A DNA stretch of 64,000 nucleotides from Leptotrichia wadei (GTDB taxonomy: Bacteria > Fusobacteriota > Fusobacteriia > Fusobacteriales > Leptotrichiaceae), in the NCBI RefSeq assembly GCF_007990545.2, contig NZ_AP019829.2, forward strand, positions 2,046,001-2,110,000. Direction: 5' to 3'. Position 1 is the first letter of the stretch. Every line of letters starts with the position of its first letter. Position numbers and translations under genes: made by a program. Positions 1 to 64,000 of this stretch are shown piece by piece. The notes under the pieces are model-generated. The model ran no database searches. It was not told where the DNA came from and was given only the letters and a program-made list of their open reading frames with translations.

Positions 1-1245
1 CTCATTCTGTATTTTTACCATCGCTACATTTCCAGAATGTGCGACTATATCTGCTAAACCTAAAGTCCCAATTGTTGAACTGTCATGATCTCTTACTATT
101 GTATCATATACTTTTATTGAACCTGATGAATATATTTTTGTATTTTTATTAATTGCTTTTGTTTCCAATCCTATTGCAACTGTTATAGGCTTAAATATTG
201 AACCAGGTTCAAAATAATCTGTAATTGGTCTATTTTTTATTTCAGCCTTTTCTTCTGCCTTTGGATACGATGACATTGCGAGTATTTTTCCAGTTTCTAC
301 CTCTATTAAAATTCCCATTGTAGAAGAAGCATTATATTTTACATAAGCATCTTCCAGTTCATCATTAAGAGCATATTGTAAGAAACTGTCAATTGTAAGT
401 ACAAGGTTATCCCCTTCTTCTTCTTTCCTGTCTTCAGATTTCTTTATATTCCCAAGTTTCATAATTCCCTGTAGAGCCTTTGGAATTTTTCTAAGTCCAG
501 TTATAATACCTGTTTTTCCTGAAAGTTCCTTATCATAATATTTTTCAATCCCATAAACACCCTTATTTTCATTATTTACATATCCAATAGTTTCTTGAAA
601 GGCATTATTTTGAATATAATTTCTTGTAAACAATGTTTCAAATGTTACGCCTTTAAATTTTCTTTTATATCCTTCCTTTTTCTTCTCCTTATCCTTTGAA
701 TTTTTAAAATCAGTATCAATTTCCGCTTCAATAGCTATTTTTGTATTATAGGGAATTATATGTTCGACTTTTAGATATTTTTTCTGAATCTGTTTATCTT
801 CTAAATATTCACTTTTATATTTTTCAACTTCCAATTCAGGAATATATTTCTTTAACATTCCTAATACTACATCAATATTTTTCTGTTCAATCAAGCTAGG
901 ATCTAAATTAACAATAAACTTCTCATCGTCATAAGCTAATACTTGTCCATCACTTGTAGCTATTCTTCCTCTTTTAGCCTTTGTAAAACTTAAGGAAGTA
1001 TATTGCTTTTCACCTTGTTTTCTATATTTCTCTCCACCTTTAGTCTGAAGCTGATATACTTTTCCAATTATCATTGCAAATCCTATTGTTGTAAACAATA
1101 CCAAAAGCCCAAATCTCCCCCTAAATGTGTTTAAGTATTTTAACAGTACTTTAAAAAAGCTCTCAACCTTTTGTTCTTTTCTATTTTTTTTCACATTTGA
1201 CTTTGCTCTGTCAATAATATTATCTTTTTTCTTGCCCTCTTTCAT
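1..1245 (-). CDS. Penicillin-binding protein 2 / FtsI-type transpeptidase (partial, C-terminus outside window)
   Basis: This gene encodes a class B penicillin-binding protein, which cross-links peptidoglycan in the periplasm. Only the first 415 codons are in the window. I translated them directly from the minus strand. After a basic cytoplasmic tail there is one membrane anchor at about residues 44-62, followed by the class B motif RGRIATSDG at about 92-100. The transpeptidase domain begins before the window edge. Its active-site SIFK (SxxK) tetrad is at about 349-352 and the SGN motif at about 404-406. The KTG motif would lie beyond position 1. The ATG at 1245 has an AGGAG about 6 bases upstream. 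The gene follows gatB on the same strand with a gap of only 22 bases, so it may be cotranscribed. FtsI-like and PBP2-like members cannot be separated from this fragment. Confidence 0.88.
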   Translation of the reverse strand, partial: MKEGKKKDNIIDRAKSNVKKNRKEQKVESFFKVLLKYLNTFRGRFGLLVLFTTIGFAMIIGKVYQLQTKGGEKYRKQGEKQYTSLSFTKAKRGRIATSDGQVLAYDDEKFIVNLDPSLIEQKNIDVVLGMLKKYIPELEVEKYKSEYLEDKQIQKKYLKVEHIIPYNTKIAIEAEIDTDFKNSKDKEKKKEGYKRKFKGVTFETLFTRNYIQNNAFQETIGYVNNENKGVYGIEKYYDKELSGKTGIITGLRKIPKALQGIMKLGNIKKSEDRKEEEGDNLVLTIDSFLQYALNDELEDAYVKYNASSTMGILIEVETGKILAMSSYPKAEEKAEIKNRPITDYFEPGSIFKPITVAIGLETKAINKNTKIYSSGSIKVYDTIVRDHDSSTIGTLGLADIVAHSGNVAMVKIQNE

Positions 1246-1267
1246 TTTTCTCCTAATTTAACCAATA

Positions 1268-2704
1268 TTAACCTTCAAGTCTAGCTAAAATCATTTCATT
1301 AATCATTTGAGGATTAGCCTTACCTCTAGATAATCTCATCGCTTGCCCAACAAGATATTTTAACGCATTGCTCTTACCATTTTTATAATCTTCCACCGAT
1401 TGTGCATTTTCAGCCAATACTTGCTCAACAATTTTCTCAATCGCACTGTCATCAGTAATTTGAACCAATCCTTTTTCTTTTACAATAATTTCAGGATCTT
1501 TATCTTCTGTCAATAAAATTTCAAATACATCTTTCGCTATTTTTGAGCTAATTGTTTTCGCTTGAATCAATTTAATCAATTTCCCTAAATTTTTTGGCGT
1601 TACATTAAATTTTGAAATCGAAATATTTTTTTCCTTCAACACTCTCAAAACTTCTGTCAACACCCAGTTCGCCGCAAGTCTTGGCTCTTTTGTATCATTT
1701 ACAATTTCTTCGTAATATTCAGCTAATTCTTGTTCCGAAGAAAGTGTTGCAGCTTCCATTTCATGCAATTTATACTCATTTACAAATCTTCTCGCTTTTT
1801 CATCAGCAAATTCTGGCATTTCACCTTTTACTTTTTCAAGTCTATCGTCAGAAATTACAAGTGTAGGCAAATCTGGCTCAGGGAAATATCTGTAATCCAT
1901 CGCTTCCTCTTTGCTTCTCATTGGCTTAGTTACAGCATTTTCCTCATCCCAAAGTCTAGTTTCCTGAACAATTCTTCCACCATTTTCAATCACTTCAATT
2001 TGTCTATTTGTTTCATATTCAATGGCTCTCATAACCGCTTTAAACGAGTTTAAGTTTTTAGTTTCCGTTCTAGTCCCCAATTCTTTTTCACCTTTTTTTC
2101 TAACAGAAACATTCGCATCACATCTAAGCGATCCCAATTCCATACTTACATCACTAACTTTAGTATATTTTAATCTATCCTTCAATGTATTCAAATACGC
2201 ATAAGCCTCTTCAGCATTTTTAATTTCTGGCTTAGAAATAATCTCGATTAACGGTACAGATGCTCTGTTGTAATTCAGCAACGTTTCAGAAGTCGTGTGA
2301 ATACTTTTTGCCGTATCTTCCTCAATTTGAATTCTCTCAATCCCAACAACTGCCTCTTTTCCAGAATTTGTCGTAATTTTCAAAGTACCATTTTCCGCAT
2401 AAGGTTTAAAATATTGCGTAATTTGATAATTTTTTGGTGAATCTGGATAAAAATAATTTTTTCTATCAAATTGACTCTCCTCATTTATTTCACACCCCAA
2501 AGCAAGTGCCGCTTTTATCGCATAATCAAGCACTTTCTCATTCAATTTTGGCAATGCTCCCGGTTGACCAGTACATACTGGACACGCCGATGTATTTGGA
2601 TGTTTGTTATCATAATCGGCATCGCACGAACACCATACTTTTGTTTTTGTTTTTAATTGACAATGCACTTCCAGTCCGATGACTGTTTCATATTCCATAC
2701 TCAT
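1268..2704 (-). CDS. gatB: Asp-tRNA(Asn)/Glu-tRNA(Gln) amidotransferase subunit B
   Basis: GatB is the tRNA-binding and kinase subunit of the GatCAB complex, which converts Glu-tRNA(Gln) and/or Asp-tRNA(Asn) to the amidated forms. The 478-residue length is normal. The N-terminal GatB core is recognisable from VIGLEVHCQL at about 9-18, the Cys-rich patch with CSCD and ACPVCTGQPG near 26-50, and the FYPDSPKNYQITQ block. The C-terminal YqeY-like helical domain ends in SRGKANPQ. The start ATGAGTATG lies behind an A-rich GGAAAA stretch. Unusually, gatB is separated from gatA by a two-gene restriction-modification insertion of about 1.7 kb. The three gat genes are otherwise collinear on the minus strand. 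Confidence 0.97.
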   Translation of the reverse strand: MSMEYETVIGLEVHCQLKTKTKVWCSCDADYDNKHPNTSACPVCTGQPGALPKLNEKVLDYAIKAALALGCEINEESQFDRKNYFYPDSPKNYQITQYFKPYAENGTLKITTNSGKEAVVGIERIQIEEDTAKSIHTTSETLLNYNRASVPLIEIISKPEIKNAEEAYAYLNTLKDRLKYTKVSDVSMELGSLRCDANVSVRKKGEKELGTRTETKNLNSFKAVMRAIEYETNRQIEVIENGGRIVQETRLWDEENAVTKPMRSKEEAMDYRYFPEPDLPTLVISDDRLEKVKGEMPEFADEKARRFVNEYKLHEMEAATLSSEQELAEYYEEIVNDTKEPRLAANWVLTEVLRVLKEKNISISKFNVTPKNLGKLIKLIQAKTISSKIAKDVFEILLTEDKDPEIIVKEKGLVQITDDSAIEKIVEQVLAENAQSVEDYKNGKSNALKYLVGQAMRLSRGKANPQMINEMILARLEG

Positions 2705-2758
2705 TTTCTAATATTTTTCCTTTCTTCTTCAAAATTTTTATTTTTTAAAATCTTTTCG

Positions 2759-3688
2759 TTATTCACTAAATAATTTTAGATGATTTTTATTTTTTAAATT
2801 ATTATCTTTATATTTTTCTAAATAAAGTTTTTCAAATTCCTCAATTTCCAGATTATGATTTTTTAAAAACCAATTTTTATGATTCTCTATATACTCTTTT
2901 CTAAGTTTTTCATCATTTAAATCATTTGGAATCCTTTTCATTCTCTCATCTATGCTATCAAATCCCAAAAAAGGCTCACTTAATCTCTTTTTGGACATTT
3001 CTATATATTCTCGATTAATTTCTATTCCAATTCCTTTTCTGCTTAACTGCTGACAAACTCTCATCGCTGTCCCGCTTCCTAAAAAAGGATCTAATACCGT
3101 ATCATCTTCATTGGATGAAGCAAGTATCATCCTTTCAAATAATGCCTCCGGCTTCTGTGTAGGATGCTTTTTCCTGTTTTTATTACTGTAATGAACATGC
3201 GAAACTTCCCATACATTTCCTGGATTTGCACCTCTTATATTATTTACAGAACGATAATATTTTTGCGGTATTCTTATATCATCTAAATTAAATTTAAATT
3301 TTTTCTTATCTTTTGTAAACATCAAAATATCATCATGTCTAGGAGAAAAACCTCTTGTTTTACCTATTCCTTGTGTATAAAACCAAGTTATCCACGAATT
3401 AAAATACAAATTAAATTCTTTTTCTAACATAACATAAATGTAAGATATATATTTCATTCCCATAAAAATATACAATGTTCCATCATCTTTTAAAATTCTT
3501 ACAGCCTCATTTATCCAAAGCCGTGAAAATTCAAGATACTCATCAAACTCCAAATTATCCTTTGTAAATCCATAATCCTTATTTAAATTATATGGAGGAT
3601 CAGTTACAATTAAATCCACACTCTTATCAGAAAGCTCCTTTAATTTTTCCAAAGCATCTCCCAATATTAATGTTATTCCTTTATCCAT
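2759..3688 (-). CDS. Type II DNA methyltransferase (beta-class, likely N6-adenine)
   Basis: This is a site-specific DNA methyltransferase of 309 residues. Catalytic motif IV, TDPPY, comes first at residues 29-33, and the SAM-binding motif I, DPFLGSGT, comes near residue 200. That order defines the beta class. DPPY rather than SPPY favours adenine-N6 methylation, which is family knowledge rather than proof. Its first 16 bases overlap the end of the upstream nuclease gene (3673-4437), so the pair is translationally linked. It should protect the host against that nuclease. The recognition site cannot be read from the sequence. The pair sits between gatA and gatB. Confidence 0.9.
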   Translation of the reverse strand: MDKGITLILGDALEKLKELSDKSVDLIVTDPPYNLNKDYGFTKDNLEFDEYLEFSRLWINEAVRILKDDGTLYIFMGMKYISYIYVMLEKEFNLYFNSWITWFYTQGIGKTRGFSPRHDDILMFTKDKKKFKFNLDDIRIPQKYYRSVNNIRGANPGNVWEVSHVHYSNKNRKKHPTQKPEALFERMILASSNEDDTVLDPFLGSGTAMRVCQQLSRKGIGIEINREYIEMSKKRLSEPFLGFDSIDERMKRIPNDLNDEKLRKEYIENHKNWFLKNHNLEIEEFEKLYLEKYKDNNLKNKNHLKLFSE

Positions 3689-4437
3689 TTATTTTTCACC
3701 GCTTCCCTATAAAAATCTTCTATAGTCCTGCGACTGCTATTTAAATACTTTTTATCTAACAATTGACACATTTCCCAAGCAGTTCTATATTCATATTCAA
3801 CATAATGTATATCTTTTATTTGAATTTGCCCAGTTCCCAAACTTGGATTATAAGCAATATCTTTTTCACTGACATATTTTAAATCGTAGATATTAAATTC
3901 TGTCAATTCCATTATCCCATTAATTATAGATGTAATAGGATTTTTCTCATTATAAACTTTATGCTTTATAGATAAAATTATAAATATAAAATCAGGATTT
4001 TGGATATATGCTGTCCTTATTCGTGAAAAAGAAGTTATATTTGGCGATTTTCCGCTATTTTTTATATTATTTGAAGTAGCTTTTACATCAATATTTCCTG
4101 TTATTACATTTTTATTTTTCCTAAATTGTAATATTATATCCGACATTCCCAGTCTTTCCTGAGCTTCTACATTTATAAGTCTATATTTATTTTCAGATTC
4201 ATCTCTTATTTCTAAAAATGTCTCAAAAGCCCAAGCCTCAATTAATGGAGCAGCGAATTTATTTATATTTTCCAATGGAAGTCCCATTTTCAAATTGGTT
4301 TTTATTATTATTTTATTATTTCCACTTTCTCTTTTTTCTTCAAAAATCTGCTTTACCGAAGAAATAACAAACTCTGATTCCAATTTATAATTTTCAGATT
4401 CAACCGGCTTTTTCAAATCCAAATCCGTATATTTCAT
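3673..4437 (-). CDS. Putative type II restriction endonuclease, HincII-like PD-(D/E)XK fold
   Basis: This 254-residue protein immediately precedes and overlaps a DNA methyltransferase gene, the classic layout of a type II restriction system. It has a plausible PD-(D/E)XK centre: SDI near residue 123, then DVK about 20 residues later (D...DxK). The segment after DVK, with SPNITSFSRIRTAY, resembles by eye the equivalent part of HincII (DVKT followed by APNIISAYK). The similarity is from memory and short, so the HincII label is an inference. The start has a strong GAGGGGG ribosome-binding site. Insertion between gatA and gatB suggests horizontal acquisition. Confidence 0.75.
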   Translation of the reverse strand: MKYTDLDLKKPVESENYKLESEFVISSVKQIFEEKRESGNNKIIIKTNLKMGLPLENINKFAAPLIEAWAFETFLEIRDESENKYRLINVEAQERLGMSDIILQFRKNKNVITGNIDVKATSNNIKNSGKSPNITSFSRIRTAYIQNPDFIFIILSIKHKVYNEKNPITSIINGIMELTEFNIYDLKYVSEKDIAYNPSLGTGQIQIKDIHYVEYEYRTAWEMCQLLDKKYLNSSRRTIEDFYREAVKNKWIKE

Positions 4438-4459
4438 TTAAACCCCCTCAAAAAAACTT

Positions 4460-5923
4460 TTAAAACTCAGGATATTCAATTTTCCCACGAACACCTTCAA
4501 ATTTATGAGAAATATTAAACAATAAATCTTCTCTAAAATAATTTCCGATTAACTGAATTCCAACAGGAAGTCCATCTACAAATCCAGCAGGTACTGAAAT
4601 TGCAGGAAGCCCCGCCATATTTATTGATACGGTAAAAATATCTCCCAAATACATCTGGACTGGATCAGTAATTTTTTCACCTTTTTTAAATGCTGTAGTT
4701 GGAGAAACTGGTGTTAATAAAACATCTACTTCTTTTAATGCTTTTGAAAAATCATCTCTAATAAGTCTTCTAACTTGTGAAGCCTTTTTGTAATAAGCGT
4801 CATAGAATCCAGAACTTAACACATAGTTTCCAATCATAATTCTTCTTTTTACTTCATCTCCAAAACCTTTTGTTCTTGACTCAACATACATTTTTTCCAC
4901 ATCTTCATTGCTTTCTCTCACACCATATCTTACTCCGTCGTATCTTGACAAGTTTGAAGCAGCTTCAGCCGATGAAATTATGTAATAAGTAGAAATCGCA
5001 TATTTTGAATATGGAAGTGATACTTCTTTAATTTCAGCTCCTAATTCTTTCAATTTTTCCACCGAATCCATTATCACTTTTTTAATATTTTCATCTAATC
5101 CTTCTGCAAAATATTCTTTTGGAATCCCAATTTTCAAGCCTTTCAAGTCATTATTCAAATTTTCCAAATAGTTAGGAACTTCCACATTTACACTTGTCGC
5201 ATCCTTTTCATCATATCCCGCAATTATTTGTAAAAGTCTAGCCAAATCTTCAGTTGATTTTGCCAAAGCTCCAATTTGATCAAGCGAAGATCCAAACGCC
5301 ATAAGCCCGTATCTTGAAACTCTTCCATAAGTCGGCTTAATCCCAACAGTTCCAGTCAAACAAGCAGGTTGCCTAATACTTCCACCAGTATCTGAACCAA
5401 GTGCAATCGGTGCTTGTCCCGCTGCAACCATCGCTGCCGATCCTCCACTGCTTCCACCAGGAACTCTTGTCAAATCCCACGGATTAGAAACTGATTTTAT
5501 CGACGAATTCTCATTTGAAGACCCCATCGCAAACTCATCCATATTAGCCTTCCCAATTATCGGTGTCCCAGCCTTTTTCAATTTTTCCACAACTGTCGCA
5601 TCATAAACTCCCACATAATTTTTAAGAATTTTCGATGCAGCCGTAGTCAAATCCCCTTTTGATACAATATTGTCCTTCAAAGCCACAGGCACTCCAAACA
5701 ACAACTCATTATCATAATTTTTTCTACCTTTTTCATTATTTTCAGAATCATATTTTTTTGCCTCTCCTAAAGCCTTCTCAGGAAACACATTAGAAAATGC
5801 TCCTATTTTTTCTTCAGTTTTCTCAATTCTATCCAAAAAAGATTTTGTCACTTCTTCAGAAGTAATCTCTTTATTTTTTATCATTTCAGCTATTTCACTA
5901 GCCGTTTTTTTGTATAAACTCAT
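4460..5923 (-). CDS. gatA: Asp-tRNA(Asn)/Glu-tRNA(Gln) amidotransferase subunit A
   Basis: GatA is the amidase subunit of GatCAB. It hydrolyses glutamine and passes ammonia to the activated aminoacyl-tRNA on GatB. The 487 residues carry the full amidase signature: the catalytic Lys in VALKDNIV near residue 83, and the GGSSGGSAA and GSDTGGSIRQPA blocks that supply the cis-Ser and nucleophile Ser around residues 155-180. The ATG at 5923 has AAAGGTGG just upstream. It lies downstream of gatC (gap 129 bases), and a restriction gene starts 22 bases after its stop. Length and motifs are intact, so the operon insertion has not damaged it. Confidence 0.97.
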   Translation of the reverse strand: MSLYKKTASEIAEMIKNKEITSEEVTKSFLDRIEKTEEKIGAFSNVFPEKALGEAKKYDSENNEKGRKNYDNELLFGVPVALKDNIVSKGDLTTAASKILKNYVGVYDATVVEKLKKAGTPIIGKANMDEFAMGSSNENSSIKSVSNPWDLTRVPGGSSGGSAAMVAAGQAPIALGSDTGGSIRQPACLTGTVGIKPTYGRVSRYGLMAFGSSLDQIGALAKSTEDLARLLQIIAGYDEKDATSVNVEVPNYLENLNNDLKGLKIGIPKEYFAEGLDENIKKVIMDSVEKLKELGAEIKEVSLPYSKYAISTYYIISSAEAASNLSRYDGVRYGVRESNEDVEKMYVESRTKGFGDEVKRRIMIGNYVLSSGFYDAYYKKASQVRRLIRDDFSKALKEVDVLLTPVSPTTAFKKGEKITDPVQMYLGDIFTVSINMAGLPAISVPAGFVDGLPVGIQLIGNYFREDLLFNISHKFEGVRGKIEYPEF

Positions 5924-6052
5924 TTTTCCACCTTTCTAAATTTTTTCTAAAATGTATCTAAAAATCTCAATTTTTCAAAAAATTTTTTCTCTTCCAATTT
6001 TCAAACTTCTATTCTTCAAAAATTCTACCAATCAGACATTTTTCAATACATC

Positions 6053-6352
6053 CTAATTATCCGCATTTTCTCCCACAACTTTTGGAACAATTATAAATTC
6101 CTCATCGCTATTTGGTGCATTTTCCAAGATTTCTTTCTTAATTCCACTATCCTTAACAATATCTTTTCTCAATACATCCTTCAAATCAAGCACATTAAAA
6201 AGTGGCTCAACCTCACTCGTATCCACACTATTCAACTCTTCCATATGATCAAAAATTTTATTCAAATCCACTCTAAATTTTTCAATTTCATTTTCTGAAA
6301 ATTCCAGCTTTGAAAGTGCTGCTATTTTCAGTACATCTTCTTTGCTTAACAT
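6053..6352 (-). CDS. gatC: Asp-tRNA(Asn)/Glu-tRNA(Gln) amidotransferase subunit C
   Basis: GatC is the small structural subunit that wraps around and stabilises GatA in the amidotransferase complex. The 99-residue protein shows the family pattern: an N-terminal helix with VLKIAALSKLEFSENEIEKF, the central DHMEELNSVDTSEVEPL block at about residues 36-52, and a C-terminal region ending near the VPKVV motif. It is the first gene of the interrupted gatC-gatA-(RM)-gatB cluster, with AAAGGAGG upstream of the ATG. Upstream lies the decaying nuclease patch at 6.4-8.6 kb. Confidence 0.95.
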   Translation of the reverse strand: MLSKEDVLKIAALSKLEFSENEIEKFRVDLNKIFDHMEELNSVDTSEVEPLFNVLDLKDVLRKDIVKDSGIKKEILENAPNSDEEFIIVPKVVGENADN

Positions 6353-6405
6353 TCGCTATTTTCCTCCTTTATTTTTTACATTTCAATAATTAATAAAAAT
6401 ATCTC

Positions 6406-7166
6406 TTAAAAATTAATTCCCTGTAAATTTTTCTTAGTTATTTCATAAAGTTCTACTAATCTGTTGTAACTTAAAAATTTTACTCTATTATTCACTTTTA
6501 AATCTTTAAAAGCTAAGTATCTTATTTTTTTCTCAAATTCCTTTTTTCTGACTTCATCAGCAACAATAAACATTTCTGTATAAAAATCTTGTAAATCATT
6601 ATACTTTAATAGTGAATTTTGTATGTCTGTTGAATGTTCTACTTCAAAAAATGAATGTGGTAATTTTACTTCTTTATCGTCAAAAAATCTATTGTTAAAC
6701 CAAATTACATCAATTGTTGAAGTTCTATTTACTATTTCAGGATAGCTAAATTTTGGAATTTTTTCAAGCGATCTCAAATCACCTAATTTTTTATTAATAA
6801 AATTTTTATTCTTATCTTGATTTGGAATAAAAGTATCCATTTTTTTTAATTTCCAATTTCTAAGAGTAATCCTTGATAGTACGAATGATTAAATTTAATC
6901 ATTTCTTCAGAATTTTTATTTTTTTCATCTTCTTGGATTATTCCTCTTAACTCATTTTCTTTTCTAAATTGCTCTAATCCGTATAATCCTGGCTTTATTT
7001 TATAAATTTCTTTTCTCTGCTGAACAATTCTTCGTATACTAGCAAATGGTGTTTTTGTTTTCCATTCACACTCTTCTATCTTGAAAACTTCATGATTTAA
7101 TTCTCCTAAAGTAGCAACTCCCCCCAATTTTTCAAGTGTTAAAATAACAGCCTCGTATTGTTTCAT
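6406..7166 (-). pseudogene. Frameshifted winged-helix plus PD-(D/E)XK-like nuclease gene
   Basis: Two adjacent reading frames look like halves of one gene. The first (7166-6846, 106 residues) begins like a winged-helix domain (GGVATLGELNHEVFK) and ends YYQGLLLEIGN. The second (6840-6406, 144 residues) starts DTFIPNQDKN and contains IDVIWF followed by SFFEVEHSTDIQNSLLKY, a D...ExE arrangement typical of restriction-endonuclease folds. Adding one T in the AATTAAAA run near 6848 would join them as EIGN-LKK-MDTFIP without other change. Adding bases only to the A run would not remove the stop. The function is probably DNA cleavage or defence, but no family name can be given safely. It may also be two coupled genes, or a sequencing error. 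Confidence 0.6.
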
Positions 7167-7176
7167 TTTTTATCTC

Positions 7177-7380
7177 CTAAAATTCAATCCATTCTGAACA
7201 TTCTTCCCCATCTGTTGTTTCTACAGACATAAGTCTACTTGTAACATTTCCTGGCTCAAGTACAAATTTTCCCTCATAATAATTTTTTTCTGCAATTTCA
7301 AAAGCTTTTCCCGTATTTTCTGCTTCAATTTCAAATTCTCCTGAAACATGCTCTTCTATTACTATTTTAAATTTTTTCAT
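7177..7380 (-). CDS. DpnD/PcfM-like small protein
   Basis: This 67-residue acidic protein has the pattern of the DpnD/PcfM family: MKKFKIVIEE, an EAENTGKAFEIAE helix, NYYEGKFVLEPGNVT, and a C-terminal WIEF. The family is common beside restriction systems and on mobile elements, but its biochemical role is not settled. The gene is intact, starts with ATG, and ends 10 bases before the frameshifted nuclease. A P-loop remnant lies directly upstream. The neighbourhood therefore looks like a defence or mobile-gene cluster that is breaking down around it. Confidence 0.7.
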   Translation of the reverse strand: MKKFKIVIEEHVSGEFEIEAENTGKAFEIAEKNYYEGKFVLEPGNVTSRLMSVETTDGEECSEWIEF

Positions 7381-7420
7381 TTGAAAATCAACTCTCTTTC
7401 CAAATCAGATTCTTCTTAAT

Positions 7421-7540
7421 TTATTCTGAAATTCCTTTAATATCCTCAATAATTGTGCTAAATAAAGTAGATTTTCCTACTCAATTTACTCCTACAAACA
7501 AACAATTTTTTTTATTCGTAGTTCTATTAAATTCCAATTC
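7421..7540 (-). pseudogene. Remnant of a P-loop ATPase/kinase (zeta-toxin-like) with a stop inside Walker A
   Basis: Reading the minus strand from 7540 gives a peptide ending CLFVGVN, then a TGA stop (7481-7483), then VGKSTLFSTIIEDIKG. With Gly in place of the stop (GGA to TGA, one base) this is a normal Walker A loop, GVNGVGKST. The frame ends at another stop at 7421-7423. Only about 40 codons remain, so this is a fragment. The KKNxLFVGVNGxGKSTL style resembles zeta-toxin-like kinases, but the fragment is too short to be certain. Confidence 0.5.
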
Positions 7541-8552
7541 TTATTCCATATCCCCTAATCTTCCCAATTTATCTGAAATATCCACTCTTGGGTTTGTAAT
7601 TTTAGAAGATAACAGTTCTATTAAATTTTCTATATTAATTTCTTTTATCTTAACTCTTTCTTTTTCTTTTATAGATCTTGTTTTTGAATTCCCCCCTTTA
7701 GTTATTATCCAAACTTGTTTTTTAGGCTCTTTTAACGCTATTTCCATTTTTTCAACTCTTATTGTATTTTGATTTATTTGGCTAACATAGTTGTCTATTT
7801 GCATTTCTTTATAATCTTCAAAATCTTCTCTTAAAGTACAATCATACAAAATATCCAGTTCACTATGTTTTAATTATTCCATCAGCTCTCCCAGCTTGTT
7901 TTTTTCTAGAATATTGATATAATTCCACACCTAATAAATTTAATACAAGTGCACAATAATCTTCAAATGTTTCGCCTTTTTTTATTTCATCTAAATTTGT
8001 TTTTAAAACATTGATTATTTCATTAGATGTTTTTTCTATCAAATTATTTCCTGTAATTTTTATTGTTGGAGTTTCATTACTTTTTGAAATTTCTGCTACC
8101 GAAAGAATATATCCATTTTTACTTCTCATAACTTTTAATTTAAAGAAAATTTCCTGATCATTAGTTAATCCATCAAAACTCAATCCATCTAAATAATTAA
8201 TTGGAAAACTAGAATACAATATAAAGGTCCTCTCAAAATTTTCAGGAAATATATGTTTATACTTTCTTCCTTTTTTATCAAGTTTTTTCAAGCTTCTTAT
8301 TTTACCTTTAAGGACTTCATTTTCACTAGGAACTAAATTAATATCATTTGCATATCTTTTTGTATCATCCACTTCATTCGGAACAAAATAAACATAATCT
8401 CCAGCTTTCAAATCTTCAAGTTTAAATCCTTCTGCTAAACTAGCATTTCCAAAAATAAAATTTTTTTCATCTTTTCCATCATTGACAAGCCCATATCCTT
8501 TTTCAACACTTATTTTCTTAATTATTCCGATTGAATATTCTTTTTTCCCCAT
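7541..8552 (-). pseudogene. Frameshifted cold-shock/OB-domain plus nuclease-like gene
   Basis: The first frame runs from the ATG at 8552 (GGAGG 8 bases upstream) to a TAG at 7863-7865. Its N-terminus (GIIKKISVEKGYGLVND...NFIF) resembles a cold-shock/OB domain, and it ends in GETFEDYCALVLNLL...AGRADGIIK. The next frame, down to 7541, continues HSELDILYDCTLREDFEDYKE...QINQN. Deleting one A from the four-base run at 7868-7871 joins them as ADGIIK-HSELDILYDCTL, which looks like the core of a restriction-endonuclease fold. The natural product would be about 336 residues. The exact family is unknown. A longer upstream start at 8612 would overlap acpH and lacks a ribosome-binding site. Confidence 0.6.
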
Positions 8553-8580
8553 TTTATAATCCTCCACATTACAATTTAAA

Positions 8581-9210
8581 TTATGTATTTTTATTAATCT
8601 CAACCAAACCAAATTCCCTTTCTGCTTCTTTCTTCACAAACAAAAACTCTCTCAACGATTTCTCCTCAAATTTACCATAATTCCTTTTCAACTCATCAAT
8701 TGCGCTCCTAAGAATTTCCCCTTTTCTCACTCTTTTCGACATTCCCAGAAAAACTCTCTCCAAAAAATCCAAATTTTTGTATCTTGCCAAAACTTTTTCT
8801 CTCTTCAACCAGTCAAAAAAACTTTTAAAATCACTTGGAAAAAATTCATCATATTTTTCAATATTTTTAATTATTTTTCTTTCAACTTTTTCCACATTCT
8901 CAAAATCAGGATTTTCGCAAAAAATATTCTCAAAATTTTTACATAAAAAATGGTCAACATACATATCCGACACAATCCCTTTAAAAATCCCAAATTTTTC
9001 TCGCAAAATCTCATTCAAAAAATTTTCTTCTCTATCAGAAATTTTATCAATCAATCTATGCAAAATTATCCCATTTTTCAAATTTTCCTGCAAATCAATT
9101 TTATCAACTTTCCCCTTGTAAAAATCTCCAGCAAAATTGCCGTAAAGCGTACTTTCACTCATCTTTTTGTCAATTTCAAGCGATATAACCGAATGAGCTA
9201 AATAATTCAT
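8581..9210 (-). CDS. acpH: Acyl-carrier-protein phosphodiesterase-like protein
   Basis: AcpH removes the 4'-phosphopantetheine group from holo-ACP. The 209-residue length fits. The family pattern is visible: MNYLAHSVIS at the start, GNFAGDFYKG near residues 24-33, then NGIILHRLIDKISD near 46-59 with the conserved His and Asp, and the YVDHFL block near 84-89. These belong to the HD-like metal-binding helical fold of the family. The gene stops only a few bases downstream of its HAD-phosphatase neighbour (9213-9854). The family also contains members of uncertain activity. Confidence 0.8.
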   Translation of the reverse strand: MNYLAHSVISLEIDKKMSESTLYGNFAGDFYKGKVDKIDLQENLKNGIILHRLIDKISDREENFLNEILREKFGIFKGIVSDMYVDHFLCKNFENIFCENPDFENVEKVERKIIKNIEKYDEFFPSDFKSFFDWLKREKVLARYKNLDFLERVFLGMSKRVRKGEILRSAIDELKRNYGKFEEKSLREFLFVKKEAEREFGLVEINKNT

Positions 9211-9212
9211 TT

Positions 9213-9854
9213 TTATCCCTGTTTTTTCAAATAATCCAAAATCTCATCGAAATTCTCAAACTCAAAAAAATCAATCTCATTTTCTTCACAAAACTTAATC
9301 GCTCGAGTTCCAGTTCTAATAAATGAAAAGTCCGCCACTTCAATCGCCCTGTAATCTGAAGGTCCGTCTCCAACGAAATAAACTGTATAACCTTCATCTT
9401 GATACTTCTGAACAGCCTCTTTTTTGTCAACACCGTAATACTGCTCTTTATCTAAGTAAGGAAACGAAACTGTGATTTTATTTCCATCAAATTTAATATC
9501 ATTCGAGATAATTTCTTTTTCATCCAAATTAATTCCATAATTTCTAAGAACGCCTGCAATATTCAATTTCGTTCCAGCACTCACAATTCTAAATTCTATG
9601 CCACTTTTCACAAAATCCACAAATGTCTCATCAATCCCAATCAATTTCAATGTTTCCAAAAACTGTTCTTTCGTAATATTCAAACTCTCAATCCCAGTCT
9701 GCAAATATTCCTTCATCGTAATCTCGCCACTGCGATATTTTTTCCTAATATTCGTCTTTAATTCTGGCTGATGCACCGAAAGTAGTGTATCTGTCGAATC
9801 TTTTTTACTAATTGTAATATCAAAATCTATTAAAAATATTAATTTTTTGCTCAC
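9213..9854 (-). CDS. MtnX-like HAD-IB family phosphatase
   Basis: This is a cytoplasmic HAD-superfamily phosphatase of about 213 residues. Motif I is present as DFDITISKKDSTDTLL near the N-terminus, with the nucleophile and acid/base Asp pair separated by Phe. Motif II Ser/Thr lies in RIVSAGT, and motif III/IV is GDGPSDYRAIEVAD. The arrangement fits the MtnX/SerB-like type, but the substrate is not determined and there are no methionine-salvage genes nearby. I place the start at the GTG at 9854 because AAAGGAG sits 5 bases before it. The ATG at 9875 has no comparable site. Confidence 0.8.
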   Translation of the reverse strand: MSKKLIFLIDFDITISKKDSTDTLLSVHQPELKTNIRKKYRSGEITMKEYLQTGIESLNITKEQFLETLKLIGIDETFVDFVKSGIEFRIVSAGTKLNIAGVLRNYGINLDEKEIISNDIKFDGNKITVSFPYLDKEQYYGVDKKEAVQKYQDEGYTVYFVGDGPSDYRAIEVADFSFIRTGTRAIKFCEENEIDFFEFENFDEILDYLKKQG

Positions 9855-9912
9855 ATTTTCTCCTTTAGCTATCAAAAATACTATTATTTCTCAATTTTTA
9901 ATGACTTTATTT

Positions 9913-10599
9913 TTATAAATTTTTCAAATATTTAATTTCATCTTCATTCAAAGCACGGTATTCTCCCACTTTCAAATGCCCAAGTGTAAGTTCTCCCACT
10001 TTAATCCGTTTCAATGAATTAACGTTATATCCCAATGTTTCCAGCATTTTTCTTATCTGACGGTTTCTCCCTTCAAAAATTGCAATTCTAAGTTCCTTTT
10101 TGTCAATTTTTTTAACTTTAGCAGGTGCTGTTCTTTTTCCGTCAACTACAACTCCATATTGCAATGCTTCGAGGTCTTTATCATCAATTTCACGGCTAAC
10201 TTTAGCAATATAGCTCTTGTATAGTTTTTTTCTTGGGTGCATTACATGATTGTAGATATCTCCATCGTTACTGATTATAATTAGACCTTCTGTCATAAAG
10301 TCCAGTCTTCCGTAAGTAAAAAGTCTGGCACGTGATTTTATAAAGTCAATCGCAAGTTTACGTCCAAATTTATCTTCATTTGAACAAAGCACTCTTTTTG
10401 GCTTGTTTAAAATATAATATTCGTATCTTGTGTTAAGTTTTACTCTTTCTCCATCAATTCTAACAACATCTTCAGGCTTTATGTCCATTCCAATAATCGC
10501 TTCTTGCTTATTTACCGTAACTCTTCCTTCATTTATCAGTTCATCAGCCTTCCTACGAGAACAAAATCCCGTTTCGGCTATAAATTTATTTAATCTCAT
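9913..10599 (-). CDS. RsuA/RluB-family rRNA pseudouridine synthase
   Basis: The enzyme isomerises a specific uridine in rRNA. An S4 RNA-binding domain occupies about residues 1-60 (MRLNKFIAETGFCSRRKADELI). The catalytic domain holds the motif GRLDFMTEGL, with the nucleophile Asp at position 100, and the late GRNRQIRKML block. The 228-residue length is normal for the RsuA/RluB/RluE/RluF group. Which rRNA position is modified cannot be told from sequence alone. It is followed by the HAD phosphatase and preceded by scpB on the same strand. The scpB-rluB adjacency is common in other bacteria and supports the RluB-like reading. Confidence 0.92.
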   Translation of the reverse strand: MRLNKFIAETGFCSRRKADELINEGRVTVNKQEAIIGMDIKPEDVVRIDGERVKLNTRYEYYILNKPKRVLCSNEDKFGRKLAIDFIKSRARLFTYGRLDFMTEGLIIISNDGDIYNHVMHPRKKLYKSYIAKVSREIDDKDLEALQYGVVVDGKRTAPAKVKKIDKKELRIAIFEGRNRQIRKMLETLGYNVNSLKRIKVGELTLGHLKVGEYRALNEDEIKYLKNL

Positions 10600-10685
10600 T
10601 TTTTACCTCTTTATTTTTAATTTATTAAAAATTATTTTTATCAGAAAGTTCTATCTTCTTTTTACTAAATAACTAAAATATAATT

Positions 10686-11342
10686 TTATTTTTCAGTATT
10701 TTCATTATCTGAACTTTCAGTTTCCATTTTTTCATCTTCCTTATAAAGCGAATTAATTTTTTGAAACTGTTCACTTCCTGGCAGCTCTTCCCTTCCGTGA
10801 ATATTCAAGTAACTGTAAAAATCCTCTGTCACTTCATATAAATTTGGAGTTCCAATTGACTTCTTCTTTCCAGAAATATAAATTAATTTCCTTTCCAAAA
10901 GATTAGCCATTGTTTTATCCGATCCAGCGCCTCTGATTTGTTCGATTTCAGCTTTTGTTACAGGTCCTTTATACGCAATAATTGCCAATATTTCCATTGC
11001 CGAACGTGATAATTTTTTCAATTTCATTTCTGAATTAAAAAATCTTTTCACATCAAAGCCAAAAAGTGGATTCGACACTAGATAAACTGCTCCATCTTCA
11101 ATTTTTAAATTTATTCCACTATTTTTTCTCTTTTCCTTCAAATTATACAGCACTTCTTCCATTTCAAAGTTTTCCATCGCATAAAACTGTGCAAGCTCCT
11201 GTACAGTTACCGTTTCCTTTGCCAAAAAAATTATTGCTTCCACTTTTTCTTCAATTTCACTAATTTTAATTTTTCTTTGAACACCGATTATATTTTCTTG
11301 TTCCTCTTCTTTTTTATTTTCTTTTTTTTCAAATTTTTCCAT
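10686..11342 (-). CDS. scpB: Segregation and condensation protein ScpB
   Basis: ScpB is a winged-helix dimer that binds ScpA and the SMC condensin complex in chromosome segregation. The 218-residue protein has a charged N-terminal extension of about 25 residues, then EIEEKVEAIIFLAKETVTVQELAQF, and the hallmark core SRSAMEILAIIAYKGPVTKAEIEQIRGAGSD near residues 113-143. It ends in a charged tail. ScpA is not in this window. The gene lies between mreB and a pseudouridine synthase. A hairpin at 11410-11452 separates it from mreB. Confidence 0.93.
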   Translation of the reverse strand: MEKFEKKENKKEEEQENIIGVQRKIKISEIEEKVEAIIFLAKETVTVQELAQFYAMENFEMEEVLYNLKEKRKNSGINLKIEDGAVYLVSNPLFGFDVKRFFNSEMKLKKLSRSAMEILAIIAYKGPVTKAEIEQIRGAGSDKTMANLLERKLIYISGKKKSIGTPNLYEVTEDFYSYLNIHGREELPGSEQFQKINSLYKEDEKMETESSDNENTEK

Positions 11343-11409
11343 ACCCTACCTTTTTTATTTTTTATTTTTTAAAATCCTATAATCACACACTTATTTACTA
11401 TTTCATTAA

Positions 11410-11452
11410 TAGGGGAATTCTCCTATTATGCTTCCTTCAGAAAATTCCCCTA
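11410..11452. terminator. Hairpin between mreB and scpB
   Basis: Ten-base arms TAGGGGAATT (11410-11419) and AATTCCCCTA (11443-11452) form a strong stem. A T-rich tract on the minus-strand side is weak, so it may be an attenuator or processing site rather than a full terminator. Confidence 0.5.
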
Positions 11453-11471
11453 ATTTCTAATATTATTCAAA

Positions 11472-12518
11472 TTAATATTCATGTGTTGGTGAAATAATAA
11501 TATTTTTGTATCTCTTGAAATCTGTCAATACTTCTGCAATTCCTGTTACTACAGCATGAATCGCATCATCTCCAACAGTTACCTTTAATAGCAATTCCTT
11601 TTCAATTCTTTCTTTTAGAATTTTTATTCCAGCTCCACCACCAGATAAATAGATTCCTGTTTCATAAATATCCGCCGCTACCTCAGGTTCAATTTCTTCT
11701 ATCGTAAGTCTTACTTCATCAATAATAGCATCAATATGTCTTGTAATTGCTCCATTTATGGCAGAAGTCTTAATTTTCATGCTCTTTGGTAATCCAACTC
11801 CCAATTCCCGTCCTCTTATTTCGTATTCCAATTCAGGATCATCTTGACTTATTGTATTTATTTTTAATTCTTCGGCTGTTCTTTCACCAATTAATAAATT
11901 GTATTCATCTTTTACAAATTCCATAATATCTTCATTTAAGTGATCCCCAGCGATTTTAACTGACTTAGATAATGCCGCTCCACCTGATACAATAAATGCA
12001 ATTTCAGTAGTTCCTCCACCTATATCAACAATTAAGTGTCCTTTTGGCTCAAATAAATCAATTCCAACACCAATTGCAGCCGCTATTGGTTCTTCAATTA
12101 GATAAACTTCTTTTGCACCAGCATCTTTTACAACTTCAATCACTGCTCTTCTTTCCACTTGTGTAACTCCACTTGGAACACAAATAATTACTCTGGAGCT
12201 TTGGAATTTATCTTTCTTTATTCTATGCAAAAATTCTTCAAGCATTCTTTCAGTAACTTCATAATTTGAAATTACTCCATTTTTTAATGGACGAATAATT
12301 TCAGTATGCTTAGCTGTTCTTCCAATAATTTCTTTTGCTTTTTCTCCGATATGTTCTAGCTCTTCAGTTTTTTTATTAATAGCCACATAAGTTGGCTCAT
12401 CCACTTGAATTCCTTCACCCTTCACATACATGACAGTATTTGCTGTTCCTAAATCAATAGCTATATCACGTGTAGTCTTTGGTGCTATATTTGTCTTAAA
12501 CAAGTCAAAAAATTTCAT
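11472..12518 (-). CDS. mreB: Rod-shape-determining protein MreB
   Basis: MreB is the bacterial actin that polymerises under the inner membrane and guides lateral wall synthesis, giving rod or filament shape. The 348-residue protein has the actin-ATPase phosphate-1 loop IAIDLGTANTVMYVKG at about 19-34, the VPSG loop, phosphate-2 loop DIGGGTTEIAF near 168-178, and the adenosine motif LSGGGAGI near 295. Length and motifs are complete. It stands apart from mreC and mreD, which are not visible here. ftsK lies upstream on the same strand. Confidence 0.96.
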   Translation of the reverse strand: MKFFDLFKTNIAPKTTRDIAIDLGTANTVMYVKGEGIQVDEPTYVAINKKTEELEHIGEKAKEIIGRTAKHTEIIRPLKNGVISNYEVTERMLEEFLHRIKKDKFQSSRVIICVPSGVTQVERRAVIEVVKDAGAKEVYLIEEPIAAAIGVGIDLFEPKGHLIVDIGGGTTEIAFIVSGGAALSKSVKIAGDHLNEDIMEFVKDEYNLLIGERTAEELKINTISQDDPELEYEIRGRELGVGLPKSMKIKTSAINGAITRHIDAIIDEVRLTIEEIEPEVAADIYETGIYLSGGGAGIKILKERIEKELLLKVTVGDDAIHAVVTGIAEVLTDFKRYKNIIISPTHEY

Positions 12519-12676
12519 CTATTCTATCTCCTTCATTTTATTTTTTATTTTTTTACAAAATATTTATCAATTATTATAGCTTTAAAATATTTTACCATTT
12601 TTTTTGAATATACTCAAGCAACTTTAAGGGAGAATTTACTATAATATTTAATTAACATCCCAAATTTTATATTTTT

Positions 12677-15286
12677 TTAATCATTTTCATCAATATTATC
12701 AACTATTATTTGATCATCATAGCTTATAATTCCATGTTCCTTCAACTGATCATAAATTCTTGAAGCTCTGTTAAATCCTACTTTTAGCTTACGCTGAAGC
12801 AGTGAAATTGAAACTTTATTTTCCTGTCTTATGATATTTATTGCATTTTCAAAATAAGGGTCTGTATCGTCTTCTATTTCTTCTTCAGGTTCCTTTAAAA
12901 TTTCATTTTTATATTTCACCTTTTTAGTAGATTTCAACGTATCAGTCAAGTTCTTAACTTCTTCATCAGAAATATATGCCCCTTGTATTCTTTCTAATTT
13001 TGAAGATCCATTAGCCAGCAGCAGCATATCACCTTGTCCTAAAAGTTTTTCCGCTCCAGCTGAATCAAGTATTGTTCTCGAATCAATTTGTGATCTTAGT
13101 GCAAATGAAATTCTGCTTGGCAAGTTAGCCTTTATCATTCCAGTTATAACATCTGTAGATGGTCGTTGTGTCGCAACAACTAAATGGATTCCAACTGCCC
13201 TTGCCTTTTGTGCAATTCTTGCAATTGATTCCTCCACGCTTCCAGAGGCAACCATCATAAGGTCAGCCAGCTCATCAATTATTATAACAATATACGGCAT
13301 TTTTTCCACAAAGCTCAATGAATTATAACCTTTTATATTTCTTACCCCATTTTCCATAAGTTTCTTATATCTATTTTCCATTTCATTAACTGCCCATTTT
13401 AAAGCTATTGCAGCCTGTTGTGGATCTATAATTACTGGCACTAAAAGATGAGGGATATCATTATATGGCATAAGTTCCACCATTTTGGGATCAACCATTA
13501 TGAATTTTACTTCCTTGTCGGATTTTTTTGAAATTAATGTTGAAATTAAAGTATTCACACAAACTGATTTCCCTGACCCTGTTTGTCCTGCAATAAGCAA
13601 ATGTGGCATTTTAACAATATCTATGAATTTATCTCTCCCGACAATATCTTTTCCCAATATTACCTTTAATTCTCCAGTATCAAGTTCCTTATTTTTTATA
13701 ATATTTGAAAAATGCACAGGCTCCTTTATTTTATTTGGAGTTTCAATTCCAATTGTATTTTTTCCTGGAATTGGAGCTTCTATACGAATGCTTTCCGCCG
13801 CAAGGTTCATTGCAATATCATCTGAAAGTCCCGTTACTTTGCTAACTTTTACACCCTTTGGAATTATAATTTCATATCTTGTTATAGTTGGTCCATATTC
13901 ATAATTTACAACTTTTGCATCAACTCCAAATTCTTTCAACACATTTTCCAGATGATTCACATTTTCCCTTATATTTTCTTCAATTTCTTTCTTTTTCTCA
14001 ACATCCATTGGTTTAGACTTAAAAATTTCCGCAATAGATTTTTTTACGACATCATCATATCCCTGATTATTATCAAACATTGCATTAACTTTCCTCAACT
14101 CTTCTTCCAGCCCCTTTTCTTTTCCATCACCATTTTCAAATGCTTCAAGTTTTGGAAATTGCTGAAAATTTGGATCTGCATTTACAGAGTTTATTTCTGC
14201 TCTTTTTAAAGGTGTTACAATTTCTAGTTTTGTTTCTTTTTTGTTATTTTCATTTACATTTTCTATTTCAAGTTCTTTTTCTTTTTTTATTTCTTTTTTA
14301 TCCTCTGTAATCTTTTCCTTTTCAGTATTTAAAGTATTTTCTCCATTATCTTCAGATTTTTCCAAAATTTCTGTTTTTTTCACACTTTCTAGCGGTTTTA
14401 CAACTGCATCCAATGTATCTTCTTTTTTTCTTTTCTCTTTTATTTTTTCTCTCCTTGCATTTTCATCTTTTATAAAATTTCCTTTTTCTTTTTCCTCAAA
14501 AATTTCAATCCATTCCTTTTCTTTTTCTGCAAGTTCTCCCTTAGAGTAAACTTCTGTTTTTTGCAAGAAATTTTTTTTAGGCTTTTTTGCAATTTCAAAA
14601 CTTAATTTTTCGTTTCTAGATTGTATTATTTTTGCCTTTAGCATTTCCTTTTGATAACGTTTATAATCTGTTCTCTTCAGATTTTCAGCATACTTTTTTG
14701 CCGCCAATTTTCTTTTTTTCTCTTTATAATCATCACTTTTATAATACTTTATTATTTCCTTCAAAACTTCATACCCAAGTTCGATAAGATCCCTAACTAG
14801 CCATGCTACGAAAAGCAATGCCAATATCAAAAGAATAAAAAACATCCATTGAAAATGCAGCACTTTGAAAAACGGCATTGACAGCAATGCTCCCAAAATC
14901 CCTCCGCTTTCACGATTAAATCCTATTTCCAAAAGCTGCCTACCAGCTTCAGTAAAATTCCCAGATAAAGTTTTTCCATGAACAACAGAACCTCTTATCA
15001 AAATCATTCCCCAGCTCAAAAACAACCCCGTTAATGCCACAACCTTTCCCTGTGTTATATTAATTCCAATTTTTTCATAAAAAAATAGAATTATACCATA
15101 TAACATAGATACTATCGCAATAAACCATGTCATTTTTCCAAAAAACAACGTAATTCCACTTAATATAAGCGAAAATATATTTTCGCCGACATTATCGCTG
15201 AGCATTTTTGACTTATTTGCCAGCAGCAATATCAATATAAACCCAGCAACAAACCAGATTATACCTTCAACTTTTCTTCTATTCAT
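12677..15286 (-). CDS. ftsK: FtsK/SpoIIIE-type DNA translocase
   Basis: This is a septum-located DNA pump that clears chromosome termini during division. The 869-residue chain begins with about four membrane segments in the first 170 residues. A long, highly charged Lys/Glu-rich linker follows at about 180-400. The motor domain has Walker A GQTGSGKS near residue 565 and Walker B IVIIIDELADLM. Downstream is ATQRPSTDVITGMIKANLPSRI, followed by a C-terminal gamma winged helix (about 800-865: ISLLQRKLKVGFNRASRIYDQL) that would read orienting DNA sequences. Start ATG at 15286. It ends shortly upstream of mreB. Confidence 0.95.
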   Translation of the reverse strand: MNRRKVEGIIWFVAGFILILLLANKSKMLSDNVGENIFSLILSGITLFFGKMTWFIAIVSMLYGIILFFYEKIGINITQGKVVALTGLFLSWGMILIRGSVVHGKTLSGNFTEAGRQLLEIGFNRESGGILGALLSMPFFKVLHFQWMFFILLILALLFVAWLVRDLIELGYEVLKEIIKYYKSDDYKEKKRKLAAKKYAENLKRTDYKRYQKEMLKAKIIQSRNEKLSFEIAKKPKKNFLQKTEVYSKGELAEKEKEWIEIFEEKEKGNFIKDENARREKIKEKRKKEDTLDAVVKPLESVKKTEILEKSEDNGENTLNTEKEKITEDKKEIKKEKELEIENVNENNKKETKLEIVTPLKRAEINSVNADPNFQQFPKLEAFENGDGKEKGLEEELRKVNAMFDNNQGYDDVVKKSIAEIFKSKPMDVEKKKEIEENIRENVNHLENVLKEFGVDAKVVNYEYGPTITRYEIIIPKGVKVSKVTGLSDDIAMNLAAESIRIEAPIPGKNTIGIETPNKIKEPVHFSNIIKNKELDTGELKVILGKDIVGRDKFIDIVKMPHLLIAGQTGSGKSVCVNTLISTLISKKSDKEVKFIMVDPKMVELMPYNDIPHLLVPVIIDPQQAAIALKWAVNEMENRYKKLMENGVRNIKGYNSLSFVEKMPYIVIIIDELADLMMVASGSVEESIARIAQKARAVGIHLVVATQRPSTDVITGMIKANLPSRISFALRSQIDSRTILDSAGAEKLLGQGDMLLLANGSSKLERIQGAYISDEEVKNLTDTLKSTKKVKYKNEILKEPEEEIEDDTDPYFENAINIIRQENKVSISLLQRKLKVGFNRASRIYDQLKEHGIISYDDQIIVDNIDEND

Positions 15287-15691
15287 CTTAATTATCCTTT
15301 CTAAAAATTCTATCTAATTTAATAAATTCCAAATCTAAAATCTCTAACCAATTTTATCATACAACAAAGTTATTCTCAATGCTACCTAAAAAATTATATG
15401 AAATAAATAAAATTTAAAACTTAGATTAGAATAGTCGTCGGTTTCAAAGTGACTTTTTTACATTATACTATATTTTTTCAATTTTGTCATTTTCTATTTC
15501 TCTAAAAAAATAGACTGTAATAAAAAATAAACTCCTATTTTAAATAGAGAATTATATTTTAGAAAAAAAATATAATTTTTTTCATTTAGATACTTGTTAA
15601 TTGAAATAAATGTGGTAAAATTAATATAGAGTAGAAAAATTTATTAATACAAGTAAAACTAATTTTAAATAAAATTTTAGGAGGAAATACC
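15287..15691. promoter_or_regulatory. Divergent intergenic region with a promoter for the phosphohexomutase gene
   Basis: This 405-base spacer separates minus-strand ftsK from the plus-strand gene at 15692. A plausible plus-strand sigma-70-type promoter is TTGTTA (15594-15599), 16 bases, TAAAAT (15616-15621). Otherwise it is AT-rich with long A and T runs. I see no ORF or clear RNA gene. Confidence 0.5.
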
Positions 15692-17410
15692 ATGGATTAT
15701 ATGAAAAAATACGAATATTGGCTAAATTCAGATGCCATTGACGAAAAAGACAGGGAAGAATTGAAAAGCATCGCAGGGAATGAAAAAGAAATAGAAGATA
15801 GATTTTTCAAAGATTTGAGCTTCGGAACTGGTGGAATTCGTGGAGTTCGTGGAATTGGAACTAACAGAATGAATAAATACGTAATTAGAAAGGTAACTCA
15901 AGGACTTGCAAATTATATGCTAAGTTTTGATGAAAAAGCGGCAAAAGAAAAAGGAATCATAATTGCTCATGACTGTAGAATAGGTTCGAGAGAATATGCG
16001 CTAAATACTGCAAGAGTAATGGCTGCAAATGGAATTAAAGCATATATTTATGAAAGTTTACGTTCAACTCCTGAATTGTCATTTGGTGTAAGATATAAAG
16101 GATGTATGTCAGGAATCGTTGTTACGGCTTCTCATAATCCAGCTGAATACAATGGATATAAAGTTTATTGGGATGATGGAGCACAAGTTGTTGATCCACA
16201 TGCACCAGCAATTGTTGAAGAAGTAAATAAAATTTCTACATTGGAAGAAATAAAAGTTATTTCTGAAGAAGAAGGAAGAGAAAAAGGATTAATCATTCAG
16301 CTTGATCATAAAATTGATGATGACTATATAGCAGCAATTAAAAAACAAACTATACATACAGATATTCCAGGAAAAGAAGATTTCAAGATTGTTTATACTC
16401 CGCTTCATGGAACTGGTGGAAGACCAATGAAGAGAATTTTATCTGATTTTGGATACAATTTTGAAGTTGTAAAAGAACAAATTGAACCAGATGGAAACTT
16501 CCCAACTGTAGTTTATGCAAACCCTGAAGAAGTGGCAGCGTTCAAATTGGGAACAAAATTAGGAAACGAAATTGGAGCACAATTAATTTTGGCAAATGAC
16601 CCAGATGCTGATAGAATTGGTATTGCGATAAGAGATGACAAAAATGAATGGTACTATCCAAATGGAAACCAAGTAGGATTGTTGTTATTGCAATATTTAT
16701 TGAATTACAAAAAAGATATTCCAGCTGATGCACAAGTTATTACAACAGTTGTTTCTACACCAATGATTGATGTTGTTGCACCTGCTAAAAATGTTGGAGT
16801 TATGAAAACATTGACTGGATTCAAATACATTGGACAAAAAATTAGACAATTTGAACACAAAGAATTGGAAGGATCATATTTATTTGGATTTGAAGAAAGT
16901 TACGGATATTTGATAGGAACTCATGCAAGAGATAAAGATGCGTTGGTAACTTCAATGGTTATTTCTGAAATGGCAACTTATTACCACTCAAAAGGAACTT
17001 CTATTTACAAAGAATTACAAAAATTATATGAAAAATTTGGATATTATTTAGAAGGAATTAAATCAGTAATGTTAAAAGGTAAAGATGGAATTGAACAAAT
17101 GGCAGCATTAATGTCTAACTTGAGAGAAAATGTTAAAGATGAATTGCTTGGTAAGAAAATTAAAATTAAAAGAGATTTCTTCTCACACAAAGAACATAAC
17201 TTGGAAACTGGTGAAGAAAAAGAAATTAAATTGCCAAAAGAAAATGTATTACAATTCGTGCTTGAAGACAATACATTCATTACAGCAAGACCATCTGGAA
17301 CAGAACCAAAAATCAAATTCTATTTCAGCGTAAATGCAGATTCTAGCGAAAATGTCAAAGCTAAACTTGATAAAACAATGGAAGAATTTTCTAAATTTAT
17401 TGGATTATAA
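15692..17410 (+). CDS. Phosphohexomutase (phosphoglucomutase/phosphomannomutase)
   Basis: The enzyme interconverts hexose-1-phosphate and hexose-6-phosphate, feeding envelope sugar and glycogen metabolism. It has 572 residues, the long form typical of PgcA-like enzymes in low-GC bacteria. Visible motifs are FGTGGIRG near residue 46, the phosphoserine loop TASHNPAEYNGYK near 145, the metal-binding loop DPDADR near 305, the sugar loop GFEESYGYLIG near 405, and the phosphate-binding loop RPSGTEPKIKFY near the C-terminus. The ATG follows AGGAGG. It is the first gene of a plus-strand block and ends before a terminator. Sugar specificity cannot be decided here. Confidence 0.93.
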   Translation: MDYMKKYEYWLNSDAIDEKDREELKSIAGNEKEIEDRFFKDLSFGTGGIRGVRGIGTNRMNKYVIRKVTQGLANYMLSFDEKAAKEKGIIIAHDCRIGSREYALNTARVMAANGIKAYIYESLRSTPELSFGVRYKGCMSGIVVTASHNPAEYNGYKVYWDDGAQVVDPHAPAIVEEVNKISTLEEIKVISEEEGREKGLIIQLDHKIDDDYIAAIKKQTIHTDIPGKEDFKIVYTPLHGTGGRPMKRILSDFGYNFEVVKEQIEPDGNFPTVVYANPEEVAAFKLGTKLGNEIGAQLILANDPDADRIGIAIRDDKNEWYYPNGNQVGLLLLQYLLNYKKDIPADAQVITTVVSTPMIDVVAPAKNVGVMKTLTGFKYIGQKIRQFEHKELEGSYLFGFEESYGYLIGTHARDKDALVTSMVISEMATYYHSKGTSIYKELQKLYEKFGYYLEGIKSVMLKGKDGIEQMAALMSNLRENVKDELLGKKIKIKRDFFSHKEHNLETGEEKEIKLPKENVLQFVLEDNTFITARPSGTEPKIKFYFSVNADSSENVKAKLDKTMEEFSKFIGL

Positions 17411-17512
17411 TTTTTTGAGTAAATATTTTGAGAAATTCGATGATTGAGAGAAAATAAAAATTTTATACAAAGTTTATAAAATTGAGTAAAAATTAAAGTA
17501 AATAAATAGATG

Positions 17513-17560
17513 AAAACAGGGAAATTTCTTGTGATGAGAATGATTTTCCTGTTTTTTTAT
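17513..17560 (+). terminator. Rho-independent terminator after the phosphohexomutase gene
   Basis: An inverted repeat of AACAGGGAAA and TTTTCCTGTT arms (slightly imperfect) is followed directly by a run of seven Ts on the plus strand, about 100 bases after the stop codon. The rest of 17411-17801 is AT-rich, with no other feature I can support. Confidence 0.7.
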
Positions 17561-17801
17561 TTGAAAATTGAAAATATTTTTGATTTATATGAATTCTTAT
17601 GAAAAATAGAGATTGAATTTGTTTTACTTACTTAAAAAATATAAATATTTTTAAAAAATGTATCATAAGTTACACGTCTTGAAGATAAAAATATGATAAA
17701 ATAAAAGAAAGTTTTGTAATCAAATATTTTTTGAATAAAATTAATTTGTAAAAAGATTTTGAACATTGATTAAAAAAATAAAGTATGAGGTGGTGTTTTT
17801 T

Positions 17802-19388
17802 ATGGAAAAAGCGAATATGAAGGATCATTTGAATATAAATTTTGATCTGATTGAAAAAATGACTGAAATTAAGAAAGATTATATAGAGGGAACGGCGGAT
17901 GTTGAAACGACAAAAAGGCGGATAAAGGAAACTTTTAAGGATAAAAAGATAACTCCTGCTGAGTTTGCCTATTCTGAACAGAAAATAAAAGATTTGGGAT
18001 TTGATGATGAGACTGTTCATGATAAAATGAATGATGTGCTTGATTTGTTTGATGAAATTATTGAAAGAGAGAAACCTTCGCTGCCTGAAGGACATCCAAT
18101 AAAAACCTATTTGAGGGAAAATGAGGCGGCTAGAAAACTAATTGCTGAAATGAAGGAAGAACTGAATAAAAAATTTATAAAAAATAGATGGCTGGAGTTT
18201 TACGATAAACTTTATACATTTAATTTGACACATTTGGCTAGAAAACAGCATCAATTATTTTCAATACTTGAAAGTAAAGGATTTGACAGACCGTCTAGAA
18301 TAATGTGGACTTTTGATAATGCAGTCAGGGATAATATAAGTGAGGCTAGAAAGCTTTTAATGGAAGATAAAATGGAAGAATTTTATGCAAAACAGGAAAT
18401 TGCTTTGGAATTGACGTTGGATATAATGCACAAGGAAGAAGAGGTTTTATTTCCGACTTCACTTAAAATGATTACTGAGGAAGAATTTAGAAATATGAGA
18501 AGTGGGGATGATGAGATTGGATATTTCCTGATTGAGAAGCCTAAAGGATTTTTGCCTGAGAAAAAAGAGGAAAAAATTGAAAAAGAGGAAAATGCAAATA
18601 TAAATACGTCTCAAACAGGTAACTTTATGAACGACTTAGCGGGACTTCTTTCAAAATATAATATGAATGCAGGTGGAGAAAAATCTGACGTGTTAGATGT
18701 CAAACAAGGAAAACTTACTTTGGAGCAAATAAACTTGATTTTCCAACATATGCCAGTGGATTTATCTTTTGTGGACGAGAATGAGATTGTTAAGTTTTAT
18801 ACTGATACGAAACATAGAATTTTTCCTAGAAGTGCGGGAGTTATAGGGAGAGATGTTAAAAACTGCCATCCGAGAGAAAGTGTTGCTTCGGTTTTGGAAA
18901 TAATTGACGCATTTAGAAATAATGAACAAGATGAAGTGGATTTCTGGCTTGAAATGAATGGGAGATTTATTTATATCTATTATGTAGCTGTGAGAGATGA
19001 AAATGGTATATTTAAGGGAGTCCTTGAGATGATGCAAGATGTTACGAGAATAAGAAGCCTTGAAGGAAAGAGAACGCTTGTAACTTGGGAAAAACCTAAA
19101 AAATCTGAAATTAATCAGGAAAATCAAAAAAATTCTAAAGAAGATAAAAATCCTTATGGATTAACAGAAAATACAATAATCGGAGAAATAATAGATAAAT
19201 ATCCTTATATAAGAGAATTTATGCCAACATTGTCGCCTACATACAAAAAACTGCTTGATCCAATTCAATATATGATAATGTCTAAAGTTGCAACGCTTGA
19301 TATGATTGCGATGCGTGGTGGATTCCCTCTAGATGAGTTAATAGATAAAATCTCAGATGAAATTAAAAGGCATGAATCTAAAAAATAG
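17802..19388 (+). CDS. DUF438 / hemerythrin / PAS / DUF1858 multidomain protein
   Basis: This is a cytoplasmic sensor-like protein of about 528 residues. By eye the order is a DUF438 domain (about 5-85), a hemerythrin-like HHE four-helix region (about 90-230, with HLARKQHQLF and LDIMHKEEEVLFP supplying His/Glu iron ligands), a low-complexity hinge, a PAS domain (about 320-425), and a C-terminal DUF1858 domain (about 460-525, TIIGEIIDKYPYIREF). Such proteins are thought to sense oxygen, nitric oxide or redox state, but no reaction is established. I use the ATG at 17802 because GAGGTGG precedes it. The in-frame start at 17766 has no such site. It stands 21 bases before exbB. Confidence 0.85.
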   Translation: MEKANMKDHLNINFDLIEKMTEIKKDYIEGTADVETTKRRIKETFKDKKITPAEFAYSEQKIKDLGFDDETVHDKMNDVLDLFDEIIEREKPSLPEGHPIKTYLRENEAARKLIAEMKEELNKKFIKNRWLEFYDKLYTFNLTHLARKQHQLFSILESKGFDRPSRIMWTFDNAVRDNISEARKLLMEDKMEEFYAKQEIALELTLDIMHKEEEVLFPTSLKMITEEEFRNMRSGDDEIGYFLIEKPKGFLPEKKEEKIEKEENANINTSQTGNFMNDLAGLLSKYNMNAGGEKSDVLDVKQGKLTLEQINLIFQHMPVDLSFVDENEIVKFYTDTKHRIFPRSAGVIGRDVKNCHPRESVASVLEIIDAFRNNEQDEVDFWLEMNGRFIYIYYVAVRDENGIFKGVLEMMQDVTRIRSLEGKRTLVTWEKPKKSEINQENQKNSKEDKNPYGLTENTIIGEIIDKYPYIREFMPTLSPTYKKLLDPIQYMIMSKVATLDMIAMRGGFPLDELIDKISDEIKRHESKK

Positions 19389-19409
19389 TTTTATGGAAAG
19401 GAAAAATTA

Positions 19410-20036
19410 ATGTTGCTACACTATTTTATTTCAGGTGGAATATTTATGTGGGGAATACTGGCGGCTTCAATTTGCGGAGTCGCAGTAATTTTGGAAAAAT
19501 TATGGGTTTTTTTTACAATGGAAAAAGATTTTACAAAAGAGTATAGAAAAGAGCTGTATAAGGCATTGCAAACAAAGAGTAAAGAGGAAGTTATTAAGAT
19601 TACAAACTCAAAAAGAGATTCAGTTTCTAGAATTATTACAAAAACAATGGAAAATATAGATTTGGATTTAAATAAAATTGAGGAATCAGAGAAGGAATAT
19701 CTTGAGGAAATAATAAGAGAAGCTGTTTTGGCACAGACAGGAAAACTGGAAAAAGGGATGTGGCTTCTTGGGGCAGTAGTAAATACAGCACCTCAGTTGG
19801 GGCTTCTTGGAACAGTTACTGGAATGATAACATCATTTTCGGCATTATCTGCAAGTGTGGAAAGTTCTAAAACAGTTGCAGCAGGAATATCAGAGGCTCT
19901 GTACACTACGGCGTTTGGTCTAATTGTGGCGATACCTACTTTAATCTTTTACAATTACTTTAATAGAAGAATAGATGCGACAGCGTTGGAAATGGAGAGA
20001 GCGGCTTTGCATATTATGGGAAGAGTGAAAAAATAG
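19410..20036 (+). CDS. exbB: MotA/TolQ/ExbB proton channel protein
   Basis: ExbB forms the inner-membrane proton channel that, with ExbD, energises TonB. The 208-residue protein has an N-terminal membrane segment at about 10-30, a charged cytoplasmic loop, and two later membrane helices. The family motif GAVVNTAPQLGLLGTVTGMITSF is at about 130-152 and AAGISEALYTTAFGLIVAIPTLI at about 166-188. It starts 21 bases after the DUF438 gene and is followed by exbD 28 bases on. Gene order exbB-exbD-receptor-tonB supports a single TonB energy-transduction unit rather than Tol-Pal or flagellar MotA. Confidence 0.93.
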   Translation: MLLHYFISGGIFMWGILAASICGVAVILEKLWVFFTMEKDFTKEYRKELYKALQTKSKEEVIKITNSKRDSVSRIITKTMENIDLDLNKIEESEKEYLEEIIREAVLAQTGKLEKGMWLLGAVVNTAPQLGLLGTVTGMITSFSALSASVESSKTVAAGISEALYTTAFGLIVAIPTLIFYNYFNRRIDATALEMERAALHIMGRVKK

Positions 20037-20064
20037 AATTATAAAGTATTGAAGGGAATAAAAA

Positions 20065-20484
20065 ATGAAATTTTCTAATAGAAGAAATAGGCAGAATGCG
20101 GAAATATCAATGCTTAATCTTATTGATGTCATATTTATGTTATTAATATTTTTTATGATTGCCACGACATTTAATAAATATTCACAATTTCAGCTTTCTA
20201 TTCCTAAATCGGATGCTAAATTTGATAAAAAAGAGGAGACGAAGGCAGAAATAATAGTTAATAGAGAGAAAAAATATTTTTTGAAGTTAGGAAACAATGT
20301 TAAAGAAATTTCGGGAGAGAATATTCATAATGAGATTTTGAGATTGCCAAAAGAGATGCTTGAAAATATGACATTGACGGCTGATGAGCATCTTGAATAT
20401 GGATATATTGTAGAAATAATGTCGAAATTACGTAATGAGAATGTAAAAAATGTTAGTCTTAATATACAAAAAAATGATAAATAA
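20065..20484 (+). CDS. exbD: ExbD/TolR family biopolymer transport protein
   Basis: ExbD is the partner of ExbB in the proton channel that drives TonB. The 139-residue protein has a short cytoplasmic N-terminus, one transmembrane helix at about 13-36 (NLIDVIFMLLIFFMIATTF) carrying the conserved Asp, and a periplasmic domain of about 100 residues. The length is normal. The ATG follows GAAGGGAATA. It lies between exbB and a TonB-dependent receptor in one plus-strand run. Confidence 0.93.
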   Translation: MKFSNRRNRQNAEISMLNLIDVIFMLLIFFMIATTFNKYSQFQLSIPKSDAKFDKKEETKAEIIVNREKKYFLKLGNNVKEISGENIHNEILRLPKEMLENMTLTADEHLEYGYIVEIMSKLRNENVKNVSLNIQKNDK

Positions 20485-20542
20485 TAAATATTAATTTTAA
20501 GAAAAGGAGAGCGTGACAGATATATATAATTGTCATGCGGGA

Positions 20543-22627
20543 ATGAAATTTATGTTAAAAAAAATTGCAATTTTAAGTTTAATTTTAGCTAGTCTTTCTT
20601 TGTATGCAGAAGGAAAATACGAGGGAAAACTTGAAGAAACAGTCGTAACGGCGACAGGATTTAATGATAATATTGACAATCAAATAAAAAATGTTACGAT
20701 TATTACATCGGAGGATATTCAAGAAAAAGGGTATAATACTGTAGAAGATATATTAAAACAGGCACCAGGAGTTAATATAACACAAACTGGATTCGGTTCA
20801 GCGGTGGATATGAGAGGTCAAGGGAGATTTGGATTAGGAACGAGTGCAAACATTTCTAAAGCAGTTTCTTCAGTAAAAATCTTGATTGATGGAGATATTG
20901 CTATGGATACGATTGATACTTCCCATGCTTATATTCCTTTAAATACAATATCAGTTAATGATGTGGAAAGAGTAGAGATAATAAATGGCGGAGGAACAGT
21001 TCTGTACGGGAGTGGAACTCGAGGTGGAGTTGTAAATATTATTACGAAAGATAGAACAAAAGAAGGAGCTTCAGGCAAAGCTTACTATCAAAATAGCTCT
21101 TATGGAACAAATAAATTAGGATTTGATGCTGGAATAAATTATGGTAATAAATTTATCATTGATTTGGGGTATGAAAATGTTAATGGAAAAGGATATAGAA
21201 GAGGTTCTAAAGAAGCGTATGAATATTTGAATGGGAGCTTGAAATATAATATAACAGATAATCACAGTTTGAAATTTAAGGCGGCGAGATACAATTCAGA
21301 AGAAACATTGGCTTCAGATTTAACAAAATCGCAACTTTTGAGTGACAGAAGACAGTCTGGGACTTTGAGTGATCTTGATATTGATAGAAAAGAGTATAGC
21401 TTGGGATACGAAGGGAAAGTTACCGATAACTTGAAGTTATCATTGACAGGATATAAACAGGATACAAATAAAATTATGTACGGAATGCCTAAAACAAAAT
21501 TTGAAGATAATAAAAAAGGAATCAATTTTAAGGGAAATTATGGACTTGAAAATGGGAATATAATTTTTGGATATAACTACATCGACCATAAAGGAAATAG
21601 AGAGCAAACTATATTTGGAACACCAATTATGAATGTTGATTTAGCGAAAGAGACGAATTCGTTTTATTTGCTAGGACGGCATAAAATTGTTGGCAATTTA
21701 GAAGGAACAGCAGGTTATAGATATGAAAGAGCGGAGTATAAAACAAATAGAGAAGTTCCGTCTACGAGAATGCCGATACCTGGTGGAAGAGGCTTTGTGA
21801 ATATTCCATCAAGAGAAATGCACGGTTCGAGAAAAGACAACAATAGCGCTTATGAATTGGGACTTAATTACAAATATTCTGATACAGGAAATGTTTATGC
21901 GAAATATGAAAGAGGATTTAGATCACCAGCTGCAACAGAATTTGTTGATTATGCACCAGGAGCTAGAAATTATACTTTAAATAATTTAAAAACAGAAAAA
22001 TTTAATACATATGAATTAGGATTTAAAGATATGTTATGGAATTCGTTTGTAAGTGCCACAGCGTTTCATACACGAACAAATAACGAAATATACTTGAATA
22101 TGGATCACGGAGTATTGGGAGGACCAAGTACAGCAAGATGGACATTCCATAATTTAAAAGCTACCGAAAGAACAGGTGTAGAGCTATTTGCTGAGCAATA
22201 TTTAGGTAAATTGAGAGTAAATGAATCATTTACATACGTGAATGCTAAAATTAAAAAAGTGGGAGATGATGTACTAACTTCAACAACTTATAATTTTAAA
22301 GATGGGCAAAAAATACCAGGAGTTCCATCTACAAAAGTTACATTAGGACTTGATTATGAAATAGCAGACGGTTTGAGAACTACTGCTAACTTAAATTATT
22401 ATTCAAGCTCAGTAGATACCTACAATGAAAAAATACCTTCATATTCTACAACAGATTTAGGTTTAAAATACAAACATCAAAGTGGATTCGGGATTAATGC
22501 AGGAGTAAAAAATGTATTTAACAAAAAATATAATGTCGCTCAAGGAAAAGATCCGCTTACAGGAAAGACGGTATATTCACCAGCTGACGAACGAACTTAT
22601 TATATTGGAGCAAGCTATGAATTTTAG
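20543..22627 (+). CDS. TonB-dependent outer-membrane receptor
   Basis: This outer-membrane beta-barrel receptor takes up a scarce ligand such as a metal chelate, heme or cobalamin. The substrate is not evident. A signal peptide (KKIAILSLILASLSLYAEG) is followed by a TonB box-like EETVVTATG, a plug domain (NVTIITSEDIQEKGYNTVEDIL, and VERVEIINGGGTVLYGSGTRGGVVNI) over about 40-160, and a barrel ending in the terminal Phe of YYIGASYEF. Residue length is about 694. The frame is open from a GTG at 20513 just after AAGGAG, but the spacing is short and it would lengthen the signal peptide. ATG 20543 or 20552 suits secretion better. Confidence 0.92.
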   Translation: MKFMLKKIAILSLILASLSLYAEGKYEGKLEETVVTATGFNDNIDNQIKNVTIITSEDIQEKGYNTVEDILKQAPGVNITQTGFGSAVDMRGQGRFGLGTSANISKAVSSVKILIDGDIAMDTIDTSHAYIPLNTISVNDVERVEIINGGGTVLYGSGTRGGVVNIITKDRTKEGASGKAYYQNSSYGTNKLGFDAGINYGNKFIIDLGYENVNGKGYRRGSKEAYEYLNGSLKYNITDNHSLKFKAARYNSEETLASDLTKSQLLSDRRQSGTLSDLDIDRKEYSLGYEGKVTDNLKLSLTGYKQDTNKIMYGMPKTKFEDNKKGINFKGNYGLENGNIIFGYNYIDHKGNREQTIFGTPIMNVDLAKETNSFYLLGRHKIVGNLEGTAGYRYERAEYKTNREVPSTRMPIPGGRGFVNIPSREMHGSRKDNNSAYELGLNYKYSDTGNVYAKYERGFRSPAATEFVDYAPGARNYTLNNLKTEKFNTYELGFKDMLWNSFVSATAFHTRTNNEIYLNMDHGVLGGPSTARWTFHNLKATERTGVELFAEQYLGKLRVNESFTYVNAKIKKVGDDVLTSTTYNFKDGQKIPGVPSTKVTLGLDYEIADGLRTTANLNYYSSSVDTYNEKIPSYSTTDLGLKYKHQSGFGINAGVKNVFNKKYNVAQGKDPLTGKTVYSPADERTYYIGASYEF

Positions 22628-22679
22628 AAAAGTGAGCTTATTTCATAAATTTGTTTAGAGCGTTAAAGAGAGGGAAAAA

Positions 22680-23873
22680 ATGAAATTTTATATAATTTCA
22701 GTTATTTTAAATATTATGATTTTGTTTATTCCAGTGGTCTATTATACTTCAAATAGCAGTAAAAAAGAAAATAAGCAAAACGAGCCAATAACAGTAAATT
22801 TAAGTGAAGGTGTGTTTCAAGATTCTTCGCAAGAAACTGCTGGAAATGAAAATATTGGAGAAAAAAATAATAAATCTGGAAATAATGAGAGTGTAAAGAA
22901 TATTGATGATACTAAAAATAATGGAAATTCTGAAAAAATAGAAGTTTCAAAAAATGATGAAATCTCAAATTCACAGTCTGAATCTAACTCAAAGAAAATT
23001 AATAACTTGAATAATCAGAAAGAAATGAAAAAAGCTAAAAATACTAAATCAATCTCACAAAATGAACAAGAAAAAGAAGAGCTAAAAGTATTTCCATTAG
23101 AAAATAAGAAAAAGGATATTTCACAGGCTATTTCTGGTATTTCATCAATCTCACCTTTAGAATCAATACTTTCCTCAAAAAATACTGAAAAAATTTTACA
23201 AAAAAATGAGAACTTGAAAGTAATTTCAAAAGAAAATCTGACAAATGCAGTATCAACATCTACAAATATTTCAAAAAATATTTCAGAAAACGCTGCTGGA
23301 AATCACAAAAATGATTCTCGTATTTATAAAGCAAGAACTAATAGTGTTGCTGGAAAAAATGAGAATCAGGGAGATGGTACTAATAAAAATAGTAAAAGCA
23401 ATTCTTTTGTTCAAAAAGGAAGAAATAACGGGAATAATGGAAAAGATGGAAATAACAGGGGAAATGTTAATGGAAAAGGTCAAAGTGGAGATAATTCAAA
23501 AACAGGAAATTTAGAAAAAATTAGCAAAAATTCTAGTAAAAATCATAATATTGAACGAAAAAGAAGTACTGAAAAAGGGGAAGAGGGAAATGAGAATGTC
23601 TGCAATGAAGGGAAAGATTTTACAGTTTCGTATAATCCAAATTTGAGCTATCCTATTGCAGCACGAAGGCTTGGGAATAAAGGAATTGTTACTGTTTCAG
23701 TAAAAATTCAATTCAATAGCAGTGGTTCTGTTAGTGTGATTTCAGTATCAGGCGGGAGCTCAATATTTCAACAGGAGGCAAGGAGAGCAGCTGGTAGAAT
23801 AAGAGTTAAAATAAAAAATCCTGAAACTTTGAAATGTACGATAACAAAACCATTTACATTTGAACTGAAATAA
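22680..23873 (+). CDS. tonB: TonB-like energy transducer with Asn/Lys/Ser-rich linker
   Basis: TonB links the ExbBD motor to outer-membrane receptors. The 397-residue protein has an N-terminal membrane anchor at about 2-24. A very long low-complexity periplasmic linker (about 25-295) is rich in Asn, Lys, Ser and Glu rather than the usual Pro. A C-terminal TonB domain (about 305-397) carries LSYPIAARRLGNKGIVTVSVKIQF and ends in FTFELK. Two Cys residues in the C-terminal domain could form a disulfide. It is the last gene of the exbB-exbD-receptor-tonB unit and is followed directly by a terminator. Confidence 0.88.
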   Translation: MKFYIISVILNIMILFIPVVYYTSNSSKKENKQNEPITVNLSEGVFQDSSQETAGNENIGEKNNKSGNNESVKNIDDTKNNGNSEKIEVSKNDEISNSQSESNSKKINNLNNQKEMKKAKNTKSISQNEQEKEELKVFPLENKKKDISQAISGISSISPLESILSSKNTEKILQKNENLKVISKENLTNAVSTSTNISKNISENAAGNHKNDSRIYKARTNSVAGKNENQGDGTNKNSKSNSFVQKGRNNGNNGKDGNNRGNVNGKGQSGDNSKTGNLEKISKNSSKNHNIERKRSTEKGEEGNENVCNEGKDFTVSYNPNLSYPIAARRLGNKGIVTVSVKIQFNSSGSVSVISVSGGSSIFQQEARRAAGRIRVKIKNPETLKCTITKPFTFELK

Positions 23874-23877
23874 AAAA

Positions 23878-23906
23878 AGCCGAATAGAAATTCGGCTGAT
23901 TTTTTT
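23878..23906 (+). terminator. Rho-independent terminator after tonB
   Basis: Perfect arms AGCCGAAT (23878-23885) and ATTCGGCT (23890-23897) with a four-base loop are followed by a run of seven Ts, starting within 10 bases of the tonB stop codon. Confidence 0.9.
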
Positions 23907-23919
23907 GTATAATATATTT

Positions 23920-25140
23920 ATGACAAACATTACACAAAATAAACTGAAATATATTTTCAGTAACAACAATATTTTACTAGATTTCTTAAAATTTTACAAG
24001 AAAAATAATATTGGCGACAGTCACCTTGAATATATTAAACTTTCCATTGATAAATTTCTTGCCTGCAGGGATATTTCAAAAGGTTTTGTCAAGTTCAAAT
24101 GTCCCCACTGTCCTGTTACACACCTGTTCCCTATTACTTGTAAGTCTAGGCTCTGCCCTTCTTGCGGTTACAGGTATTCTATGACATGGACTGAAAATAT
24201 TCAAAAGCATATTCTCAATATTGAACACCGCCATGTCCTTTTTACTATCCCTCAAGAATGCAGAAAGTTCTTCTTTTATGACAGATCCCTTCTGTCAAAA
24301 CTTTCTGCCGCTGTTAACCAGGTGTTCAAGTTCATCTTTCACAATGTCAGCAGGAAAAGAAAAAGAAAAAACAAAATTTCTGAACATTCCAAATACTACT
24401 TTACTGATTCTGATATTGTACATTACGACCTCATTTCTGTCATTCATACTTTTGGCAGGGACCTGAAATGGAACCCTCATGTTCATGCCATTGTTTCATT
24501 AGGAGGATTCAATAAAAATCTTGAGTTCAGGAAAATGAGATACTTCAACGTTGACACTATTGACGGGCAATGGAAATACCATGTCCTTAAAATTATTGAA
24601 AACGGAAGCTATCCCAGCAGGAAGATTGAGAAAGACGCTAGAAATACTGCTACGAAGCTTTACAAGGAAAACAGAAGGTTCTTCTTTAACGTTGGCAATG
24701 GCGATATTAACAGCACAAAAGGCATTATCAAATATCTTGGACGATACCTTGCACGTTCCCCCATTGCTGAATACAAGATTACTGACATTACTGACAAGGA
24801 GGTCACTTTCTTTTTTAACGACCTGGCTAATAATAAAAAGGAAACTTACATTGCTATGCCTTCCGAGAGATTTATTTCCCATATTTTAATTCATCTTCCT
24901 CCAAAAAATTTTAAGATGGTAAATCGATATGGATTTTACTCAAGACGTATTTCCGACAAACTCAAAAAAGCAATTGAACCTTTTAAAAGAAATGTTGCAG
25001 TATCAAAATATTCATTTTATCAAAGGCAGGTGTACAAGACTTTTGGGATGAATCCTTTTTACTGTCCAGCATGCAAGGTTAAAATGATTGTATGGGAATT
25101 TTATCATTACAGATATCCGCCCCTCAAAAAATACTATTAA
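23920..25140 (+). CDS. IS91-like HUH (Y2) transposase
   Basis: This is a transposase of the IS91 type, which moves DNA by a rolling-circle mechanism. It has 406 residues from the ATG at 23920, and an upstream TTG is less likely. An N-terminal zinc-binding domain has Cys at about 61, 64, 74, 79 and 82 (FKCPHCP, CKSRLCPSCG). The HUH motif is NPHVHAIV (His about 187 and 189), and a paired-tyrosine motif YLGRYLARSPI follows at about 275-285. Its codons are visibly more GC-rich than its neighbours, consistent with recent arrival. The gene sits just behind the tonB terminator and left of attL. I could not define exact oriIS and terIS ends. Confidence 0.85.
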   Translation: MTNITQNKLKYIFSNNNILLDFLKFYKKNNIGDSHLEYIKLSIDKFLACRDISKGFVKFKCPHCPVTHLFPITCKSRLCPSCGYRYSMTWTENIQKHILNIEHRHVLFTIPQECRKFFFYDRSLLSKLSAAVNQVFKFIFHNVSRKRKRKNKISEHSKYYFTDSDIVHYDLISVIHTFGRDLKWNPHVHAIVSLGGFNKNLEFRKMRYFNVDTIDGQWKYHVLKIIENGSYPSRKIEKDARNTATKLYKENRRFFFNVGNGDINSTKGIIKYLGRYLARSPIAEYKITDITDKEVTFFFNDLANNKKETYIAMPSERFISHILIHLPPKNFKMVNRYGFYSRRISDKLKKAIEPFKRNVAVSKYSFYQRQVYKTFGMNPFYCPACKVKMIVWEFYHYRYPPLKKYY

Positions 25141-25151
25141 TATTTTATTAA

Positions 25152-25164
25152 TCCAACCTGGTTG
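25152..25164. repeat. Small palindrome after the transposase gene
   Basis: CCAACC-T-GGTTGG lies 12 bases after the transposase stop and may belong to the insertion-sequence end or act as a weak terminator. Confidence 0.4.
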
Positions 25165-25211
25165 GATATTTTGTCGTAGACATTTATATATTTATTTGAC
25201 AAAAGAAGAGT

Positions 25212-25233
25212 AAAAGAGGCTGACGCCTCTTTT
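25212..25233. terminator. Strong bidirectional hairpin right of the transposase gene
   Basis: Nine-base perfect arms AAAAGAGGC and GCCTCTTTT surround a TGAC loop. It could terminate the transposase transcript or be the terminal hairpin of the IS91-like element. Confidence 0.6.
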
Positions 25234-25289
25234 AAAATTATCAAATATATCAGTAAATGACTAAAAAATATGAATTTAATTTCCTTATA

Positions 25290-25335
25290 AAAAAAAATAC
25301 GCCACCCTTGTGATGACGTATTTAAAAAGGAGTTT
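25290..25335. repeat. attL core direct repeat
   Basis: This 46-base sequence (A-tract, then TACGCCACCCTTG and onward to AGTTT) matches 35876-35921 exactly. After it the two copies differ by one extra T, then agree again for about 10 bases. On the minus strand it reads as a hairpin followed by a T tract, so the attachment site overlaps a terminator-like structure. Confidence 0.85.
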
Positions 25336-25393
25336 GAAGAAAAAACTACTTTTTTAACGAAAAGCCAATGTTTATAGGGGTTAAAATTCAAAA

Positions 25394-25416
25394 GGTAACC
25401 AACGGGTAACCAACGG
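25394..25416. repeat. Left tandem repeat (candidate integrase arm sites)
   Basis: Two back-to-back copies of GGTAACCAACG lie 59 bases inside attL. The same 23-base block occurs in the same orientation at 35750-35772 near the other end. Tandem direct repeats inside both ends are typical of arm-type binding sites for tyrosine integrases with an N-terminal arm-binding domain. Confidence 0.7.
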
Positions 25417-25522
25417 AAAAAAGTAAAAAAATAAATCCGCTATTTATGGGGGGTTGCGAGTGTCAAAAAAATATCACTACATTGCAACTCTAAAAAGAAA
25501 ATCTAACTAATAAAAAAAATAA

Positions 25523-25552
25523 AGATTATCCAAAAACGGATAGTCTTTTTTT
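25523..25552 (+). terminator. Rho-independent terminator near the left end of the element
   Basis: Arms AGATTATCC and GGATAGTCT (one G-U pair) around a six-base loop are followed by seven Ts. It would insulate the element from transcription entering through attL. Confidence 0.75.
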
Positions 25553-26055
25553 ATTTGATATTTTATAAACGATTCAAAACTTAAAGAAAATATGGTATAA
25601 TAATATTACCAATCCAAAGCATAGTAGTGATATTTGTTAGCACTACTCCAAATAAATATTTAAAATGCAACCAGTTAGAACCAAAAATGTAACCAGTTCT
25701 AGCGGTTGCAAAATATTAACAAATATAATAAATACAATGGTTATAGATGACAACCAAAAATAAAATCTAATGAGACTTTTTGAGACAAATTGCACCAAAA
25801 ACGAACGAACGTTAGAACGTTCAAAAGTATTTTAAAGGCAATGAATATAATAGTTAGAGAATAGTGCAAACGATAATTGGCGATGACACGAAATGACATA
25901 GCGAACGTTAAAAAGCGAACGAACGAAAGAATAAAATTAAATACTAGAATAATAATGGACCTGCTATGAAAATGGGCTTTTTTTATTGATTAAAAGTTAA
26001 AATAAACATTTTGTAATATTTATAATCCATATTGTTTAAAAAAATTAAATTTTTG

Positions 26056-26084
26056 TTGCACTTTTAAAATAAAAAAGGTAAAAT
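26056..26084 (+). promoter_or_regulatory. Promoter of the DUF2335 gene pair
   Basis: TTGCAC (26056-26061), 17 bases, then TAAAAT (26079-26084), about 29 bases before the AGGAGGG ribosome-binding site of the gene at 26113. Confidence 0.55.
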
Positions 26085-26112
26085 AAATTATATCAAAATT
26101 AGGAGGGAGATT

Positions 26113-26304
26113 ATGAACAGTAATTTAAAAGCCTTTATTGAGGGAATAGCGGACATAGTTTATCAGCCTGAAATATCGTTGAAAAGAAATTCTAATTTTG
26201 AAAAAGATGATTATAAAGCATTAAAATCGGATTGGGAAAAAGTTGGAAATGATATAAGAAGTGCAATAAAAGAATATAGCAAGTGTCAAAAAGTAGGTAA
26301 ATAG
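26113..26304 (+). CDS. Small protein upstream of the DUF2335 gene, unknown function
   Basis: I do not recognise this 63-residue protein. It has a strong AGGAGGGAG ribosome-binding site and is followed after one base by the DUF2335 gene, so the two are certainly cotranscribed and probably act together. It is predicted to be soluble and mostly helical, with the segment LKSDWEKVGNDIRSAIKEYSK resembling an amphipathic helix near residues 37-57. There is no membrane segment or Cys cluster. A role as a cytosolic partner or regulator of the membrane protein is only a guess from operon position. Confidence 0.75.
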   Translation: MNSNLKAFIEGIADIVYQPEISLKRNSNFEKDDYKALKSDWEKVGNDIRSAIKEYSKCQKVGK

Positions 26305-26305
26305 A

Positions 26306-26749
26306 ATGGTGAAAAGAAATAAAAAGCAAATAGCAAAAGCCCCTAAAAATCACAAAACAGAAACACAGATCCAAAGTGTCTCTATACGTTCAGCACCAAT
26401 ACCAACTTATCAGGAATTACAAGGGTATGAAAATATTGAAAAGGGGTTAGCCAGCAGGATTGTGGCAATGGCAGAACGGCAACAGAAAAACAGGCAAAAG
26501 ATAGAAATGCAGGAATCGCAAACGTTTCAAAGAAATCAAGAAAAACTTGTAAATGGTGCAATAGTTTCAAAAATCCTAGGGCAGATAATTGGCGGTATTG
26601 CAGTTTTATCGGCTATAATTGGCAGTATATATCTTTTAAGCATAGGCAAAAGCCTTGAGGGTTATGCCTCTATGATTGGGGCTATTGGAATGTTAGCCGT
26701 TTCATTAGGGTTAAGAAATAAAGACAAAGGCAATAAAGAAAAAGAATAA
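26306..26749 (+). CDS. DUF2335 domain membrane protein
   Basis: The 147-residue protein matches the DUF2335 pattern: a Lys-rich N-terminus, then PIPTYQELQGYENIEKGLASRIVAMAERQQKNRQKIE at about 33-70, and two C-terminal hydrophobic helices at about 93-113 and 118-136 (GGIAVLSAIIGSIYLL and SMIGAIGMLAVSLG). It is expected to be a small inner-membrane protein with a cytoplasmic N-terminal half. The family has no assigned function but is frequent on prophages and islands. It lies at the left end of the element, outside the replication and regulation block, where cargo genes often sit. A strong terminator follows. Confidence 0.8.
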   Translation: MVKRNKKQIAKAPKNHKTETQIQSVSIRSAPIPTYQELQGYENIEKGLASRIVAMAERQQKNRQKIEMQESQTFQRNQEKLVNGAIVSKILGQIIGGIAVLSAIIGSIYLLSIGKSLEGYASMIGAIGMLAVSLGLRNKDKGNKEKE

Positions 26750-26762
26750 CGGGCCTATTAAC

Positions 26763-26798
26763 TTAAATCGTAGTTATTGAATTAACTGCGATTTTTTT
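26763..26798 (+). terminator. Rho-independent terminator after the DUF2335 gene
   Basis: The inverted repeat AAATCGTAGTTA / TTAACTGCGATTT (one mismatch) with a short loop runs into a T7 tract, about 15 bases after the stop codon. Confidence 0.8.
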
Positions 26799-26799
26799 A

Positions 26800-27917
26800 T
26801 AAAAAAAATAAAATCCTAAAAAGGTACTTCCAGAAAACTTTTACAAGGCGAACGGGTTCGAAGCCCCATTAAAAATATGTTTACTAATTTTTTTAAGTTT
26901 CACTTCCGCTTCTGTTTTGAAATAAAAAAAATACTTCAATGTATTATATTCAAATGGCTAGGACATATTAAGACTTTTATATAAAAGCAGAAATAACCAA
27001 TCATTTTAAAGCGATTTAAGAACATTGAATACCCTAGACATAGTTTTATACCAAAAATCAGATTATCAAACGTAAGTGAAATCCTAGACCCAATAGAGAA
27101 CGTTTTAAGAATAAATTGAGAAGTTAAAAATGAGAACCAGTATATTTTTACTAAAAAATACTAATTTTTAACTTGCTGGAAACACTAAACTTGAATTAGG
27201 GTATAAAAAAAATAAAAGCCCTAAGTTAGATTTAGGGAGTATGGATATAAAAACCTAACACTATTAATTTTGAATAACATTAAAAAAATGTTTTATTTTT
27301 TAATATTCAGCCCCCTATTCAGGTTTTAAGGGATAAAGGCCCTTGTAAATTTAAGTATTGCTAAGTTTACAATGTTATTAGAGCCACATAGATAAGCCAC
27401 ACGTATGATAAATGAGTTAAGCAGGGAAAATATTAAAGAATTGAATGGAAAGCCTGTATGGGCTTGTATTTGGCTTATATAAGGGGATATGATTGGTTTC
27501 CTAATTTTGAGAAACCAAAAATTGATTTATGACACGTGCCACGGTACGAAAAATTTTCGTATCAGGGTTATCACTTATTTATCCTGAAAAAAGTTATAAG
27601 AAAAATCTTGATATAAAATCACGTTCGCCATAAGGGCGAAGGCAAACAGCAAAATATATTGCTTATTAAATTTTCCCCACAAGTGGAGAAATAAAAACAA
27701 CCAAAGGGGAGTTATATTATCCCTATTGGCTGTAATCAATGATTATTTGCGACCTATATCTAACATAGACCGTTATTTGATATATAAATTCTATATATCG
27801 GCTAACAAAAGATGACACAGTAGATTTTATCTACTCACTTCAAAGGGTGTTGCTTTTAACTACCCCCTAACAATTCGTTCAGTCATTTTGAGATGGCAGA
27901 AGTTTTGCCAACTGGAT
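26800..27917. other. Hairpin-rich non-coding stretch of 1.1 kb inside the element
   Basis: No convincing gene is present. Several compact inverted repeats occur: CCCTAA/TTAGGG (27219-27237), AAGGG/CCCTT near 27328-27343, TCGCC/GGCGA near 27628-27641, TTTCCCCAC/GTGGAGAAA near 27671-27690, and GTAGA/TCTAC near 27821-27834. A T-arm-like CGGGTTCGAAGCCC at about 26852-26865 is not part of a full tRNA. The density of stems suggests a structured RNA, an origin, or a degraded region. A possible broken small ORF at 27405-27587 is listed separately. Confidence 0.45.
27405..27587 (+). pseudogene. Possible broken small ORF
   Basis: From the ATG at 27405 the frame reads MINELSRENIKELNGKPVW and then stops at 27480-27482, but continues in the same frame to a second stop at 27585-27587. 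The ELNGKPVW phrase recalls small phage proteins of unknown function. With one stop inside and no clear ribosome-binding site, it may be a relic or chance. Confidence 0.25.
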
Positions 27918-28580
27918 TCAATCAGTATCTTTTTCTTTTTTGTTAGTACTTCTATATAAAGCCTCGTTCATTTTATCAAATAAAAAGTTTTTCAAACTTT
28001 CAGCAGGTATTACGGGTTCGTTATCGTCTGGTGGAAGTTCTTCAACTTTATAATTTGATAGTTCTAATTTGAAATGATACTCAATAATATCAATAAGTTT
28101 TTCTAAAATACAACCAAAATTATCTAATGAAGTAGCATATTTTTCTTCATTTCTTTTAATATAAAGGTTATTTTCTTCTCCCAAAGTATCAGCGTTCATA
28201 TAAATTTTATAACCAAAACTAACGATTAATTTTTCTAATATATCTTCACGATTTTCTTTTTCCATTTTTTCTTTATCATTATCAAAAAAAAGTTCTTTCC
28301 GTGTTTCGACATCTAAAACTTCATTAGATAGTCCTGGAATATCAATAATAAAACCCGCAAGCAATAACTTTGGAATATGCAATATTTCAATAATCTCTTT
28401 CGCTACTTCTAAAGGTATTTTACCATCTTTTTCATATCGCTTTATTGTATAGGGAGTTTTATTTAGTTTTTCCGCTAATTCTTTTTGTGTCATTTTCCTC
28501 GATTTTCTAAAAAATTTAACAGCTTTTCCCAGATGTTCAAAATCAATAAATTCTTCTTTTTTTTCCATTTTTTTCTCCAT
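27918..28580 (-). CDS. CI-like phage repressor (XRE helix-turn-helix)
   Basis: This is a likely repressor that keeps the element quiet. It has 220 residues. The N-terminal XRE-type helix-turn-helix is at about 14-70 (GKAVKFFRKSRKMTQKELAEKLNKTPYTIKRYEKDGKIP). The C-terminal part is acidic and shows no Ser-Lys self-cleavage motif that I can identify, so LexA-type autocleavage is not supported. It is transcribed away from two Cro-like genes across a 158-base control region with repeated GTAAC half-sites, a phage-style switch. A minus-strand promoter TTGCTT-17-TATTAT covers the same repeats, implying autoregulation. Induction may depend on the ORF6N-type protein at 29172. Confidence 0.82.
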   Translation of the reverse strand: MEKKMEKKEEFIDFEHLGKAVKFFRKSRKMTQKELAEKLNKTPYTIKRYEKDGKIPLEVAKEIIEILHIPKLLLAGFIIDIPGLSNEVLDVETRKELFFDNDKEKMEKENREDILEKLIVSFGYKIYMNADTLGEENNLYIKRNEEKYATSLDNFGCILEKLIDIIEYHFKLELSNYKVEELPPDDNEPVIPAESLKNFLFDKMNEALYRSTNKKEKDTD

Positions 28581-28738
28581 ATTAATTATTAATTCTCTAA
28601 TACTATAATATCAAAAAGTAACAAAAAAAGCAACTTTTTATATTTTTTATAAAAAATATATTGACTAAAGTAATAATATGTGTTACCATTATTTAGAAAT
28701 AGGTAACATAAAATATTACTTTTAGGAGAGTGAGATAA
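28581..28738. promoter_or_regulatory. Divergent operator/promoter region of the repressor-Cro switch
   Basis: Rightward promoter: TTGACT (28661-28666), 17 bases, TACCAT (28684-28689). Leftward promoter: TTGCTT, 17 bases, TATTAT, reading toward the repressor. Repeated half-sites are AAAGTAAC (28615-28622), AAAGTAAT (28667-28674), GTTACC (28682-28687), GGTAAC (28702-28707) and ATTACTTT (28715-28722). GTTACC and GGTAAC form an inverted repeat with 14 bases between. These look like operator sites for the repressor and the Cro-like proteins. Confidence 0.65.
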
Positions 28739-28939
28739 ATGGTAAACAACAAATTAAAGGGGAAATTAAAAGAATACAGTTTCAATTATGATAATTTTTC
28801 AAAGGTTATAGGATTATCAAAAACAGCATTTACCAATAAAATCAATGGAAAAGGTTTCAAAGACAAAGAAATTGCTAGAATGAAAAAGATCTTTAATTTA
28901 ACCAATGATGAAGTAGTAGAAATCTTTATAAACGAATAA
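28739..28939 (+). CDS. Cro/DUF739-like small regulator, copy 1
   Basis: This 66-residue protein is a single helix-turn-helix: YDNFSKVIGLSKTAFTNKINGKGFKDKEIARMKKIF at about 19-54, ending LTNDEVVEIFINE. The LKGKLKE...LTNDEVVEIF pattern matches the DUF739/Cro type of phage regulators. It is the first gene rightward of the switch. The second gene (28953-29159) ends in nearly the same peptide, so the two are probably a tandem duplication or two members of one family with different DNA readings. It would compete with the repressor at the operators. Confidence 0.78.
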   Translation: MVNNKLKGKLKEYSFNYDNFSKVIGLSKTAFTNKINGKGFKDKEIARMKKIFNLTNDEVVEIFINE

Positions 28940-28952
28940 GGAGGCAAGGGAA

Positions 28953-29159
28953 ATGATACAAAAGAACATCTTAAAATCAAAATTATCATTGAAAGAAAAG
29001 ACACAAAAGGATTTAGCCAAAGCATTGGGATTATCCAAGGTTAGTGTAAGTAAAAAGGTAAATGGGCTGTTAAGATTTAGTTTACCTGAAGTGAAAAAGG
29101 TTAAAGATTATTTGGATCTAACTAATGATGAAGTTGTTGAAATATTTATAAATGGATAG
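28953..29159 (+). CDS. Cro/DUF739-like small regulator, copy 2
   Basis: This 68-residue helix-turn-helix protein has TQKDLAKALGLSKVSVSKKVNGLLRFSLPEVKKVKDY at about 18-53 and ends LTNDEVVEIFING, almost identical to the end of copy 1. The recognition helices differ (KTAFTNKI in copy 1, KVSVSKKV in copy 2), so the operators bound are likely different. AAGGAGGCAAGGG precedes the start. It begins 13 bases after copy 1 and 12 bases before the antirepressor gene, all in one transcript. Confidence 0.78.
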   Translation: MIQKNILKSKLSLKEKTQKDLAKALGLSKVSVSKKVNGLLRFSLPEVKKVKDYLDLTNDEVVEIFING

Positions 29160-29171
29160 GAGTGATAGAAA

Positions 29172-30005
29172 ATGAAAGAACTAGCGATATTAGCGGGAAA
29201 TAACAAAATAATGATTAACGGGATCGAGATTGAAACAAAAGAGTATAAGGGGCAAAGGGTTATAACGGCTTGGGATATAGCAAAATTACATGAAAGAGAA
29301 CCAAGAGAAATCACACAGAACTTTAAATATATAAAAGATAAAATGATTTTAGGGTTAGATTATTTTACAATATCTAGAAATGAAATCTCTAAATCAAAAA
29401 TTATGATCCAGGATTTTATACCAAACAACGTAAAGAAAATACAGTTATTTACCGAAAGGGGATATTTAAAACTAACCAAAACATTTACAGATGAGTTAAG
29501 TTGGAAAATACAAGATATGTTAGTTGAAAGTTACTTTATTGTGGTAACTGGGAAAATACAGCCTAAACAACTAACTAAAATAGAAGTCTTAAAAATGGCA
29601 CTTGAAACAGAACTTGAAAACGAAAGATTGAGAAATGAAAACAAGGCCCAATGTGAAATAATAAAGGGGCTAAACGGAGAACTAGAGCCATATCAGTTAG
29701 AGGACATTATAAACAGAATTATAAGGGCAACTGGTGGAAACTATGGGGCTAAATACAATGAAGTTTATAGAGTGTTTAAAGAACGTTATCACATTGACTT
29801 AAAGACTAGAATGACTAACTACAACAAGACAGTAAGGGCAAAGGACAGATTTAAAAGCGTGCTTAAATATGCACTAGCCAATAACTACGGCAAAGACTTA
29901 TTGAACGTAGTAACAACGTTATTTCCTGAAAGCGTAAGAATTGTAATGGACGGAATCAATCAAAATACAGGGCTAGGAAAAGATGAACCATTGTTATTGG
30001 ATTGA
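29172..30005 (+). CDS. ORF6N-domain antirepressor-like protein
   Basis: The 277-residue protein has an N-terminal ORF6N/KilA-N-type domain at about 10-105 (INGIEIETKEYKGQRVITAWDIAKLHEREPREITQNFKYIKDKM...RGYLKLTKTFTDELSWKIQDMLVESYF). A helical linker comes next, at about 130-170. The C-terminal domain (about 175-277) has IRATGGNYGAKYNEVYRVFKERYHIDLKTRM. This is the layout of phage antirepressors, which inactivate the lysogeny repressor by unknown or protein-protein means. Its position right after the Cro-like genes fits that role. DNA binding is also possible for the N-terminal domain. Confidence 0.78.
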   Translation: MKELAILAGNNKIMINGIEIETKEYKGQRVITAWDIAKLHEREPREITQNFKYIKDKMILGLDYFTISRNEISKSKIMIQDFIPNNVKKIQLFTERGYLKLTKTFTDELSWKIQDMLVESYFIVVTGKIQPKQLTKIEVLKMALETELENERLRNENKAQCEIIKGLNGELEPYQLEDIINRIIRATGGNYGAKYNEVYRVFKERYHIDLKTRMTNYNKTVRAKDRFKSVLKYALANNYGKDLLNVVTTLFPESVRIVMDGINQNTGLGKDEPLLLD

Positions 30006-30111
30006 TCCGAAAATGGAAAGTTACGGTGTCGGAATGATACAGGAAATGAAGCCATTTTTGGCTTGAGTGGGCCTGCTATACACAGGTAATGGACAATTAC
30101 AGTCAAATAAA

Positions 30112-30139
30112 TTTTTGTGAAGTTTGTAGTATAATTTAT
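30112..30139 (+). repeat. Left arm of a 28-bp inverted repeat around the AbrB-like gene
   Basis: It matches the reverse complement of 30459-30486 at 26 of 28 positions. It contains TTGTAGTATAAT, a -10-like motif also found at 30436-30446. The pair encloses the small AbrB-like gene. Confidence 0.7.
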
Positions 30140-30159
30140 AAAAAAATTTAAATTATAAT

Positions 30160-30208
30160 TTGACAATTAAGACCTTACATAGTATAATTATAACGTAAGG
30201 ACTTAACA
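30160..30208 (+). promoter_or_regulatory. Consensus promoter with palindromic operator
   Basis: TTGACA (30160-30165), 17 bases, TATAAT (30183-30188) is a perfect sigma-70-type promoter. CCTTAC (30173-30178) and GTAAGG (30195-30200) form an inverted repeat spanning the -10 box, a natural site for autoregulation by the AbrB-like product that starts at 30224. Confidence 0.7.
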
Positions 30209-30223
30209 GGAAAGGAAATAATT

Positions 30224-30397
30224 ATGAAAACGGTAAGAAATGCGAAAGTTATTTTTAGCAAAATGGGAAATGGCAAAGGTGTAAGGCTGAACCTATCCGT
30301 ACCGCTGTTAAAATCGTTAGGGATTGATGAAAATAATCGAGATGTAACGGTTGAATATGATGACGAAACAAAAACAGTTATCATAAAAAAATCATAA
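30224..30397 (+). CDS. AbrB/SpoVT/MazE-like small DNA-binding protein
   Basis: This 57-residue protein, MKTVRNAKVIFSKMGNGKG and onward to KTVIIKKS, has the swapped-hairpin AbrB-like look: a beta strand, GKGVRLNLSVPLLKSLGI, then a DVTVEYDDETKTVIIKK strand pair. AAAGGAAAT precedes the ATG. The family covers transition-state regulators and antitoxins, but no toxin gene is adjacent, so a regulator is more likely. It has its own consensus promoter and palindromic operator, and 28-bp inverted repeats lie on both sides. It would bind DNA as a dimer and probably represses itself. Confidence 0.7.
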   Translation: MKTVRNAKVIFSKMGNGKGVRLNLSVPLLKSLGIDENNRDVTVEYDDETKTVIIKKS

Positions 30398-30719
30398 AAA
30401 AAACGTCCTTTATATCCTTACGAACACAAAGAACGTTGTAGTATAAACTACGTCGCAAATAGATTATACTACAAACTTCGCAAAAATGCAAAAAGAGTTT
30501 TGTAGTATTTTTTTATACCTAAATTTTAGAATAAGCAATTATAACACATATCAAAAAACAAATAAATAGGCATATTCAATATACTTCAGGCAATAAGAAA
30601 ATACACTAATATTTGATTGTAGGTTAAGCGATGGGCTTAATAATTTTAAGATACAACGTGAACGGTGCTACGTAATGCTAGAACGGTTAAATTTAAATAT
30701 TGAAATGGAGTGGTGGAAA
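30398..30719. other. Spacer with the right inverted-repeat arm; no gene
   Basis: It holds TTGTAGTATAA (30436-30446) facing TTATACTACAA (30464-30474), then another partial copy TTTTGTAGTAT near 30496-30506. The remainder is AT-rich with no ORF that I would call. Confidence 0.5.
30459..30486 (-). repeat. Right arm of the 28-bp inverted repeat
   Basis: It is the reverse complement of 30112-30139 except for two T/C changes. Read on the minus strand it carries a TATAAT box, so it may be a duplicated promoter facing left. Confidence 0.7.
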
Positions 30720-30836
30720 ATGAAACACAAATTTGAAGCATTGGAAATGGTAAACAAAAATAGCGAAAAGGCTAGAGAAAAAGAGGCTAAGAAAATCATT
30801 AACAGGCTAAAAAGAATGATTAAAGGCATTAATTAA
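30720..30836 (+). CDS. Very small basic protein, unknown
   Basis: This 38-codon ORF (MKHKFEALEMVNKNSEKARE...) sits behind TGGAGTGG with good spacing, in a run of small element genes. The product would be a single Lys-rich helix. I do not recognise it. Confidence 0.5.
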   Translation: MKHKFEALEMVNKNSEKAREKEAKKIINRLKRMIKGIN

Positions 30837-30901
30837 GTTGATCCGAAGTTTTTGGGCGGATTTAATAAGCAAAATAAATTAAGATTAGGAGAGTGTTAGA
30901 G

Positions 30902-31237
30902 ATGAAAATGAATGAAAGAAAAGAATTTTTTGAAGATGTTGTAATGGAAGTTACAGATGAAATATTAGAAAGTGGAACACACGGAGAAAGTGAAAGCCGT
31001 TTACTAAAAAAAGATGAAAAGATTAAAGATAAATTGGCTGAATTATTTACCTATGTAAAAATAGCAATAAACGAAATGAGAGATGAAACAAGCCGGAAAA
31101 GTGAAAAAGAAATATATGAAAAATACAGAAAAAATATTGAGAAAATGTATGTTGATGAAGTTTTGTGTAACAGTGTTATAGCTGTTGATATACTGGAAAA
31201 AGCAGAAAAAATAACAAAAAAGGCATTTAATAAATAG
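30902..31237 (+). CDS. Hypothetical element protein (111 residues)
   Basis: I do not recognise this gene. The product is acidic at the N-terminus (NERKEFFEDVVMEVTDEILESGTHGESESRLLKKDEKIKD), entirely helical by appearance, with no membrane segment or Cys. The ATG at 30902 has TTAGGAGAG about 8-10 bases upstream. The frame is open from a GTG at 30893 but that sits directly on the ribosome-binding site. It is followed 12 bases later by another small gene in the same run. A DNA-mimic or regulatory role is possible from the charge, but that is a guess. Confidence 0.7.
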   Translation: MKMNERKEFFEDVVMEVTDEILESGTHGESESRLLKKDEKIKDKLAELFTYVKIAINEMRDETSRKSEKEIYEKYRKNIEKMYVDEVLCNSVIAVDILEKAEKITKKAFNK

Positions 31238-31249
31238 GAGTGATAGGGA

Positions 31250-31471
31250 ATGGAAGCAAAAGCGGAAGGAATGGAAGAAAGTATAATAGAATGGGCAAGT
31301 TTTGAATTTGAAGTAGAGAACAAAGAAAAATTGGACATCATTTTTAATGAACTAAAAAGCAATAAAAAGGCAAGTGATTTATTGGTACATTTGATTAATG
31401 GCGTGCAAGATACGTTCTTTGAACTAGGGAAACAAGTGGCTAAAATAGAAAATATGAAAATGAGGGGATAA
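31250..31471 (+). CDS. Hypothetical element protein (73 residues)
   Basis: Unrecognised small protein in the same transcript, with TAGGAGTGATAGGGA before the ATG. It has a helical, charged sequence (MEAKAEGMEESIIEWASFEFEVENKEKLDIIFNELK is the N-terminal half in outline). No membrane segment is evident. It lies between two other small genes, and its stop is 3 bases before a candidate ORF that would need an ATA start. Confidence 0.65.
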   Translation: MEAKAEGMEESIIEWASFEFEVENKEKLDIIFNELKSNKKASDLLVHLINGVQDTFFELGKQVAKIENMKMRG

Positions 31472-31473
31472 AA

Positions 31474-31590
31474 ATAGAGTTATTAGAAATACTAGAAGCA
31501 GAACTATTGGAAATACCTGAAACAGAATTAATAGAACTAGAAAATATAGAAATAGGAGTGAATGAAAATGAAAGCGATCCAGAAAAATAA
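31474..31590 (+). CDS. Candidate micro-ORF with a non-standard ATA start
   Basis: From ATA at 31474 the frame reads 38 residues beginning xELLEILEAELLEIPETE with no stop. AGGGG lies 6 bases upstream at ideal distance. The peptide is a very acidic Leu/Glu repeat and overlaps the start of the Rha-like gene by 23 bases. Either initiation uses ATA, or a former ATG has mutated, or it is not translated. Confidence 0.3.
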   Translation: MELLEILEAELLEIPETELIELENIEIGVNENESDPEK

Positions 31591-32476
31591 AACGATAACA
31601 AGCCTAGAATTATTAAAGAAAATCAATGAGTTAAGGGAAAAGGAATATTTAGAAAAGGCAAAGGCTGGAACATTAACTGAAGCTGAAAGAAAAAAAGGGA
31701 AAGCAGTTAAATTAAAACATAAAAGTTTTTTAAATGTGATAAGAGATGAATTTGAAAACGAAATCACTGGGCAAAATATTTTGCTTAGTGAAAACTTAGA
31801 AAGTAATAATGAAAAAACAGGTCTCCAAAATATTTTGGAGACCTCACAGCAAAAATTATTATCAGTAAATAAAAAAATCACTAACGTTAAAATTTACGTG
31901 AGTAAATACAAAGATAAAAGCGGAAAAGAAAATGAAATGTTTGTATTGGCACTTAATCAAGCCAAACAAGTGCTAATGAGGGAAAGCAAATATGTGAGAA
32001 AAGCCGTAATTGGATATATAGACTACCTAGAGAACCAAAACAGACAATTAGAGGAACTTGCAAGGCTTCAGGCAAGGGAATTGGCTAAAGCGACTAGGAA
32101 CATTGAAACGTTGAATATAAAGGCCCTTTTATATTACGGCAAGGTAAGCAAACCTAAACAAAAGTTTCACTATATCCATTATACAAATTTAGCCAGAGAT
32201 ATAGCAGGAATACCGAAAGGGCTTAAAAGAGATGAATTGACACAAGGGCAACTAGGAATATTACAGCAAGTTGAATTAATAATGAGCGCTGTTATAAACG
32301 AATGTATAAACGAACAAATACCATTTACACTTATATATCAGGAAGTTAGAGAACGTACCGAAATCAAAGCCAGAGTGCTGTTAAAGGCATTGCAAAAGAT
32401 TGAAAGTGTAGACAATGGGCCTGTATGGAGTTTGGAATATTCAGAAAATAAGGGGGGAAATAGTTATGAACAGTAA
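31568..32476 (+). CDS. Rha-like phage regulatory protein
   Basis: This 302-residue protein contains a segment at about 104-155 (KIYVSKYKDKSGKENEMFVLALNQAKQVLMRESKYVRKAVIGYIDYLE) with the layout of the Rha domain found in lambdoid and other phages, where the family interferes with host or phage gene control. The C-terminal half is helical and unassigned. The ATG at 31568 has AGGAG 9 bases upstream. An in-frame ATG at 31562 is too close to it. Two perfect palindromes centred on CAAAATATTTTG lie inside the coding sequence (31771-31784, 31820-31843), which is unusual. Confidence 0.65.
   Translation: MKAIQKNKTITSLELLKKINELREKEYLEKAKAGTLTEAERKKGKAVKLKHKSFLNVIRDEFENEITGQNILLSENLESNNEKTGLQNILETSQQKLLSVNKKITNVKIYVSKYKDKSGKENEMFVLALNQAKQVLMRESKYVRKAVIGYIDYLENQNRQLEELARLQARELAKATRNIETLNIKALLYYGKVSKPKQKFHYIHYTNLARDIAGIPKGLKRDELTQGQLGILQQVELIMSAVINECINEQIPFTLIYQEVRERTEIKARVLLKALQKIESVDNGPVWSLEYSENKGGNSYEQ
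31771..31784. repeat. 14-bp perfect palindrome GCAAAATATTTTGC
   Basis: It lies within the Rha-like coding sequence and shares the core CAAAATATTTTG with the larger palindrome 36 bases on and with the palindrome at 47101-47118. Confidence 0.6.
31820..31843. repeat. 24-bp perfect palindrome in the Rha-like gene
   Basis: Arms GGTCTCCAAAAT and ATTTTGGAGACC meet without a loop. This could be an operator, a strong RNA hairpin or a protein-binding site inside the gene. Confidence 0.65.
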
Positions 32477-32618
32477 TGAAAGAGCGAAAGTTATAATTGA
32501 AGGATTTAAAAAATTAACTTTGGAACAAATGGAACAAATGCTAATCAAATTAGGAATACCAACAGATAGGAAAATAGGGAGTGATGAAAATGGTGGAAAA
32601 GAATATGCAAAGCGTTAA
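32466..32618 (+). CDS. Small helical element protein (50 residues)
   Basis: MNSNERAKVIIEGFKKLTLE... behind an AAGGGGGGAAA ribosome-binding site. The ATG at 32466 is chosen because the longer frame from 32415 overlaps the Rha-like gene without a binding site. The product is unrecognised. It overlaps the next gene by about 29 bases. Confidence 0.55.
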   Translation: MNSNERAKVIIEGFKKLTLEQMEQMLIKLGIPTDRKIGSDENGGKEYAKR

Positions 32619-32790
32619 AAGAAGTGTTAAAAGAATAATGGATCATAAAAATTACAACGAGGATATACAAGCCGTATTAGATAAACTTAACGAGGAAATA
32701 GACGATTATAGGCTATATGAACGGCATTTAAGAAGTGTTTACGAACTAATGGAACTAGGTATCAGAATAACAGTGGCGGCATATAATTAA
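32590..32790 (+). CDS. Small helical element protein (66 residues)
   Basis: The ATG at 32590 follows AGGGAG by 8 bases. The frame is open a little further upstream (32581) with worse spacing. The protein is charged and helical (DIQAVLDKLNEEIDDYRLYERHLRSVYELMELGIRITVAAYN at the C-terminal end in outline) and resembles small phage proteins of unknown role. No motif allows a function. It is part of the compact run of overlapping genes between the Rha-like regulator and Rep. Confidence 0.6.
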   Translation: MVEKNMQSVKRSVKRIMDHKNYNEDIQAVLDKLNEEIDDYRLYERHLRSVYELMELGIRITVAAYN

Positions 32791-32812
32791 AGCAGGATCG
32801 GAGAAATAAAAA

Positions 32813-32995
32813 ATGATAGAATTTGAAATATTAAAAGAAGTTACATTGGCAATTAACCAGGATAGAGAAAAGAAAAAGGCAGAAAAGATTAAAGAATGGA
32901 AAGCACGGGCTAATAATGTGTCAGAGTATATATGCAGTCTGCCTATATCACACAGCCAAAGAAATCAATTAGTGGATAAAATACCGATTTATTAG
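32813..32995 (+). CDS. Small basic element protein (60 residues)
   Basis: MIEFEILKEVTLAINQDRE... is Lys/Glu-rich and helical. The ATG follows a GGATCGGAGAAA stretch. Unrecognised. It belongs to the run of tiny genes before Rep. Confidence 0.55.
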   Translation: MIEFEILKEVTLAINQDREKKKAEKIKEWKARANNVSEYICSLPISHSQRNQLVDKIPIY

Positions 32996-33003
32996 ATGTT
33001 GCA

Positions 33004-33102
33004 TTGGACTGGAAAGCATTAGAAGCGGTAATAAACGAAAGTAATGCAATTATGAAAATATTTGATGAGGACAACGAAGACAATGGAGAAAAATTATCAT
33101 AG
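33004..33102 (+). CDS. Doubtful micro-ORF (32 residues)
   Basis: A TTG-start frame reads MDWKALEAVINESNAIMKIF... to a TAG. It begins 9 bases after the previous stop and has no obvious ribosome-binding site. It may be translated by reinitiation or be chance. Confidence 0.25.
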   Translation: MDWKALEAVINESNAIMKIFDEDNEDNGEKLS

Positions 33103-33122
33103 TATAATGGGGGTGAATAAAG

Positions 33123-33275
33123 GTGAAAGAAGTACATTGTAAGCACTGCGGAGCATTTTTATTTGGAATTGAAAGCGATTGTAAATATTATGTTACAAAG
33201 TGTAAAAAATGCGGTGTAATAAACCGTGGAAGCACTTCGCAGGTATTTAAGCCAAAGAAAAAGAATGAAAAATAA
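33123..33275 (+). CDS. Com-like zinc-finger protein
   Basis: A 50-residue protein starting at GTG 33123, with GGGGGTG upstream. Two CxxC pairs are present, CKHC near residues 6-9 and CKKC near 27-30 (VHCKHCGAFLFGIE, KCKKCGVINRG), with a basic tail. This is the pattern of Mu Com-family zinc-ribbon regulators, which act on mRNA translation of a phage DNA-modification gene. No such target gene is visible here, so its role is unknown. Confidence 0.65.
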   Translation: MKEVHCKHCGAFLFGIESDCKYYVTKCKKCGVINRGSTSQVFKPKKKNEK

Positions 33276-33797
33276 AAAAATGGCTTGTTATAACAACGTA
33301 GAGGGGAGTTATAGCAAGCGATTCTAATAAGATTGGTGTGTAATTTTACATATCAATTATACCATATCACAGCAATTAAAACAATAAAAAGCCCCTATTT
33401 TTAAAAATGATAACAAATAAAAAATATTAAATACCATAACAAATTTTATAATTTTTGAATAAAAGGAAGTATATAAAAATGTAAGATTAATAAAATATTA
33501 AATAAAAATATATAAATAGAATTGGGTAAAATTTTTTTGTTTTCTTTATATAGTTATAATGGGATTGAATTTTACATTTTTAATCATTTTTCATTCAAAG
33601 ATATAGCCTATATAGCATAAATAAAGGCTTTGAATATGAAATAAACTATATAATTCTAAGGAAAAGGCTAATAAAAAGATGATAATGTTGATGTTTTATT
33701 GTTGAAAAAAATAAGAGATAATTTATTCAGGAAAATGATTGGGAGAATGCACGACAAATTTAACATTTTGATAAAGATTGGGTAGGAAGTGAAAAGA
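33276..33797. other. Non-coding region upstream of rep, candidate rolling-circle origin
   Basis: About 520 bases with no ORF. It starts with a strong hairpin (33283-33319) whose 13-base loop contains AACGTAGAGGGGA. The rest is AT-rich and includes small inverted repeats such as TATAGCC/TATATAGC near 33602-33617. In Rep_1-type plasmids the double-strand origin usually lies upstream of or within rep, so this is the natural place for it. Confidence 0.45.
33283..33319. repeat. Hairpin that may be the Rep nicking site
   Basis: Arms GCTTGTTATAAC (33283-33294) and GTTATAGCAAGC (33308-33319) pair at 11 of 12 positions, leaving a 13-base single-strand loop, the shape expected of an origin nicked by an HUH protein. 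No known nick sequence is matched. Confidence 0.45.
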
Positions 33798-34550
33798 ATG
33801 GAAAAAAAGGGGAATTATCCTAAGCGTTACAGATACACAGAAGCGGAAACAGATAGGATAATAGAGATATTAGAAATCATAGAAGAATACAGAAAAACAA
33901 ATGAAGTTGATGAAATAATGGAATGTATAAACAATGAACTTTTATACGGTTCAGGGGAAATAAATTATGTTACGAGATGTAAACGGCAAACGTGTCCATT
34001 ATGCAGGGAAAACAGAAAATATAAGACATATTTAAAATTAAAAGAAAAGGTAGCCAAACAAAATGGAATCCGCTATATATTGATGACATTTAACGGCAGG
34101 GAAATAGGAGATTTAACAAAACTAAGTGATGAAGTTGGGGAAAATAATAGCATAGTGGCACGGATTGTGAGAAAAAAGAGCATACAAGCGATAATGTTGG
34201 GGTATATAAAGATAGTTGAAATATCGTACAACAAATATTCAAAGCGATTATTGCCACATGTACATTTATTGTTAGCAGTTAAAGAGGACTTTAAAGAACA
34301 TTGGATCAGAAAAAAAGAGATAGACAAACTAGAAAAGACTTGGAAAAAATGGAAAAAGGAAACCATAACAAACGCTATTGATGTAAAAATAGTGAAAGAT
34401 ACTGAAAAAGATATTGATACAGTATTAAAGTACATAACGATAGTAAACAAAAAGCGTATAATGAATCTAAATGATATGGAAATAAGGGCCTTTTTTGAAA
34501 TGATAAACGAAAGAAAAAGGCTTTTTACAACTTCAGGGATATTCAAATAA
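33798..34550 (+). CDS. Rolling-circle replication initiator (Rep_1, pC194/pUB110 type)
   Basis: Rep nicks one strand at the origin and starts rolling-circle replication. The 250-residue protein shows the Rep_1 order: a Cys-rich start (Cys 61, 66 and 69 in VTRCKRQTCPLCRENR), LMTFNG near 96-101, the HUH motif LLPHVHLLLAV (His 154 and 156), then the nucleophile motif VLKYITIV with Tyr near 212. ATG 33798 is preferred. An in-frame GTG at 33789 sits directly against the AGGAA ribosome-binding site. It is followed by the integrase gene. The pairing of Rep with a tyrosine integrase implies that the element replicates as a circle after excision. Confidence 0.85.
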   Translation: MEKKGNYPKRYRYTEAETDRIIEILEIIEEYRKTNEVDEIMECINNELLYGSGEINYVTRCKRQTCPLCRENRKYKTYLKLKEKVAKQNGIRYILMTFNGREIGDLTKLSDEVGENNSIVARIVRKKSIQAIMLGYIKIVEISYNKYSKRLLPHVHLLLAVKEDFKEHWIRKKEIDKLEKTWKKWKKETITNAIDVKIVKDTEKDIDTVLKYITIVNKKRIMNLNDMEIRAFFEMINERKRLFTTSGIFK

Positions 34551-34666
34551 AAATAAACATAAGATATTACAAGTGATAAAAAATATATTGATTTATTAAA
34601 AGAATGATATTAAAATACAAAGGCAAGTAGTGCCTAATTAGTTAGATTTTTGGATTGGTGGGAAAT

Positions 34667-35737
34667 ATGAAAAGAAAAAAGAAAGCAAATAGGCAAGGGA
34701 GTGTAACAAAGACAAAGAAAAACAAGCCGTATTGGGTAAGGGTTACCGATCCAGCCACAGGGAAACGAAAATCGCTTGGAATGTATGCGACAAGGACAGA
34801 GGCACAGGAAATATTAAATAATTATTTGGTAAATCCTTATGAGATAGACAACAGCAAGATTATATTTAGCGAACTGTATAAACTGTTTATCAGCAACCAA
34901 AGGGAAATGGTAAAAAAAGCAACCCTTGACAGTTATAAGAACAGCTACAAAAGATGTGAGCCGTTACATAGCCTAGTATTCAGGGAAATAAAAGGCCCGC
35001 AAATGCAACAGGCTATAAACAACTTGAATACAAGTTCAGCGACAAAGCAAATAACGAAGAACTTTTTAACAACGTTATTTAACTATGGAATGGAACTTGA
35101 AATAATAACCGTAAATAGAGCCAAGTACATCAAAATACCTAAAGAATCAGTACAAAAGGAAAAAAATATATTTAGCAGTTATGAAATACAGAAACTATGG
35201 AATAATATTAGCACACAATGGGTTGACTATATTCTAATTATGATTTACACAGGAATGAGGATTGGGGAACTTGCTGGGCTAAAAAAAGAAAACGTTGACC
35301 TATTGCAAGGCTTCATAAATGGCGGGAACAAGACAGAGAAAGGAAAACACCGACAAATACCGATACACAAGGATATTTTCCAATTAATTAAAGGCTTGTA
35401 TGAGAAAAGCCCAACAGATTATTTGCTATACAACCAAAATTGGGTTTTTAAGAAAAAGGAAAAGGAAAATAAGCCGTTACGGATTAATTTTTTCCGTGAA
35501 CATTTTTACAAAACATTGGAATCTCTAGGAATGAACCACAAGCCACACGATTGCCGAAAGACCCTGAGCACTCTAATGAGCCGACAGCAATTAACAACAA
35601 CAGCCATAACGAATATATTAGGACACGAAAACATTGAAACCACGAACAAGTTTTATATTAAGACAGATAAGGAAAACTTAAAAGCTGAAATGAACAATAT
35701 AAAATTTTATTCGGATGAAAGCAATATGACAAATTAA
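34667..35737 (+). CDS. Tyrosine integrase of the element
   Basis: A site-specific recombinase of 356 residues that would integrate and excise the element. An N-terminal arm-binding domain (about 10-56, RQGSVTKTKKNKPYWVRV...SLGMYATRTEAQ) is followed by a core-binding SAM-like domain (about 65-155) and the catalytic domain. Active-site residues are in TGMRIGEL (Arg 198), GGNKTEKGKH (Lys 222), HDCRKT (His 294, Arg 297), LGHENIETTNKFY (His 320, Tyr 330). The ATG at 34667 follows GGTGGG. The right tandem GGTAACCAACG repeat starts 13 bases after its stop, and attR 139 bases after. Confidence 0.93.
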   Translation: MKRKKKANRQGSVTKTKKNKPYWVRVTDPATGKRKSLGMYATRTEAQEILNNYLVNPYEIDNSKIIFSELYKLFISNQREMVKKATLDSYKNSYKRCEPLHSLVFREIKGPQMQQAINNLNTSSATKQITKNFLTTLFNYGMELEIITVNRAKYIKIPKESVQKEKNIFSSYEIQKLWNNISTQWVDYILIMIYTGMRIGELAGLKKENVDLLQGFINGGNKTEKGKHRQIPIHKDIFQLIKGLYEKSPTDYLLYNQNWVFKKKEKENKPLRINFFREHFYKTLESLGMNHKPHDCRKTLSTLMSRQQLTTTAITNILGHENIETTNKFYIKTDKENLKAEMNNIKFYSDESNMTN

Positions 35738-35749
35738 CAGACTTGAAAA

Positions 35750-35772
35750 GGTAACCAACGGGTAACCAACGG
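35750..35772. repeat. Right tandem repeat (candidate integrase arm sites)
   Basis: Two copies of GGTAACCAACG followed by G, identical and in the same direction as 25394-25416, lying 103 bases inside attR. Confidence 0.7.
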
Positions 35773-35875
35773 AAATAATATAAAAAGTTTACCCCGCATA
35801 AACACTACGTTTAATAATTGGGTAATTGAAATGAGATAAACAAAGTGGAAACCGCTTCAAAGCACCGTAAATACT

Positions 35876-35921
35876 AAAAAAAATACGCCACCCTTGTGAT
35901 GACGTATTTAAAAAGGAGTTT
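35876..35921. repeat. attR core direct repeat
   Basis: Exact 46-base copy of 25290-25335. It marks the right boundary of the element. Chromosomal sequence resumes with a TGAAGAAAAAAG stretch. Confidence 0.85.
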
Positions 35922-36043
35922 TGAAGAAAAAAGTTTTCACTTTTTCTATTGGTCAAGTATTATTATACAGGAATATTCTTATAACAAAATTTTTATTTTC
36001 TTTGTTTTTTATTTGTATAATAAAAATAATAAAAATTAATTAA

Positions 36044-36091
36044 GCCCCATAAATACTAGAGTCATATGACTAAATATTACTGGGGCTTGAA
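36044..36091 (-). terminator. Terminator of the feo operon
   Basis: Arms AGCCCCA and TGGGGCT lie at the ends of a longer stem-loop that also contains GTCATATGAC. On the minus strand it runs into TTAATTAATTTTT. It lies just past the Cys-rich small gene. Confidence 0.75.
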
Positions 36092-36121
36092 AAAAATTAT
36101 AAAATTTTTTGAATTTTTTTG

Positions 36122-36292
36122 CTACTTAGCGTGATTTTCTTTATGTGGACTGCAAGTTGAACCAGTTGAACAATGACAGCAGTCTGTTCCACAAAGATTT
36201 TTATTTTTTTTATAGTCCTTGTATATTTTTCTAAATACTGCAAATACGATTGCAGCTGCAATTATAGCGATTATAACTGTTTTTATTATCAT
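36122..36292 (-). CDS. FeoB-associated Cys-rich membrane protein
   Basis: This 56-residue protein, translated by hand, has an N-terminal membrane helix (KTVIIAIIAAAIVFAVF) and a short cytoplasmic tail with the cluster CGTDCCHCSTGSTC, ending HKENHAK. This matches the small Cys-rich proteins often encoded after feoB, thought to help ferrous-iron uptake, possibly by handling iron at the membrane. GGAAG precedes the ATG. It starts 34 bases after the feoB stop and belongs to the feoA-feoB transcript. Confidence 0.85.
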   Translation of the reverse strand: MIIKTVIIAIIAAAIVFAVFRKIYKDYKKNKNLCGTDCCHCSTGSTCSPHKENHAK

Positions 36293-36326
36293 TTTCTGCA
36301 CTTCCTTTCAAAATTTTATTTCATAT

Positions 36327-38522
36327 CTATATAAATAGCCTTGCGATATTGAAGAATAAGGTTGATACTACATAAGGCAGAATTAACAGCATTGACACTT
36401 GAAATGCTAATAATTTCCATCCAAATTCTTGTTTTAAAGCTCCCATTGCTACGGCACATGGCACTACCAAAAGGACATACAGCATAAATGAGTATGCTCT
36501 TAGCTGACCATATTTGTCATTCCACAAGCTTCTAATTGCTGGAATGATGTTTCCACCTGCATCTTGGTCAAGCTCCTCCTGACTTTTCATTTCCAATGTC
36601 GCAATTTTGAAGGTTGCAATATGTCCTAATGATTTTACTGACTCTACTGCTGCTCCTCCCAATCCAACTACTTGATCTTTTAAATCTGATACAAAATTAT
36701 ATTCTTTTTTATCATCATCTCCTTGAGATAATAAAATTTGTCCTAAAAATCCAACTACTGTTTCTTTTGCAATAATACTTGGCACAATAGAAGCTACAGG
36801 TTCCCATCTGTCACCAAAACCAGTTGGCTTGAATACAGGCTGAACAACTTTTGCTGCTTGACCTATATATGAACTTTCAGCATCTCCTTTATTTGGGAAA
36901 TATTGGAAGAACCAGATAATTAACAGGATTCCTAAAACTATTGTAGTTGCTTTTTTTATGTAAGAAAAAGTTCTTGATCTCATATTGCTCCAGACAGCTT
37001 TTGCGCTTGGAAGTCTGTATGGCGGCAATTCTATAAGCAGCTCCGTATTATTTCCTTTAAAGTATTTAAATCTTTTTAATACAAAAGCTACTAAAAGGGC
37101 CATAAATACACCAAAAACATAGATTGAAACTACTACTAAAGCTGCATTTTTACTGAAAAACGCCGCTGCAAGCAATGAATAAACTGGCAGTCTTGCTCCA
37201 CATGACATGAATGTTGCGATAACCCCTGTCAATCTTCTTGTTTTTTCATCTTCCAATGTTCTTGTTGAATAAATTGCTGGAACTGTACATCCAAATCCGA
37301 TTAGCATTGGGATGAATGCTTTTCCTGAAAGTCCAACTTTTGTCATCATTTTATTTAAAATAAATGCAACACGAGCCATATATCCGCTTTCTTCAAGAAT
37401 TGCCATAAAGAAGTAAATAAAGAACATAAGTGGAACGAATGTCAATACTGAACCTACACCAGCCAAAATTCCATCAAGTATAAAGCTGCTTAACCAATCT
37501 GGCACTCCTTCGATGGCGTGACCTACATATTTTATGACAAAGTCACTGAAGAAACCATCAATCCAGTCGATGAACGGTGAACTTCCATCAAATACAATTA
37601 CGAAGACAGCATAAATTATAGCAAGAAATGCTATCCCACCGAAAAACTTATTCAAAAGAATTTTGTCAATTTTATCAGTTAATGCAAATTTATCTCCAGT
37701 CCCTCTTTTTAGGTTCATTGAGATAATTCCACGCACTATTCCGTATCTTTCTCTTGCCAAAGCATCTTGAGGTTCAAGTCCATAACGATTCTCAATATTT
37801 TTCTTTTCAGTTTCTCCAATATTTGAAACACTTACTCCAAATTCAGTTTTCACTCTTGCCGCTACATTAGTGTCATCTTCCAAGATTTTAATTGCTAACC
37901 ATTCTACTGGATATTTTTCCAAAACTTTTTCATAAGATTTATCATTTTCCAATTTATCCTTCAAACTTTTAATATTATCTTCGATTTCCTTTTCAAATGG
38001 CAATCTATGCTGTATTTTTTTATCTGAAGAATTTTTTTTGTAAAGTTCTACAGCTTTTTCCATAAGTTTGTCTACTCCAGCTCCAGATCTTCCACTTGTG
38101 AAAATAACTGGCACTCCCAATTGCTTTTCAAATTTTTCTATATCCAATTGATAGCCAATTCTTTTAAATTCATCTTCAAAGTTAAGTGCCATCACAACTG
38201 GAATATCAAGTTCCTTTAATAAAGCTGTCAAATAAATATTTTTTTCAAGCGATGTGGAATCTAGTACATTAATTATCACATCAACTTCTTCATCCAGCAA
38301 AAAATCTCTTGAAACTCTTTCTTCTGCCGTACTTATTGATAAATTGTAAATTCCTGGCAAATCAATTAATTTTACATCTTCATCTCCGACCTTAAAAAAT
38401 ACTTCTTTTTTTTCAATTGTTACTCCTGGCCAGTTCCCCATTTTTAAACTTGCATGTGAAATTTGATTAATTAAAGCGGTTTTCCCAACATTAGGATTTC
38501 CGACAAATGCCACATTTATCAT
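36327..38522 (-). CDS. feoB: Ferrous iron transport protein B
   Basis: FeoB is the inner-membrane Fe(II) transporter with an N-terminal G domain. The 731-residue protein has G1 GNPNVGKT (about 8-15), G3 DLPGIY (about 54-59), G4-like NFED (about 115-118) and G5-like SGRSGAG. About eight to ten membrane segments follow with two Gate regions, including GFGCTVPAIYSTRTLE with the conserved Cys that lines the ion path. Length is normal. Its start overlaps the feoA stop by 4 bases, so translation is coupled. A small Cys-rich partner gene follows. No confident Fur box was found. Confidence 0.96.
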   Translation of the reverse strand: MINVAFVGNPNVGKTALINQISHASLKMGNWPGVTIEKKEVFFKVGDEDVKLIDLPGIYNLSISTAEERVSRDFLLDEEVDVIINVLDSTSLEKNIYLTALLKELDIPVVMALNFEDEFKRIGYQLDIEKFEKQLGVPVIFTSGRSGAGVDKLMEKAVELYKKNSSDKKIQHRLPFEKEIEDNIKSLKDKLENDKSYEKVLEKYPVEWLAIKILEDDTNVAARVKTEFGVSVSNIGETEKKNIENRYGLEPQDALARERYGIVRGIISMNLKRGTGDKFALTDKIDKILLNKFFGGIAFLAIIYAVFVIVFDGSSPFIDWIDGFFSDFVIKYVGHAIEGVPDWLSSFILDGILAGVGSVLTFVPLMFFIYFFMAILEESGYMARVAFILNKMMTKVGLSGKAFIPMLIGFGCTVPAIYSTRTLEDEKTRRLTGVIATFMSCGARLPVYSLLAAAFFSKNAALVVVSIYVFGVFMALLVAFVLKRFKYFKGNNTELLIELPPYRLPSAKAVWSNMRSRTFSYIKKATTIVLGILLIIWFFQYFPNKGDAESSYIGQAAKVVQPVFKPTGFGDRWEPVASIVPSIIAKETVVGFLGQILLSQGDDDKKEYNFVSDLKDQVVGLGGAAVESVKSLGHIATFKIATLEMKSQEELDQDAGGNIIPAIRSLWNDKYGQLRAYSFMLYVLLVVPCAVAMGALKQEFGWKLLAFQVSMLLILPYVVSTLFFNIARLFI

Positions 38523-38737
38523 TTTACCACCTCAATTTGAATGTGATTTGCTAAATTTGTACTAATGACAATTTTAGTTTCAACTGTCTTTATAAGAACA
38601 TTCCCATTTGCAATATTTTCAATTGTACATGCATCTCCTCTACAAACTCCTAGACTTAATAATCGTGTGTCCAATTTTTTTTGATCAATGTCCTTTAACA
38701 AAAATTTGTCTCCGACTTTTCCTTCTACTAACGTCAT
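38519..38737 (-). CDS. feoA: Ferrous iron transport protein A
   Basis: FeoA is a small SH3-like cytoplasmic protein that helps FeoB. The 72 residues contain the family core: LKDIDQKKLDTRLLSLGVCRGD at about 18-39, then an IENIANGNVLIKTVETKIVIS beta region. GGAGATGTTCTGAC precedes the ATG. It overlaps feoB by 4 bases. The region upstream (38738-38990) is AT-rich and presumably holds the operon promoter. Confidence 0.93.
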   Translation of the reverse strand: MTLVEGKVGDKFLLKDIDQKKLDTRLLSLGVCRGDACTIENIANGNVLIKTVETKIVISTNLANHIQIEVVK

Positions 38738-38994
38738 GTCAGAACATCTCCTTCCATTTTATGCTTTATGCAATATTTATTTATTTTCGATTTACAAATA
38801 ACACTTTTATACCCAAACTAATAAAGAAATTTTCTTTATAATAAAGCACTTTATAATAATTACAAAAATGTAACAAATATTATGTTAATCGAATATTTTA
38901 ATTATCAAATTAATTTTATACCATTTTTAAAAATTATGCAAGTTTTTTTTCTAAATAATAAATTAAATATTAAAATTAATTTTAGTAAAATAAA

Positions 38995-39030
38995 AAAGAA
39001 ACCCTTAAATTAAAGTAGTTTCTTTTTTAT
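38995..39030 (-). terminator. Terminator after the chorismate-mutase-like gene
   Basis: AGAAAC and GTTTCTTTTTT arms flank an AT loop, with an A/T tract continuing on the minus strand, directly after the stop at 39034. Confidence 0.55.
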
Positions 39031-39033
39031 TAA

Positions 39034-39318
39034 CTATTTATTTTTTTCAAAAATTTTCATTTCTTCACCAATGAAATAATTTATCATATTCCTATAAATC
39101 AATTCCACAACATCTGGACTGCAATCATAAATTTTAGCCTTTTCCCTGACTTTTTTTATTATTTTCTCAATTCTATCAGCTGCTTTTACATCTGTTTTTG
39201 ACTTTTTAAAATAAGCAGCCTGTTTTACATAATCTGAACGCTGTGCAATTAATTTTATAATTTTATCATCTATGCTATCAATATTTTCTCTTACTTCTTC
39301 CAAATTATTACATTTCAT
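39034..39318 (-). CDS. Chorismate mutase-like (AroQ-type) small protein
   Basis: The 94-residue protein has the all-helical AroQ pattern: LEEVRENIDSIDDKIIKLIAQRSDYVKQAAYFKK at about 6-39, then a charged helix with DRIEKIIKKVREKA, and a last helix DVVELIYRNMINYFIGEEM. The Arg, Lys and Glu positions of the dimeric active site are largely present. It may convert chorismate to prephenate for Phe and Tyr. However, stand-alone AroQ proteins also occur as salicylate-type lyases or with unknown roles, and no other aromatic gene is close by. It starts 26 bases after the aminopeptidase stop codon. Confidence 0.8.
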   Translation of the reverse strand: MKCNNLEEVRENIDSIDDKIIKLIAQRSDYVKQAAYFKKSKTDVKAADRIEKIIKKVREKAKIYDCSPDVVELIYRNMINYFIGEEMKIFEKNK

Positions 39319-39343
39319 AATATTATCCCCAAAATTTTAAAAT

Positions 39344-40579
39344 TTAAAACGCCCAATTTCCTTTTCTAAATACAGGAATTCTTGTTCCGTCCTCTAAAAT
39401 TCCGTCAATATCCATTTCAGCGTCACCAATCATAAAGTCAACATGTGAAATTGATTGATTGATATGAGCTTCTTTTAATTCTTCTTCTGTCATTTTTGTT
39501 CCATCTTTTATTGTAGTTGGATATGCTGCCCCCAATGCTAAGTGATTTGAAGCATTTTCATCAAATAAAGTCTGATAATAAAGAAGTCCTGAATTTGAAA
39601 TAGGTGAATCATTTGGCACAAGAGCAACTTCTCCTATTCTTCTTGAACCTTCATCAGTGTCAAGCAACTGTTTCAAAATGTCGTAACCTTCTTCTGCTTC
39701 AAAATCTACAACTTTTCCATCTTTAAAAGTCAATTTGAAATTATCAATAATATTTCCTTGATACGAAAGTGGTTTTTTGTTAGAAACATAACCATCTACA
39801 CGATCTCTATCTCCAGCTGTAAACACTTCCTCTGTCGGCATATTAGGTAAGAAATCATCCCCTTTCGCATTCACGCTTCCAGCCGCTACCCAAATATGAT
39901 TTTCAGGAAGTCCAACTGTCAAATCAGTTCCTTTTGAAGTATAATGAAGTGCCACGAAATTTTTGCTATTCAAAAATTCAGCTTTTTCATTCAAATTATT
40001 TCTATGTTCTTCCCAAGCCTTAACTGGATCAGCTTTATCAACTCTTACAGTTTTCAATATTGCATCAAGCAATTTTTCCTGTGCAATATCAGTATCTGTT
40101 TCATCTGGAAATACAAGTTTTGCCCAGTCTGCCGAAGGATAACTTGCAATTGTCCAAGAGTTTACATCTGTCATGATGCAAGTTCTGTAATACTTGTAGG
40201 CTTCCCCTGCATTTTTTGTCAATGCTCCCAGTTTTTCAGCATCAATTCCTGCGAATAAGTTTGGAGAGCTGCTTAAAATGTGTATAAATACAACATTATT
40301 GTCAAGATAGTCATTTCTTTCGTCAATTGCCCATTGCGGGATATGTGAATAAACTTCTTTTGACTGATATTCAGCATGCAGTCTTGATAATTTGTCATCA
40401 GTCAATTTTACGTGAACATCACTTGCCCCAACTTGATAAGCTAATTCTGTAACATTGTAAACCAACGGCAAAGCATCAGTTGTACAATTTACCCAGACTT
40501 TCTGTCCTTTCTGTACATTTGCCCCAATTTTTACAATTACTTCTGCATACTTATTTAATTTTTCTTCAAAGTTGTTCAT
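39344..40579 (-). CDS. Aminopeptidase, M29 (AmpS/PepS) family
   Basis: A cytoplasmic metallo-aminopeptidase of 411 residues, the usual length for M29. It starts NNFEEKLNKYAEVIVKIGANVQKGQKVW. It has the NMPTEEVFTAGDRDRVDGYV block near 260-279, with the metal-binding Glu, and EEGYDILKQLLDTDEGSRRIGEVALV near 310-335. LALGAAYPT and INQSISHVDFMIG follow, with further His and Asp ligands near 360-395. It presumably recycles peptides from protein turnover or uptake. The gene lies upstream of the chorismate-mutase-like gene on the same strand. Confidence 0.92.
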   Translation of the reverse strand: MNNFEEKLNKYAEVIVKIGANVQKGQKVWVNCTTDALPLVYNVTELAYQVGASDVHVKLTDDKLSRLHAEYQSKEVYSHIPQWAIDERNDYLDNNVVFIHILSSSPNLFAGIDAEKLGALTKNAGEAYKYYRTCIMTDVNSWTIASYPSADWAKLVFPDETDTDIAQEKLLDAILKTVRVDKADPVKAWEEHRNNLNEKAEFLNSKNFVALHYTSKGTDLTVGLPENHIWVAAGSVNAKGDDFLPNMPTEEVFTAGDRDRVDGYVSNKKPLSYQGNIIDNFKLTFKDGKVVDFEAEEGYDILKQLLDTDEGSRRIGEVALVPNDSPISNSGLLYYQTLFDENASNHLALGAAYPTTIKDGTKMTEEELKEAHINQSISHVDFMIGDAEMDIDGILEDGTRIPVFRKGNWAF

Positions 40580-40608
40580 TTTTATTTGTTCCTTTCAAAT
40601 TAAAATTT

Positions 40609-41211
40609 TTAATCTTTATAATTAGGTTGATATCCAAATTCTAATGAGACCGTTCCATCTGTAAACTTGCTTTTATATTTTTTAGCAGGACTGTAGTATT
40701 CTCTTTTCAATTTTGGTGTTGTGGCAACATTTAATCCAAATGAAAATCTGTTTTTTTGAACTCCAATTCCCAAAGCAGCATATCCATTTAACGGCATAGC
40801 TTTTATTCTTCCGCTTCCACCATTTTTATCAGTCCATTTTACACTTCCGCCTGCAAGTGATGCACCAAACGAAAGTTTAGAATAGATTCCATTATCTGTT
40901 CCTGTTCCTATCATAAAATAAACTGGAATTGAAACTAAACTTCCTGAATTACTGTTTATATCTTTCCCTTTAACTTTTAAAGAATTGTATGTCAATCCCA
41001 TTCCAAGCCCCATTACAACATCATCATCAACTCCACCTTTTCCTTCAAGCGAGATTTTAATTCCGCTTCCTGTAACACCTTTGACAGGAGCATTTTTATC
41101 ATTATTGTTTTTTTGCTTACCATAAATAGGGCTTATGATAATTTCATTTCTTTCTCCATATGCCATAGTGAATGGTGTTAGCAACATAAACATTAAAAAT
41201 AATTTTTTCAT
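40609..41211 (-). CDS. Secreted beta-rich (outer-membrane barrel-like) protein, copy 1
   Basis: The 200-residue protein has a signal peptide (MKKLFLMFMLLTPFTMAYG) and a body of alternating beta strands with many Gly and aromatic residues (GLGMGLTYNSLKVKG, PVYFMIGTGTDNGIYSKLSFGASLAGG). It ends with an amphipathic strand, VSLEFGYQPNYKD. This suggests a small outer-membrane beta-barrel or surface protein. I do not recognise a family. It is about half identical by eye to the neighbour at 41276-41878, so the two arose by tandem duplication. Function is unknown. Confidence 0.8.
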   Translation of the reverse strand: MKKLFLMFMLLTPFTMAYGERNEIIISPIYGKQKNNNDKNAPVKGVTGSGIKISLEGKGGVDDDVVMGLGMGLTYNSLKVKGKDINSNSGSLVSIPVYFMIGTGTDNGIYSKLSFGASLAGGSVKWTDKNGGSGRIKAMPLNGYAALGIGVQKNRFSFGLNVATTPKLKREYYSPAKKYKSKFTDGTVSLEFGYQPNYKD

Positions 41212-41275
41212 TTTAAATTCTCCTTATTGTATAAATATTTAGTTTTTGAAAATTCCTAATTTTATAATTTTTTTA

Positions 41276-41878
41276 TTATTCGTACTTAAGAGCATATCCA
41301 AAATCTAGCGATATTGCAGCACCACTTAGCATAATGTTATCTCTGTAATGTTTAGTAGGGCTGGAGTATGTTCTTTTTGCTTTTGTTGATGTGCTGGCAC
41401 TTACTCCAATTGAAAATCTGTCTTTTCTGACTCCGATACCAAAAGCGGCATATCCAGTTAGCGGTCTAGCCTTTATTTCCCCAAAACCTCCACTATTGTC
41501 AGTCCATTTTACACTTCCGTTTCTAACGGCAAGACCGGCTGAAATTTTTGTGTATATTCCATTATTTGTTCCTATTCCAAATATCAAATAAAGTGGAACT
41601 GAAACTAAATTTCCTGAATCACTCTTTACGCCATTTCCTTTAACTTTCAAAGAATTATATGAAACTCCTATTCCTGCCCCTATTACAGTATTACTTCCAT
41701 CACCAAATGAAGCTATTTCTTCTTTTGAAACTTTAACACCACTTCCAAGTGCATATTTCCCAACTTTAGAGCCATTCTCTTTTTTTTGGGTAACGTAAGT
41801 TGGACTTACAACAATTTCCGATCTATCTCCATATGTTAATGGTGTTAATAACATAAATACTAAAAATAATTTTTTCAT
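41276..41878 (-). CDS. Secreted beta-rich (outer-membrane barrel-like) protein, copy 2
   Basis: A paralog of the downstream gene with the same length (200 residues), signal peptide (MKKLFLVFMLLTPLTYGDR) and strand pattern (GAGIGVSYNSLKVKGNGVKS, GYAAFGIGVRKDRFSIGVS). The last residues, LDFGYALKYE, resemble a barrel C-terminus. Differences lie mainly in the early loop and the final third. GGAGTATTTTATG precedes the start. The two copies are 64 bases apart and probably cotranscribed. They may be surface-exposed variants, but no ligand is suggested by sequence. Confidence 0.8.
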   Translation of the reverse strand: MKKLFLVFMLLTPLTYGDRSEIVVSPTYVTQKKENGSKVGKYALGSGVKVSKEEIASFGDGSNTVIGAGIGVSYNSLKVKGNGVKSDSGNLVSVPLYLIFGIGTNNGIYTKISAGLAVRNGSVKWTDNSGGFGEIKARPLTGYAAFGIGVRKDRFSIGVSASTSTKAKRTYSSPTKHYRDNIMLSGAAISLDFGYALKYE

Positions 41879-42021
41879 AAAATACTCCTTTAATAAATTT
41901 TTTATACAATATATATTTTAACTAAAAGTTGGAATTCTTTATTTTATATTACACCTAAACCCTATAAAAGTCAAATTAAGTAAGCTCTAAACCCAAATAA
42001 TATCAACCAAGTGTATTATTT

Positions 42022-43047
42022 TTAATCCTTAAATCCATTTGGATTTTTCTTTTGCCAATTCCAAGAATCACGGCACATATCTTCAATTGTATATTTTGCT
42101 TCCCAATTCAATAATTTTTTAGCTTTTGAAGCATCTGCATAACAAACTGCAATATCTCCAGCTCTTCTTCCGTCAATTACATAAGGAATTTCTTTTCCAA
42201 CAGCTTTTTCAAAATTGCTTAAAATTTCAAGAACGCTGTAACCTTTTTCACTTCCTAAATTTATCGCATCAAAACCAAGATTTTCATTATTGAATAAATA
42301 ATTTAATGCTGCTGAATGTCCTGCCGCTAAATCATTTACATGAATGAAATCTCTTATGCAAGTTCCATCTGGAGTGTCGTAATTATTTCCAAAAATATGT
42401 AATTTTTCCAATTTTCCTACTGCAACTTGAGTTATGTAAGGTGAAAGATTGTTTGGAATTCCGTTTGGATCTTCTCCAATTCTTCCACTTTCATGAGCAC
42501 CTAATGGATTAAAATATCTAAGAGCAATGATATTCCAAGTATTGTCAGATTTTGCCAAATCCATTAAAATATGTTCAATTATTACTTTTGTACGCCCATA
42601 AGGATTTGTAACTTCTCCCATCGGATCAGTTTCTACAAAAGGAACCTTTTCAGAAACACCGTAAACAGTAGCTGACGAACTAAATACGATATTTTTCACA
42701 TTAAATTCTTTCATTACTTCAAGCAAAGTAATCATTCCAAATAAATTATTTTCATAATACATAAGCGGTTTTTCTACAGATTCTCCAACAGCTTTAAATC
42801 CAGCAAAATTAATAACAGCATCAATTTTATTTTCACTAAAAATTTTTCTTAAACCTTCTTTATTTTTTATATCTAACTCATAAAAATTTATTTTTTCTCC
42901 AGAAAGTTCTTCTAAAATTGTAATAACTTTTTTGCTAGAATTACTAAAGTCATCTACAATAATAGGATTAAAACCTTTTTTTATCAAATCTAAAACTGTG
43001 TGAGAGCCAATATACCCAGCTCCTCCTGGCACTAAAATAGTTTTCAT
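42022..43047 (-). CDS. galE: UDP-glucose 4-epimerase
   Basis: GalE interconverts UDP-glucose and UDP-galactose using bound NAD, supplying galactose for surface polysaccharide or lipooligosaccharide. The 341 residues have the Rossmann motif GGAGYIGSH at 8-16, the FSSSATVYG block near 120-128 with the catalytic Ser/Thr, and the YGRTK pair with Tyr and Lys near 148-152. The ALRYFNPLGAHESGRIGEDP sugar loop lies near 175-194, and the C-terminus has the EAKYTIEDM pattern. Length is standard for group I epimerases. It stands alone, without other gal genes in view. Confidence 0.95.
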   Translation of the reverse strand: MKTILVPGGAGYIGSHTVLDLIKKGFNPIIVDDFSNSSKKVITILEELSGEKINFYELDIKNKEGLRKIFSENKIDAVINFAGFKAVGESVEKPLMYYENNLFGMITLLEVMKEFNVKNIVFSSSATVYGVSEKVPFVETDPMGEVTNPYGRTKVIIEHILMDLAKSDNTWNIIALRYFNPLGAHESGRIGEDPNGIPNNLSPYITQVAVGKLEKLHIFGNNYDTPDGTCIRDFIHVNDLAAGHSAALNYLFNNENLGFDAINLGSEKGYSVLEILSNFEKAVGKEIPYVIDGRRAGDIAVCYADASKAKKLLNWEAKYTIEDMCRDSWNWQKKNPNGFKD

Positions 43048-43127
43048 TAAAACATCACTTCCTTCTAAAATTTTCTATTTTCAGAATTTTTTTATTTTTC
43101 TATATCAATCAAATTTTAAAATATAAA

Positions 43128-43445
43128 TTAATTATGTAAATTAATTTTTTCCATAATTTCATCAAAAGTTTGAAAACCTTTCAAAGTTTCCACAATTTGT
43201 CCATCTTTAAAAAGCAAAAGCAAGGGTAGTCCTCTTATTTTAAACTTCGCTCCAAACTCTGGATAATCATCAACATCAATTTTGACAATTTTACATTCTG
43301 AATTATTAGCTACCTCCACCAAAACCTTTTCCAACATTTGGCAAGGCCCGCACCAGATGGCAAAAAAATCAACAAGTGTAAGCCCATTTTGCAAAATTAT
43401 TTCATTATCAAAATCTTCTCCGGCATAATTTATGATTCTACTCAT
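43128..43445 (-). CDS. Thioredoxin-like protein
   Basis: A 105-residue thioredoxin-fold protein with the active-site motif FAIWCGPCQMLEKV near residues 29-42 and the conserved cis-Pro in RGLPLLLLFKDG near 73-84. It is a normal cytoplasmic thioredoxin in length, with no signal peptide. It would reduce protein disulfides. The ATG follows GAGGGAG. It is between galE and smpB with no evident partner such as thioredoxin reductase in the window. Confidence 0.92.
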   Translation of the reverse strand: MSRIINYAGEDFDNEIILQNGLTLVDFFAIWCGPCQMLEKVLVEVANNSECKIVKIDVDDYPEFGAKFKIRGLPLLLLFKDGQIVETLKGFQTFDEIMEKINLHN

Positions 43446-43581
43446 AATTTCACTCCCTCTATAATTTATATTTTCTTTTATTTTATATCTTTTGAAATAT
43501 TCAAATTGTTTTGTTAAATTTTAAATTCAAATAGTTTTTGAATATGTCTATTATACTAATTCTAATTAATTTATGCAATTT

Positions 43582-44031
43582 TTATCTTCCAAAATTTTTC
43601 TGCAATTTTTTCATATCTCTTTCAATATCTTTTCTTTTCAACCATTCCCTTTTATCATGCATTTTCTTCCCTTTTGCAAGTCCTATTTCCATTTTTACAA
43701 GTCTTTGCTTCGTGTAAACTGAAATTGGAACAATGGTATAACCCTGCTCTTTAATTTTTTCACTCCACTTTTTTATTTCACGCCTATTCAAAAGCAATTT
43801 TCTTACACGAGATTCTGCCACATTGTTAATATTCCCAAATTCATAAGGCGTAATATGCATATTCATCACAAAAATTTCATTCCGTATAATTCTTATAAAA
43901 CTTTCTTTTATGCTGATTTTTCCAGCCTTTACCGACTTCACTTCCGTTCCCACAAGCTCAATCCCCGCTTCCAGCTTATCTTCTATAAAGTAATCATGAA
44001 AAGCCTTTTTGTTTCTAGCTAATACTGGCAT
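43582..44031 (-). CDS. smpB: SsrA-binding protein SmpB
   Basis: SmpB binds tmRNA and takes it to stalled ribosomes. The 149-residue protein has LARNKKAFHDYFIEDKLEAGIELVGTEVKSVKAGK at about 3-37, NMHITPYEFGN, and a basic C-terminal tail with KGKKMHDKREWLKRKDIERDMKK. I place the start at the ATG at 44031 because GGAGGGAAA precedes it. The upstream ATG at 44046 is less likely. The rnr-smpB order is typical of many bacteria and supports the call. No tmRNA gene is evident in this window. Confidence 0.95.
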   Translation of the reverse strand: MPVLARNKKAFHDYFIEDKLEAGIELVGTEVKSVKAGKISIKESFIRIIRNEIFVMNMHITPYEFGNINNVAESRVRKLLLNRREIKKWSEKIKEQGYTIVPISVYTKQRLVKMEIGLAKGKKMHDKREWLKRKDIERDMKKLQKNFGR

Positions 44032-44058
44032 TTTCCCTCCTTCCAATGTTTTTTTCTT

Positions 44059-46335
44059 TTATTCTTCTTCAACTTCATCAATTTTTACTTTCTCTTCCAC
44101 ATAAGGTATAACCTCAATTTCCATCTTAGCATAACTTGCACTTACAATACTCACTTTCATTGTGCTTCCCATAGTGTAGGACTCATTATTTCTTTTATCC
44201 ACAATTTTAAAGTTTTCCTCATCGTAAATGAAGTTATCACGTGCTGTTGTAACATTATAAACCACTTCTACGTGATTTTCCAGCTCCATAAATATTTTAT
44301 TCTTATTCATTCCGCTAAGTCTGGCAACATAGACCTGTCCAATTTTATCCTGCATATACTCAATTAACTTGATTTTTACGCTATCTTCTTCCAGTTTATC
44401 CGCCACTCTTTCAGTTCTTGAAATACTTGAGGCAATCGCTTCAAAATTAGCTCCATATTTTGCCTTTTCCTTTTCACTCATAAATTTTTCAATCGAACGT
44501 CCCAGCATTCTGTGAACAATTAAGTCAGAATATCGACGGATTGGTGACGTAAAGTGCAGATAATATTTGGAAGCTAGTCCAAAATGTCCTAGATTTTTGT
44601 TAGCATATCTTGCACGCTGCATTGCCCGTAAAATTAATTTGTGAATCAAATACCCTTCTGGCAGTCCTGTCGTTCTTTCAATAATATTCTGGAATTTTCC
44701 AGGATGAATTTCCTCCAATCCCTTCAGAGAATATCCAAATTTTATCAAAGTTTCATTTAATGCCTGAACTTTCGCCTTGTCAGGATCTTCGTGAACCCTG
44801 TAAATTGCAGGAATTTCCTCCCAGAAAAGTTTTTCTGCCACAGTTTCGTTTGCAATAACCATAAAGTCTTCAATGATTCTTTCTGCTTCCCCTCTAGAAC
44901 GCAATACGATGTCCTTCACGGCCTTGTTTTCATCCAAGACTACCTTTATCTCAGGCAATTCAAAATCAATGCTCCCACGTCTTTTTTTATTGCTTCTAAT
45001 AATTTTAGAAAGTTCCAGCATGTTTTTTAACATATCATCAATTTTTCTATATTTGTCATAAAGATTTCTGTATTCTTCTGATTCTTCATTTTTTTCCAGA
45101 ATTGTATTTACATTTTCGTAAGTCATTCTGTATTTTGATTTTATAACTGATTTATAAAAATCATTTTTTATAACTTTACCCCTTTTATCTAAATCCATTT
45201 CCACAGTAAAAGTCAGCTTATCTTCATTTGGATTAAGTGAACAAAGATTGTTTGACAATTTTCGTGGAAGCATAGGAATTACCCTGTCTACAAGATAAAT
45301 TGAATTTCCACGTTTTAATGCTTCTATATCAAGTTCGGTATTTTCCCGCACGTAGTAAGAAACATCGGCAATGCTCACAAATAGTTTATATCCGTCTTCC
45401 GTTTTTTCCACATAAACTGCATCATCCAAATCCTTTGCATCAGAGCCATCAATTGTGATAATGTCAAGATGCCGTAAATCCTTACGATTTTCAAGTTCAT
45501 CTGAAAAATCCTCATCTATTTTATCCAATTCCTGCAAAACTTCATTTGGAAATTTCTCCTCAATTCCCTCATTTAAAAGCAACGATGAAATAAGTGCTTC
45601 TGTATCTTTAGGACTTCCTAGAATACTCACAATTCCGCCTTCAGGCTTTCTTTCCTCATCTCCCCAGAAATCCACTTTTACAGCCACTAAATCTCCAGTT
45701 TTAGCACCTTTTATTAATTTTTTTGGAATATAGATATCCTTTGGAGAATTTCTTGGACGTACAAATCCAAAACTCAAGTTATGTTCAAAAACTCCGACAA
45801 TAACATCCCGATTTCTTTTTATAACTTTATAAACTTCACCTTCCCGCTTTTTATTGTCTGAACTTTCCTTTAAAATACGAACTAAAACAGTATCTCCATT
45901 CATAGCTGTATTTAAATAAGCTCCAGGAATAAAGACACTAGCCTGCCCATTAATATCAAGAAATCCAAAATTCCCGCTGGAAATGGAAATTTCCCCCTTT
46001 ACAAAGCCTTCTTTTTCGGGCAAAGTATATTTCCCATTTCTTTTCAAATAAATTTCTCCGCTTTCTTCCCAAGCATTTAAAAGCTGCTTATACATTTTTC
46101 GCTTTTTCTGGCTCCATTCCAAAAGCTGCAATATTTCCTGAAAAGTAAATTCATATTCTGACAGAACTTGCTTTAAATATTTCAATTCCCGTTCTTCTTT
46201 AAGTTCCATTTTGGGAGTTTTCTGATTTTCCTTTTTAGGATTATAATTTTTTTTGCCAAATCTTTTTTCCTTGTGAAAATCTTTATTATTATTTTCAATA
46301 TTTCTATGTCTTTCTTTCTTTTTTTTATTTCCCAT
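44059..46335 (-). CDS. rnr: Ribonuclease R
   Basis: RNase R is a processive 3'-5' exonuclease for structured RNA and takes part in tmRNA-linked mRNA decay. The 758 residues contain a Lys-rich N-terminus and helical start, a cold-shock domain (about 105-225). The RNB catalytic domain follows (about 270-610), with the Asp cluster TIDGSDAKDLDDAVYV and the HFTSPIRRYSDLIVHR motif. The C-terminal S1 domain is at about 660-745 and includes GQVYVARLSGMNKNKIFMELE. It lies 13 bases upstream of the smpB frame, so the two are probably cotranscribed. Confidence 0.96.
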   Translation of the reverse strand: MGNKKKKERHRNIENNNKDFHKEKRFGKKNYNPKKENQKTPKMELKEERELKYLKQVLSEYEFTFQEILQLLEWSQKKRKMYKQLLNAWEESGEIYLKRNGKYTLPEKEGFVKGEISISSGNFGFLDINGQASVFIPGAYLNTAMNGDTVLVRILKESSDNKKREGEVYKVIKRNRDVIVGVFEHNLSFGFVRPRNSPKDIYIPKKLIKGAKTGDLVAVKVDFWGDEERKPEGGIVSILGSPKDTEALISSLLLNEGIEEKFPNEVLQELDKIDEDFSDELENRKDLRHLDIITIDGSDAKDLDDAVYVEKTEDGYKLFVSIADVSYYVRENTELDIEALKRGNSIYLVDRVIPMLPRKLSNNLCSLNPNEDKLTFTVEMDLDKRGKVIKNDFYKSVIKSKYRMTYENVNTILEKNEESEEYRNLYDKYRKIDDMLKNMLELSKIIRSNKKRRGSIDFELPEIKVVLDENKAVKDIVLRSRGEAERIIEDFMVIANETVAEKLFWEEIPAIYRVHEDPDKAKVQALNETLIKFGYSLKGLEEIHPGKFQNIIERTTGLPEGYLIHKLILRAMQRARYANKNLGHFGLASKYYLHFTSPIRRYSDLIVHRMLGRSIEKFMSEKEKAKYGANFEAIASSISRTERVADKLEEDSVKIKLIEYMQDKIGQVYVARLSGMNKNKIFMELENHVEVVYNVTTARDNFIYDEENFKIVDKRNNESYTMGSTMKVSIVSASYAKMEIEVIPYVEEKVKIDEVEEE

Positions 46336-46357
46336 ATTTTACCTCTATTTTTTTATT

Positions 46358-46933
46358 CTAAATTTTATTAGCTATTATCGAATTTCTAAATTTTATAACA
46401 TTTGGATGAATGATAGAATCCTTCGCAAGCAAATATTTTAATTTTTCCTCAATTTCAAATTTTATTGCCTCATCTAAATCTGTTTTTGCCAATTCTCTAG
46501 CCTTTTCCACACCTTCCCAGCTTCTCTTTTCCTCTATCGCATCAGCAAGATAAACAATTTTTGCAAGTGTATTCATATTTTCGCATCCAATCGTATGATA
46601 TTTAATCCCATCCAGAATTTCCTCATCATCAATTCCAAATAATTCATAATTTTGCCGTACAAATTCAGCCCCTGCAAAGCCGTGCAGCACAGCTGTTGAT
46701 TGGGACATTTTATCTGCTACTTCAGGATATTTTCCCTTTGTCAAGTCAATCATAACAGACAAGTTAAAAAATTTTGCCACATCGTGAAGCCAGGCTGAAG
46801 CTTCCACTTTTTCCACAGGAACTCCATAAATTTTTGCCAGTTCCACAGCACATTTTGCCACTCTTTTCACGTGTTCATATCTTTTTTCATCTAAAAAATT
46901 TCTTACATCTGCTTTAATTACTTCCATATTCAT
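46358..46933 (-). CDS. yqeK: YqeK-type HD-domain diadenosine tetraphosphatase
   Basis: YqeK-type enzymes cleave Ap4A symmetrically and use an HD-domain di-iron centre. The 191 residues have the HD pattern: HVKRVAKCAVELAKIYG near 20-36, ASAWLHDVAKFF near 46-57 with the HD pair, then KYHTIGCENMNTLAKIVYLADAIEEKR near 115-141. The ATG follows AAAGGGGAAAT. It is the first gene of the yqeK-rnr-smpB run on the minus strand, and its upstream region is shared with a divergent Crp/Fnr regulator. Confidence 0.9.
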   Translation of the reverse strand: MNMEVIKADVRNFLDEKRYEHVKRVAKCAVELAKIYGVPVEKVEASAWLHDVAKFFNLSVMIDLTKGKYPEVADKMSQSTAVLHGFAGAEFVRQNYELFGIDDEEILDGIKYHTIGCENMNTLAKIVYLADAIEEKRSWEGVEKARELAKTDLDEAIKFEIEEKLKYLLAKDSIIHPNVIKFRNSIIANKI

Positions 46934-47071
46934 TTTAATTTCCCCTTTACATAAATAATATTTTCAAAAATTATTCAATTTAATTAATTCAAATATACTA
47001 TAATTTATATTTCGTTTATATGTTACCATAAAAATAAAACCCAGACAACTTATTTTTTATTGAAATTTTCC

Positions 47072-47118
47072 TTGAAATCATAAATTAAAAATGATAATAT
47101 ATACAAAATATTTTGTAT
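47072..47118 (+). promoter_or_regulatory. Promoter with palindromic operator of the Crp/Fnr-type regulator
   Basis: TTGAAA (47072-47077), 17 bases, TAATAT (47095-47100), followed at once by the perfect 18-base palindrome ATACAAAATATTTTGTAT (47101-47118), which would cover the transcription start. This is a natural autoregulatory operator. Confidence 0.65.
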
Positions 47119-47156
47119 GCAAACTAAAAAAAACTTAAAATAATAGAAGGTAAAAA

Positions 47157-47810
47157 ATGAAAATAGAAGATCTATCACTTTTTTTAACAAAAGTTTCGCT
47201 ATTTAAAGGATTAAATCCCAATGAAATCTTAAAATGTCTAACAAAAGTTGATTTTAAAATAAAAGAATATAAAAAAAATGAAATTGTATTTTTTCGCGGA
47301 GATATTTTAAAAAAAATTATTATTATTATAAAAGGTACAGCACATGGAGAAATGCAGAAATTTAATGGAGATACAATTGTTATAAATCAAATGAAGGCTG
47401 GGGAAGTGCTGGCTTCTGCATTTTTATTTGGTAAAGATAATGTTTTTCCTGTTGATTTGATAACTTTGGAAAATTCTGAATTTCTTTTTCTGGATAAGGA
47501 AAAATATCTGGATTTGATTCAGTTAGATAAAAGGCTTCTACTTAACTTTATAAGTGAAATTTCAAACAAAAGCCAATATTTATCAAAACGTATCTGGTTT
47601 AATTTTACACATAAGACGATTGAGGAAAAGGTTCTTAGCTATATAAAAGAAAATGCTCAAGATGATAAAATAAAGTTTTTGCCTAGTATTTCAGCCTTAG
47701 CAAAAAAATTTGAAGTAACAAGACCTGCCTTATCAAGAGAAATTTCAGATTTATGCAAAAAAAAAGTTTTAAAAAAAATAGGAAATAACGTATATCTTAT
47801 AAATTTTTGA
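47157..47810 (+). CDS. Crp/Fnr-family transcriptional regulator
   Basis: The 217-residue protein has an N-terminal cyclic-nucleotide-type effector domain (about 8-125, with LFKGLNPNEILKCLTKVDFKIKEYKKNE at 15-42) and a C-terminal winged helix with the recognition segment AKKFEVTRPALSREISDLCKKK at about 180-201. There is no N-terminal Cys cluster, so an FNR-like iron-sulfur sensor is not supported, and the effector is unknown. The gene is divergent from yqeK. A palindrome sits at its own promoter, suggesting autoregulation. Confidence 0.9.
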   Translation: MKIEDLSLFLTKVSLFKGLNPNEILKCLTKVDFKIKEYKKNEIVFFRGDILKKIIIIIKGTAHGEMQKFNGDTIVINQMKAGEVLASAFLFGKDNVFPVDLITLENSEFLFLDKEKYLDLIQLDKRLLLNFISEISNKSQYLSKRIWFNFTHKTIEEKVLSYIKENAQDDKIKFLPSISALAKKFEVTRPALSREISDLCKKKVLKKIGNNVYLINF

Positions 47811-47984
47811 CATATTGTCAAATCAAATATAACAAAATATAAAAAAAATATTTTAAAAGAAAGCAATTCAACTCCCACTTGTAGAAAGCCTACAACTTCT
47901 TGCTATCTTTTGTTAAAAGTTTTAGTCATATCTTTTTGATTAATTTAAATTAATTAAGTTTAAGTAATTTATAATTTTTATTTA

Positions 47985-48016
47985 AAACAAGGGGAGATTA
48001 AATCCCCTCGTTAAAT
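47985..48016 (-). terminator. Terminator after the DUF1269-like gene
   Basis: Arms ACAAGGGGA and TCCCCTCGT (imperfect, with G-U pairs) form a stem. On the minus strand it is followed by TTTTAAAT. It lies just past the stop at 48024. It could also serve the converging Crp/Fnr gene. Confidence 0.65.
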
Positions 48017-48023
48017 TGAAATA

Positions 48024-48695
48024 CTATTTTTTTAATTTATTTTTTAAATCCAGTACAAATTTTGTCAAATCTTCTGTAAATGCTTCTGCATTAACTTTTA
48101 CTTTTTCAGAAAAATCATTTAAATTATTTTTTATTTCTTTAGATTTATTTTCAAACTTTTCCTTTAATTCCTTATATTCGATATCTGTTTTCAATTTTCT
48201 TTCATATTCCTCAGCCAATTCCAAATCTTTTCTTACAACAGCCGCATCTTTTCTTAAAATAGTTTCTGTTTCATATTTATTCAAAAAGTTATCAAGTTCA
48301 GAAGTGTTTGATTCAGATGTTAGCAGAATTAAGGCATAATAGTCATTTACCAAGTGTTTTGACACATCTTCAAAGATACCAACTACTTTTTTATCAGCCT
48401 TTTCTCCATGGCTTCCGCCTATTAAAGCTCCAATAGTTCCCCCAAAAATAACACCCAATGGTCCTCCAATTATTCCGATGAAGCTTCCAAGCAAACCACC
48501 ATTTAAAAATCCAATATTTCCATTTTTATTTACTTCAAATCCATCTTTAAAAGATAATTTATCACTTTCTTTTTTTACAACAGCCGCCTGTGTAATTATA
48601 TAATTTTCCCCAACATATTTTTCTTTTATATCCGCCAATGCTTCAAATGCGCTTAACTGATTCTTAAATGTCGCAAGTAATACATTATTTTCCAT
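48024..48695 (-). CDS. DUF1269-like membrane-associated protein
   Basis: The 223-residue protein resembles the DUF1269 family: a ferredoxin-like N-terminal half (NVLLATFKNQLSAFEALADIKEKYVGE, ITQAAVVKKES), a glycine-zipper hydrophobic stretch at about 68-95 (GFLNGGLLGSFIGIIGGPLGVIFGGTIGALIGG), and a long charged coiled-coil C-terminus rich in Lys and Glu. Function is unknown. Related proteins are often stress-linked. I use the ATG at 48695, preceded by AAAGGAT. An upstream in-frame ATG at 48713 lacks a clear site. It faces away from a UbiB-like kinase gene. Confidence 0.75.
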   Translation of the reverse strand: MENNVLLATFKNQLSAFEALADIKEKYVGENYIITQAAVVKKESDKLSFKDGFEVNKNGNIGFLNGGLLGSFIGIIGGPLGVIFGGTIGALIGGSHGEKADKKVVGIFEDVSKHLVNDYYALILLTSESNTSELDNFLNKYETETILRKDAAVVRKDLELAEEYERKLKTDIEYKELKEKFENKSKEIKNNLNDFSEKVKVNAEAFTEDLTKFVLDLKNKLKK

Positions 48696-48767
48696 AATTA
48701 TCAATCCTTTCATATCTTGATTTTATACATTTTACTCCTTTTAAAATAGTTTTTATTGTGCTGTCAC

Positions 48768-50411
48768 TTATTTTTTACTTTTCAAAAATAAATTTATTCC
48801 CATAATTCCAGCAATAATAAATCCCAATAATCCTAAACCAGAAATCCCAAAAATTTTTGGTGGGATATTTGCCAAAGCCAGTATTGATGAGCCAACAAAC
48901 AGTGATGAGATGATAATCGCCAAAACTAGTTCCTCAAAAGTTTTTTGAAATTTCTCAAATCCAATTATTTCATGCCTATGTTTTAGTTCATTTTTTTGAA
49001 TTTTTTCCAAAATTGTTTTTAAATCTGTCGGCAAAGTTAGCCAGTTTTCAGAAAAAGTTTCCAGTTTTCTTGTTTCCTTTTTAAAAATATTAATCGGATT
49101 TATTCTCTCCTTTGCAATTTTGTCCATATATGGCTGCATAACTTCATTAATATTAAGATTTGGATCTAAATGCCGTCCAATTCCTTCAATTTGCCCAATT
49201 CCCTTTATCAGCAAATAAATATCTTCTGAAAGTAAAATTTGATTATTACTGAATATTTTTCTCGCTTTTTCAAAAATCGTAACAATATCTATATTTTCTA
49301 GTGAATTTTCATCAATCATTTCGATTATCTCATAAAGTTCCCTCTCAAATTTCCTTTCATCTGGCACTTCAAATTTAATTGCTAATTCCTGTATTGCTTC
49401 TACCATTTTTTTTACATCTTTTTTTAGTGAATAAATAATCAAATTAATTAAAAATTCCCGCTCATTTGGATAAAGTTTTCCCATTGCCCCAAAATCAATA
49501 AATACAATTTGCCCATTTTCCTTTAAAAAAATATTTCCAGGATGAGGATCAGCATGAAAAAATCCATACTTCAAAAATTGCGTTAAATAAAGGTCAAGTC
49601 CAATTCTAGCTATTTTTTTAGGATCTTGCCCTATTTCTATTATTTTTTCCTTGTCGGTAATTTTAAAGCCTTCTATCATTTCCATTGTGAGAATACGATC
49701 GTTGGAAAGCTGCTTGTACACAGTTGGCACATGAATTCTGTCATCCTCTTTAAAGTTATTTGCAAATCGCTGCATATTACGAAGTTCATTATTTAAGGAA
49801 AGTTCCTCATTCAGCACTTTCTCAAAACTTTCCACAATATTTCCAATATTCATTTTTTTTATATCTTCATAATAATTTTCCAAAGTTTTTGCAAGGTTTT
49901 TCATAATTTCCAAATCAATTTCCACAACAGGCTTTATATTTTCCCTCTGTATTTTTACAACGACCTTTTCCCCATTTTTTAATCTGCCTTTAAATACTTG
50001 TCCAATTGAAGCTGATGCTATCGGTTCTTCTTCTATTTCCTCAAAATAGTCATCTATTTCAATCCCAAGTTCCAAATTCATTTTATTTTTTACATCAACT
50101 TTTTCAACTTCTACATTATCCTGCAATTTTTGAAGCTCTATGATCATTTCTTCAGGCAAAATATCCTTTCTATTGCTCAACATTTGTCCAAATTTTACAT
50201 ACACAGGACCCATCTCTTCAATTGCCATTCTTATTCGCTCATAAAAAGTACAGGAATTTATTTCATCAATTTTATCACTATATTTTCGTTTTACATTTTT
50301 AGGAATATATCTTTCCAGTTCCCCTCTTTTAAACAATTCATCAAACCCATATTTGGCAATTACAGAGGAAAGTTTCATAAGTCTTCTTGTTTTTTGCATA
50401 AAATCCACCAT
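48768..50411 (-). CDS. UbiB/ABC1-family atypical kinase
   Basis: The 547-residue protein has the ABC1/ADCK/UbiB landmarks: the KxGQ motif VYVKFGQMLSNRKDILPEE at about 70-88, the Ala-rich loop EPIASASIGQVFKG near 130-143, VVVKIQRENI, the HADPHPGN motif, and VFIDFGAMGKL. Two C-terminal hydrophobic helices (about 495-545) anchor it in the membrane. Family members act in isoprenoid-quinone or lipid-related processes as ATPases. No quinone genes are nearby, so the role here is unclear. It ends 73 bases before the DUF1269-like gene start. Confidence 0.9.
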   Translation of the reverse strand: MVDFMQKTRRLMKLSSVIAKYGFDELFKRGELERYIPKNVKRKYSDKIDEINSCTFYERIRMAIEEMGPVYVKFGQMLSNRKDILPEEMIIELQKLQDNVEVEKVDVKNKMNLELGIEIDDYFEEIEEEPIASASIGQVFKGRLKNGEKVVVKIQRENIKPVVEIDLEIMKNLAKTLENYYEDIKKMNIGNIVESFEKVLNEELSLNNELRNMQRFANNFKEDDRIHVPTVYKQLSNDRILTMEMIEGFKITDKEKIIEIGQDPKKIARIGLDLYLTQFLKYGFFHADPHPGNIFLKENGQIVFIDFGAMGKLYPNEREFLINLIIYSLKKDVKKMVEAIQELAIKFEVPDERKFERELYEIIEMIDENSLENIDIVTIFEKARKIFSNNQILLSEDIYLLIKGIGQIEGIGRHLDPNLNINEVMQPYMDKIAKERINPINIFKKETRKLETFSENWLTLPTDLKTILEKIQKNELKHRHEIIGFEKFQKTFEELVLAIIISSLFVGSSILALANIPPKIFGISGLGLLGFIIAGIMGINLFLKSKK

Positions 50412-50438
50412 TTATTTTACTTCTCCTTTTTCACTTTT

Positions 50439-51626
50439 TTAAAAGTATTTTGTAACATCGAAAAATACAATAATAAGCATTAATACAAGCAAAAATATCA
50501 TTCCAATAAAATGAATCTTTTCTTCAATTTTTTTATTAATTTTAATTCCAAAAAATTCAGGAATTATAAAAATCAATCTTCCTCCATCAAGAGCTGGAAT
50601 TGGCAGCAAGTTCATAATTCCAATATTTATGGAAATTAATATAAATACACCAAGCATAGCAAACAGCCCTCCTTGCCCATAAGCTTCTCCAATGACCTTA
50701 GGAAGCCCTACAGGACCTGTCATCTCCTTCATTGCTACTTTCCCTGTCACAAGCATTTTAACACCATTAAGAGTCATCTTAAAGTAATCTCCAAACATAA
50801 GAAAACTTATTTTTATTCTTTCACCAAATGTTGATTTTTGGCTTAATAAATGTATTCCAAGAATATTTCCTTTAGTTTTTTCACTGTAAGTCAATTTTAT
50901 ATTTTCAGTAATTTCTTTATTGTTTCTCAATATTTTTAAAATAACGTCTTCATTTTTATAATTTTGACTAATTTCTCCAATTTTTTTTGTCATTTCACTC
51001 CAGTTTGCTACATTTTTACTATTAACTGCCAAAATCTTGTCATTTACTTTTAATTTTCCGTTTGCTTTTGAACTTTGCTCAACTTCTCCAACTATTGCCT
51101 GTGAATATTGAGGAGGCACAATTCCTGCAATAGAAAGCATTATGTATAAAGCAATCAAAGCAGAAATAAAATTCATTGCAACTCCTGCAATTAAGACAAT
51201 AAATCTGCTAAATGGAGATTTTGTAAAAAATCCATTTTTCTGAATATTTTCTTGCCTTTTCAATTCTTGCTTCACGGCAGTATCCAATCTTTTTTCCACT
51301 TCACTAATAAATTCTTCATCTTTAATTTCATTCTCATTATTTTTTTCATCTTTCAATTCTTCAATAATTTCATCCATCTTTTCCTTCTTAAATGCTTTCA
51401 AATCAAACTTTTCAGGCTGCATTCCTTCAATATTAACAAATCCTCCCAATGGTAAAATTCTAATTGAGTAAACAGTTTCCTTCTTTTTTACTGAAAAGAT
51501 CCTTGGTCCCATTCCAATTGCAAATTCTGTAACAGGCATTCCAAAATATTTAGCCGTAGCAAAATGCCCTAGTTCATGTATAAATACTATTATTCCTAAA
51601 ATTATTATTGTAAAAATTATTCCCAT
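50439..51626 (-). CDS. rseP: RseP-type site-2 intramembrane metalloprotease
   Basis: A membrane zinc protease that cuts transmembrane anti-sigma factors or signal-peptide remnants. The 395 residues have the HELGH active site at about 17-21 in the first membrane helix. A charged insertion rich in Glu and Lys follows at about 75-125. A PDZ domain (about 185-265) and a last motif PIPALDGGRLIF near 340-351, which supplies the third zinc ligand, complete it. It is preceded by the SepF-YggS-HemW cluster on the same strand with a terminator between. Confidence 0.93.
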   Translation of the reverse strand: MGIIFTIIILGIIVFIHELGHFATAKYFGMPVTEFAIGMGPRIFSVKKKETVYSIRILPLGGFVNIEGMQPEKFDLKAFKKEKMDEIIEELKDEKNNENEIKDEEFISEVEKRLDTAVKQELKRQENIQKNGFFTKSPFSRFIVLIAGVAMNFISALIALYIMLSIAGIVPPQYSQAIVGEVEQSSKANGKLKVNDKILAVNSKNVANWSEMTKKIGEISQNYKNEDVILKILRNNKEITENIKLTYSEKTKGNILGIHLLSQKSTFGERIKISFLMFGDYFKMTLNGVKMLVTGKVAMKEMTGPVGLPKVIGEAYGQGGLFAMLGVFILISINIGIMNLLPIPALDGGRLIFIIPEFFGIKINKKIEEKIHFIGMIFLLVLMLIIVFFDVTKYF

Positions 51627-51663
51627 TATTCACTCTCCATTTTTTATATTTATATTTTTAAAT

Positions 51664-51709
51664 TATTAAAAAATACTGCTTTAAATGAGAAAATCTCAAA
51701 AAAAGCAGT
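51664..51709 (-). terminator. Terminator after sepF
   Basis: Long inverted repeat: ACTGCTTT (51675-51682) with AAAGCAGT (51702-51709), and an inner TGAGA/TCTCA stem. On the minus strand it is followed by ATTTTTTAAT. Confidence 0.75.
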
Positions 51710-51739
51710 TAAATTCCAAAACTTAACTTTTAAATTTGA

Positions 51740-52282
51740 TTATAAGTAAGTACCATCTCCTTCATCTTCTCCTAACGAAGCATCAATATCTTCATAATCA
51801 ATTTCCATCGGAATAGAAGTTAAAACTTTATCTGTAACTTTTGACAAATGTGCACTCATTGCATAAGCAGCTCCGCTTACAAAATCTATTACTCTTTGTC
51901 CCACTTCATATTCTAAAAATTCCAAACTAAATGTTACAATTTTATTTTCTTTTATTGCATCAGCAATTAATCTCGAATCTTCAAAAACTTTTGGTCTAAT
52001 AATCGAGACATTCACTTTAGATGTTGGCATTTTTGTAATTTCCTCCTTTTTTCCTACGCCAAAAAGACTTCCTATTCCTTTTTTTTCTTCTGGCTGTTTT
52101 TCTGATTCTACACGAGTTGTTGTTTTGTGTTGAACTTTAGACTGCTGGTTTTGTTGTGACTGTTCTGTTGTCACTTCTTTTTTTTCATTCTCTGACATTT
52201 CTTCAGATAATTCATCTTCATCCTCATCTTCGATATCATCGCCAAAAAATTCCATTAATTTCCTTTTAAGTCCCAAAAGCAT
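51740..52282 (-). CDS. sepF: Cell division protein SepF
   Basis: SepF links FtsZ to the membrane and the division machinery. The 180-residue protein has an N-terminal amphipathic helix (LLGLKRKLMEFFG), an acidic, Gln-rich linker at about 20-80, and the SepF/DUF552 domain at about 88-170 (VNVSIIRPKVFEDSRLIADAIKENKIVTFSLEFLEYEVGQRVIDFVSGAAYAM). It directly follows the yggS-type gene, a common arrangement in SepF-using bacteria. GGAGGTTATG precedes the start. Its presence fits a lineage with Firmicute-like division proteins. Confidence 0.93.
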   Translation of the reverse strand: MLLGLKRKLMEFFGDDIEDEDEDELSEEMSENEKKEVTTEQSQQNQQSKVQHKTTTRVESEKQPEEKKGIGSLFGVGKKEEITKMPTSKVNVSIIRPKVFEDSRLIADAIKENKIVTFSLEFLEYEVGQRVIDFVSGAAYAMSAHLSKVTDKVLTSIPMEIDYEDIDASLGEDEGDGTYL

Positions 52283-52288
52283 AACCTC

Positions 52289-52972
52289 CTACTTAAATAA
52301 TTTGCTTCCTATTCTAATTATAGTTGCACCATTTTTTAGTGCTTCCACATAATCATTCGACATTCCCATAGAAAGAGTTGTAACATAATCATATTTTTTT
52401 TGATATTCTTCCTTTAGATCTCTCATATTTGAAAAATAACTATTTATCTCTGCTTCACTTGCCTCAAATGGAGCCATTGTCATAAACCCTATTATTTTTA
52501 CATTACTCATAGAAAAATATTTTTCACTATCCTTTTTAAAATCTTCAATATAAACTCCTGTTTTAGATTCTTCCTTTGAAACATTGATTTCAATTAATCC
52601 ATTTATAATTTTGTTATTTTCAATAGCTTTTTTATTTATTTCTTCTAAAAGTTCATAGGAATCAATCGAATGTATTAAATTAACACTACTAATTATATAC
52701 TTTATTTTATTTTTTTGCAACCTTCCAATAAAATCCCATTTAATATTTTTGTATTTTTCACCTGAAAATTCATTTAGCTTGTCTCGATAAAGCTGAGCTC
52801 GATTTTCACCAAAGTAATCATAGCCCATTTCAATTAAAGTTCTATGTTCTTCAACATTAAGATATTTACTTACAAATAGAATTTTAACTTTCTCAGGATA
52901 TGGAGAATATTTTTTTATATCTTCCATAATTTTTCTATAATTTTGTTGAATTTTTACATCATTTAATTCCAT
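52289..52972 (-). CDS. YggS/PLPBP-type pyridoxal-phosphate homeostasis protein
   Basis: The 227-residue single-domain PLP protein has the family block KVKILFVSKYLNVEEHRTLIE near 28-48, with the PLP-binding Lys, IKWDFIGRLQKNKIKYII near 80-97, GLIEINVSKEESKTGVY, and the C-terminal LSMGMSNDYVEALKNGATIIRIGSKLF. It has no enzymatic reaction known but buffers PLP and amino-acid pools. It is 6 bases upstream of sepF, as in many genomes. Confidence 0.93.
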   Translation of the reverse strand: MELNDVKIQQNYRKIMEDIKKYSPYPEKVKILFVSKYLNVEEHRTLIEMGYDYFGENRAQLYRDKLNEFSGEKYKNIKWDFIGRLQKNKIKYIISSVNLIHSIDSYELLEEINKKAIENNKIINGLIEINVSKEESKTGVYIEDFKKDSEKYFSMSNVKIIGFMTMAPFEASEAEINSYFSNMRDLKEEYQKKYDYVTTLSMGMSNDYVEALKNGATIIRIGSKLFK

Positions 52973-53098
52973 TTCTGCTCCTTACTGTTTTGATTTGTTG
53001 TATTTGAGATATATTTGGAAATCTTTCATGTAATTATGTATGATTTTCTATAAGAACAAATATGATATTTTTACAATTATATTATTATAACCTTTTTT

Positions 53099-54364
53099 TT
53101 AAATAAATTCAACAAATACATTATTTGCTAGCAACATTCCTTTTTTTGTTAAACGAATTCTTGTTTCATAAAAATTTTTTGCTAAGTTTTTATCAAAACA
53201 TTCATTTTTTTCAAATTCTTTATTTTTTTTATTAATAAAATTATCTTTTTCTATAATAAATTTTTCAAGTAACCCATTTTCTATAAGTTTCTCAATTTTC
53301 TCATCTTCAAAATACTCAATTCCTTCTTGAATGAGCCGAAGTCCCAACATTTTTTTTAACTTCTCACTTTCAACTTCATCCACAATCTCAATCGTATTTT
53401 CATCAATCGGCAAATTTTTTTCATCAATCAAATTATAGTACTTTTCAAAAGTCCGTATATTACTATAGCGATTGTTATCAAAATAACTAGCTGCACTCAT
53501 TCCAACACCAACAAACTTCTGATTTTGCCAATATTTTAAATTATGTCTTCCAGCATTTTTCTGCAATTTTTTTAAATCTTCAAAATTTGTCATTTCATAA
53601 ATTTCGACATCTTTGTCATCAATTCTTGCAAAATTAGAGATTTCATACTGACAATATCCATTTTTCTCAAAAAAATCAATAATTTTTTCATACATTAAAG
53701 CTTCTAAATCCTGATCAATCTCAGATAAAATACCCTTTTGCAATTTACTCCAAAAGACGGTCCCTTCTTCCCAGATAAGCGAATAAATTGACACATTTTC
53801 AGGCTTTAATTCCTGTAAAATATTAAGATCCCTTTGCAAATCCTCAATACTTTGATTAGGAATCCCAAACATCAAATCTACTGTAATATTTAAAAACCCA
53901 GCTTTTCTTGCCATTTTATAAATATTTACTGCATCTTTAGAACTGTGCTGCCTTCCAATAAATTTTAAAACATGATCCTGAAAACTCTGAATCCCAATAC
54001 TTAACCTATTTATCCCAATTTTTCGAAATTTTTTCAGCTTTTCAAAAGTCATATCCGTTGGATTTAATTCTAGTGTAATTTCAGCATTTTCAGACCAATC
54101 AAGTTCATTCAATATTTCATTTATCATTTCAGTAGGTAATAGCGAAGGCGTTCCTCCGCCAAAATAAATTGTATCATATTTAATTTTTGGATACATTCTA
54201 ATCTCTTTAATCAAATAATCCGTATATTTTCTATATTCCTTTTCCATTCTTATAAATGTGCAAAAGTCACAATATTCACATTTTTTACTACAAAATGGAA
54301 TATGAATATATATTGCATCAACATTTTTTCCTTTTGATGCTTTAATATTTTTTGTTTCAATCAT
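53099..54364 (-). CDS. hemW: HemW-like radical SAM protein (coproporphyrinogen III oxidase-related)
   Basis: The 421-residue protein has the radical-SAM cluster motif FCSKKCEYCDFC at about 25-36, the YFGGGTPSLLP segment near 68-78, and FGIPNQSIEDLQRDL near 165-180, then a C-terminal HemN-like domain (about 335-415). The cluster CxxxCxYC fits HemW, a heme chaperone, rather than a true HemN oxidase, and no other heme-synthesis genes are in view. Start ATG at 54364. The upstream gap contains a candidate structured RNA on the opposite strand. Confidence 0.9.
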   Translation of the reverse strand: MIETKNIKASKGKNVDAIYIHIPFCSKKCEYCDFCTFIRMEKEYRKYTDYLIKEIRMYPKIKYDTIYFGGGTPSLLPTEMINEILNELDWSENAEITLELNPTDMTFEKLKKFRKIGINRLSIGIQSFQDHVLKFIGRQHSSKDAVNIYKMARKAGFLNITVDLMFGIPNQSIEDLQRDLNILQELKPENVSIYSLIWEEGTVFWSKLQKGILSEIDQDLEALMYEKIIDFFEKNGYCQYEISNFARIDDKDVEIYEMTNFEDLKKLQKNAGRHNLKYWQNQKFVGVGMSAASYFDNNRYSNIRTFEKYYNLIDEKNLPIDENTIEIVDEVESEKLKKMLGLRLIQEGIEYFEDEKIEKLIENGLLEKFIIEKDNFINKKNKEFEKNECFDKNLAKNFYETRIRLTKKGMLLANNVFVEFI

Positions 54365-54490
54365 TATTTTTTACCTTTTTTTAAATTGCTCACTATATTT
54401 TACCACATAAAAGATGTGATTTCAAACTTTTTATTGTACTTAATTATACAATACACTCCTAAAATTTTTCCAACTTTTTTAAAAGAATAT

Positions 54491-54519
54491 TTGACATTTT
54501 TTCATATAACAGTTATAAT
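54491..54519 (+). promoter_or_regulatory. Consensus promoter of the candidate structured RNA
   Basis: TTGACA (54491-54496), exactly 17 bases, TATAAT (54514-54519). It matches the sigma-70 consensus at every position and points away from hemW. No protein gene follows. Confidence 0.8.
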
Positions 54520-54525
54520 ATTTAA

Positions 54526-54771
54526 GAAGCAAAAGTACAAATCAAATAAATATTGAATATATAATAAATTTCTGGTCTATACGCCACTAACATCGAATTT
54601 TTGGGCTTTACTCTTTTTTTATGGGGTTATCCCTTTGTAAATTGTCTCAGGAAAATCACGACTACTTCAAGTTTTGTACGGATTCTGTACGATTTATAAA
54701 TATGACTACCACCTGTAACATTTTGCAGGCAACCAAAAATTAAGTTAGAACGGTAGATCGGATTTTTTTTA
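54526..54771 (+). ncRNA. Candidate structured non-coding RNA, about 245 nt
   Basis: The segment between hemW and tgt is richer in G and C than the spacers around it and holds no ORF. It follows a perfect promoter. Possible local stems are GGGGUUAUCCC (54623-54633), UUGUAC/GUACGA (54674-54692), and CCUGUAA/UUGCAGG (54712-54729). Bases 54571-54579 can pair with 54755-54763 (nine pairs, two G-U) to close the whole RNA, followed by T8. The closing-stem layout recalls 6S RNA, but I cannot match the conserved bubble, so the class is left open. It is not tmRNA, SRP or RNase P RNA by visible motifs. Confidence 0.6.
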
Positions 54772-54867
54772 TTTAAAATGTTAAAGTTATTGCGAGCGAA
54801 ATATTGGTTATGCCTTCTACTCTTTCAAATTATTTCATAAAAATCTCTTTATTCCATATAAAATTTT

Positions 54868-54900
54868 AAAAAAATTGCAAGGTTATTATTCCCTGCATTT
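54868..54900 (-). terminator. Bidirectional terminator after tgt
   Basis: TGCAAGG (54876-54882) and CCCTGCA (54891-54897) arms have a T/A tract on both sides (T7 on the plus strand, T7 on the minus strand). It ends tgt and could also stop transcription from the candidate RNA on the other strand. Confidence 0.75.
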
Positions 54901-54907
54901 TTTTATT

Positions 54908-56104
<1,197 letters not shown>

Positions 56105-56191
56105 CTAAATTTATTTTTTATTAATTTGAAAAGTTTATAAAATACAATTTAATACAGTATTTTTTTAATGCATAACTTTAAAAAAAATTTG

Positions 56192-57859
56192 TTATAATCC
56201 TACAATTTCCCAATTATTATGACTTTTCCCTTCTATCACCCCATTTTTTACATTTCGTATATAGTCAATCATCATATTTTGAATAGTTCCATCAATTTCT
56301 CCAATTTTTTCCTTAGATGCCCATAATACTGGGATTTTCTGCCCATCAAAAATTCCGCCCTTTCTTGCCAGCTGCTCAAATCTGTAAGCATTCATTCCAA
56401 CTTTCAGTTCCATTTCAGAAGTTATCTCTTTTCCATTTACAAGCATTAAATTGGTAATTTTATTGCCTTTTTCATTTCTCAAGTCAATTTTATACTTCAC
56501 TCCACCAAAAATATCAAAAGTCACATATTTTCTTCCAGCACGTTCACTATTATACCGATATTTCGTATCTCCAGGCTGTATCGTGTCAAAATAGTCAGCA
56601 GCCCATTCCATATAATCTTTCAGTTGCTTTCCTGTCATTTTATATATTGTAACATCTCCGCCCGCATATCTGTAATTGTAAACTATGTCCTTTCTCCTGA
56701 TTTCCCCCTTATTAAGCCTTACATTTTCATAATTATATGCAAATGAAACCACATCTGCTCCGCTATAATAAAGTTCTACATCCGTTATAAACGAAGACAG
56801 CCCAGTATCTTTGGCAAAAGCTGCCGACACACCGTGAAATTTCCCTTTTGGCACCATATCATTTAAAGTTTCGCCCACTTTTTCATTTGCAATTTTACAA
56901 AGTCTGTTATGAAAAGGCTTGTAAATTTTTTCTATTTCTGGATCAGGCTCCTCATCTTTTACAGGAACAGTTGTCGAATCCTTGCTTATTAAACTGATTT
57001 TCCCATTTTCAATTTCAAATTTTAAATCGACTTCTGAAACAAAAGTGCCGTATCTATGCGGCTCTGTAATTAAAACACCGTTAATTATTTCCTTTGGAAC
57101 ATTCTGATGCATGTGCCCCGCAACAATTACATCTATTTCAGGTACAGCATTTGCCAAATCTCTCACTCCAGTTTCTGGAATGTTATTTTCATTTTCAATT
57201 CCCATGTGAGCAACTACGACAATCGCATTTGCCCCTTCAGATTTTAATTTTTCTATTTGCCTTCTAGTTTCATTTATAGGCGATACAAAGTAAAAATCCT
57301 TCAAGTAGCCTGTATCTTCTTCAAACTGTGCCGACATTGGAGTTGACAATCCAATAACTCCTATTTTTATGCCATCTCTTTCAATGATTACAGAAGCATT
57401 TAAATATCTTTTTTTATTTTTTGAAAAATTAGTGTCATTTTCGGCATTTTCATTGTAATATAAATTAGCTGCCAATTTATTAAATTTCATATCCCTTAAA
57501 ATATTTGACAAAGTTGGCATTCCAAAGTTAAATTCGTGATTTCCAGGTACAAAGACATCATATCCCACGTAATTTAAAATTTGTGGTACAGGATGCTTTG
57601 GAACCATCGCAAATTTTTCTATCCAGTTATCCTGTATCGCATCCCCAACTTCCACTAAAATCACATTTTTATTTTCTTTCCTAATTTTTTTTATCAATGT
57701 TGAAATCTGCGCATAAGAGCCTGACCTGTCCTCCTCATCTGCCCCATAGTTCCAAGCCAGTACTCTTCCATGTACATCACTTGTTCCAAGTATTTTTATA
57801 TTCACTTCCCTTTTATTTTCTTTTTTTTCTAAGCAAGCATCAATATTTTTCATTGACAT
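56192..57859 (-). CDS. Cytoplasmic 5'-nucleotidase-type metallophosphatase
   Basis: A two-domain calcineurin-like phosphoesterase plus 5'-nucleotidase C-terminal domain, 555 residues. The metal-binding set is in LGTSDVHGRVL near 23-33, VEVGDAIQDNW, PGNHEFNFG and AGHMHQNVP, and the C-terminal domain has YNYRYAGGDVTIYKMTGKQLKDYMEW. There is no signal peptide, so unlike the nucleotidase at 61650 it should act inside the cell, on nucleotides or cyclic nucleotides. It starts 6 bases after the MazG-like gene frame ends, so they are cotranscribed. Substrate cannot be fixed. Confidence 0.9.
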   Translation of the reverse strand: MSMKNIDACLEKKENKREVNIKILGTSDVHGRVLAWNYGADEEDRSGSYAQISTLIKKIRKENKNVILVEVGDAIQDNWIEKFAMVPKHPVPQILNYVGYDVFVPGNHEFNFGMPTLSNILRDMKFNKLAANLYYNENAENDTNFSKNKKRYLNASVIIERDGIKIGVIGLSTPMSAQFEEDTGYLKDFYFVSPINETRRQIEKLKSEGANAIVVVAHMGIENENNIPETGVRDLANAVPEIDVIVAGHMHQNVPKEIINGVLITEPHRYGTFVSEVDLKFEIENGKISLISKDSTTVPVKDEEPDPEIEKIYKPFHNRLCKIANEKVGETLNDMVPKGKFHGVSAAFAKDTGLSSFITDVELYYSGADVVSFAYNYENVRLNKGEIRRKDIVYNYRYAGGDVTIYKMTGKQLKDYMEWAADYFDTIQPGDTKYRYNSERAGRKYVTFDIFGGVKYKIDLRNEKGNKITNLMLVNGKEITSEMELKVGMNAYRFEQLARKGGIFDGQKIPVLWASKEKIGEIDGTIQNMMIDYIRNVKNGVIEGKSHNNWEIVGL

Positions 57860-57864
57860 AATTT

Positions 57865-58284
57865 CTATTTTCCCTCTTCTTTTTTATTTTTTTTATTTTC
57901 CATTATATTTTTCCATTTTTCCCGAGCTTCATAAATTGAAAATTCCCTTCCATATTTCACTTTATTCAATTCATCCTTTATGTAAAAGATTTTTTCCAAA
58001 TCAATCCCATAGTCATTCGCAATCGCAATAACATAATAAAAAACATCAAACACTTCCTCCTCAATCGTTCCCTTTATATTTTTCCCATCAAATCTCACAT
58101 TTTTCCTAATATTTTCAGCCAGTTCCCCAAACTCCTCAATTAATTTTAAAACTAATCTTTGTCCATTTTCTCTTTTTTGCTGCGATTTTTCCTTATCTCT
58201 ACTTTCATCTAAAGTCCCTTTTTCTATTCTTTTAATCAGATATTGGACTTCCTTAAGTGTCATATCTTCAGCATTACTTTTCAT
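57865..58284 (-). CDS. MazG-like nucleotide pyrophosphohydrolase
   Basis: The 139-residue protein has the MazG/dUTPase-like helical core: LVLKLIEEFGELAENIRKNVRF near 47-68 with the metal-binding Glu-x-x-Glu pattern, and TIEEEVFDVFYYVIAIANDYGIDLE near 76-100. A charged C-terminus follows. It would hydrolyse nucleoside triphosphates, probably damaged or non-canonical ones. It overlaps no neighbour and is placed between a metallophosphatase and nadC, all on the minus strand. Whether it acts on NAD-related nucleotides is not known. Confidence 0.8.
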   Translation of the reverse strand: MKSNAEDMTLKEVQYLIKRIEKGTLDESRDKEKSQQKRENGQRLVLKLIEEFGELAENIRKNVRFDGKNIKGTIEEEVFDVFYYVIAIANDYGIDLEKIFYIKDELNKVKYGREFSIYEAREKWKNIMENKKNKKEEGK

Positions 58285-58306
58285 AAAAATTTATCCCCTT
58301 TCTTTC

Positions 58307-59161
58307 TTATTCTATATACCTCAAATTTTTTAGACTTAAATCTAAAATTTTAGCTGAATGTGTTATAGCTCCACTTGAAACATAGTCAATCTCCAATCCT
58401 TTAAAGCGATTTATATTATTAATGTCTATATTTCCAGAACATTCTATTATAGCTTTCTTTCCTATAACTTTTATGGCCTTTTTGATAGTTTCTATACCCA
58501 TATTGTCAAGCATAATTATATCTGCCCCAGCTCTAACTGCCTCTTCCACCCCTTCTAAATCTTCAACTTCTATTTCAATTTTTTTAATAAAAGGAGAATA
58601 TTCTCTAGCAAGTTTTATAGCTTTTGTTATTGAACCAGCGGCACTTATATGATTGTCTTTTAGCATTATCGCATCAGAAAGATTATATCTGTGGTTATAC
58701 CCTCCACCAGCTACAACTGCGTACTTTTCAAATATTCTCATATTCGGAACAGTTTTTCTTGTATCTAGTAAACATATGTTCTTATCGTCCAGTGCTTCTA
58801 TCATTTTTTTTGTATAAGTTGCAATTCCACTCATTCTTTGCAAATAATTTAAAGCTACTCTTTCAGAAGAAAGCAATGCTTTTACATCATCTCTTATCTT
58901 TAGTATCAGATCTTTTTTAAAAACTTCATCCCCATCCTTTTTATATTCAGTAAAAACAGGAGAACCATTTAACTCAAAAACTCTTTTAAATACATCAAGT
59001 CCCGCTAAAATACCTTCTCCCTTGGAATATAAAGAAATTTCCGCCAGTCTATCATCCTTATAAATTGCATTTGTACTTACATCTTCTGAAGTAATATCCT
59101 CTTTTAATGCTAATTTGATTGAATTATCCATTTGAAATTTATCTATTTTTCTCAAACTCAT
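58307..59161 (-). CDS. nadC: Nicotinate-nucleotide pyrophosphorylase (carboxylating)
   Basis: NadC converts quinolinate and PRPP to nicotinate mononucleotide, the third step of de novo NAD synthesis. The 284-residue protein has LALKEDITSEDVSTNAI near 17-33, RVALNYLQRMSGIATYT near 101-117, LLDTRKTVPNMRIFEKYAVVAGGGYNHR near 132-159, and the AVRAGADIIMLDNMG and GAITHSAK blocks. Start overlaps the end of nadB by 23 bases, so translation is coupled in the nadA-nadB-nadC operon. Confidence 0.96.
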   Translation of the reverse strand: MSLRKIDKFQMDNSIKLALKEDITSEDVSTNAIYKDDRLAEISLYSKGEGILAGLDVFKRVFELNGSPVFTEYKKDGDEVFKKDLILKIRDDVKALLSSERVALNYLQRMSGIATYTKKMIEALDDKNICLLDTRKTVPNMRIFEKYAVVAGGGYNHRYNLSDAIMLKDNHISAAGSITKAIKLAREYSPFIKKIEIEVEDLEGVEEAVRAGADIIMLDNMGIETIKKAIKVIGKKAIIECSGNIDINNINRFKGLEIDYVSSGAITHSAKILDLSLKNLRYIE

Positions 59162-60440
59162 CTTCTTTTATCCTTTGCTCTATAATATTTTTATTTTCTT
59201 TTATTTTATTTTCTATTTCAAAAACTTCTTTTTCAATATTTTTAAATGCATTATCTGCTGTCACATTATTATAATTAGAGACGTTATTTTCAGCATTAAT
59301 CGAATGGGCTGCTCTTTTTCCAAACACAACACTTTCTAATAATGAATTGCTTGCAAGCCTGTTTTGCCCATGAACACCCGTACAGGCAACTTCACCAACA
59401 GCATACAAATTTTTCATTGAAGTTTTTGAATCCATATTAACCTTGATTCCTCCCATTGTATAATGCTGAGCAGGAACTACTGGAACTTTATCTTTCAATA
59501 CATTTATATCTTTTTTTATTAATTGTTTATAAATATTTGGAAATCTTTTTTCAATATCTAATTTTATTGTGCTAAAATCCAACCATTCATATTCAGATTT
59601 GTCTTTTTTCATTTCTTCCAGTATTGCTCTCGTAACTTCATCCCTAGGTTTTAACTCATCTGTAAATCTTTGAAATTTCTGATTTAAAAGCACCGCTCCT
59701 TCCCCTCTTACTGATTCCGAAATCAAAAATTTCCTTTCATTATCTTTTGTATAAAATGTCGTTGGATGTATTTGAACATATGAAATATCCTTTAATTCTA
59801 TATTATGTCTGATAGCTGCCGCTATCCCATCTCCTCTTATATGAGAAAAATTTGTAGTATTCTTATATATTCCGCCTATCCCTCCTGTTGCTAAAACTGT
59901 GAATTTAGATTTTATGGAAAATATCTCTTTATTTTTGACTACAATACCAAAACAATTATTATTTTCTTCAATTATATCTAAAAATTCGCAATTTTCTATT
60001 ATTTTTATGTTCTTTTTTTCCAAAACTTTTTTTATAAGGCTTTCCATTATGTACTTACCAGTTCGATCTTCACAATATAAAATTCTAAATTTTCTATGTC
60101 CTCCTTCTCTTGTATAAAAAAGACCTTTTTTATCACCTGTAAATTTTACTCCCATTTCAATCAAAGTCTTTACAGCTTCTTCTGATTCATCAACTAATAT
60201 TTCGACTGCTTTTCTGTCATTTTTATAATGACCTGCAATTAAAGTATCTTCAATATAGTCTTCTCTATCCTCTTTTCCCCTGCAAACAGATATTCCACCC
60301 TGTGCAAGATAAGAATTACTGTCTTTAAGCTCCTTTTTTGTTATTAAGCATATATTTATACTGTCATCTAATGTCAAAGCACAAATCAATGCTGCAACTC
60401 CAGAACCAATTATAACCACATCGTAATTTTCAGCTTTCAT
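59139..60440 (-). CDS. nadB: L-aspartate oxidase
   Basis: NadB oxidises L-aspartate to iminoaspartate with FAD, the first step of de novo NAD synthesis. The 433 residues have the FAD-binding motif VVIIGSGVAALICALTL at about 9-25, SNSYLAQGGISV near 41-52, VLATGGIGGIYKNTTN, and the active-site block VRGEGAVLLNQKFQRFTDELKPRDEVTRAI. The chain is shorter than the roughly 540 residues of E. coli NadB because the C-terminal helical domain is small, a variation also seen in low-GC bacteria. It follows nadA by one base and overlaps nadC. Confidence 0.95.
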   Translation of the reverse strand: MKAENYDVVIIGSGVAALICALTLDDSINICLITKKELKDSNSYLAQGGISVCRGKEDREDYIEDTLIAGHYKNDRKAVEILVDESEEAVKTLIEMGVKFTGDKKGLFYTREGGHRKFRILYCEDRTGKYIMESLIKKVLEKKNIKIIENCEFLDIIEENNNCFGIVVKNKEIFSIKSKFTVLATGGIGGIYKNTTNFSHIRGDGIAAAIRHNIELKDISYVQIHPTTFYTKDNERKFLISESVRGEGAVLLNQKFQRFTDELKPRDEVTRAILEEMKKDKSEYEWLDFSTIKLDIEKRFPNIYKQLIKKDINVLKDKVPVVPAQHYTMGGIKVNMDSKTSMKNLYAVGEVACTGVHGQNRLASNSLLESVVFGKRAAHSINAENNVSNYNNVTADNAFKNIEKEVFEIENKIKENKNIIEQRIKEDEFEKNR

Positions 60441-60441
60441 T

Positions 60442-61338
60442 TCAATCCCCTGCCAATTCTAACATTCTTTCCAAAGGAATTAGAGCTTTTTTAGCTATTT
60501 CATCATCAACTTTCAGTTCATCTCCACCTTCCGTCAAAATTTTTTCAATTTTCTCCAAGGTATTTTTCTTCATACTTCTGCATATCAAAGTATCTGCAAA
60601 ATGCAATTTCTTATTAGGAGCTTTCTTATATATTTCAAATCTAATTCCTCTTTCAGTTACAATTATAAATTCATCTCCCTCTTTTAAAGCCTCGGCGATT
60701 ATCCCGCTTGTACTCCCGATATAGTCTGCTAATTTTAAAATTTCTTCCTTGCATTCTGGATGAGCCAAAACTTTTGCATTGGGATATTCTTCTTTTAATT
60801 TCTTTACATTTTCCAAATGCACTAAATTATGTACACAACAATAACCTTCATTTAAAATAATATTTTTATTTTTTACTTGTTTTGCAATATATGAGGCTAA
60901 ATTTCCATCAGGAACTATGAAGATATTTTTTTCTTTTAATTTACTTACAATTTTAAGTGCATTGGATGAAGTTATACAGACATCACAATGTGCTTTAATT
61001 TCAGCTGTTGAATTTATATAGCATACTACCGACAAATCGCTGTACTTTTCTCTCATTTCCTTTATTTTTTTTATAGTTATCATATGTGCCATAGGACAGT
61101 CAGCATAAATATCAACCATATACACTGTTTTTTCTGGATTTAAAATTTTTATACTTTCACCCATAAAATATACTCCTGCCATTATTATTGTCTTATTTTT
61201 CAGCTTTGTCGCAGTCTTAGCTAAATAAAAAGAATCTCCAACATAGTCAGCAATCTCCTGTACATCTCCATCTACATAATAATGAGCTAAAATCGCCACA
61301 TCTTTTTCTTTTTGTAATTTTTTTATTCTCTCTTTCAT
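60442..61338 (-). CDS. nadA: Quinolinate synthase
   Basis: NadA condenses iminoaspartate with dihydroxyacetone phosphate to quinolinate with a [4Fe-4S] cluster. The 298-residue protein has AILAHYYVDGDVQEIADYVGDS near 15-36, VYMVDIYADCPMAHM near 76-90, CYINSTAEIKAHCDVCITSSNA near 107-128, EGYCCVHN, HPECKEE, and a late Cys in TLICRSMKKN. I take the ATG at 61338 as the start. The in-frame TTG at 61353 would add 5 residues and neither has a strong ribosome-binding site. It opens nadA-nadB-nadC. Confidence 0.94.
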   Translation of the reverse strand: MKERIKKLQKEKDVAILAHYYVDGDVQEIADYVGDSFYLAKTATKLKNKTIIMAGVYFMGESIKILNPEKTVYMVDIYADCPMAHMITIKKIKEMREKYSDLSVVCYINSTAEIKAHCDVCITSSNALKIVSKLKEKNIFIVPDGNLASYIAKQVKNKNIILNEGYCCVHNLVHLENVKKLKEEYPNAKVLAHPECKEEILKLADYIGSTSGIIAEALKEGDEFIIVTERGIRFEIYKKAPNKKLHFADTLICRSMKKNTLEKIEKILTEGGDELKVDDEIAKKALIPLERMLELAGD

Positions 61339-61649
61339 TGCTCTTGCTACCAAAAATGTGTCAAAATATAGTCAACACACTAGAATATTACTGCTTCATC
61401 GAGCATACTTTTGATCAAAACATACTTTTTTGCTCTCCACAGTCGTAAATTCCCGACTAGCTATCGGTACATATAATATATTCTCTTTTGCTATTAATCT
61501 ATATAGTAGCATTTCTCCTTTTTTTATTTAGAATATATTATTTATGCTAAAACAGTATAATTTTTAAGATTAAAGCTCCTAAAATATTTCATAAAATTTT
61601 TTAATACTGTCAACCCCCTCTGCTTAAAAAGCTAAATTATTCAGAAGTT
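61339..61649. promoter_or_regulatory. nadA leader region
   Basis: The 311-base region upstream of nadA holds a short ORF (61396-61512) and an inverted-repeat-like pair GTGTTGAC and TTTGACAC separated by a few bases just before nadA, which could bind a regulator of NAD synthesis. No riboswitch class can be assigned by eye. Confidence 0.4.
61396..61512 (-). CDS. Candidate 38-residue leader ORF of nadA
   Basis: MLLYRLIAKENILYVPIASR... starts at ATG 61512 with AAAGGAG about 4 bases upstream, a much better site than nadA itself has. It ends 57 bases before nadA. The peptide is not recognised. It may be a true small protein, a regulatory leader, or chance. Confidence 0.45.
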   Translation of the reverse strand: MLLYRLIAKENILYVPIASREFTTVESKKVCFDQKYAR

Positions 61650-63440
61650 TTAATATTTAAAAATTACATTTGTAGATTTTGGTTTTCCAAGCTCTTTTTT
61701 CTCCTTCAAATAATCAATAAACATCTTTGTATCGCTTAAATGAGTATCGTTTCCTCTTTTTTGCGCCGTAATTTTCCCTAATGTTGTATATCCGTCTTTT
61801 CCTTTGGCAATATATGAATTTACAGCTAACATATAAGTTTTTTTAGCATCAATTGGTATCCATTTATTTGCTTTAAAGTCAAATACTTCTATTTTTTTAA
61901 CTCTTGTTCCAAGAGTCCCTTCCTTTGTTGCTTCGTATCTAATTCCCGCACCATAAGGGAAAGCTCCTGTTGATCCGCCATTTAATACATAATCAATCGC
62001 ATCTTCCAAAATTTGCTTTACTTCTGCACCTGTAACATCTGTTATAAATACTGTATTTGAAGTAAATGGCAATAATGAATATGCCAAATCGTATGAAAAA
62101 TCTCCAGGATTTAGCGTAATTCTTACATTTCCTGCATTCCCAATTACAAAATCAACATTTCCAGTTCCTGTATTTCTCAATTTATACAAAACAGATTCTG
62201 CCACAAGAGTTGTTGCGAATGAACCGTCTTTATTATGTTCGCTTGGCACTCTGTTATCTGAACCCCCTGGAATTTCTTCAGTAATTTTACCAATTTTACG
62301 TTTTCCAAGTTCTGTTTTTTCCTTTTGGTATCTTTCTAAAAGTTTTGCTAAGGCTGGATCATTTTTTATAGCAACTATATTTTTATTATTTTTTATTGAA
62401 TTTAAAATCTTGCTTTTTTCCTTTTCGTCAAGCTGAACAGCTTTACCATCAGCACCTTTCACTTCAAAAAAGTCATCTCCAATTAGCAGTTTTGGTGCAG
62501 GAGTTAATTCTGTAATCACTCCATTCTTATCAAATTTTGCCTTCATTTCACCAAGCAAATATGAATAATTCCACGCTTCTGCAATGTAGACAGGATTTCC
62601 ATTAGGCGAATTTACTTTTTTAGGATAACTGTCAGCTTCAGGAACTAATCCGAACTGCTCAAATTCCTTTCCTAGCAAGTAATGCGTATCTCCTGATATA
62701 ATCAAGTCAATTCCATCAACTTTTTGCCCAATTTCCACATTTTTTTCATATCCTGCGTGAGATAACAGCACTATTTTATTTATTCCCTTATCTTGAAGTT
62801 CCTTTGCATATTTTCTGGCTGTTTCAACTTCATCTAAAAATTTAATATCTTCTCCTGGACTAGAAGACTCCTTCGTTTTTTTCACAACATCTATCCCAAT
62901 AATTCCTACATTTTGTCCGCCAATATTTTTTATAATATAAGGCTTCCATTTCCCTTCCAGTATGCTTCCCTTGTCAGGCACTACATTAGATGAAACTACT
63001 GGTATTTTCAAAACGTCTAGAAATGCTCCTAAAACTTTATTCCCATCATCAAATTCATGATTTCCCAGAGTATAGGCATCAAAATTAATCGCATTCATAA
63101 GTTCAGCATCCGCTTTTCCCTCAAATAACGTATAATAAAGAGTCCCTGTTACCGCATCACCTGCATGAACCACAAGAGTATTTTTATTATTTTTTCTAAA
63201 ATTCTTGATTTCTTGTCCCACTCTAGGCAATCCCCCAATATGCACCGTAACTGTTTTTCCATCCAGCTTAATTGGCATTTTTTCTTCTTCCAGATGTGAG
63301 TGATGGTCATTAATATGAGCAACATTTAACTCAAATGTACTTTGAGAATTTTTCCCAGCTGCTTTTTTAATAGTTTTTGCTTCTACATTTGCCACTGGCA
63401 GTAATGCCAATACTAAACCTAACAAAAGTAACTTTTTCAT
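61650..63440 (-). CDS. Secreted 5'-nucleotidase / UDP-sugar hydrolase
   Basis: A 596-residue exported nucleotidase for scavenging nucleosides, including from extracellular nucleotides or NAD. The start at 63440 has AGGAGG upstream and gives a standard signal peptide (MKKLLLLGLVLALLPVANVEA). Upstream in-frame ATGs lack that site. The metallophosphatase domain has VAHINDHHSHLEE near 40-52, HAGDAVTGTLYY, GNHEFDDGN, HAGYEKNV and ISGDTHYLLG. The 5'-nucleotidase C-terminal domain follows (about 365-570, with VIGNAGNVRITLNPGDFSYDLAYSLLPF). It lies beside the nad operon. Confidence 0.92.
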   Translation of the reverse strand: MKKLLLLGLVLALLPVANVEAKTIKKAAGKNSQSTFELNVAHINDHHSHLEEEKMPIKLDGKTVTVHIGGLPRVGQEIKNFRKNNKNTLVVHAGDAVTGTLYYTLFEGKADAELMNAINFDAYTLGNHEFDDGNKVLGAFLDVLKIPVVSSNVVPDKGSILEGKWKPYIIKNIGGQNVGIIGIDVVKKTKESSSPGEDIKFLDEVETARKYAKELQDKGINKIVLLSHAGYEKNVEIGQKVDGIDLIISGDTHYLLGKEFEQFGLVPEADSYPKKVNSPNGNPVYIAEAWNYSYLLGEMKAKFDKNGVITELTPAPKLLIGDDFFEVKGADGKAVQLDEKEKSKILNSIKNNKNIVAIKNDPALAKLLERYQKEKTELGKRKIGKITEEIPGGSDNRVPSEHNKDGSFATTLVAESVLYKLRNTGTGNVDFVIGNAGNVRITLNPGDFSYDLAYSLLPFTSNTVFITDVTGAEVKQILEDAIDYVLNGGSTGAFPYGAGIRYEATKEGTLGTRVKKIEVFDFKANKWIPIDAKKTYMLAVNSYIAKGKDGYTTLGKITAQKRGNDTHLSDTKMFIDYLKEKKELGKPKSTNVIFKY

Positions 63441-63593
63441 AATTTTTACCTCCTGCATTATATAATTTCTATTTTTCAAATTTTATATTTCCAGTTTAAT
63501 TATAACTTGATTTTCAAAAAAAATCACTAAAAAAAATAATTTTTTTTAAACATAGATTTCAAATAAATTTGACAATATTTTTTAATAAATATG

Positions 63594-63602
63594 TGCTATA
63601 AT
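63594..63602 (+). promoter_or_regulatory. Extended -10 promoter of the Arg-rich peptide gene
   Basis: TGC TATAAT is an extended -10 box. A TTGACA is present 22 bases before the TATAAT, too far for a standard pair. The gene starts 58 bases downstream. Confidence 0.5.
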
Positions 63603-63660
63603 TCAAAAAACAATTTTTTTATTGTTAAAAAATAATTTTTAAAGAAGGGAAGATGGTATA

Positions 63661-63921
63661 ATGAATATCAGAAATCTTATAAAAAAAATGATTCTAATTT
63701 TTGGAGTTATTGGAATCTCACTCACATCTTTTGCAGCACCTAGAAGAAATAACAGAGTAGTATATGTAAAAAAAGAACCTACACGTAAAGTAATAATAAG
63801 AAGAAGATATATTTTCGTGAAAGTTCCTAGAAGAAGAAATTCAAAAGTAGTATATGTAAAAAAAGAACCTACACGTAGACAAAGAGCTGCCGCTAGAGCG
63901 AGAGCTGCCAGAAGAAGATAA
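63661..63921 (+). CDS. Small secreted Arg-rich repeat protein
   Basis: The 86-residue protein has a signal peptide (KKMILIFGVIGISLTSFA) and a mature part of about 60 residues with an unusually high Arg/Lys content. It contains a duplicated unit: VVYVKKEPTRKVIIRRRY and later VVYVKKEPTRRQRAAARARA. The mature peptide would be very basic. I do not recognise a family. It could bind nucleic acid, phospholipid or cell-wall anions outside the cell. The gene is on the strand opposite to its neighbour and is closed by a terminator. Confidence 0.75.
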   Translation: MNIRNLIKKMILIFGVIGISLTSFAAPRRNNRVVYVKKEPTRKVIIRRRYIFVKVPRRRNSKVVYVKKEPTRRQRAAARARAARRR

Positions 63922-63932
63922 TTTAACAAAAA

Positions 63933-63982
63933 ATAGCAATAAATCTCTGACTTTTACAAGCGGGAGATGAATTGCTTTTTTT
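63933..63982 (+). terminator. Terminator after the Arg-rich peptide gene
   Basis: Arms AGCAATAAATCTC and GAGATGAATTGCT (with two mismatches) are followed by T8 on the plus strand, ending just before the window edge. Confidence 0.75.
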
Positions 63983-64000
63983 TATAAATGCTATGTTTGT

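Follow-up and report, generated by a model that had tools for sequence, protein, structure and literature searches.

A Type II restriction-modification cassette of Leptotrichia wadei occupies a recurrent slot between gatA and gatB, where cargo is probably swapped by recombination through the flanking gat arms and expressed from the surrounding operon. Across related species the slot contains varied co-directional genes or is empty, and the adjacent gat genes are mosaic, with identity breakpoints. The gatA-gatB gap is thus a variable cargo slot, and the restriction-modification pair is one occupant of several. The pair is of an ordinary type; the slot is the interesting part. The initial annotation had proposed that the pair was inserted into the gatCAB cluster. 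The insertion is supported by the comparisons below, while the slot shared by several cargos and the recombination of gat between species had been missed. The whole stretch of DNA analysed, 64,000 nt in length, is referred to as the window.

The restriction-modification pair and its gat arms

The five genes lie on the minus strand in the order gatC (6053..6352), gatA (4460..5923), restriction endonuclease (3673..4437), methyltransferase (2759..3688), and gatB (1268..2704). All three gat genes score above their NCBIfam cut-offs (gatC, TIGR00135, 92.6 bits, cut-off 47.1; gatA, TIGR00132, 631.5 bits, cut-off 481.1; gatB, NF004012, 671.4 bits, cut-off 338) and are full by length and score, in agreement with the earlier description of them as intact and collinear. 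gatA and gatB form the upstream and downstream conserved arms of the slot, respectively. The nuclease and methyltransferase genes overlap by 16 nt, and their positions, strand, and families confirm the overlapping nuclease and adenine methyltransferase genes annotated there. The junction from the gatA stop to the nuclease start (4438..4459, minus strand) is 22 bp long, contains a G-rich stretch resembling a ribosome-binding site, and is too short for a full promoter. The junction from the methyltransferase stop to the gatB start (2705..2758, minus strand) is 54 bp long, and its end matches the sequence around the gatB ribosome-binding site at empty sites. The gatC-gatA gap (5924..6052, minus strand; 129 bp) is a second cargo slot, empty in the window.

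The nuclease matches the PADLOC Type II restriction endonuclease model PDLC03492 over residues 1–254 of 254, with 378.9 bits. Pfam and NCBIfam gave no match at E 0.01, sequence searches of the PDB gave one chance-level match each and none of use, no phage match was found, and the search of plasmids gave a single match, on an Acinetobacter junii plasmid (56%). In an alignment of 32 homologues (30 of the 36 outside loci described below, the window, and G006, a genome of the same genus), D100, D117, and K119 are invariant in 32/32. An AlphaFold2 model made from 31 of these sequences, with G006 left out, has a mean pLDDT of 90.7 and a pTM of 0.88. Its best match in the PDB is R.SwaI (5tgq, 5tgx; Foldseek E 5.7e-9, TM 0.62–0.70), which aligns with a VIA-align Z of 18.7 at 3.2 Å over 194 residues. 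The next folds by Z are HincII (11.7–13.7), EcoRV (9.0–10.7), and NlaIV (10.5); the NlaIV match is at the EcoRV level and was not taken as relatedness. The nuclease is thus predicted to have a SwaI/HincII/EcoRV-like fold and presumably cleaves DNA. It resembles R.SwaI in fold, with D...DxK-type residues invariant in its own family, but is only 17–19% identical to it, so that the recognition site is not transferable.

Recognition-site avoidance was assessed by palindrome counts against Markov expectation in the window and by comparison of the two carriers (140,704 nt) with non-carriers (467,225 nt); no word stands out in either. Among the many words tested, GATATC and GTTAAC are avoided in carriers and non-carriers alike, with slightly stronger avoidance in carriers (ratios of 0.66 and 0.49). 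The SwaI site is ATTTAAAT. It is not avoided, being present 25 times against 24.0 expected.

The methyltransferase matches PF01555 with 233 bits and PDLC03299 with 311.9 bits. In an alignment of 20 sequences (18 of the 36 outside loci, the window, and G006), DPPYNL ahead of FxGSGT is among the invariant columns, an order that we take to mark a beta-class methyltransferase, here N6-adenine-specific. At the level of adjacency and family the pair is of Type II, with adjacent nuclease and methyltransferase genes and a nuclease that combines a predicted nuclease fold with conserved acidic and lysine residues.

Relatives of the nuclease are encoded on 36 contigs of other taxa, from varied phyla, and a methyltransferase homologue lies directly downstream in 36/36, so the pairing is not due to chance. 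The nuclease is split or short at its 5' end in six of the 36 loci, and in a few loci one or the other gene is split or short. The window pair shares with this PDLC03492 family the full-length match and the order of nuclease then beta-class methyltransferase, but differs in its surroundings: gatA, gatB, or gatC was found in none of the 36 loci, in flanks of up to 6 kb. An upstream ORF (mechanically called) is in view in 34 loci; it is co-directional with the cassette in 21, and within 60 bp of it in 10 of the 21. Eleven neighbouring genes, picked by eye from seven of these 34 loci, were scanned. They are tgt upstream and yajC downstream (L074); a TatD-family gene and, below cut-off, an exopolyphosphatase-like gene (L077); trpS and, below cut-off, an scpA-like gene (L084); a ZapA-like gene and rplI, for ribosomal protein L9 (L073); hemC (L087); and gyrB- and metH-like genes below full-length cut-offs (L088 and L098, respectively). 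Since these neighbours differ from locus to locus, the same pair occupies varied housekeeping neighbourhoods. Such placement hints that the cassette may habitually ride in host operons.

Cargo slots at the gat locus in related genomes

Among 33 genomes of the family, gatA is present in 33/33, and gatB is its neighbour in the window and in all 32 retrieved loci; in G004 the contig ends within gatB. Only two of the 33 encode the nuclease, namely G000, from which the window comes, and G006, and in both it sits between gatA and gatB. Thus, the pair is not carried at this site by all relatives, the case that would have marked it as ancestral. The empty-site comparison proposed at the outset was made on 19 close relatives, namely the window's own genome, 12 genomes of the same genus, and G002, G003, G017, G020, G021, and G022. 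The gap is empty in eight of them (61–125 bp), sister species included, which supports insertion of the pair, and filled in 11 (465–2593 bp).

Six kinds of cargo, besides the empty state, occur in these 19 genomes, each from a different species. Specifically, the nuclease-methyltransferase pair is found in G000 and G006, a C5-methyltransferase with an HNH gene in G017, a lone HNH gene in G002 with a decayed copy in G009, a DUF4431 protein in G010, DUF3829-like lipoproteins in G020, G008, and G007, and a GNAT protein in G022 with a decayed copy in G021. The DUF3829-like assignment comes from a scan of the G020 protein, with which the G007 and G008 lipoproteins cluster. In G008 the lipoprotein cargo consists of three ORFs, of which two seem to be fragments of a single gene; the two ORFs in G007 seem to be one split gene. 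All 15 cargo ORFs of at least 90 aa, in nine genomes, are co-directional with gat, some being pieces of split lipoprotein genes, and the first cargo ORF starts 11–49 nt past gatA. No integrase or transposase was found among the scanned cargos (window, G017, G002, G010, G020, and G022); the cargos of G006, G007, and G008 clustered with scanned ones, and the decayed copies in G009 and G021 stood outside the scan. The earlier suggestion that residence in an essential operon could stabilise the pair is doubtful as a rule, because the content of the slot changes between relatives, cargo has decayed in G009 and G021, and ORFs are split in G007 and G008.

The remaining 14 genomes of the family all have a gatA-gatB gap of at most 31 bp. 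Outside the family, 65 genomes were sampled; four lack a gatA-gatB pair on one contig and three contain second copies, leaving 64 pairs in 61 genomes with a median gap of 30 bp and two gaps of at least 300 bp. In G095, of another family, the gap contains a co-directional gene for an ECF-transporter S component (L118, 2661-3221), so the gap takes unrelated cargo there too. In G088 the gap is 385 bp long and has no ORF of its own of at least 50 aa.

Cargo is also present on both sides of gatC. The gatC-gatA gap contains a DUF4253-type ORF of 248–253 aa in 4 of the 19 close relatives (G006, G008, G015, and G017; the G006 member was scanned). A third cargo region extends from a HAD-like gene (9213-9875) to gatC (6353..9212, minus strand). 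In the window it comprises an ACP phosphodiesterase-like ORF (8581-9210), a pair of ORFs (7541-7849 and 7863-8612) corresponding to a single 356-aa ORF in G014 with a weak, below-cut-off cold-shock match, a DpnD/PcfM-like ORF (7177-7380), and another pair (6406-6840 and 6846-7166) that forms a single 253-aa ORF in G010 and G014 and has weak restriction endonuclease and AbiEi matches. Of 18 close relatives, 13 have a c9-gatC gap longer than 1 kb; G015, with neither rsuA nor c9 called, yields no value. The cargo of this gap includes a MutH-domain restriction endonuclease with a C5-methyltransferase in G006 and G017, the endonuclease as two ORFs in G007, and in G016 a fused Dam-DpnII protein with a second methyltransferase directly upstream of gatC (L034, 5381-7921), of which G005 has a shorter form. 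Other cargo there is a zeta-toxin-like protein and a gene weakly resembling restriction endonucleases and AbiEi. Separately, an IS605 OrfB/TnpB-like gene (OrfB_IS605) lies upstream of gatC in G002 (L038, 10398-11492).

Mosaic gat genes and alternative explanations

Protein identity to the window changes sharply along the locus. For G002, of another genus, it is 80% for mreB, 60% for scpB, 82% for rsuA, 93% for c9, 97% for gatC, 96% for gatA, 99% for gatB, and 44% for pbp; for G006, of the same genus, the corresponding values are 90, 73, 95, 66, 89, 82, 89, and 64%. At the nucleotide level, identity rises in a step around c9 and falls again where gatB ends. In the last gatB window identity is 68–73% for G010, G012, and G014 and 85% for G002, and the gatB tract shared by G010, G012, and G014 ends within the last ~120 nt of the gene. 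The last ~240 nt of gatA are likewise mosaic among relatives: in the last two windows G010, G011, and G012 match G000 (95–99%), and G016 and G014 (84%, then 93–94%) and G002 (83%, then 77%) differ from it. The G006 gatA is 83–88% identical to its own clade in the window from nt 1342, against 87–100% in the ten windows before nt 1220; in the window preceding that from nt 1342 it is 84–85% identical to G007 and G009 and 96–100% to the other four. The penicillin-binding-like gene that follows gatB (1-1245 of the window, recognised by eye) is itself very divergent, at 44–51% to G002, G010, G012, and G014. Beyond it, G010, G012, and G014 (L033, L036, and L037) carry other genes than the rest; gat is thus not the only part that varies.

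The tree of flank genes and that of gat genes are in strong conflict, each rejecting the clade of the other (AU p 3.7e-57 and 7.1e-5), the clades having been picked after the data tables were seen. Mosaicism of gat between species and genera, together with breakpoints near the slot, suggests homologous recombination.

The alternative that comes closest, although we favour it less, is that a single entry of the pair between gatA and gatB, in a common ancestor, was followed by its loss or replacement in most descendants, with no need for a recent swap. The window and G006 methyltransferases are indeed sisters among 20 (SH-aLRT 100), the nucleases group together with a support of 91 that is not starred, and both pairs occupy the same site; per nucleotide window the two pairs are 73–91% identical, about as gatA and gatB are between the two gat clades. 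Against swapping, the proteins differ by 25% for the nuclease and 10% for the methyltransferase, and gatA is 77% identical in its last nucleotide window; with this divergence of the pairs and of the gatA ends, no recent transfer between these two genomes is seen. A single entry has to contend, however, with carriers that are each nested among non-carriers in both the flank and the gat tree, with six cargo kinds whose states require nine changes on either tree (22 rows), and with the mosaic gatA ends beside the slot.

A somewhat less probable explanation is that recombination between species is general, gat being one exchanged core region among many and the cargo neutral baggage. A control region speaks for it and rules out gat exchange as unique: PGM is 98–100% alike in G002, G010, G012, and G014, and the block from PGM onward (15692-22627) is 99–100% identical in G010 and 87–98% in G002, where the genes adjoining PGM are at 87–96%. 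Other genes of these genomes are about 80–90% alike, so gat is not the sole exchanged region. By eye, the block runs from PGM to a TonB-receptor-like ORF. Among 22 reciprocal best pairs of the window and G010, nine reach at least 95%: five belong to the PGM block, and the rest are gatA, gatB, and two ORFs that lie upstream of gatC. Among the 22 with G002, which have a median of 84.7%, four do (gatA, gatB, PGM, and a 704-aa ORF at 20513). A means of general exchange may exist as well, since comEC (PF03772), present in 18 of the 19 close relatives, is suggestive of natural transformation.

Against general exchange, Tgt (86–89%) and RNase R (76–81%) diverge at background level in G002, G010, G012, and G014; the G010 RNase R is in two pieces. 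Insertions within the syntenic block also concentrate at the three gat-side gaps, whereas the other called gaps, in ftsK-mreB-scpB-rsuA-c9 and gatB-pbp, are at most 273 bp among the 19 relatives (rsuA and c9 uncalled in G015); larger gaps occur outside the 19 or beyond pbp (mreB-scpB, 417 in G024; priA-def, 637 in G022). Finally, 7 of 55 methyltransferase hits of at least 60 bits fall at gat, against 0.24 expected for a 10-kb region, a post hoc comparison of hits that are not phylogenetically independent. The count was made by hand and leaves out a gat-side hit of 56.3 bits in G016.

Homing, in which cargo nucleases (HNH in G002/G009, HNH in G017, and the restriction endonuclease) cut cargo-free alleles and are copied in, is very improbable: an intact nuclease gene in 4 of the 11 filled slots, a decayed one in another, and breakpoints adjoining the slot would fit it, but 6 of the 11 have no recognisable nuclease (lipoprotein, DUF4431, or GNAT cargo) and Type II restriction endonucleases paired with a methyltransferase are not known to home.

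Expression of the cassette and comparison with known systems

In the reading that we prefer, exchange through the gat arms, chromosomal DNA of another species would recombine via conserved gatA and gatB, and the stretch between them would be exchanged without a mobile element of its own. Natural transformation is a possible route for such DNA, given comEC in 18 of the 19 close relatives. The cassette would then be transcribed from the gat operon and translated via its own ribosome-binding site, and the nuclease would cut unmodified incoming DNA at a site protected in the host by the methyltransferase.

Co-transcription with the gat operon, as proposed in the initial annotation, is plausible from the sequence, with junctions of 22 and 54 bp on either side of the pair. 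Three terminator-like sites occur at 1200-6700, all on the strand opposite to the gat genes. Promoter-like words are more numerous than expected (39 on both strands, against 25.9 with an sd of 5.4), which leaves room for an internal promoter. Two words matching 10 of 12 positions lie inside the nuclease gene on the strand that fits methyltransferase expression. The end of one falls in the codons of the invariant residues Y196-N197, so this word is indistinguishable from coding constraint. For the other, at 3950-3923, coding constraint at Y196-N197 is no explanation, and it may be a dedicated methyltransferase promoter.

If exchange through the arms is correct, the locus would be a PCR-sized place to watch restriction-cassette swapping in an essential operon outside Neisseria, and gatA and gatB, universal in the family, could mislead phylogenies of these bacteria. 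More speculatively, and we consider it doubtful, the gat locus could be a three-slot, promoterless dock for defence cassettes with the essential GatCAB genes as homology arms, in which selection on restriction cargo spread near-identical gatCAB across species and genus borders with the translation genes hitchhiking.

According to one report, restriction-modification regions that have been acquired tend to be small and may depend on small integration hotspots or on transformation (PMC4176335). According to another, NlaIV restriction in meningococci lowers transformation by partly heterologous plasmids and not by a homologous rpoB fragment (PMC3388099). Titles and abstract openings among the matches listed in the open-access literature on gatCAB, Leptotrichia, and minimal mobile elements contain no description of a gat slot.

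The neisserial genes pheS and pheT are translation genes. A Type II restriction-modification system has been named at Neisseria pheS/pheT (PMC3082526), and the gat slot is similar in that restriction-modification cassettes lie between two translation genes. In minimal mobile elements, as defined in two papers, two conserved genes flank different whole-gene cassettes that are incorporated by homologous recombination (PMC3082526, PMC3898611). At gat, two conserved genes likewise enclose different whole-gene cassettes, in different species rather than strains. The gat slot differs from the Neisseria elements in its host phylum (Fusobacteriota), its operon, and its three neighbouring slots, and in that exchange is seen across species and genus codes, with one genome per species. 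By analogy, the gat slot resembles the minimal mobile elements of Neisseria and would be a fresh instance of a known pattern.

Follow-up and report, generated by a model that had tools for sequence, protein, structure and literature searches.

Positions 25290-35921 of the window, the 64,000-nucleotide stretch of Leptotrichia wadei DNA analyzed here, are very probably the integrated form of a cos-type phage satellite, whose excision and replication, as well as its packaging by a helper phage, are predicted from sequence. The best reading of the family to which it belongs is that it follows a strategy like that of the phage-inducible chromosomal islands (PICIs) but has a rolling-circle replicon of plasmid type where they have a primase or theta Rep. 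An integrase, a rolling-circle gene of plasmid type and a lambda-like phage's packaging site occur together in the element, which therefore most probably travels in other phages' particles. The phage satellites described so far come chiefly from Firmicutes, Proteobacteria and Actinobacteria and have replicons of the primase or theta kind, and Leptotrichia is an oral genus from which few phages have been characterized. If the proposal is true, it extends phage satellites to the Fusobacteriota, and to a rolling-circle replicon.

An element in the terminator behind feoB

The element is bounded by exact 46-bp direct repeats that enclose 10,586 bp, and the 25-bp core of the repeat has no further copy anywhere in the window. 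What is repeated is the intrinsic terminator that follows feoB (the attR copy folds with z = -5.1), and the arm-type repeats found on both sides are probably arm sites of the integrase. A 40-aa open reading frame starting at attR was considered as a gene and set aside: it is probably no gene, since conservation is confined to its first 11-12 codons and an early stop follows in most species. A preliminary description of this DNA had named the terminal repeats, a right-end integrase, a Rep_1-type HUH protein, a divergent CI-like/Cro-like switch and an ORF6N regulator, and all of these are borne out (Table 1). It had also reported no virion genes, and Pfam and PHROG profile searches for virion gene families indeed returned no match in the element. 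Its "Com-like" label is not supported, the protein being a small Cys4 zinc ribbon and nothing more, and what survives of its "Rha-like" regulator is a weak PHROG antirepressor match, with no match in Pfam.

Table 1. Features of the element and its attachment site, in window coordinates.
Feature	Position	Strand	Basis or remark
attL	25290-25335	.	46-bp exact repeat with feoB-type intrinsic terminator hairpin, minus-strand active
Left arm-type repeats GGTAACCAACGGGTAACCAACGG	25394-25416	+	Repeat family; predicted integrase arm-site role
63-aa protein, cargo slot	26113-26304	+	RelB-YafQ at same place in sister elements
147-aa membrane protein	26306-26749	+	DUF2335; phrog_3996 membrane protein
Putative type-1 cos-like packaging site	26802-26908	+	Core GCGAACGGGTTCGAAGCCCC at 26848-26867; GGTACTT at 26823
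Hairpin-rich conserved noncoding block	27009-27908	.	Sequence comparison
CI-like repressor (HTH_3)	27918-28580	-	Profile match
Cro-like protein 1 (DUF739)	28739-28939	+	98% identity to copy in G006 element
Cro-like protein 2 (DUF739/HTH_26)	28953-29159	+	Profile match
ORF6N antirepressor	29172-30005	+	ORF6N match 3.2e-17
57-aa AbrB/MazE-like small protein	30224-30397	+	Named by inspection
53-aa conserved protein	30675-30836	+	Also in sister elements and L078 element
111-aa conserved protein	30905-31237	+	Conserved among relatives
73-aa conserved protein	31250-31471	+	Conserved among relatives
304-aa weakly antirepressor-like protein	31562-32476	+	phrog_8235 7.9e-6; no Pfam match
67-aa protein	32415-32618	+	Kept in sister elements
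69-aa protein	32581-32790	+	Kept in sister elements
50-aa Cys4 zinc-ribbon protein	33123-33275	+	Pfam Com E = 0.99
Rep_1 (PF01446) rolling-circle initiator	33789-34550	+	PF01446 9.5e-22
Tyrosine integrase	34655-35737	+	phrog_1 1e-56; PF00589 6e-24
Right arm-type repeats GGTAACCAACGGGTAACCAACGG	35750-35772	+	Repeat family; predicted integrase arm-site role
attR	35876-35921	.	Second 46-bp repeat; terminator closing feoB operon
FeoB-associated protein	36122-36301	-	Between attR and feoB
feoB	36327-38522	-	Operon ends in terminator at attR

The integrase keeps the conserved residues R199, K223, H295-R298, H321 and Y331, and the C-terminal domain of the ORF6N antirepressor recurs only in the element of genome G013, at 75% identity. 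We recognized no capsid-size, terS or helper-interference gene in the element, several of whose small proteins match no known gene. A PADLOC search of the element for antiphage systems gave generic HTH matches and nothing else, an Rfam search gave no match within it, and none of the five 29- to 34-bp matches retrieved in a search for CRISPR spacers against it lies inside a repeat array.

Elements of this kind occupy the feoB site in 11 of 13 genomes of the genus and in one genome of a sister genus. Leptotrichia sp. oral taxon 879 is among the 11 carriers within the genus. Apart from the window's own genome, 11 genomes have an element with these ends, at this site and in this gene order, so the structure is beyond chance. 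The remaining two genomes of the genus, G007 and G008, have unoccupied sites with the same flanks, as the preliminary description had anticipated; the left flank of the window lacks synteny with G016. Across the 13 genomes the terminator is occupied by such elements only and by no prophage, and the element genes move as a unit inside the repeats. We distinguish two groups. Group A comprises the window's element and those of G013, G006 and G011, which keep their small genes intact and have Rep proteins that are 83% identical. The group B elements use the same attB and a homologous integrase; their Reps are 25-30% identical, and they carry AbiE cargo.

A putative packaging site shared with lambda-like prophages

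The noncoding site at 26802-26908 has its match in lambda-like prophages (GpA terminase, lambda portal, capsid E), where it directly precedes terS. We searched 33 Leptotrichiaceae genomes for the 20-bp type-1 core, GCGAACGGGTTCGAAGCCCC, at up to 2 mismatches, with the reversed sequence as a control. Eight genomes have a single copy of the core each, just upstream of terS/TerL in 6 and within feoB-site elements in the other 2 (the window's and that of G013); the control gave 0 matches. At the same position and between the same flanks, the elements of G006 and G011 carry a different, type-2 site, CCCTGTGGGTCTNGCGAGTCCC, whose only other occurrences directly precede terS in the prophages of G008 and G009 (control, 0). 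All 8 genomes with a type-1 or type-2 prophage encode a lambda-family portal, and the G010 prophage, for example, has a GpA ATPase plus nuclease, a lambda portal, a ClpP-like protease and capsid E. The preliminary description had overlooked this site, which is the decisive feature of the element.

Site type tracks the terminase: TerL proteins that are 83-100% identical accompany type 1, and a clade at 66% accompanies type 2. One prophage combines a clade-I-like TerS (79% versus 63%) with a clade-II-like TerL nuclease (72% versus 59%), and it carries type 2, as expected if the site is where the terminase cuts. This recombinant phage shows that the type of the putative site goes with the TerL nuclease and not with TerS. 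At the sequence level, the type-1/type-2 swap within group A shows that a phage cos cassette of ~100 bp has been exchanged in nature, and in this way sister elements apparently changed helper. Here is a natural experiment, in which a single satellite backbone holds two interchangeable cos sites, each paired with a terminase clade. Helper choice and helper switching become directly testable, and cos sites and helpers would be predicted from sequence for Leptotrichia. Two findings speak against the satellite reading: the genome from which the window comes encodes neither a lambda-like terminase nor a lambda-like portal, and in no case do any of the 4 cos-bearing satellites and a prophage of matching cos type occur in one genome.

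Could the element instead be what remains of a lambda-like prophage after decay and loss of the virion genes, with its integrase, switch and cos inherited? The cos site, the CI/Cro pair and the antirepressor are all phage-like, and the integrase is ~40% identical to, e.g., the one at G008:C5:720107, which lies 23 kb from a lambda-like TerL. However, virion genes are missing from all eleven relatives, which are of similar size and share the attB, and none of the 13 genus genomes holds a longer feoB-site relative with this Rep, this integrase and capsid genes, which the preliminary description had taken as a sign of a deleted prophage. The intact small genes and closely similar Reps of group A also argue against decay, as do the swap of cos types inside a conserved backbone and the failure of Rep_1 to match anything in the helper phage loci retrieved. 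We consider such descent very improbable.

Not every element with an integrase of this family has the cos-like site: the group B elements have no cos or other site shared with prophages. A recurring 45-bp match in group B was tried as a packaging site and rejected, its position being, by inspection, that of a terminator after toxin-antitoxin (TA) genes.

A predicted plasmid-type rolling-circle replicon

The sole replication initiator in the element is the Rep_1 HUH protein. Aligned with plasmid Reps, it carries CxxxxCPxC, HUH (PHVH) and the motif-3 tyrosine, and it shares the Rep_1 domain and zinc-binding N terminus of pC194/pUB110-type plasmids; it differs in being only 24-29% identical to their Reps and in being encoded within an integrated, repressor-controlled element. 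A search for the pC194-type nick site, CTTTCTTATCTTGATA, at up to 3 mismatches found no match in the element, and its origin may differ. The hairpin-rich block was considered as the Rep_1 origin and rejected: it is not tied to Rep_1, because the similar element L078, which has the layout in common and shares the block at 81-86%, has a D5/DUF5906 primase-helicase in place of Rep_1. No close relative by Rep or integrase was found in IMG/VR.

Database matches to Rep_1 comprise 511 plasmid records and one phage record, which would suit a rolling-circle plasmid kept by chromosomal integration, its cos site allowing accidental transduction only. Yet regulators of phage type (repressor, Cro and antirepressors), a conserved noncoding block in common with a primase-type satellite-like element, and cos cassettes that were exchanged precisely and repeatedly all point to selected use of phages; we regard this origin, too, as highly unlikely. 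Somewhat less remote, though still improbable, is an integrative and mobilizable element (IME) in which Rep_1 would act as both initiator and relaxase and use the coupling protein of a conjugative element. ICEBs1 can also mobilize small plasmids through their PF01446 initiators (PMC5357655), the combination of integrase, rolling-circle initiator and TA cargo is shared with IMEs, in which such genes are common (PMC5357655, PMC5704250), and mobilization could suit group B, which is without a cos site. Against this, no oriT, Mob, TcpA/FtsK or TraG was found in the element, although Rep_1 might serve as Mob; moreover, the element has a phage cos site and phage regulators, and mobilization gives the site and its helper-matched exchange no role.

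Proposed cycle and relation to known satellites

In the satellite cycle that we propose, the tyrosine integrase would insert the element into the terminator that follows feoB; the integrated form is observed, and so is repeated use of the site. The CI/Cro switch would silence the element, and a helper phage would probably overturn this silencing. The excised circle would be copied by its own Rep_1 HUH initiator, whose domain is observed and whose activity is predicted, and rolling-circle replication would supply DNA in the head-to-tail form required by a cos terminase. Because it carries a helper-type packaging site, the element could be loaded despite having no terminase or capsid genes of its own, with the helper terminase cutting and loading at the site observed. 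The self-replicating, probably helper-dependent fusobacterial element of the preliminary description thus gains support, its helper dependence resting on the putative cos-type site. On balance, we lean toward a separate satellite family, so far confined to Leptotrichia, that couples an HUH replicon to a captured cos, in which concatemers made by the replicon would feed a lambda-type terminase and helpers would be changed through the TerL-matched cassette of ~100 bp. That no description was known agrees with our literature search, which in an incomplete collection found no account of satellites in Fusobacteriota or of cos satellites that carry a rolling-circle replicon.

The PICMI satellites of Vibrionaceae are likewise small and without capsid remodeling genes; their DNA is packaged as concatemers, and a rolling-circle mode has been described as fitting their replication (PMC10803314). 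Unlike the element, they have AlpA and a primase, integrate beside fis and use virulent helpers, with no cos or pac site found in the helper (PMC10803314). The cos-type PICIs, which include SaPIbov4/5 and EcCICFT073 (PMC6092414, PMC5052747), share with the element size class, a terminal integrase, a divergent repressor/Cro pair, the lack of virion genes, an own replicon, a captured helper cos site and a dedicated attB. As in PICIs generally, structural and lytic genes are absent, the length of 10,586 bp falls within about 10-20 kb, a specific att site unused by prophages is occupied (the feoB terminator), and a packaging determinant (terS or a helper cos/pac in PICIs) is represented in sequence by the putative helper-type site. 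PICIs have a pri/rep module with an iteron-flanked origin, which is absent here and replaced by the Rep_1 HUH initiator; the element has no recognizable capsid-size or interference gene and a host among the Fusobacteriota; and, within one backbone, its family has swapped cos between two helper terminase clades.

Putative packaging sites in elements and phages

In a search with the whole window element, a noncoding stretch of 106 bp matched one place in each of six other genomes, and all six places lie directly upstream of terS, after which comes a GpA-type TerL. The G010 prophage continues with a lambda-family portal, a ClpP-like protease, and capsid protein E; the cos site of lambda sits in the corresponding place, directly upstream of terS. 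The type-1 core of this stretch (GCGAACGGGTTCGAAGCCCC, up to 2 mismatches) is found as one copy each in 8 of 33 family genomes, six times upstream of terS and twice in elements at the feoB site (those of the window and G013), and the reversed core, our control, has no occurrence in the 33.

The left sequence up to AAAAGGTACTTTGG is unchanged in the G006 and G011 elements, but at the same position a different core, GCCCTGTGGGTCTGGCGAGTCCC (type 2), follows. The 33 genomes have four copies of this core, two of them in these elements and the other two upstream of terS in G008 and G009 (control, 0 occurrences). TerL identity to the query is 83-100% for type-1 phages and 66% for type-2 phages. In a third type-2 prophage (IMGVR 645951860), TerS is nearer the type-1 phages (79% versus 63%) but the TerL nuclease is nearer type 2 (72% versus 59%), and thus the core follows the nuclease. 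In our view, this is strong evidence for the core being the region cut by terminase, carried by the elements so that they are packaged.

We found no lambda-like helper in the window's own genome, nor any satellite co-resident with a prophage of its own helper type, which means that helpers have to be supplied by other strains. The C-terminal domain of the antirepressor is common only to the two type-1 satellites, window and G013, which may reflect helper-specific induction (n = 4 only).

Gene content and two groups of elements

The preliminary description of a compact integrated replicon, probably helper-dependent, is largely borne out: exact 46-bp direct repeats bound 10,586 bp that hold a CI-like repressor gene and, divergent from it, two genes of Cro-like proteins, along with an ORF6N antirepressor, a Rep_1 initiator, a tyrosine integrase whose catalytic residues are all present, and numerous small genes; no virion family was matched. 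Of two further regulators proposed, the "Rha-like" one retains a weak match and the "Com-like" one is unsupported (E = 0.99). Arm-type repeats of 23 bp (GGTAACCAACGGGTAACCAACGG) lie close to either end. A perfect 26-bp palindrome (AGGTCTCCAAAATATTTTGGAGACCT) within the CDS of a 304-aa protein is kept in the G011 element.

Coordinates of features in the window
Feature	Position	Remark
IS91-like (Y2_Tnp) transposase gene	23905-25289	directly adjoins attL on left
attL	25290-25335	46-bp repeat
Noncoding stretch with type-1 core	26802-26908	106 bp
Hairpin-rich noncoding block	27009-27908	
Antirepressor	29172-30005	
Palindrome	31819-31844	26 bp
attR	35876-35921	46-bp repeat
attB host side	35920-35958	
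6S RNA gene	54566-54768	Rfam RF00013

Group A comprises the window, G006, G011, and G013 elements (Rep 83-84% identical, small genes conserved). The remaining elements, group B, have an integrase of the same family, a Rep only ~25-30% identical, and RelB-YafQ plus AbiEi/AbiEii or GmrSD as cargo. No element of either group has virion genes. No cos-like packaging site was found in group-B elements; the satellite reading is proposed for group A only. The window-type Rep is confined to this genus and one other of the family among 98 Fusobacteriota genomes searched.

Replication and known systems

Rep_1 retains the zinc-binding CxxxxCPxC, HUH, and motif-3 tyrosine of plasmid Reps, and the window element thus likely replicates by rolling circle. 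A cos terminase needs head-to-tail DNA, which such replication would supply. Four 10.6-kb units, if packaged into one head, would make 42 kb; the type-2 site is present in two IMG/VR records, with lengths of 45 and 51 kb. The hairpin-rich block is conserved in all group-A elements and recurs (81-86%) in L078, an 8.2-kb element of G009 (G009:C15) with a similar layout, another att site, a distant integrase, and a D5/DUF5906 primase-helicase; this combination suggests replicon exchange within a satellite lineage.

Although its mode of action would resemble that of cos-type PICIs, the window element has no primase/Rep origin module, the defining feature of PICIs, among which SaPIbov5 makes small heads (PMC6092414, PMC5052747). 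The window element also differs from PICMIs, whose DNA is packaged as concatemers (PMC10803314), and from IMEs (PMC5357655, PMC5704250). Among open papers, we found neither a Fusobacteriota satellite nor a cos satellite with rolling-circle replication.

The feoB site and its occupancy

Read from the minus strand, the 46-bp repeat is a terminator hairpin (z = -5.1; no shuffle equally good) that comes after feoB and a FeoB-associated gene, and its stem differs among species with both sides changed. A feoB-site element is present in 11 of 13 genomes of the genus (integrases 57-69% identical); in G007 and G008, the core is present only once. Over several kb, the left flank of G008 matches its G015 counterpart (89-92%) before the core and feoB follow, and thus the empty site expected of an integrated element exists there, although ~40 bp on the left side of the core may have been left behind by an earlier element. 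G000 and G016 have right flanks 97-99% identical and different elements, which indicates element turnover.

Several feoB-site elements have accreted remnants on their left side; in the left flanks of loci L056, L060, and L061, remnants of earlier elements stand in tandem. In G010 and G014, the attL hairpin is unlike the attR hairpin, with both stem sides changed. The sequence that the IS91-like region has in common with another copy, parts of which lie at G015 contig ends (L066, L067), ends right against the first base of the attL repeat. On the host side of attB, here and at orthologous sites, a near-invariant stretch follows GGAGTT; as a peptide it reads M/L-KKKVFTFSIGQ/H, and it is present in G017 and all genomes of the genus, whether or not they carry an element.

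What the first reader, a model, noticed from the sequence alone, without database searches (positions are those of the whole stretch)
54491..54771. Unannotated structured RNA behind a perfect promoter between hemW and tgt
The promoter is exact consensus with a 17-base spacer, the transcript region contains several stems, the two ends can pair, and a T8 tract follows. There is no ORF. The closing-stem layout resembles 6S RNA but the match is not certain, so it may be a lineage-specific RNA.
Basis: partly seen in the sequence, partly recalled or inferred. Interest (0 to 1): 0.62.

Follow-up and report, generated by a model that had tools for sequence, protein, structure and literature searches.

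The report
Leptotrichia 6S RNA gene, moved from aspS
The structured RNA between hemW and tgt is the genome's 6S RNA, a well-known RNA decoy of RNA polymerase; it is ordinary in kind, but most of its relatives in this bacterial order are missed by the standard 6S model, and in Leptotrichia the gene sits in a new place behind a perfect promoter.

Summary
In detail: an exact TTGACA-17-TATAAT promoter (54491-54519), a stable fold whose two ends pair, a T8 tract (54763-54770) and no ORF. The RNA is 6S (SsrS). Rfam RF00013 matches 54566-54768 from end to end, 51.9 bits against a cut-off of 46.4; no other family matches. It is the only match in the genome, a Leptotrichia. A covariance model from 25 relatives finds one strong homolog in 94 of 96 genomes of the order, 77 of 77 good-quality ones, whereas Rfam passes its cut-off in 20 of 96. 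Covariation over 70 sequences is strong, and a Fusobacteriaceae-only alignment gives the 6S layout by itself. In 41 of 70 loci the gene lies just behind aspS, where Bacillus subtilis keeps 6S-1 (PMC11077062). In the Leptotrichia clade it has left aspS and has a perfect or near-perfect promoter and a leader of variable length. Most likely mechanism (inferred): decoy of the housekeeping RNA polymerase holoenzyme, released by product-RNA synthesis. New member of a known kind; low interest apart from the order-wide annotation gap.

The parts
54491..54519 (+). Promoter TTGACA-17-TATAAT, exact consensus
   Evidence: same kind of site (12/12 or 11/12, spacer 17) in 18 of 18 loci of the Leptotrichia clade g1, g3, g6, g8
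54526..54565 (+). Predicted transcribed leader, not conserved; the distance from -10 to the core varies from 23 to 72 bases in the clade; presumably trimmed (inference)
54566..54768 (+). 6S RNA, full-length match to RF00013
   Evidence: 51.9 bits, cut-off 46.4
54571..54583 (+). Closing stem, 5' strand (pairs with 54751-54762)
   Evidence: 97.2% of cells paired, 10 of 12 pairs with changes on both sides
54596..54604 (+). Inner helix next to the bubble, 5' strand (pairs with 54733-54741)
   Evidence: 8 of its 9 pairs counted: 94.4% of cells paired, 6 of 8 pairs with changes on both sides
54605..54621 (+). 5' strand of the central bubble; likely template of the product RNA (inferred)
   Evidence: 54605-54612 invariant in 19 of 19 near relatives
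54623..54710 (+). Apical arm
54712..54729 (+). Small hairpin in the 3' strand of the bubble (54712-54716 with 54725-54729)
   Evidence: 83.9% of cells paired (helix 8); not in the Fusobacteriaceae-only consensus
54733..54741 (+). Inner helix, 3' strand
54751..54762 (+). Closing stem, 3' strand
54763..54770 (+). T8 tract directly behind the closing stem, likely 3' end
   Evidence: no separate plus-strand terminator hairpin found

Best explanation
This is the single 6S RNA gene (ssrS) of a Leptotrichia genome. Shown by sequence: own promoter, 6S fold, covarying stems, one copy in nearly every genome of the order. Inferred from E. coli and B. subtilis 6S RNA: RNA polymerase with the housekeeping sigma factor makes a precursor of about 245 nt (about 54526-54770); the unconserved leader is trimmed to give about 200 nt; the RNA accumulates in slow growth, its central bubble mimics an open promoter and occupies the holoenzyme; when nucleotides return, the polymerase copies a short product RNA from the 5' strand of the bubble (about 54605-54613) into the inner helix (54596-54604), which opens that helix and frees the enzyme.
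For: RF00013 above its cut-off over the full model, the only family in the stretch; single copy; homologs in 94 of 96 genomes of the order; strong covariation and an unbiased Fusobacteriaceae-only fold with the same layout; position behind aspS in 41 of 70 loci, as for 6S-1 in B. subtilis (PMC11077062 passages); promoter in 18 of 18 loci of the clade; invariant bubble strand.
Against: The Rfam score is only 5.5 bits over the cut-off (E. coli ssrS scores 139.8). R1 scores E. coli 6S at only 17.2 bits, best in its 1.2 kb but no better than whole-genome noise of about 20 bits. Transcription, polymerase binding and product RNA were not tested. The bubble sequence differs between clades, so the product-RNA start is not fixed.
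Confidence: 0.96

Rival explanations
1. A lineage-specific structured RNA of Leptotrichia that only resembles 6S in its closing stem.
For: The Rfam score is modest (51.9 against 46.4), and many homologs in the order get no Rfam match.
Against: Full-length match with the only family hit; homologs in 94 of 96 genomes; inner helix, bubble and apical arm as in 6S also in Fusobacteriaceae; place beside aspS as for Bacillus 6S-1 (PMC11077062).
Confidence: 0.03
2. A 6S look-alike that binds core polymerase, like Ms1 RNA of actinobacteria.
For: Ms1 is described as structurally related to 6S (abstract of PMC9130861 in the listing).
Against: Only 6S matches in Rfam at E 1; the Ms1 model itself was not compared apart from that scan.
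Confidence: 0.005
3. A cis-regulatory leader or riboswitch of a neighbouring gene.
For: It lies in an intergenic stretch behind a promoter.
Against: Both neighbours are on the minus strand, promoter and RNA on the plus strand; no riboswitch family matches; neighbours change between relatives while the RNA stays.
Confidence: 0.005

Closest known systems
6S / SsrS RNA, Rfam RF00013 (E. coli ssrS, B. subtilis bsrA)
   Same: Full-length model match; closing stem, inner helix, central bubble, apical arm; about 200 nt; own promoter; ancestral place beside aspS as for B. subtilis 6S-1 (PMC11077062 passages).
   Different: Low score against RF00013; A+T-rich sequence; in the Leptotrichia clade not beside aspS, with a perfect or near-perfect promoter and a longer, variable leader.
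Ms1 RNA of actinobacteria
   Same: 6S-like general layout (abstract of PMC9130861, listing).
   Different: No match in the Rfam scan, which gives 6S alone.

Membership tests
6S RNA (RF00013) | Score at or above the Rfam gathering cut-off over the full model | tested here: met
   51.9 against 46.4 bits, model 1-187 of 187
6S RNA (RF00013) | Closing stem, inner helix, central bubble and long apical arm, supported by covariation | tested here: met
   Fusobacteriaceae-only fold
6S RNA (RF00013) | Conserved single-stranded bubble strand usable as product-RNA template | tested here: inconclusive
   54605-54612 invariant in 19 of 19 near relatives, but the sequence differs between clades and no start site could be fixed
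6S RNA (RF00013) | Own strong transcription unit | tested here: met
   exact promoter, kept in the clade; sequence evidence only
6S RNA (RF00013) | Binding to the sigma70 holoenzyme and template-directed product RNA | not testable with these tools
   needs biochemistry
6S RNA (RF00013) | Accumulation in stationary phase | not testable with these tools
   no transcript data for Leptotrichia at hand
Ms1 RNA | Match to an Rfam family other than 6S | tested here: not met
   only RF00013 at E 1 in 54300-55000
cis-regulatory leader | Same strand as, and upstream of, the regulated gene | tested here: not met
   hemW and tgt are on the minus strand

The most novel reading that the evidence does not exclude
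Fusobacteriales carry a divergent branch of 6S RNA that the Rfam model misses in about four of five genomes, ancestrally placed behind aspS as in Bacillus; in the Leptotrichia clade the gene moved away and now has a perfect or near-perfect consensus promoter and a long leader that must be trimmed, so its control by growth phase may have been rewired.
Probability: 0.4. Interest if true: 0.4.

Novelty: new member of a known kind. Interest (0 to 1): 0.25.

Why it matters
It settles an unannotated RNA of an oral bacterium as 6S, and shows that 6S is near-universal in Fusobacteriales although the standard model passes its cut-off in only 20 of 96 genomes. The shared place behind aspS in Bacillus and in much of this order bears on how old that gene order is. 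A better seed alignment would repair annotation in an order that includes Fusobacterium.

Tried and rejected
A lineage-specific RNA, an Ms1-like RNA and a cis-acting leader were considered and rejected (see rivals). A second promoter close to the core (TATAAT at 54560-54565) was considered: the best such site is TACAAA-18-TATAAT, 9/12; sites of 9/12 or better occur by chance at this rate (13 found, 11.7 expected in 2 kb, both strands), and no site at that place is kept in the relatives. A separate plus-strand terminator hairpin was not found. The exact product-RNA start was not fixed.

Papers: eight searches of the held open-access library. No paper holds both '6S RNA' and 'Leptotrichia'; nine hold '6S RNA' and 'Fusobacteri'. 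Of these nine I saw passages of four, none about a fusobacterial 6S; the other five only as search listings. The F. nucleatum RNA landscape paper (Nat. Microbiol. 2021, doi 10.1038/s41564-021-00927-7) is not held, so it may already name 6S in Fusobacterium. PMC11005410 (F. nucleatum fine-mapping, passages only) has no '6S RNA' in its main text. Of PMC8414754, PMC11077062 and PMC3871023 I saw passages.

Full report
What is there. The stretch 54491-54771 lies between hemW (53099-54364, minus) and tgt (54908-56089, minus); both names are confirmed by NCBIfam (TIGR00539, 250.9 bits; TIGR00430, 558.7 bits). An exact TTGACA-17-TATAAT lies at 54491-54519 on the plus strand. Exact sites with 16-18 spacing are rare by chance: 2 in the window against 0.10 expected, 36 in the 2.34-Mb genome against 6 for the pattern read backwards. 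No ORF of 60 aa or more overlaps the RNA. The RNA 54566-54771 folds at -53.7 kcal/mol, z -4.56, none of 200 shuffles as good.

What it is. Rfam 15 gives one match in the whole window: RF00013, 6S RNA, 54566-54768, 51.9 bits (cut-off 46.4), model positions 1-187 of 187. With permissive filters it is still the only family at E 1 or better in 54300-55000. The genome holds one such match. Two genomes of the window's genus (g1) have contigs of the same length as named contigs that carry a 6S pattern: G070 with Leptotrichia hongkongensis (2,261,073 bases) and G072 with Leptotrichia sp. oral taxon 879 (208,106 bases). So the window is from Leptotrichia.

Relatives. With RF00013, 25 of 96 genomes of the order match at E 0.1 and 20 of 96 pass the cut-off (strict filters). 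I aligned the 25 matches; RNAalifold gives 49 pairs, 25 of them with compensatory changes. A model built from them (R1) finds a homolog in 94 of 96 genomes, and in 77 of 77 of those at least 90% complete and at most 5% contaminated; the two misses, G066 and G056, are 86% and 62% complete. Best hits run from 78 to 224 bits; the only secondary hits are 19.8 and 20.1 bits (E 0.28 and 0.37). Of 20 loci, 19 of them from genomes without an Rfam match over strict filters or from other genera, rescanned with permissive Rfam filters, 3 gave a 6S match, all under the cut-off, and 17 gave none at E 10. So the published model misses most of the order.

Structure test. Of the 94 hits I held 70 for the alignment; all 70 match R1 again. 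On 69 distinct rows the R1 structure is formed in 94.2% of 3291 cells (shuffled mean 77.3), with 593 double-change cells (shuffled mean 182; 0 of 500 shuffles reach it), and slides of 1-3 columns give at most 116. This alignment was fitted to the model and leans towards it; two checks lean less. First, the helix next to the bubble (54596-54604 with 54733-54741), which matches the Rfam 6S structure but is not part of R1, is formed in 94.4% of cells for the 8 pairs counted, 6 of 8 with double changes. Second, a fresh MAFFT alignment of 20 Fusobacteriaceae sequences alone folds into closing stem, inner helix, open central bubble and apical arm: 57 pairs, 27 with compensatory changes. Results against: helix 2 and the small hairpin (helix 8) are formed in only 83.0% and 83.9% of cells, and the hairpin is absent from the Fusobacteriaceae consensus.

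Gene order. In 41 of 70 loci the gene directly upstream on the same strand belongs to the aspS cluster (representative L022: aspartate--tRNA ligase); the argS cluster (34 members, representative L056) supplies the downstream gene in many (single-linkage BLASTP clusters, one representative named each). PMC11077062 (passages) states that aspS and yrvM flank bsrA (6S-1) in B. subtilis; a table in PMC3871023 (passage) lists aspS and yrvM beside BsrA in B. licheniformis. In the Leptotrichia clade (g1, g3, g6, g8; 18 loci) none is directly behind aspS; in 11 of 13 g1 loci the upstream gene belongs to a cluster with a cyclic-nucleotide-binding domain (representative L004, PF00027). The window differs again, with hemW upstream.

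Promoter. In those 18 loci the best site is 12/12 in 15 and 11/12 in 3, always with a 17-base spacer; the distance from -10 to the core varies from 23 to 72 bases. In 34 of 39 loci of family f2 a site of 10/12 or better lies 7-17 bases before the core, most often TTGAAA-17-TATAAT; one has 9/12 and four (g18, g21) have no convincing site. In g9 (4 loci) no convincing site was found and the RNA starts 5-6 bases behind the aspS frame, so there it may be cut from the aspS transcript (inference). Inference for the Leptotrichia clade: the precursor carries a leader of about 15-65 nt that is trimmed.

Mechanism. From the family (recalled knowledge of E. coli and B. subtilis 6S): decoy of the housekeeping holoenzyme, released by product-RNA synthesis. 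Shown here: fold, open bubble, a bubble strand 54605-54612 invariant in 19 of 19 near relatives, promoter, T tract. Not shown: transcription, binding, product RNA. E. coli 6S is the best R1 hit in its own 1.2 kb (17.2 bits), a weak link, since whole-genome noise reaches 20 bits.

Verdict. The finding is real and is 6S RNA: ordinary in kind, a new member. The extra value is the order-wide annotation gap and the changed location in Leptotrichia. I could not read the 2021 F. nucleatum RNA paper, which may already report 6S there.

Noticed in passing
window 30160-30397: A second exact consensus promoter (30160-30188) with an inverted repeat (ACCTTAC ... GTAAGG) over and behind the -10 box, in front of a 57-aa ORF (30224-30397) that looks like a small AbrB/MazE-type regulator by eye; Pfam gives no match.
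   Followed up: partly
window 29172-35737: ORF6N-domain protein (29172-30005) and a phage-type integrase (34655-35737), with small ORFs between: probably a mobile element or prophage remnant.
   Followed up: no
own genome G000:C1:567463-583486, minus strand: Five near-identical exact consensus promoters with a 16-base spacer (TTGACATTTTTGTAAAATATGTTATAAT and variants) within 16 kb, suggesting a repeated unit.
   Followed up: no
L021, L022, L024, L025 (genus g9): 6S starts 5-6 bases behind the aspS frame without a convincing promoter, as if made by processing of the aspS transcript.
   Followed up: partly
L102 3106-3148; L103 172-218: Contigs labelled Planctomycetota and Deltaproteobacteria match the fusobacterial 6S pattern; chance or mislabelled bins, not examined.
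   Followed up: no
window 54876-54897 and 54443-54472, minus strand: Terminator-like hairpin just behind tgt and a 10/12 promoter-like site in front of hemW, so 6S looks like an isolated unit between two minus-strand genes; both scans are near chance level.
   Followed up: no
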